Of a DNA stretch of 64,000 nt, positions 1-64,000 are shown in pieces; the stretch's first letter is position 1, and each line of letters opens with the position of its first letter. The position numbers and the translations under genes were made by a program. The DNA comes from Dastarcus helophoroides (lineage: Eukaryota > Arthropoda > Insecta > Coleoptera > Bothrideridae). The stretch spans positions 20,422,297-20,486,296 of the forward strand of contig CM053332.1 of the NCBI GenBank assembly GCA_028583605.1, written 5' to 3'. The notes under the pieces were generated by a model. That model ran no database searches and was not told the origin of the DNA. It worked only from the letters and a program-made list of their open reading frames with translations.

Positions 1-734
1 CGACTTTTTTTCTCGAATTTCGACTTTTTTTACTCGAAATGTCGACTTTTTCTCAAAATTTCAATTTACGTTCTTCTCTAATTTCGACTTTTTTTCTCGA
101 ATCTCGAAATTTCTACTTTTTTCACAAATTTCGACTTTTCTTCTCAAAATTTCGCCCTTTTTCTCGGAATTTAGGCTCTTTCCTCAAATTTCGACATTTT
201 TCTCAAAATTTCGACTTTAAACTCAAAATTTTGACTTTTTTTCTCGAAATTTCGTTTTTTTTTCCTCAATTTTCAAGTTTTTTCTCAAAAATCGACTTTT
301 TTTTAAACTTTTGACCTTAACATCGAAATTTTGACATTTTTCTCGACATTTCGACCTTTTACTCAAAACTTCAACTATTTTTCTCGAATTTCGATTATTT
401 TTTCTCGAAATTTCGGCCTAGGATTTTCTTAAATTTCAATTAAGGTTTTTCTTAAATTTAGACTTTTTTTCTTGAAATTTCGATTTTTTCTCGAAACTTC
501 AACCTACGTTTTTCTTAAATTCCGACTTTTTTTCTCAAATTTCGACTTTTTTTTCGAAATTTCAACTTTTTTGTCGAAATTTCCACTTTTTTCTCAAATT
601 CCAACTTTTTTCTTGAAATTTTGATCTTAATCACGGAATTTCGATTTAAAACTCGAAATTTCGACTTTTTTCTCGAAATTTCAACCTTAATCTCGAAATT
701 TTAACCTTAATCTCGAAATTTCGAGAAAGAAAGA

Positions 735-845
735 CGAAATTTTGGTAATTAAAAATAGCAATTATTGAACCCACCCTACTACCAACTGTCAAGGTTGTTG
801 GGAAAGGGGAAGTGTGAGATGCAACTGTCATCTGTTTAATTAACT
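735..845 (+). repeat. Conserved spacer A, copy 0
   Basis: Non-minisatellite island containing AACTGTCA and AATTATTGAACCC, followed by an ACTATAGAGTATAGAAATTTC-like boundary. Related copies lie at about 35530-35660 (same strand) and 42810-42930 (opposite strand). In all three the surrounding minisatellite switches strand at this spacer. Confidence 0.75.
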
Positions 846-1344
846 ATAGAGTATAGAAATTTCAACTTACTCTCAAAATTAAAAAAAAAAATTCGCTATC
901 AAAGTCGAAATTCCGAGATTAAAATCGAATTTTCGACTTTAATCTAGGAATTTTGATAAAAAAGTAGAAATTTCGGGAAAAAAGTGGAATTTTCGAGAAA
1001 AGAGTCGAAATTTTGAGTGTAAAGTCGAAATTTCGAATTTAAAGCCGAAATTTGGAGATTAAAGTTGATATTTCGAAAAAAAAAAGTCGAAATTTCGAAA
1101 AATCATCGAAATTTCGAGAAAAAACATCGAAATTTCGAGAAAAAAGTCGAAGTTTCGAGAAAAAAGTCGAAATTTCCAAATATAATTTTTTTAAATCAAT
1201 GTCTTTTCTACGCTTTGGTCAAATATCGAAATTTCTAAATATAATTTTTTTAAATCAATGTCCTTTCTATGTTTTTGTAAAATGTCGACTTGGAACTCGA
1301 AATTTCGAATTTTTCTTGAAAATTCTGCTTTAACCTTGAAATGT

Positions 1345-1497
1345 CAAGAAAAAAGTCGAAATTTTGGGCAATAAAAAATTAAAATTACTGAACTGCTAAA
1401 TGTCAATATTAAATTGTAAAGGGGTTAGTGCTTAGAATATATTCTTATATTCTAAAGATTGGTGGGGCGCCACTGGTATTTGCCTAACCTAACCATA
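1345..1497 (+). repeat. Conserved spacer B, copy 0
   Basis: Island containing GTCAATATTAAATTGTAAAG, GGTTAGTGCTTAGA and TTTGCCTAACCTAACC. Colinear copies lie at about 36075-36240 (+) and 42290-42420 (reverse). No coding potential seen. Confidence 0.8.
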
Positions 1498-1720
1498 AAA
1501 TAAGGAATGTCGACTTAACTCAAAATTTCGAGATTTAAGCCGAAATTTCGACCTTATCTATAAAATTTCCTGAAAAAAAGTAGAAATTTGGAGAATAAAG
1601 TAGAAATTTCCACTTTAATCTCGTAATTTCTAGTTTAAACTTCATATTTATAAATATATTTTTTTAAATTAATGCCCTTTCTACATCTTCCTTAAAAATC
1701 CAAAAATACATAAATAAAAA

Positions 1721-2640
1721 TCAAAGAAAAATGAAAACTGGAAAAAGACGATCTTTCGATAAATTCTAAAATTTAAAAAATAGAAATATTCAAAACATTT
1801 TTCAAAAAAATTACCAGTTTTAAAAAAAGAGTGAATCTTTAAAAAAAAAGTGAAAACATTCAAAAAAAGTTACGGTTTGTCAAAAAGTCATAACTTCCAA
1901 TAAAAGTCGTTTCGAAACTTAATATTTTCAAAAAAAGTAGGTCAAATCTTTCAAATAAGGAGGAAATTGAAAAAAAGGTCATATTTTTAGAAAACGCAAT
2001 TTTTAAAGGTCAAAATTTCGAAAGAATTTGAAATGGTCAAAAGGGCAAAATTAAAAAAATGAGTAGAATTTTAAAAAAGCCAAACCCTTTCAAAATTCAA
2101 GGATCGAAATGTTCAAAGAAAACATTTATAAAAAAGTGATATGTTCACAAAAGCAGAACAGAAATTTACAACAAAATAAAAATTTCGAGAAAAAGACGAT
2201 GTATTAAAAAAATCTAAATTTTCAAAAAAAAGTCCAATTATGAAAACATTTTCAAAAAAAAGCCCAATTATGAAGGAAACATTTTCAAAAAAAGTCCAAC
2301 TATAAAGAGAACATTTTCAAAAAAATTAAAATTTTAAAAGTATTTAAATTTTGAAAAATAACGTCGAGGTGTTTTTTCGTAAGTTGAAATTTTAAAAAGG
2401 TCGCAAGTTCATAATTTTTAACAATAAAAATTCATAGTATTCAAAAAAGTTGAAATTTTGACGAAAGTTCGAAATTCTGAGAAAAAATTAGTATTTTCAA
2501 CAAAAAAAAAATAGAATAAACTTATGGGGCAGCATTTCGAAGAGTTGCATCATACTGAGAAAATTTACCGTACGGCTCTGGCCGAAATAGTATAAAAGTT
2601 AGAAGACGAATTGGCAGTTTTGAAAATAAAACACTAAAAA
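1721..2640. repeat. Degenerate AT-rich filler
   Basis: Runs of A with scattered TTCAAAAAAA, TTTCGA and AAAGTC words resemble decayed minisatellite without a clear period. No gene or terminal repeat recognised. Confidence 0.5.
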
Positions 2641-3080
2641 TTTTAAGATGCTTCTTACCTTATTGTCACACTTCTGCGTCGACCAAACATGCTTTTTTTA
2701 ATTGAATCAGTTTTATCCGCCATTCTTATATATTTTTTATACTAATTGAAAACGCTTTATATTTTGAAATTTAAAAAAAGTACATTAACAAAAAATTGTG
2801 AAATTGAAAAGACGCACATCAACAAAACGTTAAAAAGAGGCGGTAACCAACTAAACGTTTGTTTGTAGTAAACAAACTAAAAGTTTGTAGATTTCAATTG
2901 GTTTTATGGTGACTAAGTTTTGAGTAAATATCGCAAATTTAATGCATTATTGTAATATTGCACATGTTTTACTTTGATAAATGTAATGTAACTTTATCTC
3001 AAGATTTTTTATGCAATAACACTCGAGTGGATTGCAACTATGATAAGAAGAGGCTCTTTGGGGAATTATTATCTATCGAG
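2641..3080. other. Unassigned AT-rich DNA
   Basis: Mixed-composition AT-rich sequence. I see no ORF of note, RNA gene or repeat match within the window. Confidence 0.4.
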
Positions 3081-3134
3081 TTACTTTACTACTACTGTTA
3101 CTACTATTACTACTACTATTACTACTACTATTAG
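3081..3134. repeat. (ACT)n microsatellite
   Basis: About 50 bp of imperfect ACT/ATT trinucleotides. It accounts for the threonine-rich centre of the open frame at 3040-3309, which is therefore probably not a gene. Confidence 0.85.
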
Positions 3135-3510
3135 TTTTAGTTATTTTGCTGAATATTTGTATTTGTATTTGAAAACAAGCCTCCTGATAGAGATTTTTAC
3201 CCTGGAGGTCCCTCCCTCACATTCCAAGTACCAGGATCCTTACCTGCTTTGGGAAAATTTAAAAAAAAATGGAGCGAGTACAATTAAGCTTCTGAGTTTA
3301 GACGAGTAATTTTTTAAATTGATTTTGTTATTTAGTATAATCACGTAATTTTCAAGTTTCAGCTTTTATTAATCTCAACTCATTTCTACCATCTGTACGG
3401 CTTAATAAGCAGATTCAGAGTTTGGAAATCAAAGATCGGTTTCAGTTTTATTACTGCGAAATAACACATAAAAATTTGTGGCCCATTAATTAATAATATT
3501 CGCTTCCATC

Positions 3511-4806
3511 AGCCTACTTTATTAACGTCAACCTGGTGACGTGATAAGCTTCTGTTGACCTATGAAGTTGCTGTTTATTTAGAGAGTTTGTTATGAACCA
3601 GAAGCTCTCTTTTAGGGGGAGCCTGCTTTATTAACGTGAACCTGGTGACGTGATAAAGCTTATGTTGACCTATGAAGTTGCTGTTTATTTAGAGAGTTTG
3701 TTATGAACCAGGAGCGCTCTTTTAGGGGGAACGTGAACCTGGTGACGTGATAAAGCTTATGTTGACCTATGAAGTTGCTGTTTATTTAGAGAGTTTGTTA
3801 TGAACCAGGAGCGCTCTTTTAGGGGGAGCCTGCTTTATTAAGGTGAACCTGGTGAGGTGATAAAGCTTCTGTTAACCTATGAAGTTGCTGTTTATTTCGA
3901 GAGTTTGTTATGAACCAGGAGCGCTCTATTAGGGGGAGCCTGCTTTATTAACGTGAACCTGGTGACGTGATAAAGCTTATGTTGACCTATGAAGTTGCTG
4001 TTTATTTAGAGAGTTTGTTATGAACCAGGGGCGCTCTTTTAGGGGGAGCCTGCGTTATTAAGGTGAACCTGGTGACGTGATAAAGCTTCTGTTGACCTAC
4101 GAAGTTGCGTTAGAGAGTTTGTTATGATGCAGAAGCGCTCTATTAGGGGGAGCCTGCTTTATTAACGTGAACCTGGTGACGTGATAAAGCTTCTGTTGAC
4201 CTATGAAGTTGCTGTTTATTTAGAGAGTTTGTTATGAACCAGGAGCGCTCTTTTCGGGGGAGCCTGCTTTATTAACGTGAACCTGGTGACGTGATAAAGC
4301 TTCTGTTGACTTATAAAGTTGCTGTTTATTTAGAGAGTTTGTTATGAACCAGGAGCGCTCTTTTAGGGGGAGCCTGCTTTATTAAGGTGAACCTGGTGAC
4401 GTGATAAAGCTTCTGTTGACCTACGAAGTTGCGTTAGAGAGTTTGTTATGATGCAGAAGCGCTCTATTAGGGGGAGCCTGCTTTATTAACGTGAACCTGG
4501 TGACGTGATAAAACTTCTGTTGACCTATGAAGTTGTTGTTTATTTAGATATTTTGTTATGAACCAGGGGCGCTCTTTTAGGGGGAGCCTGCTTTATTAAC
4601 GTGAACCTGGTGACGTGATAATGCTTCTGTTGACCTATGAAGTTGCGTTAGAGAGTTTGTTATGATGCAGAAGCGCTGTTTTAGGGGGAGCCTGCTTTAT
4701 TAACGTGAACCTGCTGACCCGTGATAAGCCTCTGTTGACCTCTGAAGTTGTAAACAAACTTTTATTTAGAGAGTTTGTATTAACCAGGGGCGCTCTTTCA
4801 GGGGGA
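3511..4806. repeat. 110/104-bp minisatellite array, about 12 units
   Basis: Tandem units beginning AGCCTGCTTTATTAACGTGA occur at 3511, 3620, 3827, 3937, 4047, 4151, 4261, 4371, 4475, 4585 and 4689, with one unit near 3730 lacking its first bases. Spacing is 110 bp except for three 104-bp units (4047, 4371, 4585). These have a shortened centre (GAAGTTGCGTTAGAGAG) and ATGATGCAG in place of ATGAACCAG. The run 104, 110, 110, 104 gives a 324-bp higher-order period. No open frame crosses units, and no function is inferred. A diverged single unit lies at 36625-36711. Confidence 0.95.
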
Positions 4807-4835
4807 GTTTATGGGAGGAAACTCTTAAGCATTAA

Positions 4836-5133
4836 TTAATATAATAATAATATGCTGCATTGCAGCGCTTTTCAGCGCTTAGCAGGTATGAGCTGTTATT
4901 GCTTGGGCCGGACGGCGTACCAGGAAGGCAGTGTGACCGGCACTGCGCTTCACCCGTCTATTATTACCTCGAGTTACACCCCAGTACCTAGTTATTTCAC
5001 CGTAAGGCTGAGTCGACCTTGGGAACCAGAGCGTTTTTTGAAAACAGCGGTGGATGAAGCCGCCAGCGGGAATCGAACCCAGCTCTCTTAATTTGTAGTC
5101 CAGTGCTCGTACTACTGGACCACGGTCCCCTCA
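4836..5133 (-). mobile_element. tRNA-derived SINE, apparently full length
   Basis: The 298-bp insertion is bounded by a perfect 12-bp direct repeat, CTTAAGCATTAA, at 4824-4835 and 5134-5145. Read on the minus strand it starts with a tRNA-like head containing an A-box-like TGGTCCAGTAGT and a B box GGTTCGATTCC. A unique body follows, and it ends in a TTA-rich tail next to the left repeat. This layout and the target duplication are those of a LINE-mobilised, pol III-transcribed SINE. The family is not identified. The plus-strand ORF at 4852-5091 lies within it and is not a gene. Confidence 0.88.
5055..5131 (-). promoter_or_regulatory. tRNA-like pol III promoter (A and B boxes) of the SINE
   Basis: The B box GGTTCGATTCC is read on the minus strand at about 5069-5079 and the A-box-like motif at about 5111-5122. 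The cloverleaf is imperfect: the putative anticodon stem has a mismatch. A SINE head is therefore more likely than a functional tRNA. Confidence 0.75.
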
Positions 5134-5145
5134 CTTAAGCATTAA

Positions 5146-5735
5146 ACATTGGAAGATTTCCAACTCTAGTTTTATATTATTGTGTGGTTTATCCCGTACA
5201 GAATTCATTAAAGCTAATTAGTAAGTTAATAAAAAAGAATTCGTGCGGAAGCAAACTAAGTTCCCATCCGAGCGTAATGTCATATTATTATAATTTCTCT
5301 TTTTCCTTTAACAAACAACGTTAGAAATTTCTCGTTTTGTCCAACTTTGTTTAATTATCTCAAACAAATGGCCATATTTAGAGAGTGAAAATGAAATGCA
5401 TCCTAAAAAAAATATTAATATAATCGAGTATCATGTTCATATAGACGTGTTCTTGGGTTTTTATGTCACTTGGTCACACAGAAAAGAAAATAGGCACATA
5501 AATTCAACGTATTCCAATTATTAACACTTTCATAGTCATATTAATAATTCTTTACCGCACAATGATTAGGCAAATATCAACGACGGTTAATGAGAAATAA
5601 GGAGAAATGTTTTGTTTTCGTTTCATTTGATCTATATTTATTTCACGCTCAAATACGTTTCAAGAATGGGTAACAAGGTGAAGTAAAAACACGCATAATG
5701 GCATCGGACATGTCTCATTTAACATCATTACGAAT
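5146..5735. other. Unassigned DNA
   Basis: No gene, RNA or repeat recognised in this AT-rich stretch. Confidence 0.4.
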
Positions 5736-5937
5736 CGACATTTTTCAATGCTCGGAGAAAGTTCTATGTGTTAAGGATTGAGTTGGCACCGATGCAGCAT
5801 CTGTACACTCCTGTACATCGGTACTGCCCGTCAGGATGTCTACTAGGGTCCTACTGTTAAAGAAATATACAGTGCGGTGATAAAGTACGGGGCAAAATTC
5901 ATAATGCCAAGAAAAAGCTCGGGCGGTCGATTTGATT

Positions 5938-6034
5938 TCTTTAAAAGCCAGCCTATGACGTAAGAATTTTATTTTTGATGTCACCCATCTTTGCGCAATG
6001 ACGTCATAATTACGACATAAGCTGGCTTTAAAAA
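5938..6034. repeat. Inverted repeat next to mariner remnant
   Basis: Arms TTTAAAAGCCAGCCTATGAC and its near complement ending AGCTGGCTTTAAA enclose a loop containing GTGACGT-like words. This could be a small MITE or a foldback. Confidence 0.6.
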
Positions 6035-6066
6035 AAAGGCAGTGGCGCGAATTTTCGGTCAGAAAT

Positions 6067-6375
6067 GTGATTTTGCTTCACGACAATGCCCTCCACCACC
6101 CATCCAATTTGTCACATCAAAAATTAGAGAAAATGCATTGGGCAACATTATAACACCCTCCTTATCGTCCCGACTTATCACCATGCGATTATCATATTTT
6201 TAGGCCACTGAAAGAAACTCTAGAAGGTGAGCGATTCCATGATGCTGAAGTTGAAATATTTGTGCGCAATTGGCTACAAAAACTATTCCTTTCTTTTTAT
6301 GATGATGGCATTAAACAACTTCCAATCCATTGGGAAAAATGTAAAACAAGATTAGGAGATTATATAGAAAAATAG
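6067..6375 (+). pseudogene. Mariner-like transposase, C-terminal part, degenerate
   Basis: Conceptual translation gives LLHDNA, then HPPYRPDLSPCDYHIF, then a tail ending GDYIEK and stop. HDN and SPCDYH correspond to the second and third catalytic aspartates of Tc1/mariner (DD34D) transposases, which cut and paste DNA flanked by TIRs. The frame is broken by an apparent single-base shift near 6120 and a stop near 6152, and the N-terminal two thirds are absent, so it cannot make active enzyme. A TIR follows 47 bp downstream. The N-terminal half of a related transposase occurs at 39478-40074. Confidence 0.9.
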
Positions 6376-6422
6376 TTAATAACTTTCATATATGTATCTT
6401 GTAGCAATACATTTTTAAAAAC

Positions 6423-6453
6423 AAATTCCTGTTCATATTTGATTTACCCTCGT
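6423..6453 (+). repeat. Mariner 3' terminal inverted repeat
   Basis: The end TTGATTTACCCTCGT-like motif (CATATTTGATTTACCCTCGT) recurs at 40044-40074 beside the N-terminal transposase fragment, and as a diverged solo copy at 36531-36562. It marks the outer end of the element. Confidence 0.85.
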
Positions 6454-6697
6454 ATAAAAGATTACAATTTGGACAACCCTCAATTTAAAAACATCGCACT
6501 ACATACAATCACTTCAACAAAAAATTGAAACCGCTCTATGAAAGGCAAGAACGCATTCATTAACTTGATTACCAACACAAGGTTAGTGACTTATGATACG
6601 CGACCGAAGAGGTCATCCCTCACATTTTTTTTCTTATTTTTTCGATATGTTTTATAACATCTAGTTAGCATCCGTGAAAGCTAATAATTAATAATAA

Positions 6698-7068
6698 TGC
6701 TACGGGCTTTATCGGTTCGAATTACACTTATCGAATAATACCCACTTTATTACCAAACTAAACTTGGATCACTACAACTGGATAATGAACTCACTTATTA
6801 ACTTCTTACTAACGCACCAACTCCATTGACTTTTAACTAACTGACTCGAGGGAAAGCTGATCGCCTTTTATAGTTTTGGCCCCCGGCTTCTAGGACTTTT
6901 CGGCAGATAAGGCTTATCGTTTGCCAAAATTTCTGGAACGCTTATCTGCCATTTGTTTCGTTATAGCGGCCGTTTTCCCCTTATCAAATTCTTCTAGAAA
7001 CTTTTTTTATTTACTAAATTCTACAATTCTAGTCTAAATCCTATTTCATCTATTTACATTGCGTTACA
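6698..7068 (-). mobile_element. Solo LTR, copy 1
   Basis: The 371-bp unit is read on the minus strand as TG...CA and flanked by a perfect 4-bp duplication, ATAA, at 6694-6697 and 7069-7072. On that strand it has a TATA box (CTATAAAAGGCG) and, downstream, AATAAA in GGTAATAAAGTGGG, as expected for U3 and R. No internal coding region adjoins it, so it is a solo LTR left by LTR-LTR recombination. The 4-bp duplication suggests a Gypsy-type integrase, but this is not proven. Two other copies are at 14251 and 37857. Confidence 0.92.
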
Positions 7069-7072
7069 ATAA

Positions 7073-7735
7073 TAACAAAATAAAATCATCAATCTATATC
7101 TTTTGATTTCTTTGTGTTTCATTCGATGGATGATGAACGGCAGAAGCTTCGAAAAAACGAGCTCCCTAAACACGGTTTCATATTATGAGAACAAATCCCG
7201 AAGTTTGGACCCACGAGATGTAAACAAATGGGGACCCCGGTGCGTAATCTAATAACATTCTGTGCGGGATGTAAACAGACCTGGAAAAACAGATTTATTT
7301 ATTCACTCTTCATAAGCGTGGCGGAGCCAAAGTTCGCCGTATGAAGCTAAATTATTTGCAATGAATGAATGGTTAAATAGCGCTTAAATTGACGTGTGAA
7401 TAACGCTTTTAACGCCACTTCCTCTCGGTTACGACGAATGGTTGTGTTTATGTGCCAACTTGCATGAATATTATTATTAACGGAAACAATTTGTTTTCCA
7501 GTTTTATTGGAAAATGTGATCAATTTCTACAAGGGAAATGGAAAATCGATTTAAGGAACCAATGACACTTTTTTTTTGCAGTCGAATGCAGGCAGATATA
7601 ATGTTATATTTATTACCGGAAATATTCTTAAAGAACAATTGATGTATTTTTCAATATCATAAAACGTTATCATATATATTCAATTTATTTTAAAACATAA
7701 GAATTTTGTTTATGTCTAGAGTGGGCGTCCGTGAC
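7073..7735. other. Unassigned DNA
   Basis: Less biased composition than the surroundings, but no ORF, RNA gene or repeat match was recognised. Confidence 0.4.
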
Positions 7736-10700
7736 CAAGGGCGGCCTTTGGAGGTGGCGAGCAGGGCAACCGCCCGGGGCCTCGCTCTTGTAGGGGGCCT
7801 CGCTTACTCGCGCAATAGTACGAATTCTAATGTTCATTTGAATTTCGCGCCTTAAGCCGCGCATTATAAAACTCGACTCGGTGCTTTCTTGCGTGATAGT
7901 TATCGCGTTGATATCTGTTTCAATTGCTCCAATGAATGTTTCTTTCCTCCTCTTTCATATTGACGAAATTTCGTTGCAGTGCCACAAGTGCTGCCACCTG
8001 CAAGGGCTAAACAAAACCTGATAGTACTCCATTACCTTCGTGTTTACGATTCGGGGAAATCCCGTGTTTCATTTCGCCTGTCAACTGCCATCGGGTTATA
8101 CTTTTATATTAGAGCAGCCGTTATCATTTCTAAATCCCTGATTCTTTTAATGCACCTTAATTTATCATGATTAATAATTTGCTGTCTTTGTGTTTATTAA
8201 TTTTTTTTAATTTCCAATAAGCAAATTTTAACAGTCTAAATTTAATTAATTATAACTTTGCATTTCTCATCAAGCATCATCATTAAAACTTATAGGCGTA
8301 GGCAGGATTTCGTTCAGGGAGGGGCAAGAGTCATTTGGAAAAATTAATAAAGAAAACCGGAAAATATTCCGATTGAGTTTATTTATATGTATATTTTCAT
8401 TTAACTACATGAACTGAGGAATTGAATTTTCAGATTAACTTAAAAATTTAGAAAAAGTGTAGAACTTTGTACAAACTGAAAATTGAATTTAAAATAAAAA
8501 CCGAATCTTTCGGAAAACTATAGAAATTTCAAAGATTTCGAAAAAATAACGATTTTTGAAAAATGCCGTCGAAATGACGAGACAAAGGTTGAAATCTCTT
8601 GAAGAAAAGTGAACATTTTCAAGAGAAAGTTCAATTTTAAGAGAGACGAATTTCGATGAAAAACGAATTTCGGGAAAAAGTTGGAATGCTTACAAAATCG
8701 TGTTTAAAATAAAATCCTAACCTTTCGAAAAATCTCAAAAAATGTTGAAAATTCGAAAAAATTATATTTTTAAAGGTGGAATTTTGTGAAAAAAGATGTA
8801 ATTTTCAGAAAAAATTGGAACTTTGAGAAAAATTTTTCACTGTAAGTGGAGATTTCCAGAAGCATAAAACATCCCTATTTGAAATACGAGTCAAAATTTC
8901 CAGAATAAGACAAATTTTGAGAAACATGAAATTTTCGGAAATTTAAATTAAAAAAAACAAACCAGAAAAAAACGAATATTAAAAAAATGAGAGTTCAATT
9001 TTGAGAGAAAAATGTAAAATAAAATCGAATTCGAAAGCGATGAATTTTGAGAATATTGTGGGAAAGGATTTTTTAGAAAACCAAAATTGAATAAAAACCC
9101 AACCTTTCGGAAGAACTCGAAAAATGCTGAAAATCCTAAATATGCCAAAATATTTCCAAAGGTCAAATATTGTGAAAAAATTTGCAATTTCCAAAAACAC
9201 TTTTCTCGAAATTTTTACTTTTTTATTCTAATTTTGACATAATATTTAAATTTCAATAAAGAATTTGAATGTACAAGAAATCTTTTTCTCGAAATTACCC
9301 AAACATATTATTCGCAACATTTTTAATTTTTGATAATATGCCTAATTTAGACCCAATTTAGAGAAAAGACGTATTTCGAGAAAACTGAAATTTAAATTTC
9401 GAGGAAAAAGTACAGAAAGTTCCACAAACTAAAACATGGCATTCTGAAATTAAAGTCAATATTTCGAAAATAAGGCGAAATATGAAGATGAAATTTCTAG
9501 TCAAATTTAAAAAAGTCAAAATTTAAAGAAAAGATAAATATTCAGAAAAGTGGCCTATTTTGATAGAAAAAATGATTTTTGAAAGAAGAGCTCAAAAAGT
9601 GGAATTTTGAGAATAAAATCGAAATTTCTGAAAAGACGAAATTAAACTAATTTTAAGAGAAATTCAAAATTTTTAGCAAAGTTGAATATCGAATTTTGAT
9701 ATAAAAATATCGGGAAAAAGGCAAATTTTAAGAAACCTGTTAAAAGTTCTGAAAAATCAAATTCCAAATGATCAAAATCTTCAGAAAAACCCGATGTTAA
9801 TAAAAATAAAGGAATTAAAAAAAAACGAAATCTCTGAAAAGCAGTCGACATTCCTAGAAAAACTACCAAATGAAGCATTAAAGATCGAAATTTTCCAGAA
9901 AAAATTCAAATTTAAATTCAATTAAAGAAAAAGTGCAACTTTGAGAATAACCTTCCATTTGTGGAAAAAACGAGTCTTGAAAATAAAATCAACATTTTAA
10001 GAAAGATACGAATTTCCGGGAACATACAGGATGGGATTTCAGGATAATTTTAAATTTGCAAAAAGAGGCGGATTTTGAGAAACATATCAAAGTTTTGATT
10101 TATTTAAATTTGTTTTTTTTTGCAAACTTCGATTTTTTTCCCTTGAAAAACAAAAAAAAAGATCAAAATTTTGAGAACAAAGTCAAAATTTAGTAAGCAC
10201 TCGAAATTCTTCAGAAAGAGTCAAATTTTGTCGAAATTTTGGAAAAAGGAAAAATTTTGAGAAAAATGTAATTTCTAGATTTTTTCTCTTGAGCGCTTGA
10301 ATCAGAGGCAGACATACGCCCTGTTCTGCCCTACCTTTGAGTCAGAAAATGTCCAATATTGAAATAATCGTCGAAATTTTGAGAAACAAGTTGTATTTCC
10401 CCATTCCAGGGGAAATTTTCTCGGAATTTTTGTCTTTTTACAAAATTTCTAAAAAAGTTATTATAAAAATTTCCAGATAAATATTGTTATCAATCAAGTT
10501 TTAAACAAAAGGGCAAATCTTGATAAAAAAAGTCGAAATTTCCAGAAAATTAAAGTTTAAAGAGAAGTCGAAGTTTCGGGAAAAAACTAATCTTGAGAAA
10601 TGATAGAATTTCAAAAAATAAAACGATGAATTTTGAGATAAAAATTCGAAATTTTTAGTTAAGTTGGGTTCTGATAAAATAAATCGAATTTTAGGAATAC

Positions 10701-10975
10701 ATTTGAAATTTCCAAAGAAATTTATGAAAAAAGACGAATTTCGTGAAATAAGTGGAAATTTCGAGAAAATATCAATAGCTTTTGTCGAATGGAAATTTTT
10801 TAGAGAAAGTCTCCTCAGTTCAATATAAATTTTCGTTAACCACACGAGCTGGGGGCGGCAAGCGCCCTACCCTGCCCTATTCTGACTACGTCTATGTTAA
10901 AACTAATTTCACAAAGACGAGGGCCTCTTAAAGATCTACCCGCCCGGAGCCTCGCAATGGCTAAGGCCGCCCCTG
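7736..10975. mobile_element. Putative hAT-like element with AT filler
   Basis: GC-rich ends are inverted relative to each other: CAAGGGCGGCCTTT at 7736 and, on the other strand from 10975, CAGGGGCGGCCTTA. Both are followed by GGC/GCGAGG and GGGCCTCG-type words. The inside, especially 8440-10850, is AT-rich filler of AAATTTTCGA and GAAAAA words with no transposase. The flanking 8-mers (TCCGTGAC and CTTGTGAA) do not match, so the boundary and the single-element interpretation are tentative. It could instead be two solo ends. Confidence 0.5.
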
Positions 10976-12690
10976 CTTGTGAATAACTTTTAGTTTTTTA
11001 TTTCAAAATTTCGATAATTTCTCAAAATTTTGTGTTTAAAAATTAGAATTGAAAATTCGAGAAGAGTTTTGTTATAAGAGTTTATCTTTTTAATGTTTTG
11101 CATAAAATTTTTAATTTAAAGTTGAAAATTATACTTTTTAAAATCCTACATATTTTACAGATTTTTTTTAAACTCTTTTTTGACAATTTCGAGTCTTAAA
11201 CTTGAAGTTTAAAAACTAATTTTTTTAACTAAATTTATTTCGAATAATTTCTAGAATTTTTAACTTTTGCGTTAAACTTTTTACGATAAGGTTAGATTTT
11301 TAAATTTTTTTTTCGATTTTAAAATTAAAATTTCGATTTTTTTACAGAGTGTTTGACTTCATTTTGAAAACATGAATTTATTAAACAAAATGGGATACCT
11401 TTTTCCTTCATAGTCAACGCGAGTCACATCAAAAATTACTGCAAACCACATGTGACTCAGGAATTATGGATCAGGCACCAATGCTTTAAAACAACTGAAA
11501 TAATAGGAAAAAATTGAAAATGTAAACCCAGAATTTTGAGAAAGAAGATGAAATTGAAGAAAATATTCCAAATTTATTTTATAAAAATTCTACATATTTT
11601 TAATTTAAATGCTGGTGATAAACGTCGGAATATTTAAAAATAAACATCAATATTTCTAGAAAAATTCAACATTTTAAATTTAAAGCCGACATTTATGGGA
11701 CAAAATAAGTTCAAATTCGAAATTTTAATGAAAAAAAAGTTGAAGTTTTAAAAAAACTCGCGAACAACACAATAATAATAGTCAAGCAAAATATTGGGTT
11801 GAAATTTGGAGACTATTAATGTAAAATTGACATTGAAAGGGGGAGGACTTTTGAATCTGCACTGAACCGAAATAAACCGATATTTTCTTTTCGGTTCGGT
11901 TCCGGTTTTCGTTCTGACACAAATAACGGTTTTTTTCGGTTTCCAGTTTTCGGTTCAGTTCCGGTTCGAAGCCCTGAAAAGTCAAAGAAAGTTTATTAGA
12001 CACAACCGCTCGTGATGATGAAAACTGGGTGCACACCATATCAAATTGGTCATATTGATCATTGTACATCATTTTGAGAAACTGCACACATTTATATATT
12101 TTATGAGCGAAGAACAAACGAAAGTTTAACAGGCGAAAGCAAAGATCTCCGCTCATGATCCATCGAGATTTACTTCTTTGTATAGTCGAGCCTTAGGTCA
12201 TTATAACCAGATATTAAACTGCTATTCAAAGGGGTCATTCGGTCATTACCTTGCCGGGAAATAATTCCATCTCGAGTTGAGCTGTAATGATGTTTCTTTC
12301 TTTCAAATCGTTTCCTTTCAAACCCTAACAAAAGCATTTTTAATGAGACCGAAACACAACAAAAATAAAATCATGAAAACGATCTAAATGGGCACAAGGT
12401 CAAGATTTTTTTTCTCATCGTATGGAATAGATGATGTTTCAGCTGTTACATCATAAATAGTCGGATCTAAAAATAATCAAGTACATAAAATTGGAGATTT
12501 TTAAACAATAGCGTTTGTGGCCGTTGAAAGCTACAAATGTTCCAGCTACGACAGACGCAAATCTAATTAAAAATAATTAAATGCAAATATGAATAAAATA
12601 TGATGGAGGCTTCAAACTTTGGTGAGAAATGCACTGGAACAATATCTTTATTTCTGTGAAACTATAAGGACGATTTATGATATGATGGGC
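10976..12690. other. AT-rich region with CGGTT-rich patch
   Basis: 10980-11760 is decayed AT filler. About 11865-11972 is rich in CGGTTC/CCGGTT words, as found in subterminal regions of some DNA transposons. The 124-aa minus frame over it is compositional. No gene recognised to 12690. Confidence 0.4.
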
Positions 12691-12716
12691 TCACTGGTCC
12701 AGAATAGCTTCCAGGC

Positions 12717-12812
12717 ATAGGGCCATAGTAATTACTTCAGTAGGTTCCCAGGGCCAAAACCCTTTTAATTTTTCCGACATCTGGTGGTCAAAAACGGAAC
12801 TAGATGGTATTC
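12717..12812 (+). repeat. Dispersed repeat, copy 1
   Basis: Contains AGTAGGTTCCCAGGGCCAAAA and a CATCTGGTGGTCAAAAACGG-like stretch. A diverged match at 36242-36337 abuts the truncated end of the composite element there. The family is unknown. The minus frame 12691-13167 crosses it and is not supported as a gene. Confidence 0.6.
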
Positions 12813-13154
12813 TCTGTGCGCTGTCAGATGACGCTAGTGGTACTTTCGAAAGCACAGTCCGCGTTGCCAGATTAGTAAAATTCTCTACCAAACTTGGTAG
12901 AATTTTTGGCGAGGGCGTAGCGAAACGGGGGTGTTGGGGGTGTGACACCTCCCTAAACTTTCGTGCCGAGTCGGCATTTTCGTCTGAGTCGGATTTTTTT
13001 AACCAAAGTCGGCATATTTCAGAAATTCTTCTGTAAAGTCGACCTACAAAAAAATTTTTAACTTGACTCAGCCCCCCAAAAGCATCAGGCTCCGTACGCC
13101 CCTGATTTTTGGCTTCTACTAAAGATTTCGTAGAGTAATTAACTTGCATTAGCA

Positions 13155-15953
13155 CAGGGATGAGCAACCTTTTTTTTACAGCGGCTTACAAGGCTAAAAA
13201 TTTTGCGCTGGCCGCATGTGAGAAAAATTTGAATGTACCCCCTGGTTCATGCAGCAAACTGAAAATTTGTATATATTCAATTGGAGGACTTTTCAATTCT
13301 TCAGAATTCATCCTTTCCTTGAAACATTTTTTCGAAATTTCTACCTTTTTCTCAAATTTTGTATATTATTTTTCAAAGTTTTATATATTTTTTACAAAGT
13401 TTGACCTTTTCTTTTAAAATTTTGCGTTTATTAATAAAATTTGCCTTCTTTTATCAAACATGACTGTCAAAATTTTGAATTTAAAAATTCCTCGTTTTTT
13501 TCCTGAAATTTCGTCATTTCTCGAAATTGACTTTTCCTGAAAATTTCGCCTATTTTTGAATCTGAAAATTTCAGCTTGTTTATTAAAATTTGCCTTTTTT
13601 TCGAAATCTAGTCGATCTTTTGATTTTGACAAAAAGGAATATTTTTTTAGAAGTTTAAAATTTTTGTGAAAGGACAAGCATTTCTTTGTAAATTTGAACC
13701 CTTTTTTAATCCAAATTTCTGGTAGTTTCAACTTGTTTGTCAAAATTTCGATGTGCTATCACAATATTTGACATTTTCTGACGCCTGTTGAGGCAAGGTA
13801 GGGAGCCTGTCTTCCTCTGACTCGTCCAGAGAGTCCAGAAAAAATAAATATTCCATTTTTCTTTTAAAATTCACTCTTTTTCTGAATTTCGAAGTTTCAT
13901 TAAGATTAAATGCTTTTTCACAAAATTTAGATCTTTTTTGCAAAATTGTTCATACGATATTGTCTTTTTCTTAGGGTTTTGACTATTTTTTTGACTTTTT
14001 TTTAATTTCACTTTTTTGTCCATTTCAAAGTTTTCGCGATTTTTTTTTCAAAATTCGATATTTTTCTAAACATTTACTAAAAATTTCGATCTTTCATATT
14101 CTCATTTTTTTAGAAATTCTGACTGGTTTTCTAAAATTTGCCTTTTTCAGGAAATCTTGATTTTTATCTCAATATCCAGTATATAATATTTTAATAAATT
14201 TTTTCTTTTTTTTGGTAAATTCGTTTTTTTTTCAAAATTTAAAACAGTATTGTCACGGGCTTTATCGGTTCGAATTGATTACACTTATCGAATAATACCC
14301 ACTTTATTACCAGACAAAACTCGGAACACTACAACTGAACAATTAACTCACTTATTATTGATTTCTACTAACTCACTAATTACACTGAATGACTTGAGGG
14401 AAAGCTAACCGCCTTTTATAGTTTTGGCTTCCGGCTTCTAGAACTTTTCGGCAGATAAGGCTTATCGTTTGCCGAAATGTCTGGAACGCTTATCTGCCGT
14501 TTGTGTCGTTATCGCGGCCGCTTTCCCCTTATCAGATCCTTCTAGAAACTTTTTTTTATTTACTAAATTCTACAATTCTATTCTAAATTCTATTCCATCT
14601 ACTTACATTGCATCACAGTATTTTACCTAAAATTAGCCTGGTCCTCAAAATTTGTCTTTTTCGAATTTCCATTTTGTTTTCAAAAACCTACTTTTTGAAC
14701 TTTTTCAAAAATGGTTTATTTATTTCAAAATTTTGTCATTTTCTTGAATATTTGTCTTTTTCAATAAACTACGACTTTTAGATCAAATGGTTTTATGGTT
14801 CTAAAAATGTTCACTTTTCTGTTGTTGCGAAAAATATTTTTGGGGATTTCGAGAAAAAAATTTCTTGTAAATTCAACATCTTTACTGAATTTTAAATTTT
14901 GAGAACAATGTTTTTAAATCTTGCGATTTTTCTTTCTCAGAGTTGGATTTTTTTTTTGAAAATTGCGTTTTTTCACAAATTAGATAATTGAAAATTTTGA
15001 TTTTTTTTTAATGTTGCACATTTCTCGAGTTTTTGAGAAAAGTTAGGTTTTTATTTTCAATATGATTTATTAAAAATTTCAACTTTTTAAATTTTCCTCT
15101 TAAAATTGGACCTTCTTTTGGAAATTTGGAATGTTTCCTAGAAAGTTCAATATTTTTTTGTAATTTGTAACGTAATTTTCAAAAATCCTGAATTTATTTC
15201 GAAGTCTTTATTTATTCTGATTTTTTTTTAAATTTTATTTCCGATAATTTCAACTTGTCTAAAATTCATGTCATTCTCCAAATTTTGGCTTTTAGCTCAA
15301 AATTCAATTTTATCTGTTTCTGGACATTTCCATTTGAAATGGAATTTTTTCCAAAGCTTAGACTTTTTCACAAAATTCGTTTATTTTTTTTTAATTGGAT
15401 CGAAATTTTAATAGAAATCGAAACAATCTGAGAATGAGAATGAATAATGAGAAGAATATTTTCAGATTACTTGAAAAGTTTCAAAAATATGACAAAACTG
15501 AAATAAAATAAAAATTCTGAAATCATTATTTTTAAAAGTTGCATTTTTTTGCCTGAATTCAACTTGTTCTGGAAATTAAAACTCTTTTTACAAAAATTTC
15601 TTTTTGGAAACTTCGTCTCTTTTACATTTTTTCGAAATTTCGACATTTTTTAAAGTTCTCCAAACGTTTTTTCTCAAATTTGGACTTTTTTCAAAATTTT
15701 GTATTTAATTTGTAAATGCGATGTCCCCAATTGTGTAGTTTTTAAGTAAAAATACACATTACTAAGCTTTCTTTTTTATCCATGAGTTTTTTAGAATGAT
15801 TGCAGCTGCCCCCCCTTAAAGAAAATCTTGCCTACGCTCATGTCCAAGATATTTCATGAACCGTGGAAATTTATGTTCTTGTTTTCTCATCAAATTGTTT
15901 GACATTTTCTTTTCCAAAATTTTTACTCGCGGGCCACGTCTTGCTCATCCCCG
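13155..15953. mobile_element. Non-autonomous hAT-like element with 8-bp TSD
   Basis: The element starts CAGGGATGAGCAAC at 13155 and ends, read inward on the other strand from 15953, CGGGGATGAGCAAG. Both ends are followed by TAAAAATTTTG and GGCC-type words. The flanks are a perfect 8-bp repeat, CATTAGCA, at 13147-13154 and 15954-15961, which is diagnostic of hAT-type insertion. The 2.8-kb interior is AT-rich filler with no transposase. A solo LTR (14251-14617) is nested in it. The right end is also the seed of the tandem array that follows. Confidence 0.88.
14251..14617 (-). mobile_element. Solo LTR, copy 2, nested in hAT-like element
   Basis: 367 bp, TG...CA on the minus strand, flanked by GTAT at 14247-14250 and 14618-14621. 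The TATA box and AATAAA are in the same places as in copy 1. It inserted after the hAT-like element, giving a relative age. Confidence 0.92.
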
Positions 15954-18900
15954 CATTAGCAAAAAGATTTAGTAGAATTTTTGTCGTGTCTTACTTATGC
16001 AAGAGGTTAGAATTTTCTAAGGCAAAAGAAAATCTTTTAGAAAGTTATTGTCTTTGACAAAATGTGATTTGAATTAATGAGATACACAAATTTATAAAAT
16101 GTTAAGTAGCTTTATAATCTTCAAGTGATTTTGTAGAAAATAACTGAGGTTTTCCATCAGTGGGTTTGTTATTATGACGGTAGTTCAAATGTATTAAAAC
16201 CTTGCAGTTCTCAATCACTGATTATGTCAGACATATACGTTAAGTTTTAAATTTAATTTGAAAATGCGATGTCCCCAATTCTGTAGTTTTTAAGTAAAAA
16301 TACACATTACTAAACTTTCTTTTTTATCCATGAGTTTTTTAGAATGATTGCTGCTGCCCCCCCCTTAAAGAAAATCTTGCCTAGGCTCATGTCCAAGATA
16401 TTTCATGAACCGTGGAAATTTATGTTCTTGTTTTTTCATCAAATTGTTTGACATTTTCTTTTCCAAAATTTTTACTCGCGGGCCACGTCTTGCTCATCCC
16501 CGCATTAGCAAAAAGATTTAGTAGGATTTTTGTCTTGTCTTAATTATGCAAGAGGTTAGACTTTTCTAAGGCAAAACAAAATCTTTTAGGAAGTTATTGT
16601 CTTTGACAAAATATGATTTGAATTGATGAGATTGCGAAGCCAGAAGGTTTTCTTTTTTATCCATGGGTCTTTTAGAATGATTGCTATTGCCCCCCGCCCC
16701 TTAAAGGAAATCTTGTCTAGGCTCATGTCCAAGATATTTCATGAATGTTCTTTTTTTTTCATCAAATTGTTTGACATTTTCTTTTCCAAAATTTTTACGC
16801 GCTGGCCACGTCTTGCTCATCCCTGCATTACCAAAAAGATTTAGTAAAATGTTTGTCGTGTCTTACTTATGCAAGAGGTTAGACTTTTCTAAGGCAAAAG
16901 AAAATCTTTTAGAAAGCTATTGTCTTTGACAAAATATGATTTGAATTAATGAGATACACAAATTTATAAAATGTTAAGTAGCTTTATAATCTTCAAGTGA
17001 TTTTGTAGAAAATAACTGAGGTTTTCCATCAGTGGGTTTGTTATTATGACAGTAGTTCAAATTTATTAAAACCTTGCAGTTCTCAATCACTGATTATGTC
17101 AGACATATACGTTAAATTTTAAATTTAATTTGAAAATGCGATGTCCCCAATTCTGTAGTTTTTAAGTAAAAATACACATTACTAAACTTTCTTTTTTATC
17201 CATGAGTTTTTTAGAATGATTGCTGCTGCCCCCCCTTAAAGAAAATCTTGCCCAGGCTCATGTCCAAGATATTTCATGAACCGTGGAAATTTATGTTCTT
17301 GTTTTTTCATCAAATTGTTTGACATTTTCTTTTCCAAAATTTTTACTTGCGGACCATGTCTTGCTCATCCCCACCTTAGCAAAAAGATTTAGTAGAATTT
17401 TTGTCGTGTCTTACTTACGCAAGAGGTTAGACTTTTCTAAGGCAAAAGAAAATCTTTTAGAAAGTTATTGTCTTTGACAAAATATGATTTGAATTAATGA
17501 GGTACACAAATTTATAAAATCTTAAATAGCTTTATAATCTTTAAGTGATTTTGTAGAAAATAACTGAGGTTTTCCATCAGTGGGTTTGTTATTATGACAG
17601 TAGTTCAAATTTATTAAAACCTTGCAGTTCTTAATCACTGATTACGTCAGACATATACGTCAAATTTTGAATTTAATTTGAAAATGCGATGTCCTCAATT
17701 CTGTAGTTTTTAAGTAAAAATACACATTACTAAGCTTTCTTTTTTATCCATGAGTTTTTTAGAATGATTGCTGCTGCCCCCCCTTAAAGAAAATCTTGTC
17801 CCAGGCTCATGTCCAAGATATTTCATGAACCGTGGAAATTTATGTTCTTGTTTTTTCATCAAATTGTTTGACATTTTCTTTTCCAAAATTTTTACTTGCG
17901 TAGCCACTGTCTTGCTCATCCCCAGCCTTAGCAAAAAGATTTAGTAGAATTTTTGTCGTGTCTTACTTACGCAAGAGGTTAGACTTTTCTAAGGCAAAAG
18001 AAAATCTTTTAGAAAGTTATTGTCTTTGACAAAATATGATTTGAATTAATGAGATACACAAATTTATAAAATGTTAAAGTAGCGTTATAATCTTCAAGTG
18101 ATTTTGTAGAAAATAACTGAGGTTTTCCATCAGTAGGTTTGTTATTATGACAGTAGTTCAAACTGTATTAAAACCTTGCAGTTCTCAATCACTGATTATG
18201 TCAGACATATACGTTAAATTTTAAATTTAATTTGAAAATGCGATGTCACCAATTCTGTAGTTTTTAAGTAAAAATACACATTACTAAGCCAGAACGTTTT
18301 CTTTTTTATCCATGAGTTTTTTAGAATGATTGCTGTTGCCCCACCCCCCCTTAAAGAATATCTTGCCTAGACTGATGTCCAAGATATTTCATAAATCGTG
18401 GAAATTCGTGTTCTTTTTTTCATCAAATTGTTTGATATTTTCTTTTCCAAAATTTTTACTCGAGGGCCACGTCTTGCTCATTCCTGCATTAGCAAAAAGA
18501 TTTAGTAGAATTTTTGTCGTGTCTTACTTATGCAAGAGGTTAGAATTTTCTAAGGCAAAAGAAAATCTTTTAGAAAGTTATTGTCTGTGACAAAATATGA
18601 TTTGAATTAATAAGATACACAAATTTATAAAATGTTAAGTAGCTTTATAGTCTTCAAATGATTTTGTACAAAATAACTGAGGTTTTCCATCAGTAGGTTT
18701 GTTATTATGACAGTAGTTCAAATATATTAAAACCTTGCAGTTCTCAATCACTGATTATGTCAGACATGTACGTTAAATTTTAAATTTAATTTGAAAATGC
18801 GATGTCCCCAATTCTGTAGTTTTTAAGTAACAATACACATTACTAAACCAGAAGGTTTTTTTTTATCCATGAGTTTTTTAGAATGATTGCTGCTGTCCCC

Positions 18901-19355
18901 CCCACCCTTAAAGAATATCTTGCCTAGACTGATGTCCAAGATATTTCATAAATCGTGGAAATTCGTGTTCTTTTTTTCATCAAATTGTTTGATATTTTCT
19001 TTTCCAAAATTTTTACTCGAGGGCCACGTCTTGCTCATTCCTGCATTAGCAAAAAGATTTAGTAGAATTTTTGTCGTGTCTTACTTATGCAAGAGGTTAG
19101 AATTTTCTAAGGCAAAAGAAAATCTTTTAGAAAGTTATTGTCTGTGACAAAATATGATTTGAATTAATGATATGATTTGAATTAATAAGATACACAAATT
19201 TATAAAATGTTAAGTAGCTTTATAGTCTTCAAATGATTTTGTACAAAATAACTGAGGTTTTCCATCAGTAGGTTTGTTATTATGACAGTAGTTCAAATAT
19301 ATTAAAACCTTGCAGTTCTCAATTACTGATTTTGTCAAACATATTCGTTAAAATT
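15712..19355. repeat. ~550-bp tandem array grown from a hAT right end plus flank
   Basis: Units starting with AAATGCGATGTCC lie at 15712, 16260, 17132, 17680, 18234 and 18793, with the last ending near 19355. Spacing is 548-559 bp, except 872 bp between 16260 and 17132. That interval holds an extra partial copy at about 16632-16945. Each unit contains the hAT terminus (CCACGTCTTGCTCATCCC), the former target site CATTAGCA or variants, and about 300 bp of former flank. The repeated 60-90-aa frames ending KENLLESYCL in successive units are copies of one frame, interrupted in some units. They read across the transposon end and are not a gene family. Confidence 0.93.
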
Positions 19356-20165
19356 AAAAAGATAAGAATTTTCATAGCCAAATTAATGACTTCTTCATTT
19401 GAATACCCAATGTTATTCAATATTATTTACATTGTTAAAAAATCCTGTAACAGAATTAAAAAATTAACTGGACGCTTCTTAAGTCAAGAAACAAGTTATA
19501 TCCATTTGATTACCCAAATTAGCATCAAACAAAAATAAGAAAAACAAACAAGAACCTTATTTATGCAACGAGTTCTGGCCATACATATCTCCACGCAACT
19601 TTTTTTTTTATGAAAGCACGTTTCCCACAATACTTCATCGGAATATCTAATGAAGACGCTCGACTCTGTTTTCATTTACATCCTCTGTTTATGCCACCTT
19701 ACTACTAAAAACAAGATACTCAAGGTCAACAACACAACTTCCTCCTAAACTTCAGAAGTATCTTTTTACCCACAAACTCGGTGTTTATTTTTGTTTGAAT
19801 AGCAACGATCGATTCATTCATAAACACCACATCCTGCGACCGACCGTGATTCTATCTCGGTCACAAAAGCAGGTGTAATACTTTTGGATATTACATAAGT
19901 ATCACATCAAGATGAGAAGATAAACGAACTGTATTCATTCGTGTTATCGAAAAAAGAGTTCAAGTGACGAGTAAATTAGCACATATGTGATAATTTGTTG
20001 GAAATGGAGCACAATGTTTAGCGGGGACCTCGCCCCCGCAACTTTGCCAAAATTTTAAAGAATAAGTAATTACTGAATAGTATGTTGTATTCTGATTATT
20101 ATTTTAAATCTACCTGAAACATTTCGAGGAGAAATAAAAAAACAAATTCTAATTTAACGTCAATA
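19356..20165. other. Unassigned DNA
   Basis: AT-rich sequence with no recognised gene or repeat. Confidence 0.4.
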
Positions 20166-20169
20166 TTTT

Positions 20170-20450
20170 CTTGTATGCAAGAAGAATGCAACCCAGGCGT
20201 GTATAGTGAATCATAGGTAGTTGAACTACCAACAGTTGAAACACTGCCACCTAGCGAAGCGGTTGCTCTCTAGGAGAGTTCCCAGAAGACAAGGATTCTA
20301 TAATGCACAGACCAATAGGTTTGAACATTTATTAGATTTAAAGTTTGGAAACCAAATACCGAGATCTAACAAGATCGAAACCGGTATTTGGTTTCCAAAC
20401 TTCGAATCTAATAAATGTTCAAACCTATTGGTCTGTGCATTATAGAATAT
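20170..20450 (-). mobile_element. Hammerhead repeat: partial unit with palindrome
   Basis: Part of the ~387-bp repeat (CTACCAACAGTTGAAACACTG, GCGGTTGCTCTCTAG) runs into a near-perfect palindrome, 20295-20361 against 20382-20448 (67-bp arms, 20-bp loop). The fold boundary cuts through the ribozyme: stem II and GAAA remain but the CUGAC part is missing, so this copy should be inactive. Confidence 0.85.
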
Positions 20451-20654
20451 TTTCTTGGTTGAAAAAAATTTTAATCAATAAATTTTCCTAAAATTCCGCA
20501 TTTAAAGTTAAAATTTTTTTAATCGAGTTGTAATAGTGTTTTTTTAAGTGAACATTTTTTAGACTCATTGAACGATTTAGATAGGGGTTCGCGTTCCTTT
20601 CACGCTGATTTGCATCACCAACATCCTCTAATGCTAATATTAACAGTATTATTT

Positions 20655-21560
20655 AGTTATGAATAGAATTCTAAATAGGTTTAAACATTTATTAGATTCG
20701 AAGCTTGGAAACCAAAGACCGGTTTCGATCTTGTCAGTTTGGTACATCCAACCAGAATGCTAACAAATGTTCCGACAAGTAAGTACTAAAGAAACAACGA
20801 ACGTCAAGCGTGTGACTCTCAGTACTACCGCCATCTATTGGTCTATAGAGAAACTATAGCCATCGCCAACAATCTCGCATGCAAGTAGTGTAATGTACCT
20901 ACCCTACCCACTTGGGTCCAGATCCTTCTAAGTACCAAAGTTGTTACATCTGTTTCATCTAAATTACTTATTCTTATTGTGTGTTAGACGTTTCCGCCAC
21001 TTGTAAGATCTAACTAAAGAATAATCGGAAACCCCGTTGCGAAAAAGGATCAGGGTGTAAAATGTATGTATTGTATTTAGAATTAGAATAGTCAGTCTGG
21101 TCAAACCTTTGTTAGAAGTAAGTTTATTATAAGGATCATTTAAAAGTATTAATATATTATAGTACACAAAATCAATCTCTTTAATTATATTTACTAAAGC
21201 ACGTCCGAGGTATCTACGACGGAAAATCCATTACAGTAGAATACAACCTGGACTGCAAATTCATGCAGCCCTCTAGGCATGTATAGTGAATATAGTGAAT
21301 AGCTGAATTACCAACAGTTGAAACACTGCCACCTAGCAAAGCGGTTGCTCTCTAGGAAAGTCCCCAGAAGACAAGGATTCTAATGCAGAGACCAATAGGT
21401 TTGAACATTTATTGGATTCGAAGTTTGGAAACCAAAGACCGGTTTCGTAGGAAGAAAGCTAACAAATGTTCGGACAAATAATTACTAAAAAATCAAGGGA
21501 CGTCAAGCGTTGGATTCTACTTGCATACGACATTATTGGCGATGGCCATGGGACATTTTT
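20655..21560 (-). mobile_element. Hammerhead repeat: degenerate copies
   Basis: Two units of the ~387-bp repeat are separated by about 350 bp of unrelated sequence (20888-21235). In the first, the ribozyme has lost about 10 bp of stem II (GATCTTGTCAG on the plus strand). In the second it is deleted after GGTTTCG. The end at 21525-21555 is in opposite orientation. No active ribozyme is expected. Confidence 0.8.
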
Positions 21561-22195
21561 AAGGAATAACACAAATGATACCATTCAAATTGGGCAAATT
21601 TTACCAAATATTTCCATTAGTATGAAACGTGATTTGAATTTTAAATATAATCAGGAGATTTAATCGAATATGGACTAATATAATGGGCGCAGCATTACAC
21701 CACATTCGAGCTAAAATGGTTGTTTTGAATAACTGTACACGAGTTTCTGCCCACCAACGTACCAAATTCTTCATGGATACTGTTTCATAACACATATGCT
21801 AATTTATTCAAATGCAAAAGAGTGCAGTTCATCAAAGGATATGAGTTTCAATCGAATAAGCACATTAAATGCAAACGAGCTGTGTAGTTAGCAAGCAACC
21901 AAGAGAATGGTTAGTTCGAAGAAAAATCTGGGCTACTTTATCGTGTCTCTTTGAGTGAGATAATTGTTTTCGAACACAATAACCTTTAAATGAAATATTC
22001 ATGTCTATGAATAGAACGGTAATGAAATATCGTATTGCTGCAATTATAGCGAACTCATCTAACAGTTAGCATAGAGAAAGTAAATGATAAAGACTAAAAA
22101 TAAGCGTCTAATTAATTTATTGAAATGAAAACTGCTTTAGGCACGTTAAGGGATTTTAGATAAGGGAGTAATTTTATGGCTTTGTGTTAGCACCA
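21561..22195. other. Unassigned DNA
   Basis: No gene, RNA or repeat recognised. Confidence 0.4.
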
Positions 22196-22199
22196 CGTG

Positions 22200-22300
22200 T
22201 CACACGTTACCAACAACAAAGACAACAAAGGTTCCTCTAAAGCGTTTCGATAGTCAAGCTATCATCTTCAGAGAGATGTTTCTATCAGGGGACAAAATTT
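22200..22300 (-). repeat. Penelope-like hammerhead repeat, copy A
   Basis: On the minus strand it reads CTCTCTGAAGATGATAGC, loop, TATCGAAACGC, TTTAGAGG. The family word CAGGGGACAA occurs nearby in fragmentary form. Stem III is degraded (ACGCUU rather than ACGCGU). It is a truncated member of the family at 28125, 38390, 48920 and 60597. Confidence 0.65.
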
Positions 22301-22815
22301 GTATTTTTTTTATGTTCAATCAATTAAGAATTAAAAAACAAATACAAGTATTTTAAATTTTCGACAAATAAATAGTAAGAACTATAAATAGAAATGGTTC
22401 TTATATAATGGCAGTTGTTGCAATAGGAAGCTTAAAAAATAGAACACTTAGCATAAAATCCGGACTCTGCTGCGATTTATCAACTTTTTTGATATAATTA
22501 TCGTTAATTGCTCTTTGAAAATGCACTAACGAGCGTTACGTATAGACAAAGAGAAATGAAAGAGCAGCATACATAACCAACTGGATAACTTAGAATGACA
22601 TGCTTAAACTTTGAATCAATATCATTAATTGATTGATTTCTCTAAAAACCATGATAAATCGGCAAAAAATTCTGTGTTAATTAATTGGATATTATATCTC
22701 CAAGCATTTACGTAATTTTTACAGGAATACAACAAATTTCAACTTGTTGAATATTCATCCAAAGCGAGTGCACCTGGTTCGGAATTTTCGCCCACTTTTG
22801 GCACATTATTTGTTA
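22301..22815. other. Unassigned DNA
   Basis: No feature recognised. Confidence 0.4.
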
Positions 22816-22817
22816 AG

Positions 22818-23371
22818 TTAAAAATACCTAAACACATATCACGCCGAGGGCGCTTGCACTTAATGTACGTTGCTGTGAAAGCTATAATACCAGAAAGTAA
22901 CTCACTACTGGTGACTTTTGTGACTAGTTACATCGTAAATAACCTCGTTATTGAACTTTTTGTTTGTTTACAATGGTTCAATGGTTGTTTGCCTTCCACT
23001 ACCACGTACAATTAAATTATTTTAAAACTGAATTCAATACTTCAACTTTAAACTTACAAATACGTTAGGTCAGAGTAGGTTAAGTTAGACTTAAAAAATA
23101 CCTAAACGCATATCACGCCGAGGGCGCTTGCACTTAATGTACGTTGCTGTGAAACCTATAATACCAGAAAGTAACTCATTACTGGTGACTTTTGTGACTA
23201 GTTACATCGTAAATAACCTCGTTATTGAACTTTTTGTTTGTTTACAATGGTTCAATGGTTGTTTGCCTTCCACTACCACGTACAATTAAATTATTTTAAA
23301 ACTGAATTCAACACTTCAACTTTAAACTTACAAATACGTTAGGTCAGAGTAGGTTAAGTTAGACTTAAAAT
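22818..23371. repeat. 274-bp tandem duplication, two copies
   Basis: The marker CCTAAACxCATATCACGCC is at 22827 and 23101, and both copies run to TAGGTTAAGTTAGACTTAAA. Very few differences are visible, so the duplication is recent. The content is not recognised. Confidence 0.93.
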
Positions 23372-23419
23372 GTAGGTAACGAGTCAATAGAGGCAAACTT
23401 TTTTTTGTGTCGTTCAGAC

Positions 23420-26400
23420 AAAAATCGTAACTTCAGAAGGTCGAAATTTCGAGAAAAAATTCTGAACACTTACACACTGATTGATAACTGATCAAACAAA
23501 TGGAAATTTGAAATTTAAAAACGAGCTGAGTTGAAATTCGAAATCGAAATTTGTCGAAATTTCGAGAAAAAACTCTTAACACGACAATGTTTAGCGTTTT
23601 AAAATTTTTAAGATTTCGACTGAAAATTTCGACATTTTCAAAACGTTACTTTTTGAAAATTTTAGATTTCTTTAAAAACTTGACAATGAAAATTTTTGAT
23701 AACGCCGAGTTTTTTGAAACGTTGGAATTTTTTTCCAAATTTCGATTGTATTGCAAAATTTAGATTTTTTCTTGTAATCTCGACCTTATTTTATTTTTAA
23801 GTATTGACCCTAAAAAACTGTGTATACTCTTTTAAAATTTCCGTATTTTTGTAAATATTTAAACTTTTTTTGTAATTTTTTTTGAAAATTAATCATTACA
23901 GTTTTTTTAATTTTTACCATTTGAAAATTCTTACTTTTTCTGGAAATGTAAATTTTTTCAAAACTATTTTTGACTTTTTTCTATATTTCGTCTTTGTTTA
24001 TAATTTTTTTTGGGAAAATTATAATTTTTTTATTGAAAACTTCGGTTCTTAATAATTTCGACCGATTTTTATTTAAATGTCAACTATTTTTCAAAATTTC
24101 GACTTTTTTGCAGTTTCGATTGTTTTTTGATTTTTTTTTTGTTGAAAATTTCGCTACTTCCTAGTTTTCGAAATTCTTTCAAAATTTCGATTTTTTTGAA
24201 AATTGTGAAATTTTATGAAATGGGCATTTTTCAAAAATTTTAATTTTTTTGACCTAAAATTTCAACTTTTTAAAAAAATGTTCCACTTTGATTCAAAATT
24301 TTAGCTACCAAAAATTTAAACCTCTTCCAAAATTTTAATTTCTCAATATTTTGACTTTTGAAAACCTTGATCTATCAGATAATTTTCACTTGTTTTCAAT
24401 ATTCCGGTTTCGACATTTTGGTTTTTATTGAAAATTTGAGTGCAAATTTCCCAACTATTCAAAATTTAGACTTTTTTAAAATTTCGAATTATTTCGTAAA
24501 TTCGATAAAAATTCTCAAATCTTTTGCACATTTTGATATTTTTTAAGTTCGACTATAAAATTTCGACCTTTCTTTTTGAAAATTTCTTCTTCTGCAAAAT
24601 TTTGACTTCTTTTGGAAATTTGAAAGATTTTGAACTTTTTTGCCTTGTCAACATATTTTGACTTTTTTTGTTGAAAATTTTAACCTTTTCTCAAATTTGC
24701 ACTTTTTTTTGAAATTTTTGACTTTTTATTTTAATTCCCACTTTGTTAAATATCCTGTTTGAATTTTTCAAAATTTTAGTCATTTTCCAAAATTTAACCA
24801 ATAAAAAAGGCCGGAATTTTGAATTTAAAAATTTTGACTTTTTTTTATTTCAAATAATTTCCACCATTTTTTTGCAAATTGTCGATTCTTCATTTAAAAT
24901 TGTGATTTTTTTTAAGTCAGACATTTTTTGAAACGTTTTATTGAAATTTTCGACTAATACTTTGTAAAATTTCGACTCCATTTGAAAACATCGACTTTTT
25001 TTTCAAAATTTCGACTCCTTTTGAAAACTTGACTTTCTTTAAAAAAGTTTGAACTTTTTTAAAATTTTATTTATACATTTTTTTAAAGATTTCCAATTGA
25101 ATCTTCGACTTAAAAGAAAAGATTCTTTTTTAAACTTGAACTATTGAAAATTTACTTTTTCAAAACTTTTTTGATAATTACGAATTTTTCGATAATTTTG
25201 AGTTTTCTCCAATATTCAAAAAATTCAGCTTCTTTGAAAATTCAATAAAAAAACTGCAATTTATTTTCAATGTCGATATTTTTCAAAAAATTTGTCTTTT
25301 ATTCACATTCCCAAAATTATTGAAAATGTTGACCATTTTCAAAATTGAACTTTTTTTTCGAAATCCTTATTTTCTTTTTGAAAATTGGACTTTCTATAAA
25401 AATTTCAAATTTTTTTAAGATTTGACTTTTTCTTTTAAATTCGACTTTTCTGATAACTTTAGTTTTATTTTTTTAAGGTGGTACTGTTTTTTTAAATTTA
25501 CATTTTTTGGGAAAAATTTCGAAATAACACTCCAATTAAAAAAATATAACAAAATTTTCTATTTTTAAATTTGTGCAAAGTTTTGAAACAAATTTCCAAG
25601 AAAAACTTGCATTTTATGTACAAATAAATTGTCAAAATTTGAATTTTAATCACAAAAAATGGCTTCAAAATGGAATATTTGATTTTTAAAATTATCTGGA
25701 ACTTCAAAATTACTAGAAAAAAATTAATTTTAGACATGTTGACTCTTTTCCTCAAAAATTTCAATAATTTCCACTTTAAAAGTCAAAATTATAAGAATAT
25801 TTTTGACAATTAATTTATTTAATAATTTTTTTTTATCTTTAATTCCGAAACTGTTATTTTTTTTGAATAATGGTGTTTACAAATAAGAAATTTTAACTTT
25901 TTCTAGAAATATGACCTGCTTTCTCTTAAAATTTTGACTTTAATCTTTAAATTTCGATCTTTTTTTTATCGAAATTTGAAATTTAAATAAGAACTTGAGA
26001 ATTTCAAGAATAAATTTAACATTGCTAGAAAAATTGGAAATTCCGATTCAGAATTTTCTTTGGTGCTGCAGTAGTAGTAATTTTATAGAGAAATATCAAA
26101 TTGTAAAAAAGGTTGAAATTTACAAGGTACATTTTTTCTTGAAATTTCAATATTTTTCCCAAAGTTTTCTTATTTTTATGCAGTTTATTTTCCCTAAATT
26201 TATACTTAATAATTTTCAGTTTCTTGTCAAAATTACAAAATAAAATGAGCTTTAAAATATTAAAATTTCGTTTAAACTTTTAAATTTCCAAAACAAACTA
26301 GAGAAATCAAAATTTCTACGAGAAAAAATATTTTAAAGACAAAATCTCCAGGAAAAATCGAAATTTCAAAAAAAATTCTTTGTATAAAATATTTAGAGAA

Positions 26401-27640
26401 AAACACAAATTTCATAGGAAAAAAAAGCAAAATTTCTTAAGAGGTAAAGTCGAAATTTAAAAGAAAATTTGAAATATCTTTACAAAAAGGTCGAAATTTT
26501 TTGTTTTTCCCAAAATGTTGAAATTTTTATAGAGCTTTCAGGATTTTTTCCAGAGCTTTCAGGATTTTTTCCAAACATTTTGTGCCAAAATTACAAAAAA
26601 AATAAACTTTCAATTGTCCTAAGTGTCGTGAAAAAAACTTGACATTTTTTAAGCAAATTAAGAGGAACATAAAGAAAAATCTGGAGAAGTTGGAATTTCT
26701 AGACAAAATTTGAAGAACAACACTTTTAGGAAAGATGGAAATTGCGAGAAAATTTCTTTTTATAAAATATTTAGGAAAAATGGAAACTTTGCAGAAAAAA
26801 TTAAAATTTCCTAAAAAAATCGAAATATCTGAAAAAAAACTCAAAATTTTTATACAAAATGAGATTTGGGGTTAAAATTCGATGATACCGTATTAACTTA
26901 TCTTTTAGAAAAATAGTAAAATGCGAGATGAGTTGAATTTAAATTTTTTCTTGAAATTGTAAGTATTTTTTCAAAATGTTGACATTTTCAAAGAAATTTG
27001 AGTTTTTTTCTTAACATTTTAATTCCTGCTCGAAATATAGTTTCTTCTTCAAAACTTTTACAAAAATTAGTTTTTGAAAATGTGATTTTGATCAAAATTA
27101 AAAATAAAATGGGTTTTTAAATGTCGTAACTTCGTGAAAGAAACCTAAAATTTCTATAAAAAGAAAACATAGAAAATTTAAAATTTCTAGAAAAAATTGT
27201 GTAATGAAAAGTGTACAGAAAATTTTGAGAAAAAAACTCGTAAGCGAAATTGGGGTTGCTGCAGTTCCACAGTGCCTATACGCCAGCCGCCACTGCTCTG
27301 ATTGATAACTGATCAAACAAATAGAAATTTGAAATTTAAAGTCGAACTAAGTCAAAATTCGAAACTTTTACGAGATTCCCATTAATTCAAGGTTGAATAC
27401 AAAATTTTGGCTGGTAACTCGATATTTAAAAATACGTAAATTTTGAAAAGTATGAAATTAAAAAATCTGATTTTTTTAGGTTGAGTTTTTCAAAAAAAAA
27501 GTCGTAATACTTAAAGGAAAATCATAATTTTTAAGAACAAAGTTTAGAAAAAATGTTCAAATTCAAAAAAAATATTTGTCAAAGGTCGAAATTTTGAAAA
27601 AGCGAAAATTGTCGAGAACTGTCGAAATTTTTTGAGAAGT
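23420..27640. repeat. Long AT-rich filler block
   Basis: About 4.2 kb of AAATTTTGAC/TTTCGA/TTTTTT words, T-rich on the plus strand to about 25500 and then A-rich. This is the same texture as the inside of the hAT-like elements. A ~70-bp direct repeat (GATTGATAACTGATCAAACA) lies at 23475-23545 and 27299-27365. Just before the second copy, 27265-27295 ends GCCGCCACTG, which resembles a transposon terminus. All frames here are low complexity. Confidence 0.7.
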
Positions 27641-28120
27641 CGAAATTTCCATACTTCCGCGCCTACATCGTCAAGGTGGGAATTAATATGAGCAAACAAA
27701 TATATAATGTGGAAAACAATTTCGTCTTTTACAAATATAATTGATCGATTTTCGACCACCTAACCTTACTTGTAAACACATAAAGGGAAGCCTTTGCTAT
27801 TTTAAAGCAATAAAACGTTTACGCCTCGCGATCGCCAAAGTCTGATGTGGTTGCACCGCCAATAAGTAAATGGTTGGCATATAAATTCATGATGCAAGTC
27901 ATGAGAAGCTCCAAATTTTTACGAGTTAAAATGTTAAAAGGTGATTGACCTGTTACGAAAGAAGAACTTGTAATCTTCACAACGAGGACCAATTTTAAAA
28001 GCATCCTACCTGAACCGAACGAGACCTTTTAATAAGCATTGCATCTACCAGCTAGAATCATTTCATATTTCTTGATGGCGATATTTATTTAAGCATTGGT
28101 TAGTCGAAACATTATTGAAA
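27641..28120. other. Unassigned DNA
   Basis: More balanced composition. The minus frames at 27544-27759 and 27819-28004 have no recognised similarity. Confidence 0.35.
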
Positions 28121-28124
28121 TACA

Positions 28125-28400
28125 GAACTTGTCCCCTGAAATCAAGAAAGATTAAAAAACACAACAAAGGTTGCTCTAACGCGTTTCGACAGCCAAGCTC
28201 TCATCTTCAGAGAGAAACTAGTCAGAGAAACTAGTCAGTTTCTCTCTGAAGATGACAGCTTGGCTGTCGAAACGCGTTAGAGCAACCTTTGTTGTGTTTT
28301 TTAATCTTTCTTGGTTTCAGGGGACAAGTTCTGTATTTCAATTTTTGAAGATAACCAAGGACCAGTCCGTTCCATCAAAAGAAACATTATTGCCCGAAGT
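28125..28400. mobile_element. Penelope-like hammerhead repeat, foldback copy B
   Basis: Two inverted copies of one terminal sequence meet head to head. The left arm runs from the CTTGTCCCCTGAAATC region to CATCTTCAGAGAG at 28214, and the right arm from CTCTCTGAAGATG to CAGGGGACAAG. A short direct duplication, AGAAACTAGTCAG, lies at the centre. The right arm continues with TGAAGATAACCAAGGACCAG, the family's outer end. The plus frame 28252-28434 is inside it. Confidence 0.8.
28242..28282 (+). ncRNA. Candidate hammerhead ribozyme (Penelope-like type)
   Basis: Stem I is CUCU (28242-28245) with AGAG (28279-28282). CUGAAGA is at 28246-28252, an extra U follows, then stem II GACAGC/GCUGUC with a UUG loop, and GAAA at 28269-28272. 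Stem III is the loop-less palindrome ACG/CGU, then U at the cleavage position (28278/28279). The extra U before stem II and the short stem I make activity less certain. A related but mismatched motif is on the minus strand at 28174-28214. Confidence 0.6.
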
Positions 28401-28440
28401 TCCTGTAAAATCTGCCTACTGTACTTTTATTTAGTCTCTG

Positions 28441-28920
28441 ACTTTTATACTAGCAACAACAACAAAATAGTAACAATAACAAAATAGCGATTTCTTCAGC
28501 TTCAGCTTCCTACCGCTGCACATAAAAAAGATTTATTAGGATCCGACACAATTGTATCAAGCGCTATCTTTTCATGGTAGATTAATTCAATTTGGTGAGT
28601 CCTGGAATGCCATTGTAGTTAGCAGTCATAAAATTGACATTTAGAGCTTTTACACCGTGAAAAGCTTAATCAGGAAGTTAGCGTTAATCGTTTTAAATTT
28701 CTGTCCTTAAGTGAGTTTTATGTCGCTCTAAACGAAACTGGAAATTTTCGCTTCCTAGGTGAAAGAACTGTCCGTTAAATAAAATTTGTAATCTCGCAAA
28801 AAAATGTTTAGGCTCAAATATTGATACGAATATTGGAAATATTTGTTGTTTTTCTATATAAAAATTTAGTACTCGCTGTTATATTGCACAGTGATTTTAT
28901 AATTAAACAATTAATCAAAT
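28441..28920. other. Unassigned DNA
   Basis: No feature recognised. A short CAACAA/AATAGTAACAA stretch lies at about 28455-28485. Confidence 0.35.
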
Positions 28921-28970
28921 CCTATAATGCACAGACCAATAGGTTTGAACATTTATTAGATTCGAAGTTT

Positions 28971-29023
28971 GAAAACCAAATACCGGTTTCGACCTTGTTA
29001 GATCTCGTCAGTTTGGTATATCC
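28971..29023 (-). ncRNA. Type I hammerhead ribozyme, array unit 1
   Basis: Minus strand: stem I ACCAAA/UUUGGU, core CUGACGA, stem II GAUCU-AACA-AGGUC (one U-G wobble replacing U-A), GAAA, stem III ACC/GGU with no loop, then A at the cleavage position. All core positions of the hammerhead consensus are present. The wobble keeps stem II paired. Confidence 0.82.
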
Positions 29024-29357
29024 AACTCGAATGCTAACAAATGTTCCGACAAGTAAGTACTGAAACATTCACAAGCGTCGTCAAGCGAGTGACTCTTAGT
29101 ACTACCACCTATTGGTCCATAGAGGAACTATGGCCATCGCCAACAATGTCGTATGCAAGAAGAATGCAACCTAGACTACAAATTCATGCAGCCCTCTTAT
29201 CCAGGCGTGTATAGTGGAATCATAGGTAGCTGAACTACCAACAGTTGAAACACTACCACCTAGCGAAGCGGTTGCTCTCTAGGAGAGTTCCCAGAAGACA
29301 AGCATTCTATAATGCACAGACCAATATAGGTTTGAACATTTATTAGATTCGAAGTTT

Positions 29358-29410
29358 GGAAACCAAATACCGGTTTCGATCTTGTTAGATCTCGTCAGTT
29401 TGGTATATCC
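29358..29410 (-). ncRNA. Type I hammerhead ribozyme, array unit 2
   Basis: Minus strand: CUGACGA, stem II GAUCU-AACA-AGAUC, GAAA, stem III ACC/GGU, A cleavage nucleotide, stem I ACCAAA/UUUGGU with outer GGA/UCC pairing beyond an internal loop. Core intact. Confidence 0.87.
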
Positions 29411-30014
29411 AACTCGAATGCTAACAAATGTTCCGACAAGTAAGTACTGAAACATTCACAGGCGTCGTCAAGCGAGTGACTCTTAGTACTACCACCTATT
29501 GGTCCATAGAGGAACTATGGCCATCGCCAACAATGTCGCATGCAAGAAGAATGCAACCTAGACTACAAATTCATGCAGCCCTCTTATCCAGGCGTGTATA
29601 GTGGAATCATAGGTAGCTGAACTACCAACAGTTGAAACACTGCCACCTAGCGAAGCGGTTGCTCTCTAGGAGAGGTATATCCAACTCGAATGCTAACAAA
29701 TGTTCCGACAAGTAAGTACTGAAACATTCACAAGCGTCGTCAAGCGAGTGACTCTTAGTACTACCACCTATTGGTCCATAGAGGAACTATGGCCATCGCC
29801 AACAATGTCGTATGCAAGAAGAATGCAACCTAGACTACAAATTCATGCAGCCTTCCAGGCGTGTATAGTGGTGAATCATAGGTAGCTGAACTACCAACAG
29901 TTGAAACACTGCCACTTAGCGAAGCGGTTGCTCTCTTAGGTGAGTTCCCAGAAGACAAGCATTCTATAATGCACAGACCAATATAGGTTTGAACATTTAT
30001 TAGATTCGAAGTTT

Positions 30015-30067
30015 GGAAACCAAATACCGGTTTCGATCTTGTTAGATCTCGTCAGTTTGGTATATCC
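30015..30067 (-). ncRNA. Type I hammerhead ribozyme, last array unit
   Basis: Same core and stems as the copy at 29358, intact. It lies 657 bp from that copy because the unit in between is internally deleted. Confidence 0.87.
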
Positions 30068-30208
30068 AACTCGAATGCTAACAAATGTTCCGACAAGTAA
30101 GTACTGAAACATTCACAGGCGTCGTCAAGCGAGTGACTCTTAGTACTACCACCTATTGGTCCATAGAGGAACTATGGCCATCGCCAACAATGTCGTATGC
30201 AAGAAGAA

Positions 30209-31130
30209 TTAATCAAATAGTGACACAATTTGAATAACACACAGTGAACTTTTCACGTAGACAATTTTAGAGAAAAACATCGATATTTGCAAAAAAAGTA
30301 TCTCTCTGGGGAAGTTTGAATCCAACATTTTGAGAAAAAATTCATATAATTACAAGAGAAATTCAAAAGTTATGAAAAAAAGGAGGCAGAACTGTTTGAA
30401 ACAGCCTCGTCCATTTCACCGAAAATTTGAAATTTCTTTTGCTCTTTTGGATCACTGATTTGTTGCTCCTTCGAAAGAAAAAGTCAAACGTTGATCGCTA
30501 TTCTATCAGAAATTATAGAAAGAAATATTACTTTTACTAACAACTAACAACATCAACTTATCAACTGACTTGTGTAGAAGGTTTGCACTGATAGCTTTCT
30601 GGAAGTTTAAATGAATATCGATCGTAAAACAGTTACATCTAATAAAAATAAGATAAATTTCATTGGATCGTTTCCATCTGGATAACTGTATCACCTATTT
30701 TATTTCATTTTAAGGTCATACTGTGGCTGAATTATCTACAGTTATGATCACTGAACACTGTCTCAGAATTTAGTTTTTCTTTTAAAGTGTTTACTTCCAA
30801 ATTGATTTTTACCATGATAGAGTATTATGTAAGCATTAACTTCACAATTTATTGTTATTCATAATTGAATACAAATAATGAATTTCCTCTACATTCACTA
30901 CACCAGAAACGACCATTTATAATGTCAAATGGAGAGTAAAATTTGCATGAAACAAAAATAGTGTGACTACGTAAATTTATCATTTTACGTCGAAATTCTA
31001 CGTAATTATGAAATGTTTATTGATATTTGATTGATGGTAAATTATTTATTTCCTCAACGTATATAATTACGTAACAATTCCTATTTATGCGTAGAATCCT
31101 GTCACTGGTGGCTTGTTTCTGTCCTCCAGG
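30209..31130. other. Unassigned DNA
   Basis: AT-rich, no recognised gene or repeat. Confidence 0.4.
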
Positions 31131-34100
31131 TAGGGATGTCGATCTGAGATCGATTAATCGAAATATCGATTTTTTCAAGTCTCAAAGTCGATTTTTTAGA
31201 TTGATCTCCAATACAAGATCGATCTAATGAACGATTCAAAAATCCTAAGAATCGGATCGATTTACCTTAGATGTTGGTCACTGTAAATTTAATGACAAAA
31301 ATTTTTTATATAAGTGTATTTAGGTAGCTATGTTATTCTTCACTTTCTTCCACTAGCAACAGCTACGTTAATAAGCCAACAGATGGCAGCATTAAGGTTT
31401 CTTTTCATTCATTATGTCGTTGACTCAATAGGAAAAATAACTGTGGTGCAGTTAAAATTACCGTATTTTCACAAAAATTACCCTACGTTATTTTATTACT
31501 TGTTACCCGTCTTAAATACTTTTATTTAGCGATTGAATACGTTACATACGTATTAATAAATACGCTACAAAACTTGAAAAAAGTTTATTTATTGTTTTTG
31601 AAGTAAAAATTACAAGAGCAAAGAAAGGACATCAATTTGAAAAAAAATTGTAACTGAATGTTGACTTTTTCCTCCTCTAAATTCCGAAATTAAAGTCGAA
31701 ATTTTGACTTAAATGTCAACATTTCGGAAAAAAGTCGAAATTTGGAGTTTAAAGTCGAAATTTCTTGAAAAAAGTTAAAATTTTAATTTTTAAATCGTAA
31801 TTTAACGAAATGTTTACAAATGCGTAGAAAGAGCAACGATTTTAGAAATTTCGACTTTTTTCTCAAACTGCGACTTTTTTCTCAAATTTCGCGTTTTTCT
31901 CAATTCGACTTTTTTCTGGAAATTTCAACTTTTTCAAAATGGTACAAAGGCCTAGAAAGGATTTCGATTTTAAAAAAAATGTTATTTCGAAAAATTTCGA
32001 CTTTTTTTCTCAAATTTCGATTTTAAGCTCGAAATTTCGACTTTTTTCTAGAAATTTCAAATTTTTCTCAGATTTCGATTTTTTTTCTCAAAATTTCGGC
32101 TTTTTTCTCCTAATTTTGACTTTTTTATCAAATTCGAATTTTTTTCTTGAAATTTCGACCTTTTTCTTGAAAATTCGTTTTTTTTTCTCAAATTTCGACT
32201 TCTTTCTCGAAACTTTGGCCTCAATATCGAAATTTCGACATTTTTCTCGAAATTTCGACTTTAGACTCAAAATTTCGACTTTCTTTCTCGAAATTTCAAC
32301 TTTTTTCGCAAATTTTGACTTTCTTTCTCCAAATTTCGACTTCTTTCGCAAATTTTGACTTTTTTTAATCGAAATTTTGACTTTTTGCTCGAAATTTCGA
32401 CTTTTTTCCTCGTAATTTCGACTTTGTTCTCGAAATCTTGACTTTTTTCTTAAATTACGACTTTTTTCTCGAAATATTTCGAAATTTCGACTTTAAACTC
32501 AAAATTTCGACTTTCTTTCTCGAAATTTCGACTTTTTTCGCAAATTTTGATTTTTTTTCTTAAAATTTCGACTTTTTTTCTCGAAATTTTAACTTTGTTC
32601 TCGAAATCTCAACTTTTTTTTTTAATTTCGACTTTTTCCTCGAAATATTTCGAAATTTCGACTTTAGACCTAAAATTTGGGTTTCTTTTTTCGAAATTTC
32701 GACTTTTTTCGCAAAATTTGACTTTTTTTCTTGAAATTTCTACTTTTTTCTCGAAATTTCGACTTTTTTTCTCGAAATTTTAACTTTTTTCTCGAAATCT
32801 CGACTTTTTTTTCTTAAATTTCGACTTTTTTTCTCGAAATTTTAACTTTTTTCTCGAAATCTCGACTTTTTTTTCTTAAATTTCGACTTTTTTTCTCGAA
32901 ATACTTCAAAATTTCGACTTTAAATTCAAAATTTCGACTTTTTTCTCTCGAAATTTCGACTTTTTTCATAAATTTCGACTTTTTTCCCAAATTTCGATTT
33001 TAAGCTCGAAATTTCGAATTTTTCTAAAATTTGGACTTTTTTCTCGTAATTTTGACTTCTTCTCAAATTTGATTTTTTTCTTGAAATTTCCACCTCTTTC
33101 TAGAAAATTCGTTTTTTTTCCTCAAATTATTTCAACCTTTTTCTTGAAACTTTGACCTTAATATCGAAATATCGACAGTTTTCTCGAAATTTCGACTTTT
33201 TTCCGACATTTCGACTTTTTTCTCGACATTTCGACTTTTTTTTCGCAAATTTTGATTTTTTTCTAGAAATTTCGACTTTTTTCGCAAATTTTGACTTTTT
33301 TTATCGAAATTTCGACTTTTTCCTCCAAATTTTGACTTTGTTCTCGAAATCGACTCTTTTTTTTTAAATTTCGACTTTTTTCTTGAAATATTTCGAAATT
33401 TTGACTTTAAACTCAAAATTTCGACTTTTTTCTCGAAATTTCGACTTTTTCCGCAAATTTTGACTTTTTTTTCGAAATTTCGACTTTTTCTCTAGAAATT
33501 TCGATTTTTTCTCGAAATCTCTACATTTTTCTTAAATTTCGAATTTTTATCGAAATCTCGGCTTTTTTCTAGAAATATTTCGAAATTTCAACTTTAAAAT
33601 CAAAATTTCGACTTCTTTTCTCTAAATTACGACTTTTTTCGCAAATTCTAACTTTTTTCTCGAAATTTCGACTTTTTTCTCGAAATTTCGACCTTTTTTT
33701 CTCGAAATTTTAACTTTTTTTCTCAAAATCTCGACATTTTCCTTAAATTTCGATTTTTTTCTCAAAACCTCGACTTTTCGACTTTAAACTTAAAATTTGG
33801 ACCTTTTTTCTCGAAATTTCGACTTTTTCCGCAAATTTTGACTTTTTTTCTCGAAATTTCGACTTTTTTTCTCAAAATTTCGATTTCTTTTCTCGGAATC
33901 TCAACTGCTTTTTTAATTTCGACTTTTTTCTCGAAATATTTCGAAATTTCGACTTTAGACTCAGTTTCGATTTCTTTTTTCGAAATTTCGACTTTTTTTC
34001 GCAAAATTTGACTTGTTCTCTCGAAATTTCGACTTTTTTCTCGAAATCTCGACTTTTTTCTTAAATTTCAAATTTTTTCTCGAGATATTTCGAAATTTCG

Positions 34101-35529
34101 ACTTTAAACTCAAAATCTCGACTTTTTTTCTCTAAATTTCGACTTTTTGTCTTGAAATTTTGACTTTGTTCTCGAAAGCGCGACTTTTTTCTTAAATTTC
34201 GACTTTTTTCTCGAAATTTCGCCTTTTTTCGCAGATTTTGACTTTTCTCTCGAAATTTCGACTTTTTTTTCTCGAAATTTTGACTTTTTTCTGGAAATCT
34301 CGACTTTTTTCTTAAATTTCGACTTTTTTTCTGGAAATCTCGACTTTTTTCTTAAATTTCGAATTTTTTCTCGAAATATTTCGAAATTTCGGCTTTAAAT
34401 TTAAAATTTCGACTTTTTTTCTCGAAATTTCAACTTTTTTCATAAATTTTGACTTTTTGTTTTCAAAATTTCGACTTTTTTCTCGAAATTTCATCTCTTT
34501 TCTTGAAATCTCGACTCTTTTCTTAAATTTCGTCTTTTTTCTCGAAATATTTCGAAATTTCGACTTTGTTTCTCGAAATTTCGACTTTTTGCGCAAATTT
34601 TGACTTTCTTCTCGAAATTTCGACTTTTTTTTTCGAAATTTTGACTTTTGCCACGAAATCTTGACTTTTTTCTTAAATTGCGACTTTTTTCTTGAAATCT
34701 TGACTTTTTTCTTAAATTTCGACTTTTTTTCTGGAAATATTTCGAAATTTCGACTTTCTTTTTCGAAATATTTCGAAATTTCGACTATAACCTCAAAATT
34801 TCGACTTTTTTCTCGAAAAGTTCAACTTTTTTCGCAGATTTTGACTTTTTTCTCAAAACTTCGACTTTTTTCTCGAAATTTGGACTTTTTACTCGAAATC
34901 TCGACGTTTTTCTCAAATTTTGACTTTTTTCTCGAAATATTTCGAAATTTCGACGTTTTTCTCGAAATTTTGGCGTTTTTCTCAAATTTCGACTTTTTTT
35001 CTCGAGTCTTCGTTTTTTTTCTCAAATTTCGCCTTTTTTCTCGAAATTTTGACTTTATTATCGAAATTTCGACTTTTTTCTCAAAATCTCGAATTTTATC
35101 CCAAATTTCAACTTTTTTTTCGAAATATTCGAAATTTAGACTTTTTTCTCAAAATTTCGACTTTTTTCCCAAATTTCGACTTTTTTCTTGAAATTTCGAC
35201 CTTAATCTGAAAAGTACAACAAAATCTCGAATTTTATTTCAATTTTCGACTTTTTTCTCAAATATCTATTCTTTTCTCGAAATTTAGACCTTAGTATCTC
35301 AATTTCGACATTATTCTCGAAATTTCACGTTTTTTTTTTAGAAATTTTGACTTTTTCCCCAAATTTAGACCTTTTCCTCGAAATTTTCACCTTATAAGGT
35401 CGAAATTTCGACTTTTTTTCAAATTTCGATTTTTTTCCCCGAAACTTCGATCTTAATCGCGGAATTTCAATTAAAAACTCGAAATTTCGACTATTTTCTC
35501 GAAATTTCAACTTTAATCTCGAAATTTCT

Positions 35530-35660
35530 AAAAAGTGACCAATATTTGCTAATTAAAAATAACAATTATTGAACGCATCCTACTACCAACTGTCAAGATT
35601 ATTGGGAAAGAGGAGTGGTGGACGCAACTGTCATCTGCCTAATTCATCCATAGAGTATAG
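35530..35660 (+). repeat. Conserved spacer A, copy 1
   Basis: Colinear with 735-845 (AACTGTCATCTG, CTACTACCAACTGTCAAG). The minisatellite switches from T-rich to A-rich strand across it. Confidence 0.8.
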
Positions 35661-36074
35661 AAATTTCGACTTATTTTCGAAATTTCGAGAAAAAATTCGA
35701 TATCAATCTCGGAATTTTAAGAGAAAGGCAGAAATTTCGAGAAAAAAGTCGAGTTTTCGAAGAAAAAGTCGAAATTTTGAGTGTAAAGTTGACATTTCGA
35801 GTTTCAAGCGGAATTTCGAGATTAAAGTCGAAATTTTGAGAAAAAATGTCGACATTTCGAAAAAATTGAAATTTCGAGAAAAAAGTCGAAATCTCTAAAG
35901 ATATTTTCTCTAATTAATGTCTTTTTACGCTTTTGTAAAATGTCGAAATGTCTAAATATAATTTTTTTAATCAATGCCTTTCTACGCTTTTGTAGAATGT
36001 CGACTTTGAATTCGAAATTTCGACTATTTTCTCGAAAATTCGACTATTTTCTCGAAAATTCGACTTTGACCTCG

Positions 36075-36240
36075 AAATGTCAAGAAAAAAGTCTAGATTT
36101 TGGGTAATAAAAAATTGAAATTACTGAACGTACTCTAATGCTAAGTGTCAATATTAAATTGTAAAGGGGTTGGTGCTTAGATATAGTCTTATATTCTAAG
36201 GGTCGGTGGGGGCTTAACTGTCATTTGCCTAATTTAACCT
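36075..36240 (+). repeat. Conserved spacer B, copy 1
   Basis: Colinear with 1345-1497 (GTCAATATTAAATTGTAAAG, GTTGGTGCTTAGATATAG, TCATTTGCCTAATTTAACC). Confidence 0.8.
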
Positions 36241-36241
36241 T

Positions 36242-36337
36242 AGGGTCATACTGATTGCTCCACTAGGTTCTCAGGGCTAAAAATGTTTTAAATTTTCCGG
36301 TCATCTAGTGGCTAAAAGCGGAAGTAGGTAGTATTCT
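36242..36337 (+). repeat. Dispersed repeat, copy 2
   Basis: Matches 12717-12812 with divergence (CACTAGGTTCTCAGGGC, TCATCTAGTGG). It sits exactly where copy 1 of the composite element loses its end. Confidence 0.55.
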
Positions 36338-36390
36338 TTATACTATATAGTATTTTCTATACTATATAGTATTCTCTATACTATATAGTA
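36331..36390. repeat. 19-bp microsatellite, about 3 units
   Basis: Units GTATTCTTTATACTATATA at 36331, 36350 and 36369, plus a partial unit. AT-rich and self-complementary (TACTATATAGTA). Confidence 0.9.
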
Positions 36391-36530
36391 TCCTCCTGCT
36401 CAGCCATTGTATTTACAACTGACGAACGTCGAGAACGGAATTCGCTTGAGCGCAGGAAGTCACGTGATATTCCCACCTAACATGTCTAAGAGTATGCGCA
36501 CACTTCCGACTCCCTCATGGCGACATGACA

Positions 36531-36562
36531 GAAATTCCGCATCATATTTGCTTTACCCTCGT
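36531..36562. repeat. Solo mariner TIR-like sequence
   Basis: CATATTTGCTTTACCCTCGT matches the TIRs at 6423 and 40044 with one or two changes. No transposase adjoins it. Confidence 0.7.
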
Positions 36563-36624
36563 ACAAATAATTGTGTAGGGAATATTCGCTTTTCCTAGTC
36601 TGTCTTACCAAATTAAGACCTCAA

Positions 36625-36711
36625 AAAGTGATAAGCGTCTGTTGACTGAGAAGCTGTAAATAAGAGCGTTTGTGGCGAAGTAGGAACGTCCTATTAAGTA
36701 AAGTTTATGGA
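36625..36711. repeat. Relict single unit of the 110-bp minisatellite
   Basis: GTGATAAGCGTCTGTTGACT and a terminal TAAAGTTTATGG correspond to the last, most diverged unit of the array near 4715-4812. Confidence 0.6.
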
Positions 36712-37856
36712 TTCGTCCCTCATTTAAAAGGTCGAATATTTTTCCGATTTTCTTTCTTTACTAAGCTTGCAAAATACATGTTTAAATTTAATGACATCAT
36801 GCTTTAGAAACCCCGTATACATTGTTTGCCTTGATTAAATAAATTAAAGAAATTCTGGGACAATTACGAACCGTATTATCCCGATTAATCGAAATTTGGA
36901 TAAAACCAAAATCCATTTGAAGCGTCAGTGACCTTTAATCATAACATCGTTCAGTTAATAACTTTGCCAAGTACATAAAAACTGAAATAATAGTAAAATG
37001 ATTGCTACTACGCGTTTACGTGATGCGGCTTTTTATGTAAATATTCGCATGTCACGTGTATCATTTAGTCTAACTTCCATACGAGACATAATTTCCATTT
37101 TTTATTTACTTGAATTCAATTCAATATAGAAAGCCCGATAATAACCATACAAACATCCATTTTGGTTTTTTTTTATTAAAGATTATTTTATTCCCCTCAT
37201 TCACTTTTTAAACTTCTACTTTTTGGGAACTAATTAGCAATTGTTGGAAGTGAATCGATTCTGGATTCGAGGTGGATTGCCTAGAATTTAGATCAACACT
37301 TAAGCCACCAAATAAATAACAACCAGAAGACTAATTCTTATCACGTGACCGTTTGAGTCCCGTGACCTTCAAGCCCGTCTATGTTGAAAATCTATGTTGA
37401 AAGTGCCAGTGCAGTAGAGATGGTAAGATTCGGGATTTTAAAAGAATCGAGTCTGGTTACATATTCAAGTCCTAGACCCTTTTCTTTGGAATTAAAGTAT
37501 CATATTTCGTTCTAACCAGAGACTCTGGTTCTAACAATGTTAGTGGAGGATTTAATGTATGTCTGTCGACTGATGATTTGTCTGGGCTACTCTCGGAAAA
37601 TGCTAAATCGATCTTAATGAAACTTTCACTAAAATGTACAATACTATTAGGGGTATCTTTTAGGCCATTTTTATTTCAGTAAAACTCAACCTTTCACTGC
37701 TGAGAACTCAACCGTGGTAACAATTTATTTTGAGGTTATAACACCAAATATATAAAAGAGAAACCAATCGGTAATGTCTATGGTTGATATAATATTGCGC
37801 AGTCACCTACAATTCTAGCGGATACTAGCATAAGGAGCGCAAACATTTGAACCTAT
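36712..37856. other. Unassigned DNA
   Basis: No feature recognised. Confidence 0.4.
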
Positions 37857-38192
37857 TGTCACGGTCTTATCGGTTCGAATTGATTATTAACACTTTATTA
37901 CCAAACTAAACTCGGAACACTACAACTGAATAGTGAACTCACTTATTTACTTCTAACTACTAACTCATTAATTACACGGACTGACTCTAACTAACTCGAG
38001 GGAAAGGCGACCGCTTTATATAGTTTTGGCTCCCAGATTCTAGAAAAATCCCGCAGATAAGGCTTATCGTTTACCGAAATTTCTGGAACGCTTATCTGCT
38101 GTTTGCTTCGTTATCGCGGCCGCTTTCCTCTTATCAGATCTTTCTAGAAAATTTTCTTACGTACTAAATTCTATAATTTACATTTCGCTGCA
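37857..38192 (-). mobile_element. Solo LTR, copy 3
   Basis: 336 bp, TG...CA on the minus strand, flanked by CTAT at 37853-37856 and 38193-38196. It is shorter than the other two copies by small deletions near both ends (about 37880 and 38165). TATA-like TATATAAAG and AATAAAG-type signals are retained. Confidence 0.9.
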
Positions 38193-38389
38193 CTATTAAA
38201 CATTTTTTTATTATTTTTTTCAATTAAAATTAATTATGTTAAAATATGACGTTATTGAATCTTGTGCAGGATAAAATGGGCAGAAATCAACTAGTTTCTA
38301 ATATTAATAATAAAAAAAAGAAAAATGACAACATACAAACCGTCTTATTTCTAAAAAAACAATCTCAAGCATCAATTTGAGTTTTTTTT

Positions 38390-38585
38390 TTGGTGGAACG
38401 GACTGGTCCTTGGTTATCTTCAAAAATTAAAATACAAATCTTGTTCCCTGAAACCCAGACAAGTTAAAAAACACAATAGAGGTTGCTTTAATGCGTTTCG
38501 GTAGCCAAGCTATCATCTTCACAAAGATACTTTCCTTTTTTAATCTTTCTTGGTTTCAGGGGACAAGATTTGAATTTCAATCAAT
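38390..38585 (-). repeat. Penelope-like hammerhead repeat, copy C
   Basis: Starts GGAACGGACTGGTCCTTGG, passes through a degraded hammerhead motif (CTTCACAAAG in place of CTTCAGAGAG), then rejoins an inverted partial arm (TTTCTTGGTTTCAGGGGACA). Ribozyme core damaged. Confidence 0.7.
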
Positions 38586-38589
38586 TTGA

Positions 38590-39475
38590 GTTATTTCTCA
38601 TATGATATAATTTTGTATATTTTTTATAAAATAGAAGCAAATTGATTTATGAAAGTTTTACTTCTAATAATCCATTAATACATGTTCAAGTTCACAGTAA
38701 ATTTGTATAATCTCGAACGTAACTGGAAATGAACCTTATTATTCAAGAACGTTGATTATAGGTTAAGCAATGCATGCTCACCGCCGGTGTCATTAATAAC
38801 CATCATTTTGGGTCGTTACTTCCCAAAATATAAACAAAACTGAAATAGTTCACTGCTGAAGCTTAATATCCTGGAAATATGTCCACCTTTTAGAAACTAT
38901 ATTTATTCAACTAATTTCCCATTCACGTTCATGTTAAATTGAGCAAAGTGCCATTTTAGGACGTAATGCAATCACTTGATAAAAGGTAATTACCCCTATT
39001 TTAGTGCAGCAATTTTATCTAGAGAGGAACGTCGACAACTTAAATATTTACACTCGCAACAATATGTTGGTTGCTCATTAGAGTGAATTAAAATTTCAGT
39101 TCTAACGCTGAGCAGTAAAACGTAATTTACTGGGTTCATTTTAAGTTCAAGGGTTCAAGTTTAAAATAAACCCATTTTTCAACCAGTTGCGTTAGTTGAG
39201 CATCTGTTGTCTCCCGTATGCAAGTTCGAAGCGTTCTCTTGGGGTATTTTCAGACAGGACTGGTTCAGGAAAAAGTAGTATGATTTTGATTTGAAAAAAA
39301 ACTGGCTAAGTGAGAGTTCTAGTCGCACATAGAGGGTTCCGCACCACAAGTTGTGAATACACGTGGACAACATAAAACTGTTTACAAGCAAAATGTAATA
39401 ATAATAAAAACGATGTTTGCCGTGGTTCTACCTGACTTTTTTAGAAATTATAAATTCCAGCTTTTTCATCATTTG
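38590..39475. other. Unassigned DNA
   Basis: No feature recognised. The 70-aa minus frame at 39179-39391 has no recognised similarity. Confidence 0.4.
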
Positions 39476-39477
39476 GT

Positions 39478-40074
39478 AACTTAAATTATTAAAATCCCAA
39501 AACACCGTCGCAAGAACCTTTTCATTTGACAGGCGAGTTTTTGCCTTGACGAGCGCACCTTCCCCCTTTCTTCTCCACTCCATGCAGGCTTATTTAGACT
39601 CTGGGGTGCAATGGTGGACGAAAGTCTCATCATACGTAAGCATACGTTGCAAAAGACCATCACCTTCACGTTGAAAACGTGTCCAAGATGGCGCTGACAA
39701 ATCTCCCGACGTTGCTGTTTCTGTTCTTCAGTCAAAAGACGAGGTACCCATCTGGCAGAAATTTTTCGAAACCCCAGCTCATCTGTAATGATGGATTGAG
39801 GACGCCCAATGCTTATAGGCCCTATCTGAGCTGCAATTCCACCAACAGTTAAACGGCCATCACTTTCCAAAAGGCGTTGAACAGCCTTAATCTTGAGTTT
39901 TCTTCAAATAAGTATCCCCAAATTGTGCTTCTAGTTTACGAAGAATTTCGGCGGGCTTTACACCTTGGACGACGCTGCGCAACGTGCGGATGAACCTTTT
40001 GCTCACTCATTGTTACATTGAATACTCATTGATACATTGAAAGAAATTCCGGTTCATATTTGATTTACCCTCGT
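39478..40074 (-). pseudogene. Mariner-like transposase, N-terminal part, with 5' TIR
   Basis: A minus-strand start at 40010 (MSEQK) is followed by a broken N-terminal region. Next comes a clear mariner helix-turn-helix segment (GRLTVGGIAAQI, then KISARWVPRLLTEEQKQQRR) in the open frame 39870-39481. In another frame it continues TYDETFVHHCTPESK, with the first catalytic aspartate (DE), so a frameshift lies near 39680. The sequence stops near WDF, before the second and third aspartates. An internal deletion between KKTQ and the VQRLL-like region is also evident. The TIR at 40044-40074 marks the 5' end. Not functional; probably the same subfamily as 6067-6375. Confidence 0.92.
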
Positions 40075-40990
40075 GGTTTCAGAACATAAGAGGAGTGGCA
40101 TATGTCATATAAAATACAGTTGCACCTTCCTAGATACGTAAGTAAAAAGAATTATAATACAACTCAAAAAGAATGAAAACATTTTATACATAGCTACTCT
40201 TGGTCTTAAATATCTGGTAGACAAGAAACAGTTTGTGATAGATTTATTTCTTTAAAAACAATTTAACTGATGAACAGCAAAAGATCTTTTGTTCCACTAA
40301 TTACAGAGTTGCAACATGCGAAATGTGTTTCCCATGAATAAATACCAGAAACGAGTCTTGACAGTAAATGTTTTTATACGTTCTGTAATGTAAATAGGAG
40401 TAGTCGTCGTGTCAATTGATATAAAACAGAACATGTCATTTTCATCCATGCTAAAATTAAACTCTCATTTTAACGACCACAACAAGGCGGTAGTTGTTAA
40501 TTTTGTTTAATTAATAAATATTGTGGGATGACAAAAACCGTCTACAGCTAAAACAAATTCGTGTCATAGGATATGAAGGCTAATTATAAAATTGAATAAT
40601 TTTTGACCTTCGCTTAACGCTCTTAACACCATGACAAATATTTTTCTTCGAAACTTATAAACAGGTAACTAGACGTAATGATGGTTTAGTAAATGTAATT
40701 CATCAACGTTTTAGTTAATCGATTCTGTTATGTCAGATCAGAGACTATGCCAGATAAAGAAATAACGTGTCCAGGAGCTTGCTTTTTCAGAAAGGTGCAC
40801 GGTAGAACCTATTAATTACTAACAGAATACTTTCCAAAGTATTTTTTTTATTTTTGATTGTAAACGAGTAACTGAAAGATCTAAACTTTGTAGAAATATC
40901 ATGCTACTTTTTCAAGCTTCTTAAACTGTTCAGCTGCGAATCCTGAAATTTCGAATCCAGATCTGAAGCTTCAAGAAAAGTGTCTATATT
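40075..40990. other. Unassigned DNA
   Basis: No feature recognised. Confidence 0.4.
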
Positions 40991-41198
40991 TCCAACTTTC
41001 TATGCAAGTAGAATGCAACCTAGACTACAAATTCATGCAGCCCCCCAGGCGTGTATAGTGAATCATAGGTAGCTGAACTACCAACAGTTGAAACACTGCC
41101 ACCTAGCGAAGCGGTTGCTCTCTAGGAACAATTTCCCAGAAGACAAGGATTCTAATGCACAGACCAATAGGTTTGAACATTTATTAGATTCGAAGTTT

Positions 41199-41251
41199 GG
41201 AAACCAAATACCGGTTTCGATCTTGTTAAATCTCGTCAGTTTGGTATATCC
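41199..41251 (-). ncRNA. Type I hammerhead ribozyme, left palindrome arm
   Basis: Minus strand: CUGACGA, stem II GAUUU-AACA-AGAUC (one U-G wobble), GAAA, stem III ACC/GGU, A at the cleavage site. Core intact. A transcript covering both arms would mostly form the long hairpin instead. Confidence 0.8.
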
Positions 41252-41299
41252 AACTCGAATGCTAACAAACTTGTCGGAACATTTGTTAGCATTCGAGTT

Positions 41300-41352
41300 G
41301 GATATACCAAACTGACAAGATCTAACAAGATCGAAACCGGTATTTGGTTTCC
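41300..41352 (+). ncRNA. Hammerhead ribozyme, right arm, core mutated
   Basis: Plus strand: as the other copies, but the core reads CUGACAA. The conserved G (position 8 of the hammerhead numbering) is A, so it should be inactive or very weak. Confidence 0.75.
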
Positions 41353-42113
41353 AAACTTCGAATCTAATAAATGTTCAAACCTATTGGTCTGTGCATTAGA
41401 ATCCTTGAATTTTCTAAACAATCATCAACCTTTGTATTTATATAACAATCTGTTTTCAATGTACTGATTTTTCGTGGTTATGTAATAAACATTTTAATTT
41501 GAATTATTTCAATTACTACAAATAATGAGTTATTGCAGTCTTCGTTGGATAAGTCGATATGCAAAATATGTTGAATTAGGGATGTCGATTCCTTTTTAAA
41601 ATAATCGATTTTTGGATCGATTCGAATCGTGAGCAAAAGTATCGATTCCCGATAAAATTGGGTGCTAAAAGATCGATTTCCGATTAATCGCCTTGTTGGT
41701 GAAATTTTTAAACATTTCTAATAAAACAAAAATTAAATGATAATGATGAATTGGCGTAGTTTAATTTTGAAATTTTTTTCGTCTAAACACTAATATTTGT
41801 ATTTTAATTATTCATTCCTAATTAGAAAAACCCGATACACATTTATTATCTGCTTTGTTTTTTATTTATGCATTTTTGGTGTTTTTTACGAACATGTAGA
41901 AAAGGCACTCTTTTATAAAAATATATTTACAAATATGAAGTTTAAACTGAAAATTACGAGATTAAACTGGGAATTTCTACTTTATTTTACAAATTTTGAC
42001 TCTTTTCGAAGACATTTCATAGGATAGAGTCGAAATTTTGGCTTTAATCTCCAAATTTCAACTTTTTTTCATGAAATTTCAAGATAAGTAGAAATTTTCT
42101 ATTCTATGGTTAA

Positions 42114-42259
42114 GTCCAAAGAAGGTTTCACCCCTTTACCACATCGGCAATTAAATAAATAATTACGCGATACCTATTTCGTCAGCAGAACTGGCATTTT
42201 CAAGCAGAATTATTTATTTAACTGCCGATGTGGTAAAGGGGTGAAACCTTCCTTTGGAC
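42114..42259. mobile_element. Foldback MITE inside copy 2
   Basis: Arms of about 51 bp (GTCCAAAGAAGGTTTCACCC at 42114; complement ending CTTTGGAC at 42259) enclose a 43-bp loop. It is absent from the equivalent place in copy 0 near 1500, so it is a later insertion. The superfamily is not assigned. Confidence 0.8.
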
Positions 42260-42289
42260 CCTAATCACAAGCCACAGTGTTTAAGTTCA

Positions 42290-42420
42290 GTGCTTTAGTA
42301 GTATGGTTAAGTTAGGCAAATGACAACCCTTAGAATATAAAACTAGATTCTAAGCACCAACCCTTTTACAATTTAATATTGACACTATATATAGTATAAT
42401 TTTCGAGAAAAAATTCGACA
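42290..42420 (-). repeat. Conserved spacer B, copy 2
   Basis: Reverse complement of the spacer at 1345-1497 and 36075-36240 (CAATTTAATATTGAC, GGTTAAGTTAGGCAAATGAC). Confidence 0.8.
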
Positions 42421-42809
42421 TTTTACAAAGGCGTAAAAAGGACATTGATTTAAAAAAATATTTTTAAAGATTTCGTCTTTTTTCTCGAAATTTCGTTTTT
42501 TTTTTCGAAATATCGACTTATTTTCTCGAAAGTATCGACTTTTATCTCGAAATATAGACTTCTATCCCGAAATATCGACTTTCATCTCGAAATTTTGGAT
42601 TTAAACTCGAAATTTCGGCTTTAAACTCGAAATTTCGGCTTTAAACCCGAAATTTCGACTTTACATTCAAAATTTCTTGAAAATTCGACTTTTTTCTTGA
42701 AATTTCTACTTTTTTCCTAAAATACCGAGATTAATTTCGACTTCAATTTCAGAATTTCAACTTTGATATCGAATTTTTTCTTGAAATTTCGAGAGTAAGT
42801 CGCTCCTTT

Positions 42810-42930
42810 AATAAGCACACTCTATGGTTAAATTAGGCGGACGACAATTACATCCCATCACTCCTCTTTTCCAACAATCTTGACAGTTGTGCGACCAATA
42901 ATTGCTATTTTTAATTAGCAAATTTTGGTC
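42810..42930 (-). repeat. Conserved spacer A, copy 2
   Basis: Reverse complement of the spacer at 735-845 and 35530-35660 (CTTGACAGTTG, TAATTGCTATTTTTAATTAGC). Confidence 0.8.
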
Positions 42931-43062
42931 TTTTTTTACAAGTTTCGAGAAAAAAGTCGAAATTTCGACTTTTAAATCGAGATTTTGTGATTAAGATCAA
43001 ATTTTCGAGAAAAAAGTCGGAATTTGAGAAAAAGTCGAAATTTGAGGAAAAAATCGAAATTT

Positions 43063-43470
43063 TGATCTTATACGCTCGAAATTCCGAGAAAAAAGTAGAA
43101 ATTTGAGAAAAAAGTCGAAATTTGTAGAAAAAAATGTCGAAATTTTGAGTTTGAAGTCGGAATTTCGAGAAAAATGTCGAAATTTCGATATCAAGGTCAA
43201 AATTTCGAGAAAAAAGTTCGATATTTGAGAAAAATATCAAAAATTGAGAAAAAAAAAACAAATTTCGAAAAAAAAAGTCAAGCTTTTCAGATTAAGGTCA
43301 AAATTTCGAGAAAAAAGTCGAAATTAGAGAAAAAGTGGAGATTTCGAAAAAGAAGTCGAAATTGTAAAAAAAAGTCGAAATTTCGAAAATAAAGTCGAAA
43401 TTTTGACTTTAAAGTCGAAATTTCCAGAAAAATATCGCAATTTTCGATATTAAGGTCAAAATTTCGAGAA
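43063..43470. repeat. Direct duplicate of minisatellite flanking the purine tract, left
   Basis: Starts GATCTTATACGCTCGAAATT and is colinear for about 385 bp with 45485-45870 (GATCTTATAAGCTCGAAATT), including the odd word CAAGCTTTTCAGATTAAGG. The two lie about 2.42 kb apart and bracket the purine tract. Confidence 0.85.
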
Positions 43471-43483
43471 AAAAGTTGAAAGT

Positions 43484-45485
43484 TGAGGAAGCAGGAGAAG
43501 AGGAAGAATATGAAGAAGAGGGCGAAGTATAGAGGGAGTACGAGGGAGAAAAAGAGGAAGAAAAAGAAGAACAAGAAGAAGAGGAAGAGAATATAAAATA
43601 GAAGAAGATGGAAGATAATAGGAAGCAAAAAAGGAAGACGAGGAAGAAGAAAAGTATAGGAAGAAGAAGAGGTAGAAGAAGAGGAAAAAGGGGAGGAAAA
43701 ACAAGAGGAAGAAAAGAAATAATAAGAAGACAAAGAAGAGGAAGAAAAGAAAGAATAAGAAGACGAAGAAGAGGAAGAAGGAGTAGAAGAAAAAGAAGAA
43801 GTCTTAAGAAGAAGAAAAAGTAGAAGAGGAAAACGAGAAAGATGAAGAAAAGAAAGTAGAGGAAGAAAAAGAAGAGGAAGAAGAAGAGGAAAAAAGAAGG
43901 AGTAAGAACGGGAAGAAGAAGAATATCAAGGAAAAGAGGGCAAAGTATAGAGGGGATTAGGAGGAAGAAAAAGAGGAAGAAGGAGAACAAGAAGAAGAGG
44001 AAGAGAAAGTGAAAAAGAAGAAGATGAAAGGTAATAGGAAGAAGAAAAGGAAGTAGAGGAAGAAGAAGAGGCAGAAAAAGAGGAAGAAAAAGAGGAAAAA
44101 GACGAGGAAGAACAACAGAAAGAAAAGGAAAAAGAAGAGAAGAAAGAATAAGAAGACGAAGACGAGGAAGAAGAATAAAAGAAAGAAGTTAAAGAATCTT
44201 AAGAGAAAGAACAAGCAGCAGAGTAAGACGAGAAAAAGAATAAAAAGAAGTAGAGGAAGAAAAAGAAGAGAAAGAAAATAAGGAAGAAGAGGAAGAGGAA
44301 AAAGAGGGAAAAGAACAAGAGGAAGAAGAGGAGAAATAATAAGAAAATGAAGAAAAGGAAGAAGTAGAAGAGAAAGAAGATACAGGAAAAAAACTCTTAA
44401 AAAGAGGAAGAACAAGCAGAAGAGAAAGACGAGAAAGAAGAAGAAAAGGAAGTAGAGGAAGAAGAAGAGGAAGAAGAAAAGGAAGAGAAAAAAGAGGAGA
44501 AAGAACAAGAGGCAGAAGAGGAGGAATAATAAAAATATGAACAATAGGAAGAAGTAGAAGAGAAATTAGGAAGACGAGAAAAAAGAAGAGAAGGATCTAG
44601 ACGAATAAAAAGAGGAAGAAAAAGAAAAAGAGAAAGAAGAGGAAAAAAGGAAATAGAAGAAGGGGAAGAGGAAGAATATGAAGAAGAAGAGGGCGAAGTA
44701 TAGAGGAAGTAGAAGGAAGAAAAAGAGGAAAAAGAAGAAAAAGAAGAAGAGGAAGAGAATATAAAAAAGAAGAAAATGAGAGATAATAGGAAGCAAAAGA
44801 GGAAGACGAGGAAGAAGAAAAGTAGAGGAAGAAAAAGAGGTAGAAGAAGAGGAAAAGGAGGAAAAAGAGGAGGAAGAACAAGAGGAAGAAAAGAAAGAAG
44901 AGGAAGAATAATAAGGCGAAGAAGAGGAAGAAGGAGTAGAAGAGAAAGAAGAAGAGAAAAAAAAAGAAGTCTTAAGAAGAGGAAGACAAATCAGCAGAGG
45001 AAGACGAGAAAGAAGAAGAAAAGGAAGTAGAGGAAGAAATGAACGAGGAAGAAAAAGAGGAGGAAGCAGAAGAGAAAAAAATGAGGAGTAAGAACGGAAA
45101 GAGGAAGAATATGAAGAAGGAGAGGGGGTCAAAGTACAGAGGGGACAAGCAGGAAGAAAAAGAGAAAGAAAAGGAATAAGAAAAAGAAGAAGAGAAGATG
45201 AAAAAAAGAAGATTAAAGATAATAGGAAGAAGAAAAGGAAGAAGAAGCAAAGGAGCAAGAGGAGAAAGAAGAAGAAAAGGAAGTAGAGGAAGAAGAAGTA
45301 GAAGAGAAAGAAGTTAAAGGAAAAAAGTCTTAAGAAGAGGAAAAACAAGCAGAAGAGGAAGACGAGAAAGAAGAAGAAAAGGAAATAGAGGAAGAAGAAG
45401 AAGAGGAAGAGGAAGAGGAAGAGGAAGAGGAAGAGGAAGAGGAAGAGGAAGAGGAAGAGGAAGAGGAAGAGGAAGAAGAGGAAGA
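43484..45485. repeat. 2-kb homopurine tract (GAAGAGGAA-type)
   Basis: Almost pure A/G on the plus strand, ending in a (GAGGAA)n run at about 45398-45480. Irregular longer units are marked by GTCTTAAGAAGAGG-type words (43801, 44968, 45328). The 90-260-aa minus-strand frames (Phe/Leu/Ser-rich) exist because a pyrimidine strand has no stop codons. The plus frames are Lys/Arg/Glu runs. Neither is a gene. Confidence 0.95.
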
Positions 45486-45870
45486 TCTTATAAGCTCGAA
45501 ATTCCGAGAAAAAAGTAGAAATTTGAGAAAAAAGTCAAAATTTGTAGAAAAAAAGTCGAAATTTGTAGAAAAAAAGACGAAATTTTGAGTTTAAAGTCGA
45601 AATTTCGAGAAAAATGTCGAAATTTCGATATCAAGGTCAAAATTTCGAGAAAAAAGTCCATATTTGAGAAAAATATCGAAAATTGAGAGAAAAAAACCAA
45701 ATTTCGAGAAAAAAAATCAAGCTTTTCAGATTAAGGTCAACATTTCGAGAAAAAAGTCGAAATTTGAGAAAAAGTGGAGATTTCGAAAAAATGTCGAAAT
45801 TGTAAAAAAAAGTCGAAATTTCGAAAATGACTTTAAAGTCGAAATTTCCAGAAAAAAAAGGTCGACATTT
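45485..45870. repeat. Direct duplicate flanking the purine tract, right
   Basis: Second copy of the segment at 43063-43470, with scattered substitutions. Ordinary minisatellite continues to about 46830. Confidence 0.85.
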
Positions 45871-47792
45871 TGAGTCAAAATTTTGAGAAAAAAGTCGAAA
45901 TTTCGAGCTTAAAATCGAAGTTTGGGAAAAAAGTCGGAATTTCTAAAAATAACATTTTTTTTACTCGATGTCCTTTCTATGCCTTTATAACATTTCGAAA
46001 AAGTTGAATTTTTCAGAACAAAATCGAAAGTTTCCCCAAAAAAGTCGAATTTTAAGAAAAAAAGTCGAATTTTGAGAGAAAAGTCGAAATTTAAGAAAAA
46101 AGTCGAAATTTTGGGAAAGAAGGTCAAAATGTTGAGTTTAAAGTCGAAAATTCGAAAAAAATGTCGAAACTTCGGGAAAAAGTCGAAATTTGCGAAAAAC
46201 GTTGAAATTTGGGAAAAAAGTCGAGATTTCGACAAAAAAGTCGAAATTTCGATATTAAGGTCAAAAGTGAGTTCAAAGTCGAAATTTCGGTATTAAGATC
46301 AAAATTTTGAGAAAAAGGCCGAAATTTGAGAAACAAAAAACGAAGAAACAAAAACGAAATTTGAGGAAAAAGTCAAAATTTCAAGAAAAAAGTCGAAATT
46401 TTGAGAAAAAAAGTCGAAATTTAAGAAAAAAGTCGAAATTTCGAGAAAAAAGTCGAAATTTCGAGCTTAAAATCGAAAAATAACATTTTTTTTTAAATCG
46501 ATTTGCTTTCTGCGTCTTCGCAACATTTCGAAAAAGTTCAAATTTTCAGAAAAAAGTCGAAAATGTGAGAAGAGTCGAAATTTGACAAAAAAGTGAGAAC
46601 TTCAAATAAAGGTCGAAGTTTGAGAGAAAATTTGAAATTTTTAAAATAAGGTTTATTTTTAATCGATGTCCTTTCTACGCTTTGGTAACATTTCGTTAAA
46701 TTTTAATTTGAAAATTGAAATTTCTACTTTTTTCTAAAAATTTCGACTCTAAGCTCCAAATTTCGACTTATTTTCGAAATTTTGATACTAGAGTCGAAAT
46801 TTTAACTCTAATCTAGGGATTTAGAGGAGGAAAAGTCAACATTCCGTGATAATTTTTTTTTCAAATTGATGTTCTTTCTACGCTCTTGTAATTTCTACTT
46901 CAAAAAAAGTAAATAAACTTATTTCAAGTTTTGTAGTGTATTTATTAATACGCGTGTAACGTTTTAACCACTAAATAAAAGTTTTTAAGACTGGTAACAG
47001 GTAATAAAATAATTTATCTTCAAATATATGGCAACACTGCACAACAGTTATCTTTCCTCATCAGTCAACGACATAATGAATGAAAAAAAAATATTAATAC
47101 TGCCACATATTGGCTTATTAACGCAGTTATTGGTAGATGGAAGTAGATAATAACATGACATAAATACACTTACATAACAAATAAAAAAAATTCTCATTAA
47201 ATTTACAGTGACCTGCATCTAAGGTAAATCGATTCGATTCTTAGGATTTTTGAATCGTTCATTAGATCGATCCTATATTTGAGATCGATCTAAAAAATCG
47301 AACTTGAGACATGAAAAAATCGATTTTTCGATTAATCGATCTCAGATCGACATCCCTATGTTGAATTAACTTTAAAGTTCGAATATATTAAAATAATTTT
47401 ACCAAATAATTGACATTTCCAATTTTACCTTTATGTATCAGCAACTGCTTCTCAGGCAGCTTTCCGCGCCACTTGTATTTATAAGGAAATACTTCACTCG
47501 ACAACATGAAAAGGATACATTAAACTTCGGCCATAAAAAATAAAAAATCTTTAAGCTGTTACTAATTATTAAAACTTCATGTAATTTTAGGACATCCCCT
47601 TCTGGCATCAATTAAACTGAGTAAATGTTCAAAACATGTTTGGTCCATTCTTAAAAAAGTTGGCAACGGTCCCACAGTTGCCTTCTTGAAGTTGCTAATT
47701 CATTAGATTTTAACCGTCTTCTCTATATTCGAGGTCTTGTCTATATTCGAGGTCTCGCTCACTAACGTCTATTTCTATATAAATAAATAGCC

Positions 47793-47877
47793 GTTGCTAT
47801 ATAATATAAAGATGTCGCTATATAATATAAAGCTGTCGCTATATAATATAAAGCTGTTGCTATATAATATAAAGCTG
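47793..47877. repeat. 21-bp microsatellite, 4 units
   Basis: Four near-identical units of GTCGCTATATAATATAAAGC plus T, with GTT/GTC and GAT/GCT variants. Confidence 0.9.
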
Positions 47878-48533
47878 CTCATACTTTTTGTAATTGTCAC
47901 TCGTACGAGATTCTAATTTCAAAGAAAAATCAATTTTATAACCCTAATAACGCCTAAAGAAGTTTCCGCTCCATTTTTTTTTAAAACGGGGATAACAAAC
48001 CATATGCTTCTGCATTTGAATAAATTAATGTTTTATCTACGATAATTTCATTATAGTGGGAACAATTACAGAATCTATTTGACTTATCGTGACATGATAT
48101 ATTCACTCTACTATAAAACATAAAATATTAATAAAGTTGAAATTTATTACAGTTAGAATATGAACTGAGATAACAAAATATTTCTCTAATTCCTCAAAGA
48201 AATCCATTACGTTGATGTACAAACTATTTCTTAATGAACCCAGTGCTTACATAAATATTTCCTTACAGTACCATTCAGCAGGATACAATTACAGTTGTTA
48301 TTGATTAACGAATCTATACTCTTCCATTTTGCCTGCTTTAATATTACGAAACGATTATGAAAGACAGATTAAAACATCCGAAACGGTTTTTCAGAAGTTG
48401 TCCAAAGACATTGACCGGGAAATTAAATACTCGTTTTTACTGTCGTGATCTACTGACAGTGACCTGGAATTTCCTCATCAACTTGGCACGTTGTTCACAC
48501 ATCAATTCGACAGCTTTGTAGTGGATTTTCTAT

Positions 48534-48767
48534 TTATTTTCGTCCTTTCGGTGCATTAACGTCGACCATGATTGCATTACCTGATGCACCGCTCATTTGT
48601 GCTTTATAAGCACGCGAGAATTCCGGACAATGGGAAAGGTTCATAAATAGCAGGGCACAACAAAGGCTTAAGATCATCCGAGAAAAAACAAAAAGGTTCT
48701 GCTCGTTGGGCATGACGCTTGGGGGGGATCCACTTGTCGGGGCCACTAAAACGCGCAGACGATTCAT
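48534..48767 (-). CDS. Unrecognised 77-aa open frame
   Basis: This frame is not low complexity, unlike its neighbours. It has a hydrophobic stretch (MILSLCCALLFMNL, about residues 31-44) and ends VNAPKGRK. If translation began at the inner methionine, the stretch would look like a signal peptide with a short basic-ended product. No family is recognised, no splice or promoter evidence was established, and chance is a real alternative. Confidence 0.15.
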   Translation of the reverse strand: MNRLRVLVAPTSGSPPSVMPNEQNLFVFSRMILSLCCALLFMNLSHCPEFSRAYKAQMSGASGNAIMVDVNAPKGRK

Positions 48768-48919
48768 TGTTACAACTCCACACTTTCCAATAATTATTTC
48801 AGTTATTAAAATGGAAATAATAAATGCTTATGAAATATTAAATCCGAATTTCCATATTTTATAATGCTGTCGTTACTTACAATTAGTTTTTTTTATTGGT
48901 TGGTTTAATAAAATGATTT

Positions 48920-49165
48920 TTTTTTGTGGAACGGACTGGTCCTTGGTTATCTTCAAAAATTGAAATACAAATCTTGTCCTCTGAAACCAAGAAAGATTAA
49001 AAAACACAACAAAGGTTGCTCTAATGCGTTTCGACAGCCAAGCTATCATCTTCAGAGAGATATGTATCTGACAGCTTGGCTGTCGAAACGCGTTAGAACA
49101 ACCTTTGTTGTGTTTTTTAATCTGTCTTGGTTTCAGGGGGCAATATTTTCATTTCAATTAATAAA
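48920..49165 (-). mobile_element. Penelope-like hammerhead repeat, foldback copy D
   Basis: GGAACGGACTGGTCCTTGG leads to a minus-strand hammerhead-like motif at about 49019-49059. Its core CUGAAGA and GAAA are present, but stem III is ACGCAU and stem II has a wobble. An inverted partial arm follows from 49070 (GACAGCTTGGCTGTCGAAAC) to TTTCAGGGGGCAA. Confidence 0.75.
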
Positions 49166-49511
49166 ATGATTATGCATCGAATTTTGCTCTGTCTGTATCC
49201 TTCTTCAACTCTATTATTAGCCTTAACGAATGCAAGAAAAATATCGTACGTTTCCTCAATATTTTTCCCCAAAATATAAGAGGTTTGAGGCCAAAAAAGG
49301 TTATCAAAAGGTACAATAATTAGAAAGCGAGAACTTGGAAATTCAGATCTATTCACAACATTTACCTGTCATTTTTCTTTCTTATTATCATTCTGGGCAG
49401 ACTACATAAAACCTTTTAAATGAGCAATAATTCTAATCAAAAATTGGGCCCAGCTTCGAAAACAATATTCCAAAGATATGTACGTTGTCTGAACGATGAC
49501 TAAATGAAGTT

Positions 49512-49645
49512 TTGGTGGAACGGACTGGTTCTTGGTTATCTTCAAAAACTGAATACAAATCTTCGAAACGCGTTAGAGCAACCTTTGTTGTGTTATTTAA
49601 TCCTTCTGGGTTTCAGGGAAGAAGATTTGTATTTCAATTTGACTA
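49512..49645. repeat. Penelope-like hammerhead repeat, truncated foldback copy E
   Basis: The outer end GGAACGGACTGGTTCTTGG is joined directly to CTTCGAAACGCGTTAGAGC and TTTCAGGGAAGAAG. The ribozyme 5' half is deleted. Confidence 0.7.
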
Positions 49646-49649
49646 AACG

Positions 49650-51050
49650 TTGTAGTCCTTATTTTACGAGTTTATGTCATAACTTCGACAAGTAGAGGTA
49701 TATTTTCCAGTTATTTAGAAACATTTAATAAAAAGTTTTTTTATCTTATTGCTTTATCAAAACGGTGTCACATTAAACCGATTATTTGTCATCCAGGGTT
49801 GTGTCAGATAACGCAACGTTATAAATTATTAAACAGTTAAATATTCAAGTAACAGCATATTCTACTTTTACAGGTTTCCTATATATTGCTTTGAAGTTAC
49901 TCATTCTTAACGCCAAGCCTCAATATTTCCTTATAATTCAGACATGCATGATCTAACATTAACTCTATTTCTCTTTTATGCCATTTGTTACACCCGACTC
50001 AAACTGGCCGTTCAATATCGAGAACGTCGTTTTTTTAGCGAGTGCTATTCTATGGACAACAACACAAGACTATATATAATAAGTTAGTTCTTGTGACTAT
50101 TAGGATATCTATGCCGCTAGGTCGATGCGTTTTACTCCATGATTCTTAGAAGTAAAATCAACCACAGCTCAAGACTTGAATGCGCAACAAAGAAACTTCT
50201 ACATCCTGTCTGGCCGTTTGGCTTTCGCGTTTGAACTTAAACGAGTTTGGCTTTATCAAAACTATCCATCACAGTTCAAGAGGATGATGATGATACTTGC
50301 TTTTATTTGGTTTTACTTTCTTGGGAGATCATAGCGGAGGTCGTAAATTGGATTATGTCAGATGAATTTTAATTAAATTCTAATTATAACTTAATAACAT
50401 GACATCATGGCTGAAACAAATTACGGATAATGCGGTATCGTATCTGAATAACGCCGCATATTTCCAGGATTTGTAATTTGAAACTCGCCCGAATGTGAGA
50501 TTATGTATTTCGTCTTAAGATGGAATTGTGCGTGGTATTAAAAATTATGTTGATTCGACCTTCCGTCAAATTAAAAAGTATGCAGAGGTGAACTTTATTG
50601 TTATTTAATTTACATTCAAGAATTCATCAGATCAGTGACTTCATAGCGGAAGTTGAAATTTCGACCCCTTCGGAAATAAAACACTGTCCATTTGGGAATA
50701 CCACATAATTAATGTAACTTAAGGAAGCTCAAAAATGTAATTAAAATATTAAAAAAAGGTGGCTCAAAAATGTAATCAAAGTAATAAAACCCAATTTTCA
50801 TTAAATACGTGATATATAATGAAAAAAATGCTAAAAGGTTTTTAATTGTTTGGTATGTTACGCGTTTAAGAATTACGTCTATTATCGGAGTCAGTCAATT
50901 AGCATTTATTTCACTGACTCCAACTCCAACATACTTTATTTTATTTACAGTATTTTACGCACTAGAAGACTCACTTTTGTCTCCGAACCTCCAGTCAGAG
51001 GCGTCTTATACTCGAAATTAATATAAAAATGTCTAGGGACAACGATGACC
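49650..51050. other. Unassigned DNA
   Basis: No gene or repeat recognised. Just before the purine tract, TCTTATACTCGAAATTAA resembles the minisatellite word bordering the other purine tract. Confidence 0.4.
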
Positions 51051-51051
51051 A

Positions 51052-54000
51052 CAAAGAGGAAGAGGACGAAGAAGAGAAAGAAGAACGAGAGAAGAAAGAA
51101 GGGGAAGAGGAAGAAGGGGAAGAGGAAGAAGGGAAAGAGGGGTAAGAGAAAGAAGGTGAAGAGGAAGAAGGGAAAGAAGGGGAAGAGGAAGAAGGAAAAG
51201 AAGGGGAAGAGAAAGAAGATGAACGAGAAAAGAAAGAAGAAGGAGAAGAGAAAGATGAGGAAGAATAAGAAGAAGTAGAAGAAGAAGAAAAAGAAAAGGA
51301 AGGCGAAGAAGGGGAAGAAGAGGAGAAAAAGAGAAAGAGAAAAAAGAGGAGTGAGAAAAAGAATATAACGGGAAGAGGAAACAGAGGAGAAGAGAAACAA
51401 AAAGAGAAGGAAGAAGAGGAAGAAAAAGATGAAGAAGAAGAACAAGAATAAGAAGAGGAAGAAGAAAAGGAAAAACGCAAGATGAGTCAGAAGATCAAGG
51501 AAAAGAGGAAGAAGGTGAAAGTAGAGGAAGAAGAAGGGGACAATGATGAAGAGAAGAAGAGGAAGAACAGGAAGAGCAAGAAGAATGTGAAGAGAAAGAG
51601 AAGAAAAAGAAGAACAAGAGAAAGAACAAAAAAAAGAGAAAAAAGGAGATGAAGGAGAAGAGGAAGAAGAAGAGGAATACAAAAAAGGGAAAGCGGGATA
51701 AGCAGAGAAAGAAGGGGAAGAAGAAGAAGAATATGAAGGAGGAGAGGGCGAAGTATAAAGGTGAGGAGAAGGAGGAAGAAGAAAAAGAGGAAGAGGAAGC
51801 ACAAAAAGAAGAGGAAAAGAAGACAAAAAAGAAGATAAAAAATAATAACAAGTAGAATAGAAAGAAGAAGCAAAAGAGGAAGACGAGAAAGAAGAAGAAA
51901 AGAAAGAAAAAGAGGGACAAAAGAAAGAAGAGGAGAAAGAATAAGTAAGAAGACGAAGAAGAGGAAGAAGAAGTAGAAGAGTAAAGAAAAGAGGAAAAAG
52001 AAGAAGACTTAAGAGGAAGGAGAAGCAGAAGAGGAAGACGAGAAAGAAGAAAAGAAAGTAAAGGAAGAAGAAGAGGAAGAAGAAGAGAAAGAAGAAGAGA
52101 AAGAAGAAGAGAAAGAGGAAGAGGAGGAAGAATAAGTAGATGAAGAAGAAGAAGAGAAAGAATAAGGAGAAAAGAAGTCTTAAGAAGAGGAAGAAGAAGC
52201 AGGAGAGGAAGACGAGAAAAAAGAAGAGAAGGATCTAGAGGAATAAAAAGAGGAAGAAAAAGAAAAAGAGAAAGAAGAGGAAAAAAGGAAATAGAAGAAG
52301 GGGAAGAGGAAGAATATGAAGAAGAAGAGGGCGAAGTATACAGAGAGTAGAAGGAAGAAAAAGAGGAAGAAGAAGAATAAGAAGAAGAGGAAGAGAATAT
52401 AAAAAAGAAGAAAATGAGAGATAATTTAAAGCAAAAGAGGAAGACGAGGAAGAAGAAGAGGTAGAAAAAGAGGAAAAGGAGGAAAAAGAAGAGGAAGAAC
52501 AAGAGGAAGAAGAAGAGGTAGAAGAAGAGGAAAAGGAGGAAAAAGAAGAGGAAGAACAAGAGGAAGAAAAGAAAGAAGAGGAAGAATAATAAGGCGAAGA
52601 AGAGGAAGAAGGAGTAGAAGAGAAAGAAGAAGAGAAAAAAAAAGAGAAAAAAAAGAAGTCTTGAGAAGAGGAAGACAAAGCAGCAGAGAAAGACGCAAAA
52701 GAAGAAGAAAAGGAAGTAGAGGACGAAATGAAAGAGGAAGAAAAAGAGGAGGAAGCAGAAGAGGAAAAAATGAGGAGTAAGAACAGAAAGAGGAAGAATA
52801 TGAAGGAGGAGAGGGGGCAAAGTATAGAAGGGACTAGGAGGAAAAAAAGAAAGAGAAAAGGAACAAGAAAAAGAGAAAGAGAAGATGAAAAAAAAAGATG
52901 AAAGATAATAGGAAGAAAAAAAGGAAAAAGAAGCAAAGGAGTAAGAGGAGAAAGAAGAAGAAAAGGAAGTAGAGGAAGAAGAAGAGGCAGAAGAAGAGGC
53001 AGAAGAAGAGGAAGAGGAAAAAGGGGAAAACGAGAAGGAAGAACAACAGAAAGGAATAGAAGGAGAAGAGGAGAAAGAGCAAGAAGAGGAAGAAGTAGAA
53101 GAGAAAGGAGTTAAAGGAAAAAAGTGTTAAGAAGAGGAAGAACAAGCAGAAGAGGAAGACGAGAAAGAGAAAGAAAAGGAAATAGAGGAAGAAGGAGAAA
53201 AGGAAGAAGAAAAGGAATAAGAGGAAGAAGAGGAGAATTAATAATAATATGAAGAAAAGCAAAAAAGGGGAAGGGAAAGAAAATAAAGGAAAAAAAGACG
53301 TAAAATGAGGAAGAACAGGTAGAAAAGGAAGACGAGAAAGAAGAAAAGGAAGAAGAAGAGAAGAGGAAGAAACGGAAAAAGGGAAGAAAGAACAAGAGGA
53401 AGAAAAGGAGAAATAATAAGAAGATGAAGAAGAGGAAGAAATAGAAGAGAAAGAAGATAAAGGAAAAAAGTCTTAAGGAGAGGAAGAACAAGCAAAAGAG
53501 GAAGACGAGAAAGAAGAAGAAAAGGAAGTAGAGGAAGAAGAAGAGGATGGAGAAAAGGAAGAAGAGGAAGAGGAAGGAGAGGACAAAGAGGAGAAAGAAC
53601 AAGAGAAAGAAGCGGAGAAATAATAAGAAGATGAAGAAAAGGATGAAGTAGAAGAGAAAGAAGATAAAGGAAAAAAGTCTTGAAAAGAGGAAGAACAAGC
53701 AGAAGAGGAAAACGAGAAAGAAGAAGAAAAGGACGTAGAGGAAGAAAAAGAGAAAGAAGAAAAGGAAGAAGAAGAGGAAGAGGCAGAAGAGAAAAAAGAG
53801 GAGAAAGAACAAGAGGATGAAGAAGAGGAATAATAAGAAGATGAGCAAGAGGAAGAAGTAAAAGAGAAAGAAGATAAAGGAAAAAAGTCTTAAAAAGAGG
53901 AAGAACAAGCAGAAGAGAAAAAAGAGAAAGAAGAAGAAAAGGAAATAGAGTAAGAAGAAAAAGAGGAAGAAAAAAAGGAAGAAGAGGAAGAAGAGGAAAA

Positions 54001-54477
54001 AGAGGAGAAAGAACAAGATGAAGGAGAGGAGAAATAATAAGAAGATGAAGAAAAGGAAGAAGTAGAAGAGAAAGAAAGTACAGGAAAAAGTCTTAAAAAG
54101 AGGAAGAACAAACAGAAGAGAAAGACGAGAAAGAAGAAGAAAAGGAAGTAGAGGAAGAAGAGGAAGAAGAAAAGAAAGAGGAGAAAGAACAAGAAGAAGA
54201 GGAGAAATAATAAGAAGATGAAGAAGAGGAAGAAGTAGAAGAGAAAGAAGATAAAGGAAAAAAGTCTTAAGAAGAGGAAGAACAAGCAGAAGAGGAAGAC
54301 GGGAAAGAAGAAGAAAAGGAAGTAGAGGAAGAAGAAGAGGAAGATGAAAAAGAAGAAGAAGAGAAAGAGGAAGAAGAGGAGAAAGAACAAGAGGAAGAAG
54401 AGGAGGAATAATAAGAAGATGAAGAAGAGGAAGAAGAAGTAGAAGAGAAAGAAGGAGAAGAAGAAAAAAGAAGTCTT
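51052..54477. repeat. 3.4-kb homopurine tract
   Basis: Almost pure A/G on the plus strand. From about 53470 it is organised in 176-211-bp units marked by AAGTCTTAAGAAGAGG (53470, 53676, 53887, 54090, 54266, 54472), each containing GAACAAGCAGAAGAGGAAGA. The longest apparent frames in the window (441 and 465 aa, minus strand, F/L/S only) lie here and are artefacts of a strand without stop codons. It is related to the tract at 43484-45485. Confidence 0.95.
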
Positions 54478-54539
54478 CAGCTTTGAATAAATACCTACAT
54501 ATTGTCATGTTTGGGCCACAGAGAGACGCTAACGATAGG

Positions 54540-56950
54540 CTGAAAGAAATTCTAAAAATATTTATTTGTAACTTATTACTTTTTTTTAAAGTTTTGATAT
54601 AATTATTGAAAGTTCCATAAAAAAATTGACATTTCCGAGAAGTATTTTTCTGGAAATTTAAATAAACAAACTTTTTTGAAAACTTTTACTTCGTTGATTA
54701 ACATTCCAACGTAATTTTGGAAAAATAAACTAATTTCTAGAAAAGTCAAAATTTCTAGAAAATGATTAATTTCAAGAAAGAATACAACATTTTTAAGTTT
54801 TTATTTCAATTTTGACGTATCTTGAATAGCTTTCACGATTTTTTTTCCTAGCGCGGTAATTTTTACGCTTCTTTGTGATTCACTGAAAGACTGAATTATC
54901 TTTCGTAAAACTTTGTTTTTTCTCCCTCCCTTGTCTAGAAAGATAAATTTTGAGTGAAAGTACAAAATTTGCAAAAACAGAAAATCGAATTTTGAAATAA
55001 AAAAATTCGATTTTCTAATAAGATATTTTTGAAAAAGAAACAAGTCAAATTTTAACAATGAAATTAAATATGGATATAAAACCAAACTAAAATAAGCGAG
55101 ATTTGCGAGAGAAATTTTGAAAACTTAATCTGAGAATAAAGTCGAAATTTCGAAGAAAAGATGAATTCTGGAAATAAATCGAGACATTACATAAACACCA
55201 AAAAAAGTTTAAATTGGGAAACGGCCAAATTTCGAAGAAAATAAAAAGGTAAATAAGGAAAAAGGTTCGAAGTTTTGAGAAAAATTTTAAACTTTAAAAA
55301 GTGAAATTTACCTCAGAATGTCAAAATTTAGACAAAGAAGTCAAAATTTTGAAAAAAAAGTCAAAATTTGGAGATAGTGAAAGATTTATTTAAATATTTT
55401 TCGTAAAACTTCGTTTTTCCTCCCAAAATTTGGACCTTCTAGAAAAAGACAAATTTTGATTCAAAATACAAAATTGCAAAAACATAAATTCGAATTTTAA
55501 AACAAAAAAAAAATCAAATTTATAATGACAAGTCGTTTTTGAAAGAAAAACACAAGTCGAATTTTAACAATAAATTTAAATATCGATCAAAAACCAAACT
55601 AAAATAAGCGAAATTTGCAATGGAAATTTTGAGAACCTAATTTGAGAATAAGTCGAAATTTTGAAGAAAAGATGAATTCTGAAAATAAATCGTCATTACA
55701 TAAACATTAACAAAAATCTAAATTGGAAAATGGCTCCATTTGGAAGAAAATAAAAAGGTGAATAGGGAAAAAGGTTCGAAGTTTTGAGAAAAATTCTAAA
55801 CTTAAAAAAAAGTGAAATTTCTCTCAGAATGTCACGATTTTGAGAAAAAAGTCAAAATTTTGACAAAAAAGTCAAAATTTGGAGATAGTGAAAGATTTAT
55901 GGAACTATTTTTAGTAAAACTTCGTTCTTCCTTCCAAAATTTGGACAGCCTAAAAAAAGACAAATTTAGAGTCAAAATACAAAATTGCAAAAACAGAAAA
56001 TCGAATTTTAAAATATAAAAATTCAAATTTCTAATGACGAGTCATTTTTGAAAGAAAAGACAGAACAATAAATTTCATTATCGATCAAGACCCAAACTAA
56101 AATAAGCGAAAATTGGGAGGGAAATTTTGAGAACTTAATTTGGGAATAAAGTCGAAATTTCGAAGGAAAGATGAATTCTGAAAATAAATCCACATTACAT
56201 AAACATCAAACAAAGTCTAAATTGACAACTGGCTAAATTTCGAAAAAAAATAAAAAGGCAAATATGGAAAAAGATTCGAAGTTTTCAGAAAAATTCCAAA
56301 CTTTAAAAAGAAACATGGAATTTCCCTCAGAATTTCAAAATGTTGAGAAAAAGATTCAAATTTTGGAGATGGTACCAAAAGATCCTAAAAAAGGACGATT
56401 AAAATAACTAATGGAGGTTTTGAGGAAAATATTAAATTAAAAAAAAAATTGGAAGAAATTGAAATGGAAGGAAATTGGAACGAATCTTCAAAAACGCGAA
56501 ATTTCCCAGAGAAAATCAAATTCTGAGAAAAGTCTAAATTTGGGAATAAAATCAACATTTGGAAAAGAGACCACTTCTAGGAATAACTCAAAATTTCGAG
56601 AAAAGGACAAATTTTAAAAAAATTGAAAGTAAAAAATTTGTAAACTTCGAAAAAAAAAAGACAAAAAAATTGAACAACATTATGAACTTTAAAAAAGTAA
56701 AGTTTCACCAAAGAACAAATTTGGAAAAAATTAGATTTTGGAAATAATGATGAAATTTCTAAAAAAGATGTACCTATTTTGAAAATAAAAATTTGAAAAT
56801 TTGAAATTTGAGAAAAATACAAGAAAAATCAAGTTCTAAAAATAAAATCGAATATTTGAGGAAATAAGGGTGTTTGAGGAAATGAGTTAAAATTTTGATA
56901 AAAAGACTTTCGGGAAAAAAACTCGAAATCTAAAAGTTTGATGAAAAGCA
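54540..56950. repeat. AT-rich filler with ~505-bp tandem repeat (3 copies)
   Basis: Copies start at about 54901, 55410 and 55913 (GTAAAACTTCGTTTTTCCTCC-like) and end near 56400. The internal marker CCAAACTAAAATAAGCGA is at 55082, 55594 and 56092. The rest is unstructured filler. Frames are low complexity. Confidence 0.85.
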
Positions 56951-57090
56951 AATTTTACTTTTTTACTTTTAAGTATTTTTTTTATTTTTGAGTATCTTTT
57001 TTACTTTTAAGTATGTTTTTTACTTTTTAGTAAGTTTTTCACTTTTGAGTAAGTTTTTCACTTTTGAGTAAGTTTTTTACTTTCGAGTAA
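56950..57090. repeat. ~19-bp AT-rich minisatellite
   Basis: About seven imperfect units of ACTTTTGAGTAAGTTTTT. Confidence 0.85.
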
Positions 57091-57099
57091 TAATAATTC

Positions 57100-57720
57100 A
57101 TTTACAACTCAAAATACTAATTCACATAAATACATGTCATACATTTATTACAAAAATAAAATTAGGCATAAAATAGTAACAAAAAAATTATCACATAATA
57201 TTGCATATTGTTTCCTGCCAATGGATCATAAGTTCTGTAAAGTCATTAACTCTGCTTACTCAAGAAAAAATTATACGTGTTCCAAACGTAAAATGAGTCG
57301 TAATATATTGTTGATTAATGCATTTTACGTTACAGATATCAGTTCAAATTTTATGCAACAATTTTCTAATTCTTATATCACGAAAAAATTAAATCAAATT
57401 TAATTGACCGTAAGCTTGTTGTTACCACAAATAGTGTGCGAATGAAAGGTGAAAATTTATTACATTCTAATAACATTAGAAAACAAAAGTGTTGCAACTC
57501 TATTAAATCTACAACTTTTTTTACGTATCCATCATTTAAATTCTTCTGTAACAAATTAAGCGCATTTACATGGAACACTTGGCGGTATGAGGCAACAAAA
57601 CAAGTGAAATTGTTTTTTGCGTTCGTAAGGTCAGGCTTTTTAATCATGCCATAAACTATAAACGAATGCAGACTTTGAATTTGAGAAATTTAAAATGCTG
57701 CTCTCAAATTATTACCGTTG
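57100..57720. other. Island with two overlapping 89-aa frames
   Basis: Unlike the filler on both sides, 57134-57403 (+) and 57378-57647 (-) are frames with varied amino acids (the latter contains DGYVKKVVDLIELQHFC). They may be a decayed transposase fragment, but no family motif could be fixed. Confidence 0.25.
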
Positions 57721-58890
57721 CGTTTTCCAAATTCGAAAAAATCACCAAAACGTCAGATTTAAAAAAAAAACATCACCTAGCAATATGAATATAAAAAATA
57801 GATAACGGAGTCGAAATTTTGTATAAGTTTCTTAGTCATTACAAAAAAAAATCGAAATTTTTACATTAAACTCGAAATTATCTTTGCGCTCAAAATTGTA
57901 ATTTTTTTAAATGTTGAGTTTATAAATTTGATCATGTTGAAAAACTGACTATAAAAATGCTACCCTTTTTTTTGAAAATTTCCACCTTTGTCCAACCTTT
58001 AACAATTTCTCGATGTTTAGACGTCTTTTAAAAATTGCCAATTTTTTGAAAAATTTAAACTTTTTCTTGAACATTCGACTTTTATGTAGTAAACTGAAAT
58101 TTCATTTTTAAAATTCGATTTTATTTTAATTTTCACTTTTTTGAAAACTTGGATTTTTAACAAAATTTCAACATTTTTATAATTTTCTAATTTTTTCAAA
58201 ATTTCCACTTTTTCTCGAAGTTACAACTGTCCAGAATTGGATTCTTTCTTGAAATTTGTCCCTATTTTCAAAATTTCGATTTCTGGTATAAATTTTGACA
58301 TAAAGCTTTTTTCTCAATATTTTCATCTCTTTCAAAATTTTGTTTTTTTAAAAATAAATATGGTTATGTTAAAATATTGTTTTTTTGAAAACCTCTACCT
58401 TTTTTCAAAATATTCAGGTTTTTTTTAAAGATTCTACTTTTGTTCAGACTTTTTACTATTTCTTGAAGTGTTGACGTTTTTTTTTTGAAAATTGGGACTT
58501 TTTTCTAAAAATTTTGTCTTTTTCTTGAAGTTTCGAGTTTTATGTAGAAGATAGGGCTTTTATTTGAAACATTCGACTTTTTTTCGAAAATTTTCACTTT
58601 TTTGAAAAATTGATTTTTTTCAAAATAACAATTTTTGAAATTCTCAAATTTTTTCAGAATTTTCATTTTTTTAGAGAATTTTTACCTCTTATCATCAAAA
58701 TGTGTACTTGGAAATTATGTCTTTGTCAGAAATTGAAGTTTTTTCAAAATTTCCATCTTTTTTTAAAAGAATAGACGTTTTGTGAAAATGTCGGCATTTT
58801 TTTCAAAATTTCTATAAAATTGTTGACCGTTTTCTCGAAACTTCGAATTTTTGAGATTATTCTCGAATTCCTTGTTCCTACTCGTAGTGC
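57720..58890. repeat. AT-rich filler
   Basis: T-rich filler of TTTTGAAAATTT/TTTCGA words. No clear period. Confidence 0.6.
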
Positions 58891-59795
58891 TCCGAAGGGT
58901 TAACTTATACGAGTCGATTGAATATTAAAAAAAAAAAAGAAATAAAGGAAACCTCACTCATTACCAATTTTTAAATATATTGTGGACAAATTATGTGATT
59001 TATGTCATTTACATAGCACATATTTTACTAACCTTGTAACCGAGTTTGGAATTATTTATGGATTAAAAATAATTCTACACGCTTTTTTATTTATGATTGT
59101 TTTGCAACTTTATCACATTTAGACAACTGAACACCTTTAACCTTGCCCGGAGGCACCATACAAGCAGGTTTTTTAACTAGCCAGAATAGATTATCAACAT
59201 GTACGAATCGAGGAAAAGTCTGAGAAAATATATGTATGATTTTTGGTATGAGAAAAATGATGGTTCACCTGCTAAGTTAAATTACAGATGAGTCCTAAAA
59301 TTAAGGGCTCTTTTTTTATTACCCAGATTTGGAAGCAACTTGATTTGATATGAGTGTTATTTTTCTGAAAAAAAATGCTTCTCATTAAGTTAGAAGAAAA
59401 AGTAAAATAATGTTTCCATTTGAAACGTTTAAGTTGTAGAATTTGGTAATGTCTGCGAGATGATAAACAACTTTGACATTTGCATCTTGCAGTATTGTAT
59501 TTCGAAGTTAATCATCGCAATTATCCAGCACTGTTGCACGCGAGAGATCTTACGTAAACGAGCATTTTTGTTCAATTTTAAAAGATGACACGACCATTAT
59601 AATTATAAATTACGTTTTATTATTTCGATTACATTTTTACGCTTTCAATTTCGTTACGTTCAATTGGACAAAATCCCTGATATCCTAAGTGGTTAAAGGA
59701 TTTTAACATGTGTAATGGTTTTGTCTGGTTCTGACGAACTTTTCAAAAATTAAAATCGTTTTGATTTTTTCCCCTTTTTTTATTTGTTAAAGGTA
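58891..59795. other. Unassigned DNA
   Basis: No feature recognised. Confidence 0.4.
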
Positions 59796-60262
59796 TCATT
59801 CTATAATGCACAGACCGATAGGTTTGAACATTAATTAGATTCGAAGTTTGGAAACCGTATTGCATACGACATTGTTGGCGATGGCCATAGTTTCTCTATG
59901 GACCAATAGGTGGTAGTACTAAAGAGTCACTCGCTTGACGCCTGTGAATGTTTTAGTACTTACTTGTCGGAACATTTATTAGCATTCGAGTTGGATATAC
60001 CAAACTGACGAGATCTAACAAGATCGAAACCGGTATTTGGTTTCCAAACTTCGAATCTAATAAAAATGTTCAAACCTATTATTGGTCTTGTGCATTATAT
60101 AGAATCCTTGTCTTCTGGGAACTCTCCTAGAGAGCAACCGCTTCGCTAGGTGGCAGTGTTTTAACTGTTGGTAGTTCAGCTAAGCTACCTATGATTCACT
60201 CACTAAACACGCCTGGAGGGCTGCATGAATTTATAGTCTAGGTTGCATTCTTCTTGCATATA
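59796..60262 (+). mobile_element. Hammerhead repeat, nearly complete unit, plus orientation
   Basis: About 70 bp in opposite orientation (59796-59867) are followed by a full unit from GCATACGACATTGTTGGCG to GGTTGCATTCTTCTTGCAT. Its ribozyme strand is the plus strand here. Confidence 0.87.
59993..60045 (+). ncRNA. Type I hammerhead ribozyme, plus strand
   Basis: CUGACGA at 60005-60011, stem II GAUCU-AACA-AGAUC, GAAA at 60026-60029, stem III ACC/GGU, predicted cleavage after A60035. Stem I is ACCAAA (5' side) with UUUGGU, and outer GGA/UCC. This is the clearest copy to read because it lies on the given strand. Confidence 0.88.
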
Positions 60263-60277
60263 CAAAAGTATCATGTT

Positions 60278-60590
60278 TAGGGATGCAAACAATAGTTCGA
60301 CGTTTGAAAACATCGATATATTGTTTGTAAACATCGATGTTTCAACATGGCGATAGAATTAGTGCCATGAGTGTTAGAGAATTAATATTAATGGTACAAA
60401 CGACCACACAATTTTGTAACTAATCGCTTGATGGCAGCAGTGTATATTTAACAAATTGATACTGAAGCTTAGCCGCAGGTATACAAACAATTCGATTATC
60501 TGACAATTCATAGTTTAGATATTTTTATTTGGCAATCTATAAAAAAACAAATTTTGAAAAAAAAAATGAGAATTTTTAGAAATGTATTAA
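60278..60590 (+). other. Possible hAT-like terminus
   Basis: TAGGGATGCAAACAATAGTT followed by ACATCGAT words resembles the TAGGGATG termini elsewhere in the window. No matching second end or target duplication found. Confidence 0.25.
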
Positions 60591-60596
60591 TTTGAA

Positions 60597-60725
60597 CTCT
60601 CTGAAGATGCTAACCTGGCTATCGAAACGCGTTAGAGCAACCTTTGTTATGTTTGTTAATCTTTCTTGGTTTCAGGGGACAAGATTTGTAGTTCAATTTT
60701 TGAAGATAATCAAGGACCCTCAAAA
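60597..60725 (+). repeat. Penelope-like hammerhead repeat, copy F
   Basis: CUGAAGA at 60601, GAAA at 60624-60627, stem III ACG/CGU, U60633 at the cleavage position. Stem I is CUCU/AGAG (60597-60600 with 60634-60637). Stem II is damaged (GCTAACCTGGCTATC). The family tail TTTCAGGGGACAAGATTTG and TGAAGATAATCAAGGACC follows. Confidence 0.72.
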
Positions 60726-60759
60726 AAAAAGTATTAATTTGAAAACTCGAAACTATAAA

Positions 60760-63700
60760 CAGAATTTTGGTAATTATTTATTATTTATTTAATATTTAAT
60801 AATTTAAATAAAATTCTTATTTATCAAGATTTCTAATTTGAACTTCAAATTTTCAGTTCCTCTAGGACAACTTTTTTTTTCATAAATTTCCTTTTTTCAG
60901 CCTTTTAATTTTGTTAATTTCGTATTTTAAATGAAAACCTCTAGAAAAAAGTTGAAATTTTCATAAAAAAGATAAACTCTTCTAGAAATAGCCCAATTTT
61001 CGAGTTAAAAATCAAAATTTCCAAACTAAAACCTAAACAGAATTCTCAAAATTTCGGACCTAGTTTCGAAATTTGGATTATTTGAGAAGTTGTCAATTTT
61101 TGAATAAATAAATCTTCATACTTAATACAAGAAATTAGAAATATAAAAATTTCTTGTTTAAATTTGAAAATTGCATACTTTTTAATTCCAAATTTTCTTA
61201 GAAATCTCAAATCTTTCCTGAAATTTTGTATTAAATCTTTATTTTTATAAATTTTGGTTTTTTTCCGAATTGTTTTCTTCAAATCCGGACTTTAATCTTA
61301 AAGTTTTATCGAAAACTTTAACATTTTTTAAAAATGATGAGAGTGGAAAATTTTAGAACTTTCAGTTTAGCTTTTAAATGTTAAGTTTCTGCCCATGTAT
61401 GTCTATAATTTTGGAATGTCTGCTTTGTTCGAGAAATTTAAACTTCAAAACTACTCTTCGGCTCAAAAATTTGTTTTTACAAAATACGACTTTTTTGAAA
61501 ATATCCACTTTTTTGGAAATCTTGCGTTTTTATTGAACATTTTAACTTTTTATGAAAATGTCTACATTTTTCAAAATTTCGACTATTAAAACTTTTGATA
61601 TTTTTTTCTGTTTTTCAAAATTTCTAGTTTTTCGAAAATCTGGAATTTTTTGAAAATTTCGATTTTCAAAAAATTTCGATTTTCAAAAAATTTCGATTTT
61701 CAAAAAATTTCGGATTCTTTTGAAAATTTTGAGTTTTCAAATTTTTGAAAATTACTAGGACTCAAAGCGTCGATTTTTTTAAAGTTTGACATTTTCACAA
61801 AATCTACTCTGACTTTTATAAAGATTTGGAGTTATTTTTGAAAATTTCGAATTGTTTTTGAAAATCTGGAATTTTTTCATGAAAATTTTAATTTTTTATG
61901 AAAATTTCATCACTTTTCAAAATTTCGAATATTAAAACTTTTAATATTTTTTTCTGTTTTTCAGAATTTCTAGTTTTTCGAAAGTTTGGAATTTTTTGAA
62001 ACTTTTGATTTTAAAAAAATTTCTGATTCTTTTGAAAATTTTGAGATGTCAAATTTTTGACTCTTTTTAAAAATTACTAAGACCCAAAAGCCTCAATTTT
62101 TTCAAAGTTTGGCATTTTCACACAATCTCCTCTGACTTTTATAAAGATTTCGAGTTTTTCTTTGAAAATTTCGAATTGCTTTTGAAAATCCGGAATTTTT
62201 CCTGAAAATTTTAATTTTTTATGAAAATTTGATCACTTTTCAAAATTTCGAAAATTAAAACTTTTGATATTTTTTTCTGTTTTTCAAAATTTCTAGTTTT
62301 TCGAAAATTGGAAATTTTATGAAAATTTCGATTTTCAAAAAATTTTGATTTTCAAAACATTTCGGATTCTTTTGAAAATTTTGAGTTTTCAAATTTTTGA
62401 CTCTTTTTGAAAATTATTAAGACCCAAAAGCCTCGCTTTTTTTAAAGTTTGGCATTTTCACAAAATCTACTCTGACTTTTATAAAGATTTCGAGTTTTTT
62501 TTGAAAATTTCGAATTGTTTTTGAAAATCTGGAATTTTTTCCTGAAAATTTTAATTTTTTATGAAAATTTTATCACTTTTCAAAAGTTCGAATATTAAAA
62601 CTTTTGATATTTTTTTCTGTTTTTCAAAATTTCTAGTTTTCGAAAATTTGGAATTTTTTAAAAATTACGATTTTCAAAAAATTTTGATTTTCAAAACATT
62701 TCGGATTCTTTTGAAAATTTTGAGTTTTCAAATTTTTGACTCTTTTTGAAAATTATTAAGACCCAAAAGCCTCGCTTTTTTTAAAGCTTGGCATTTTCAC
62801 AAAATCTACTGTGACTTATAAAGATTTCGAGTTTTTTTTGAAAATTTTGAATTGTTTTTGAATATCTAGATTTTTTTCTGAAAATTTTAATTTTTTATGA
62901 AAATTTCAACACCTTTTAAAATTTCAATCTTTTTCCCCCTTAAACTCGAATCTTCTAGCACTTTTTTTTTAATTGATGATCTTACTTCGCCTAATTTCTT
63001 TAATTATTTCTTATGAAATGATAAAAAAGCTCAAATTTCAGGAAAAAACTAAAAACTATAAAAATAAAATTTGGTTTTATTCAAAATTTTGGAATTTTCA
63101 AAAATAAACGAAATTTCAAAAATAAACTAATTTTAAAAATGTCAAAATTTTTAAAATAACCAAATTTTGAAAAAAAAACTTAAAATGTTAAGGAATTTTG
63201 TAAATTTAAAAGAAAAAACTAAATTTTGAAACATTGAAATTTTATCCAAATTATCAGCTTTTTCAAAAAAAAAAATAGAAATTTCAATAAACTCTTTTGT
63301 AAAACGTTAGGCAAAATTTTGTAAAAATACTAAACTTTATAAAAGTCGGAATTTAAAAAAAGAGAAGTTTTGAAATAATATCGAATTTTAAAAATTTTTG
63401 GAGTAGCGCTAATTAAAAATAAAAAAGAAATCCCTAAAAGTCGAAATTTTCAAAAAAAATAGATTTAAAAAAATTCAAACCTTTGAAATAGGTGAAAGCG
63501 TAACATTTTTCAAAAAGTCGAAATTTATTCCTAAAAAATATTTTGAGAATAAATTAAAAGCTTCTGAAGGAGTTTAAGGCAGTTTTAAAAAAAGTTAAAA
63601 TATTTAAAAATGGAAATTTCAAACAAGTTCAAATCAGAGAAAAATCGAAGTTCGCAAAAAATTTCAGTTCTTTAAACAGTCATATTTTTGAAAAAGGTAG

Positions 63701-64000
63701 AAATTAAAAAAAGTCGAAATTTTTAAAAATACTCGAAATGTTCAAGAAAAGTTGAAAACAAAAAAAACACGAAATATTTTAAGCGGGTCCAAATTTTCAA
63801 CAACAAAAAATTAAACCTTCGGAAGTAAAACGAAATTTTGGTTTTTAAAAAAACAAATTTTCAATAAAACCCAAAATTAAACAAAAATAAATTTTGGAAA
63901 AAAGGCCAAATTTTCAAGAAAAGTTGTATGCGAAAGTCAACATTTCGAGAAAAAATTTAAATTTTCAAATGTTAATTTTCGAAAAAGAGACTAAATTTTG
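60760..64000. repeat. AT-rich filler with ~340-bp tandem repeat (4 copies)
   Basis: The marker ACTTTTGATATTTTTTTCTG is at 61591, 61937, 62260 and 62600. Units share AAAGCxTCGATTTTTT, TCACAAAATCTACTCTGAC and AATTTTTTATGAAAATTT, and run from about 61570 to 62930. The rest is filler that continues past the window end. Confidence 0.85.

Follow-up and report, generated by a model that had tools for sequence, protein, structure and literature searches.

Metazoan non-LTR retrozymes, in the portion of the literature considered here, carry type I hammerhead ribozymes within short tandem repeats of 150-450 bp (350-390 bp in mussels), have a GC content below 50%, are flanked by target site duplications (TSDs) longer than 4 bp and share their genomes with Penelope-like elements (PLEs) (Cervera and de la Pena 2020, PMC7229834). 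Retrozyme RNA is known from tissue in self-cleaved linear and circular forms, stable self-pairing being described for the circles as well (PMC7229834), and PLEs have been singled out as strong candidates for the agent that mobilises animal retrozymes (PMC7229834; PMC7761336).

In the sections of the PLE reports used here, the bdelloid Penelope elements possess inverted pseudo-LTRs (pLTRs), one of them with an optional 31-bp tail, and TSDs of 8-10 bp in three cases, two further insertions having none; their pLTRs can integrate foreign sequence in trans, and the head-to-head copies were explained by the authors through self-priming (PMC3846280). The protein of the hammerhead-bearing Anolis PLE cuts and extends both target strands, initiating within the RNA at 111-118 bp of the ORF; its two starts bound a tail of 30-40 bp, and the start sites on the top and bottom strands are alike; the ribozyme cut only in the presence of the protein, ribozyme mutants were inserted as well, and no reads ended at the cut site (PMC11167929). 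Minimal type I hammerheads occur in the pLTRs of PLEs (PMC7761336).

The window, i.e. the whole 64-kb stretch of Dastarcus helophoroides DNA that was analysed, harbours a tandem repeat with a period of 387 bp (98% matches, 2.0 copies at 28922-29674 according to Tandem Repeats Finder). BLAST with the first unit extends this array to 30209 through the unit parts 1-387, 1-366, 94-387 and 1-244, the third of which lacks the ribozyme part, and the ribozyme strand of the array is the minus strand. Within the 64-kb window, copies outside the array lie near 20.2, 20.7, 21.2, 41.0 and 59.8 kb (BLAST, with nhmmer in agreement). The unit has a GC content of 42.6% (30.7% in the window) and a longest stop-free stretch of 58 codons, and is non-coding with no ORF of note. 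The coordinates of all inserts, ribozyme cores and duplications are listed in Table 1.

Table 1. Inserts, hammerhead cores and end duplications in the window. Fractions of random site pairs are flattering, because the insert bounds were picked after such matches had been sought.
Feature	Position	Sense strand	Basis or remark
Insert A1, head-to-head inverted copy	20174-20445		left end monomer 216, right end 59; arm junction by eye
Copy A2, diverged, 10-nt deletion in hammerhead core	20674-20888	-	BLAST; no duplication found
Copy A3, diverged, truncated, short inverted piece	21235-21549		BLAST; no duplication found
Insert B, tandem array of 387-bp unit	28921-30206	-	Tandem Repeats Finder, BLAST
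Insert C, head-to-head inverted copy	41003-41407		weak 9-bp duplication, one mismatch
Insert D, short inverted left arm and sense arm of one full turn of the unit	59800-60263	+	
Type I hammerhead core B1	28975-29017	-	descriptor, Rfam; G-U in stem II
Type I hammerhead core B2	29362-29404	-	descriptor, Rfam
Type I hammerhead core B4	30019-30061	-	descriptor, Rfam
Hammerhead core, copy C minus	41203-41245	-	descriptor, Rfam; G-U in stem II
Hammerhead, copy C plus, damaged core CUGACAA	41306-41348	+	alignment/fold
Hammerhead core, copy D	59999-60041	+	descriptor, Rfam; predicted cut 60035/60036
Duplication of A1, AATATTTTCTTG	20162-20173 and 20446-20457		12 bp exact; 1/3000 random pairs as long
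Left duplication of B, AATTAATCAAAT	28909-28920		12 bp exact; 0/3000 random site pairs reach this length
Right duplication of B, AATTAATCAAAT	30207-30218		12 bp exact
Duplication of C, weak	40994-41002 and 41408-41416		9 bp, one mismatch; 3.3% of random pairs
Duplication of D, AAAGGTATCAT / AAAAGTATCAT	59789-59799 and 60264-60274		11 bp, one mismatch; 0.9% of random pairs
Penelope-like 5' piece, degraded	22192-22277	-	no duplication found
Penelope-like 5' piece, head-to-head inverted	28118-28380		12-bp duplication; arm ends: ORF 87, ORF 129
Penelope-like 5' piece, head-to-head inverted	38384-38579		13-bp duplication; arm ends: ORF 129 (+4 nt), ORF 89
Penelope-like 5' piece, head-to-head inverted	48919-49157		14-bp duplication; arm ends: ORF 129 (+2 nt), ORF 90
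Penelope-like 5' piece, inverted	49507-49639		weak 10-bp duplication, one mismatch; arm ends: ORF 129 (+3 nt), ORF 92
Penelope-like 5' piece, one arm only, from hammerhead stem I to ORF 112, then A-run	60597-60730	+	13-bp duplication

The ribozyme motif consists of stem I ACCAAA, CUGACGA, stem II with an AACA loop, GAAA, CCGG, and UA and UUUGGU on either side of the predicted cut. A descriptor (CUGANGA, stem II of at least 4 bp, GAAA, stem III of at least 2 bp, UH and stem I of at least 5 bp) matches at exactly five places in the window, all of them inside the 387-bp repeat; 200 dinucleotide shuffles gave a mean of 0.015 matches and a maximum of 1, and the five matches, being homologous, count as one event. 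The core is intact, with a loop-less stem III, in five of the nine copies of the ribozyme region (the arms of A1 being counted once, and the third unit of array B and the short left arm of D omitted), and the motif is partly lost in A1, A2 and A3. Two pairs of stem II vary among the five intact copies, each to G-U. As regards the canonical helix III and the contacts between loops 1 and 2, a stem I internal loop and a 4-nt loop II are present and helix III is minimal.

A hammerhead-bearing tandem repeat of about 387 bp had been proposed in an earlier note on this DNA, and is borne out by Tandem Repeats Finder, BLAST and the descriptor scan. The five motif sites that the note assigned to one common repeat were found again, 4-6 nt away from the positions first given, and the cut that it placed at 60035/60036 is consistent with the motif of copy D. 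In the comparison with Rfam, no match was returned at the gathering score, whereas by E-value Hammerhead_HH9 (RF02275) was recognised at six places, including the damaged copy, with 29.6-34.4 bits (E 6.9e-5 to 2.4e-3; gathering score 52). The best of these, which is also the best ribozyme covariance match, covers model positions 1-77 of 77 (E 6.9e-5, 34.4 bits); the model, however, has a loop on stem III, which the 387-bp repeat lacks.

The loop-less palindromic ACCGGU limits a monomer to a minimal stem III. In five copies the 76-nt ribozyme region is more stable than its shuffles (z -2.1 to -3.8), and the whole linear unit is strongly self-paired (z -6.1, 100 shuffles), stable self-pairing being a feature of the retrozyme circles too (PMC7229834). 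The best RNAfold structure of the monomer is not the hammerhead (-21.3 versus -11.0 kcal/mol for the hammerhead without stem III) and contains other pairings in part of the core; nor did folding two strands together yield the hammerhead dimer, and folding programs cannot score a loop-less stem III or tertiary contacts. Since the best fold lacks the hammerhead, its formation may depend on dimerisation or on the help of a protein.

By eye, an A-box-like TAGC(ATTCG)AGTTGG and a B-box-like ACTTCGAATCT were seen to flank the hammerhead on the sense strand of the unit at 28922-29308. These we take to resemble the A-box and B-box consensus, and they could mark an internal Pol III promoter; the resemblance may be due to chance.

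To describe the inserts, the sense monomer was numbered 1-387 from the predicted cut and the arms were placed by BLAST on a tripled unit, while arm limits, junctions and insert bounds were set by eye after candidate duplications had been seen. The five inserts other than B are not simple tandems, and A1, C and D, three of the five copies outside the array, are clearly head-to-head inverted. The sense 3' ends recur at two places: near the cut at 59 in B (with one extra nucleotide), 59 in the right arm of A1 and 60 in the left arm of D, and farther away at 216 in the left arms of A1 and C (214 in C with its duplication) and 216 in the right arm of D (with 3 nt before the duplication). The right arm of C lies off the near cluster, the BLAST alignment reaching 56 and a further 9 nt bringing the end, by eye, to about 65-68. 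Six of the seven ends thus fall within two clusters of ±1, none of 100000 random draws being as good, with the ends of the diverged copies (43 in A2, 210 in A3) omitted from the count. In each of the three clearly inverted inserts, one arm carries a near end and the other a far end, and the two putative start sites lie 157 nt apart.

Hairpins at the two start sites were considered as a counterpart of the published AC-rich stem loop and were dropped: in seven of the eight folds the stability did not exceed that of shuffles, and the remaining one (z -2.1) takes in host flank. Rfam mir-977 matches the minus strand of insert C at 41233-41318 (E 6.9e-6; 45 bits, the gathering score being 109), and this match probably reflects the palindromic centre of the insert, not a microRNA.

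End duplications of 9-12 bp were detected in four of the six inserts, clear in A1 and B, fair in D and weak in C; in A2 and A3 they were sought and none was found. The test applied masks simple repeats and demands register, an earlier null having been inflated by repeats and loose register. The sense 5' ends are more scattered, at 206 in B and A2, 210 and 4 in the right and left arms of D, 383 and 362 in the left and right arms of A1, and 327 and 314 in C. Two of these eight (A3 being omitted) lie within 5 nt of the predicted cut, which is expected by chance in 2% of cases under a cut-off chosen post hoc, and is only a hint that arm 5' ends coincide with the cut. In B, A2 and D the sense 5' end (206, 206 and 210) stands just ahead of the far start site at 216, and CTTCTTGCATA (monomer 206-216; 30196-30206 and 60250-60260) is used at both ends. 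The sense arm of D makes one full turn of the unit (210 to 216, with a 7-nt overlap), and B, 1286 nt long, spans more than three units and jumps once internally (353 to 81); hence the template was a circle or a multimer, unless more than one template was joined.

The window contains a second hammerhead-type family, in which CTCTCTGAAGATG-stem-CGAAACG is found at 22.3, 28.2 (twice), 49.1 and 60.6 kb; a variant stands at 38.5 kb and a shorter piece at 49.5 kb. Drawn by hand, the motif forms a type I hammerhead whose stem II is preceded by an additional U. In it 91.7% of the stem cells pair, as compared with 28-45% when the drawing is slid, the shuffle control being weak (84 of 500 shuffles are as good for cells paired); two pairs show compensatory changes, and 45 of 500 shuffles do as well. 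The first core C is missing in the copy at 38.5 kb. The end of the core coincides with an ATG, and in the hand drawing the cut would fall after nt 27 from the A of this ATG, while in the Anolis PLE the ORF starts at stem II and the cut lies 26 bp downstream (PMC11167929). Solely from this hammerhead-ATG arrangement and from the insertion anatomy, the second family is read as putative 5' pieces of a Penelope-like element.

All four inverted loci of this family have near ends at ORF 87, 89, 90 or 92 and far ends at 129-133, a range that includes 0-4 unaligned nucleotides and an open-ended comparison, since the reference stopped at ORF 129. These ends would correspond to about 30 and 43 codons, whereas the bdelloid pLTR holds the first 12 codons, or 22 with the tail (PMC3846280). 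In all seven inverted inserts of the two families one near end is combined with one far end. Runs of 4-9 A precede the duplication at the far end of four of the five second-family loci (28377-28380, 38384-38391, 48919-48925 and 60722-60730), which would also fit a LINE tail. As the pieces end at about ORF 133, a reverse transcriptase (RT) is not expected in them; no RT domain was found by Pfam in six frames of 19.0-29.0, 36.5-41.5 and 56.5-61.5 kb (20 of the 64 kb) or in ten ORFs, one of which covers the 49 kb loci.

Other repeats and relics were noted in the window. The minus-strand segment 39484-39903 gave one protein match (P0001, 61% over 51%) and a weak Transposase_1 match (E 0.0023, below the cut-off), and 6154-6372 (+), which has no Pfam match, contains a motif that we take to be mariner-like; both are, by judgement, relics of mariner-like transposases. 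A tandem array of 12 copies of 110 bp occupies 3511-4807 (Tandem Repeats Finder), and a 20-bp unit, AAATTTCGACTTTTTTCTCG, forms large arrays on either strand at 31992-35528, 42943-43481, 45496-46465 and elsewhere. Long purine-rich arrays of GAA type at 43547-45485 and 51054-54473 show minus-strand stop-free stretches of up to 543 codons, likely due to composition. Exact-pattern scans of viral, bacterial and archaeal contig collections gave no matches, and such collections say little about an animal repeat.

Compared with the metazoan non-LTR retrozymes (PMC7229834), the 387-bp repeat is alike in its type I hammerhead (core intact in five of nine copies), its unit length within 150-450 bp, its non-coding unit with a GC content below 50%, its TSDs longer than 4 bp and the presence of a putative PLE beside it. 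The retrozyme-like character claimed by the earlier note is in keeping with the size, the GC content, the lack of an ORF and the duplications at the insert ends; the head-to-head inserts and the second family are absent from that note. The repeat differs in its minimal, loop-less stem III and in its insertion pattern, half of the six inserts being clearly inverted head to head, with ends that recur at two sites. With the PLEs (PMC3846280, PMC11167929) it shares inverted head-to-head arms, unequal ends, short TSDs and partial tandems, and with the Anolis PLE also the hammerhead (PMC11167929). Unlike PLEs, the unit has no coding region (RT, GIY-YIG), and its start sites are 157 nt apart, not 30-40 (PMC11167929).

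Taken together, the data are best read, with a probability of roughly 0.58, as a non-autonomous, non-coding animal (non-LTR) retroelement of the retrozyme kind, which carries a type I hammerhead with minimal stem III and is inserted in trans by PLE machinery. According to this reading, tandem transcripts would cut themselves into monomers of about 387 nt, perhaps as a dimer or with the help of a protein, and the monomers might be circularised. The predicted PLE machinery would then place new copies in trans: both target strands would be cut and primed, one cDNA beginning about 60 nt after the cut site and the other at about 216, and the two arms would be joined head to head, leaving a duplication of about 9-14 bp.

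The more general proposition seems to us somewhat short of an even chance, namely that PLE-type machinery inserts animal retrozymes in trans, a circle or multimer being primed on both strands at two fixed internal sites so that head-to-head inserts mirroring the resident Penelope-like element arise. The inverted 387-bp inserts that bear on this mechanism are few, only three. In the sections of the Anolis report used here, top- and bottom-strand start sites are alike, which is at odds with a separate site for each strand, and ribozyme mutants were inserted and no reads ended at the cut, which disfavours a contribution of cleavage (PMC11167929). Self-priming as the bdelloid explanation of head-to-head copies and the two bdelloid insertions lacking TSDs (PMC3846280) likewise count against the preferred reading, as do the negative RT search in the 20 kb and ten ORFs scanned, the A-runs of the second family, the Rfam scores below gathering, the monomer and two-strand folds, the start-site hairpins at chance level and the insert bounds set by eye.

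An unlikely but serious alternative is that the 387-bp unit is itself a pLTR, belonging to a different autonomous Penelope-like element with its coding part outside the window, the copies being solo pLTR inserts that involve no circular RNA. Minimal type I hammerheads are present in PLE pLTRs (PMC7761336), the Anolis PLE inserts without need of its ribozyme (PMC11167929), and head-to-head arms with unequal ends as well as partial tandems are hallmarks of PLEs. The units of B, however, adjoin each other directly with no coding stretch between them, no stop-free stretch of the unit exceeds 58 codons, and the start sites are not spaced by 30-40.

The mover of a retrozyme could also be a LINE acting through target-primed reverse transcription, with twin priming, which gives inversions, accounting for the inverted arms; the lengths of the duplications fit the use of a LINE, and the A-runs at the far ends of the second family point in the same direction. 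Hammerhead repeats of Nematostella are flanked by 15-bp LINE-like TSDs in the part of that report considered here (PMC4918200). Twin priming, however, predicts no fixed internal arm end, and such an end is fixed in all three clearly inverted 387-bp inserts and all four second-family loci; nor do the 387-bp inserts end in an A-tail, apart from the A's of the duplication of D. We regard this explanation as doubtful. Less probable still is satellite DNA, or a tandem repeat born of recombination, with a decaying hammerhead and no present mobility: the single tandem array and the four broken ribozyme copies of nine would suit it, but distinct inserts that have duplications of their own and ends that recur would not. 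Least credible of all is a foldback or MITE-type DNA transposon with the inverted arms as terminal inverted repeats, for although three of six inserts are clearly inverted and A3 partly so, each inverted insert has two unlike ends (about 60 and 216), and B consists of direct units only.

Under the preferred reading of a retrozyme inserted by PLE machinery, the 387-bp repeat is a new family, and the insertion anatomy is the new part: the literature covered, which is incomplete, yielded no description of head-to-head retrozyme inserts. The enzyme that moves animal retrozymes is an open question. If the reading is true, the published suggestion that PLEs move retrozymes gains a signature that can be read in DNA, and the presence in one window of two hammerhead-type families with a common two-ended anatomy would make the question of the mover testable in sequenced animal genomes.
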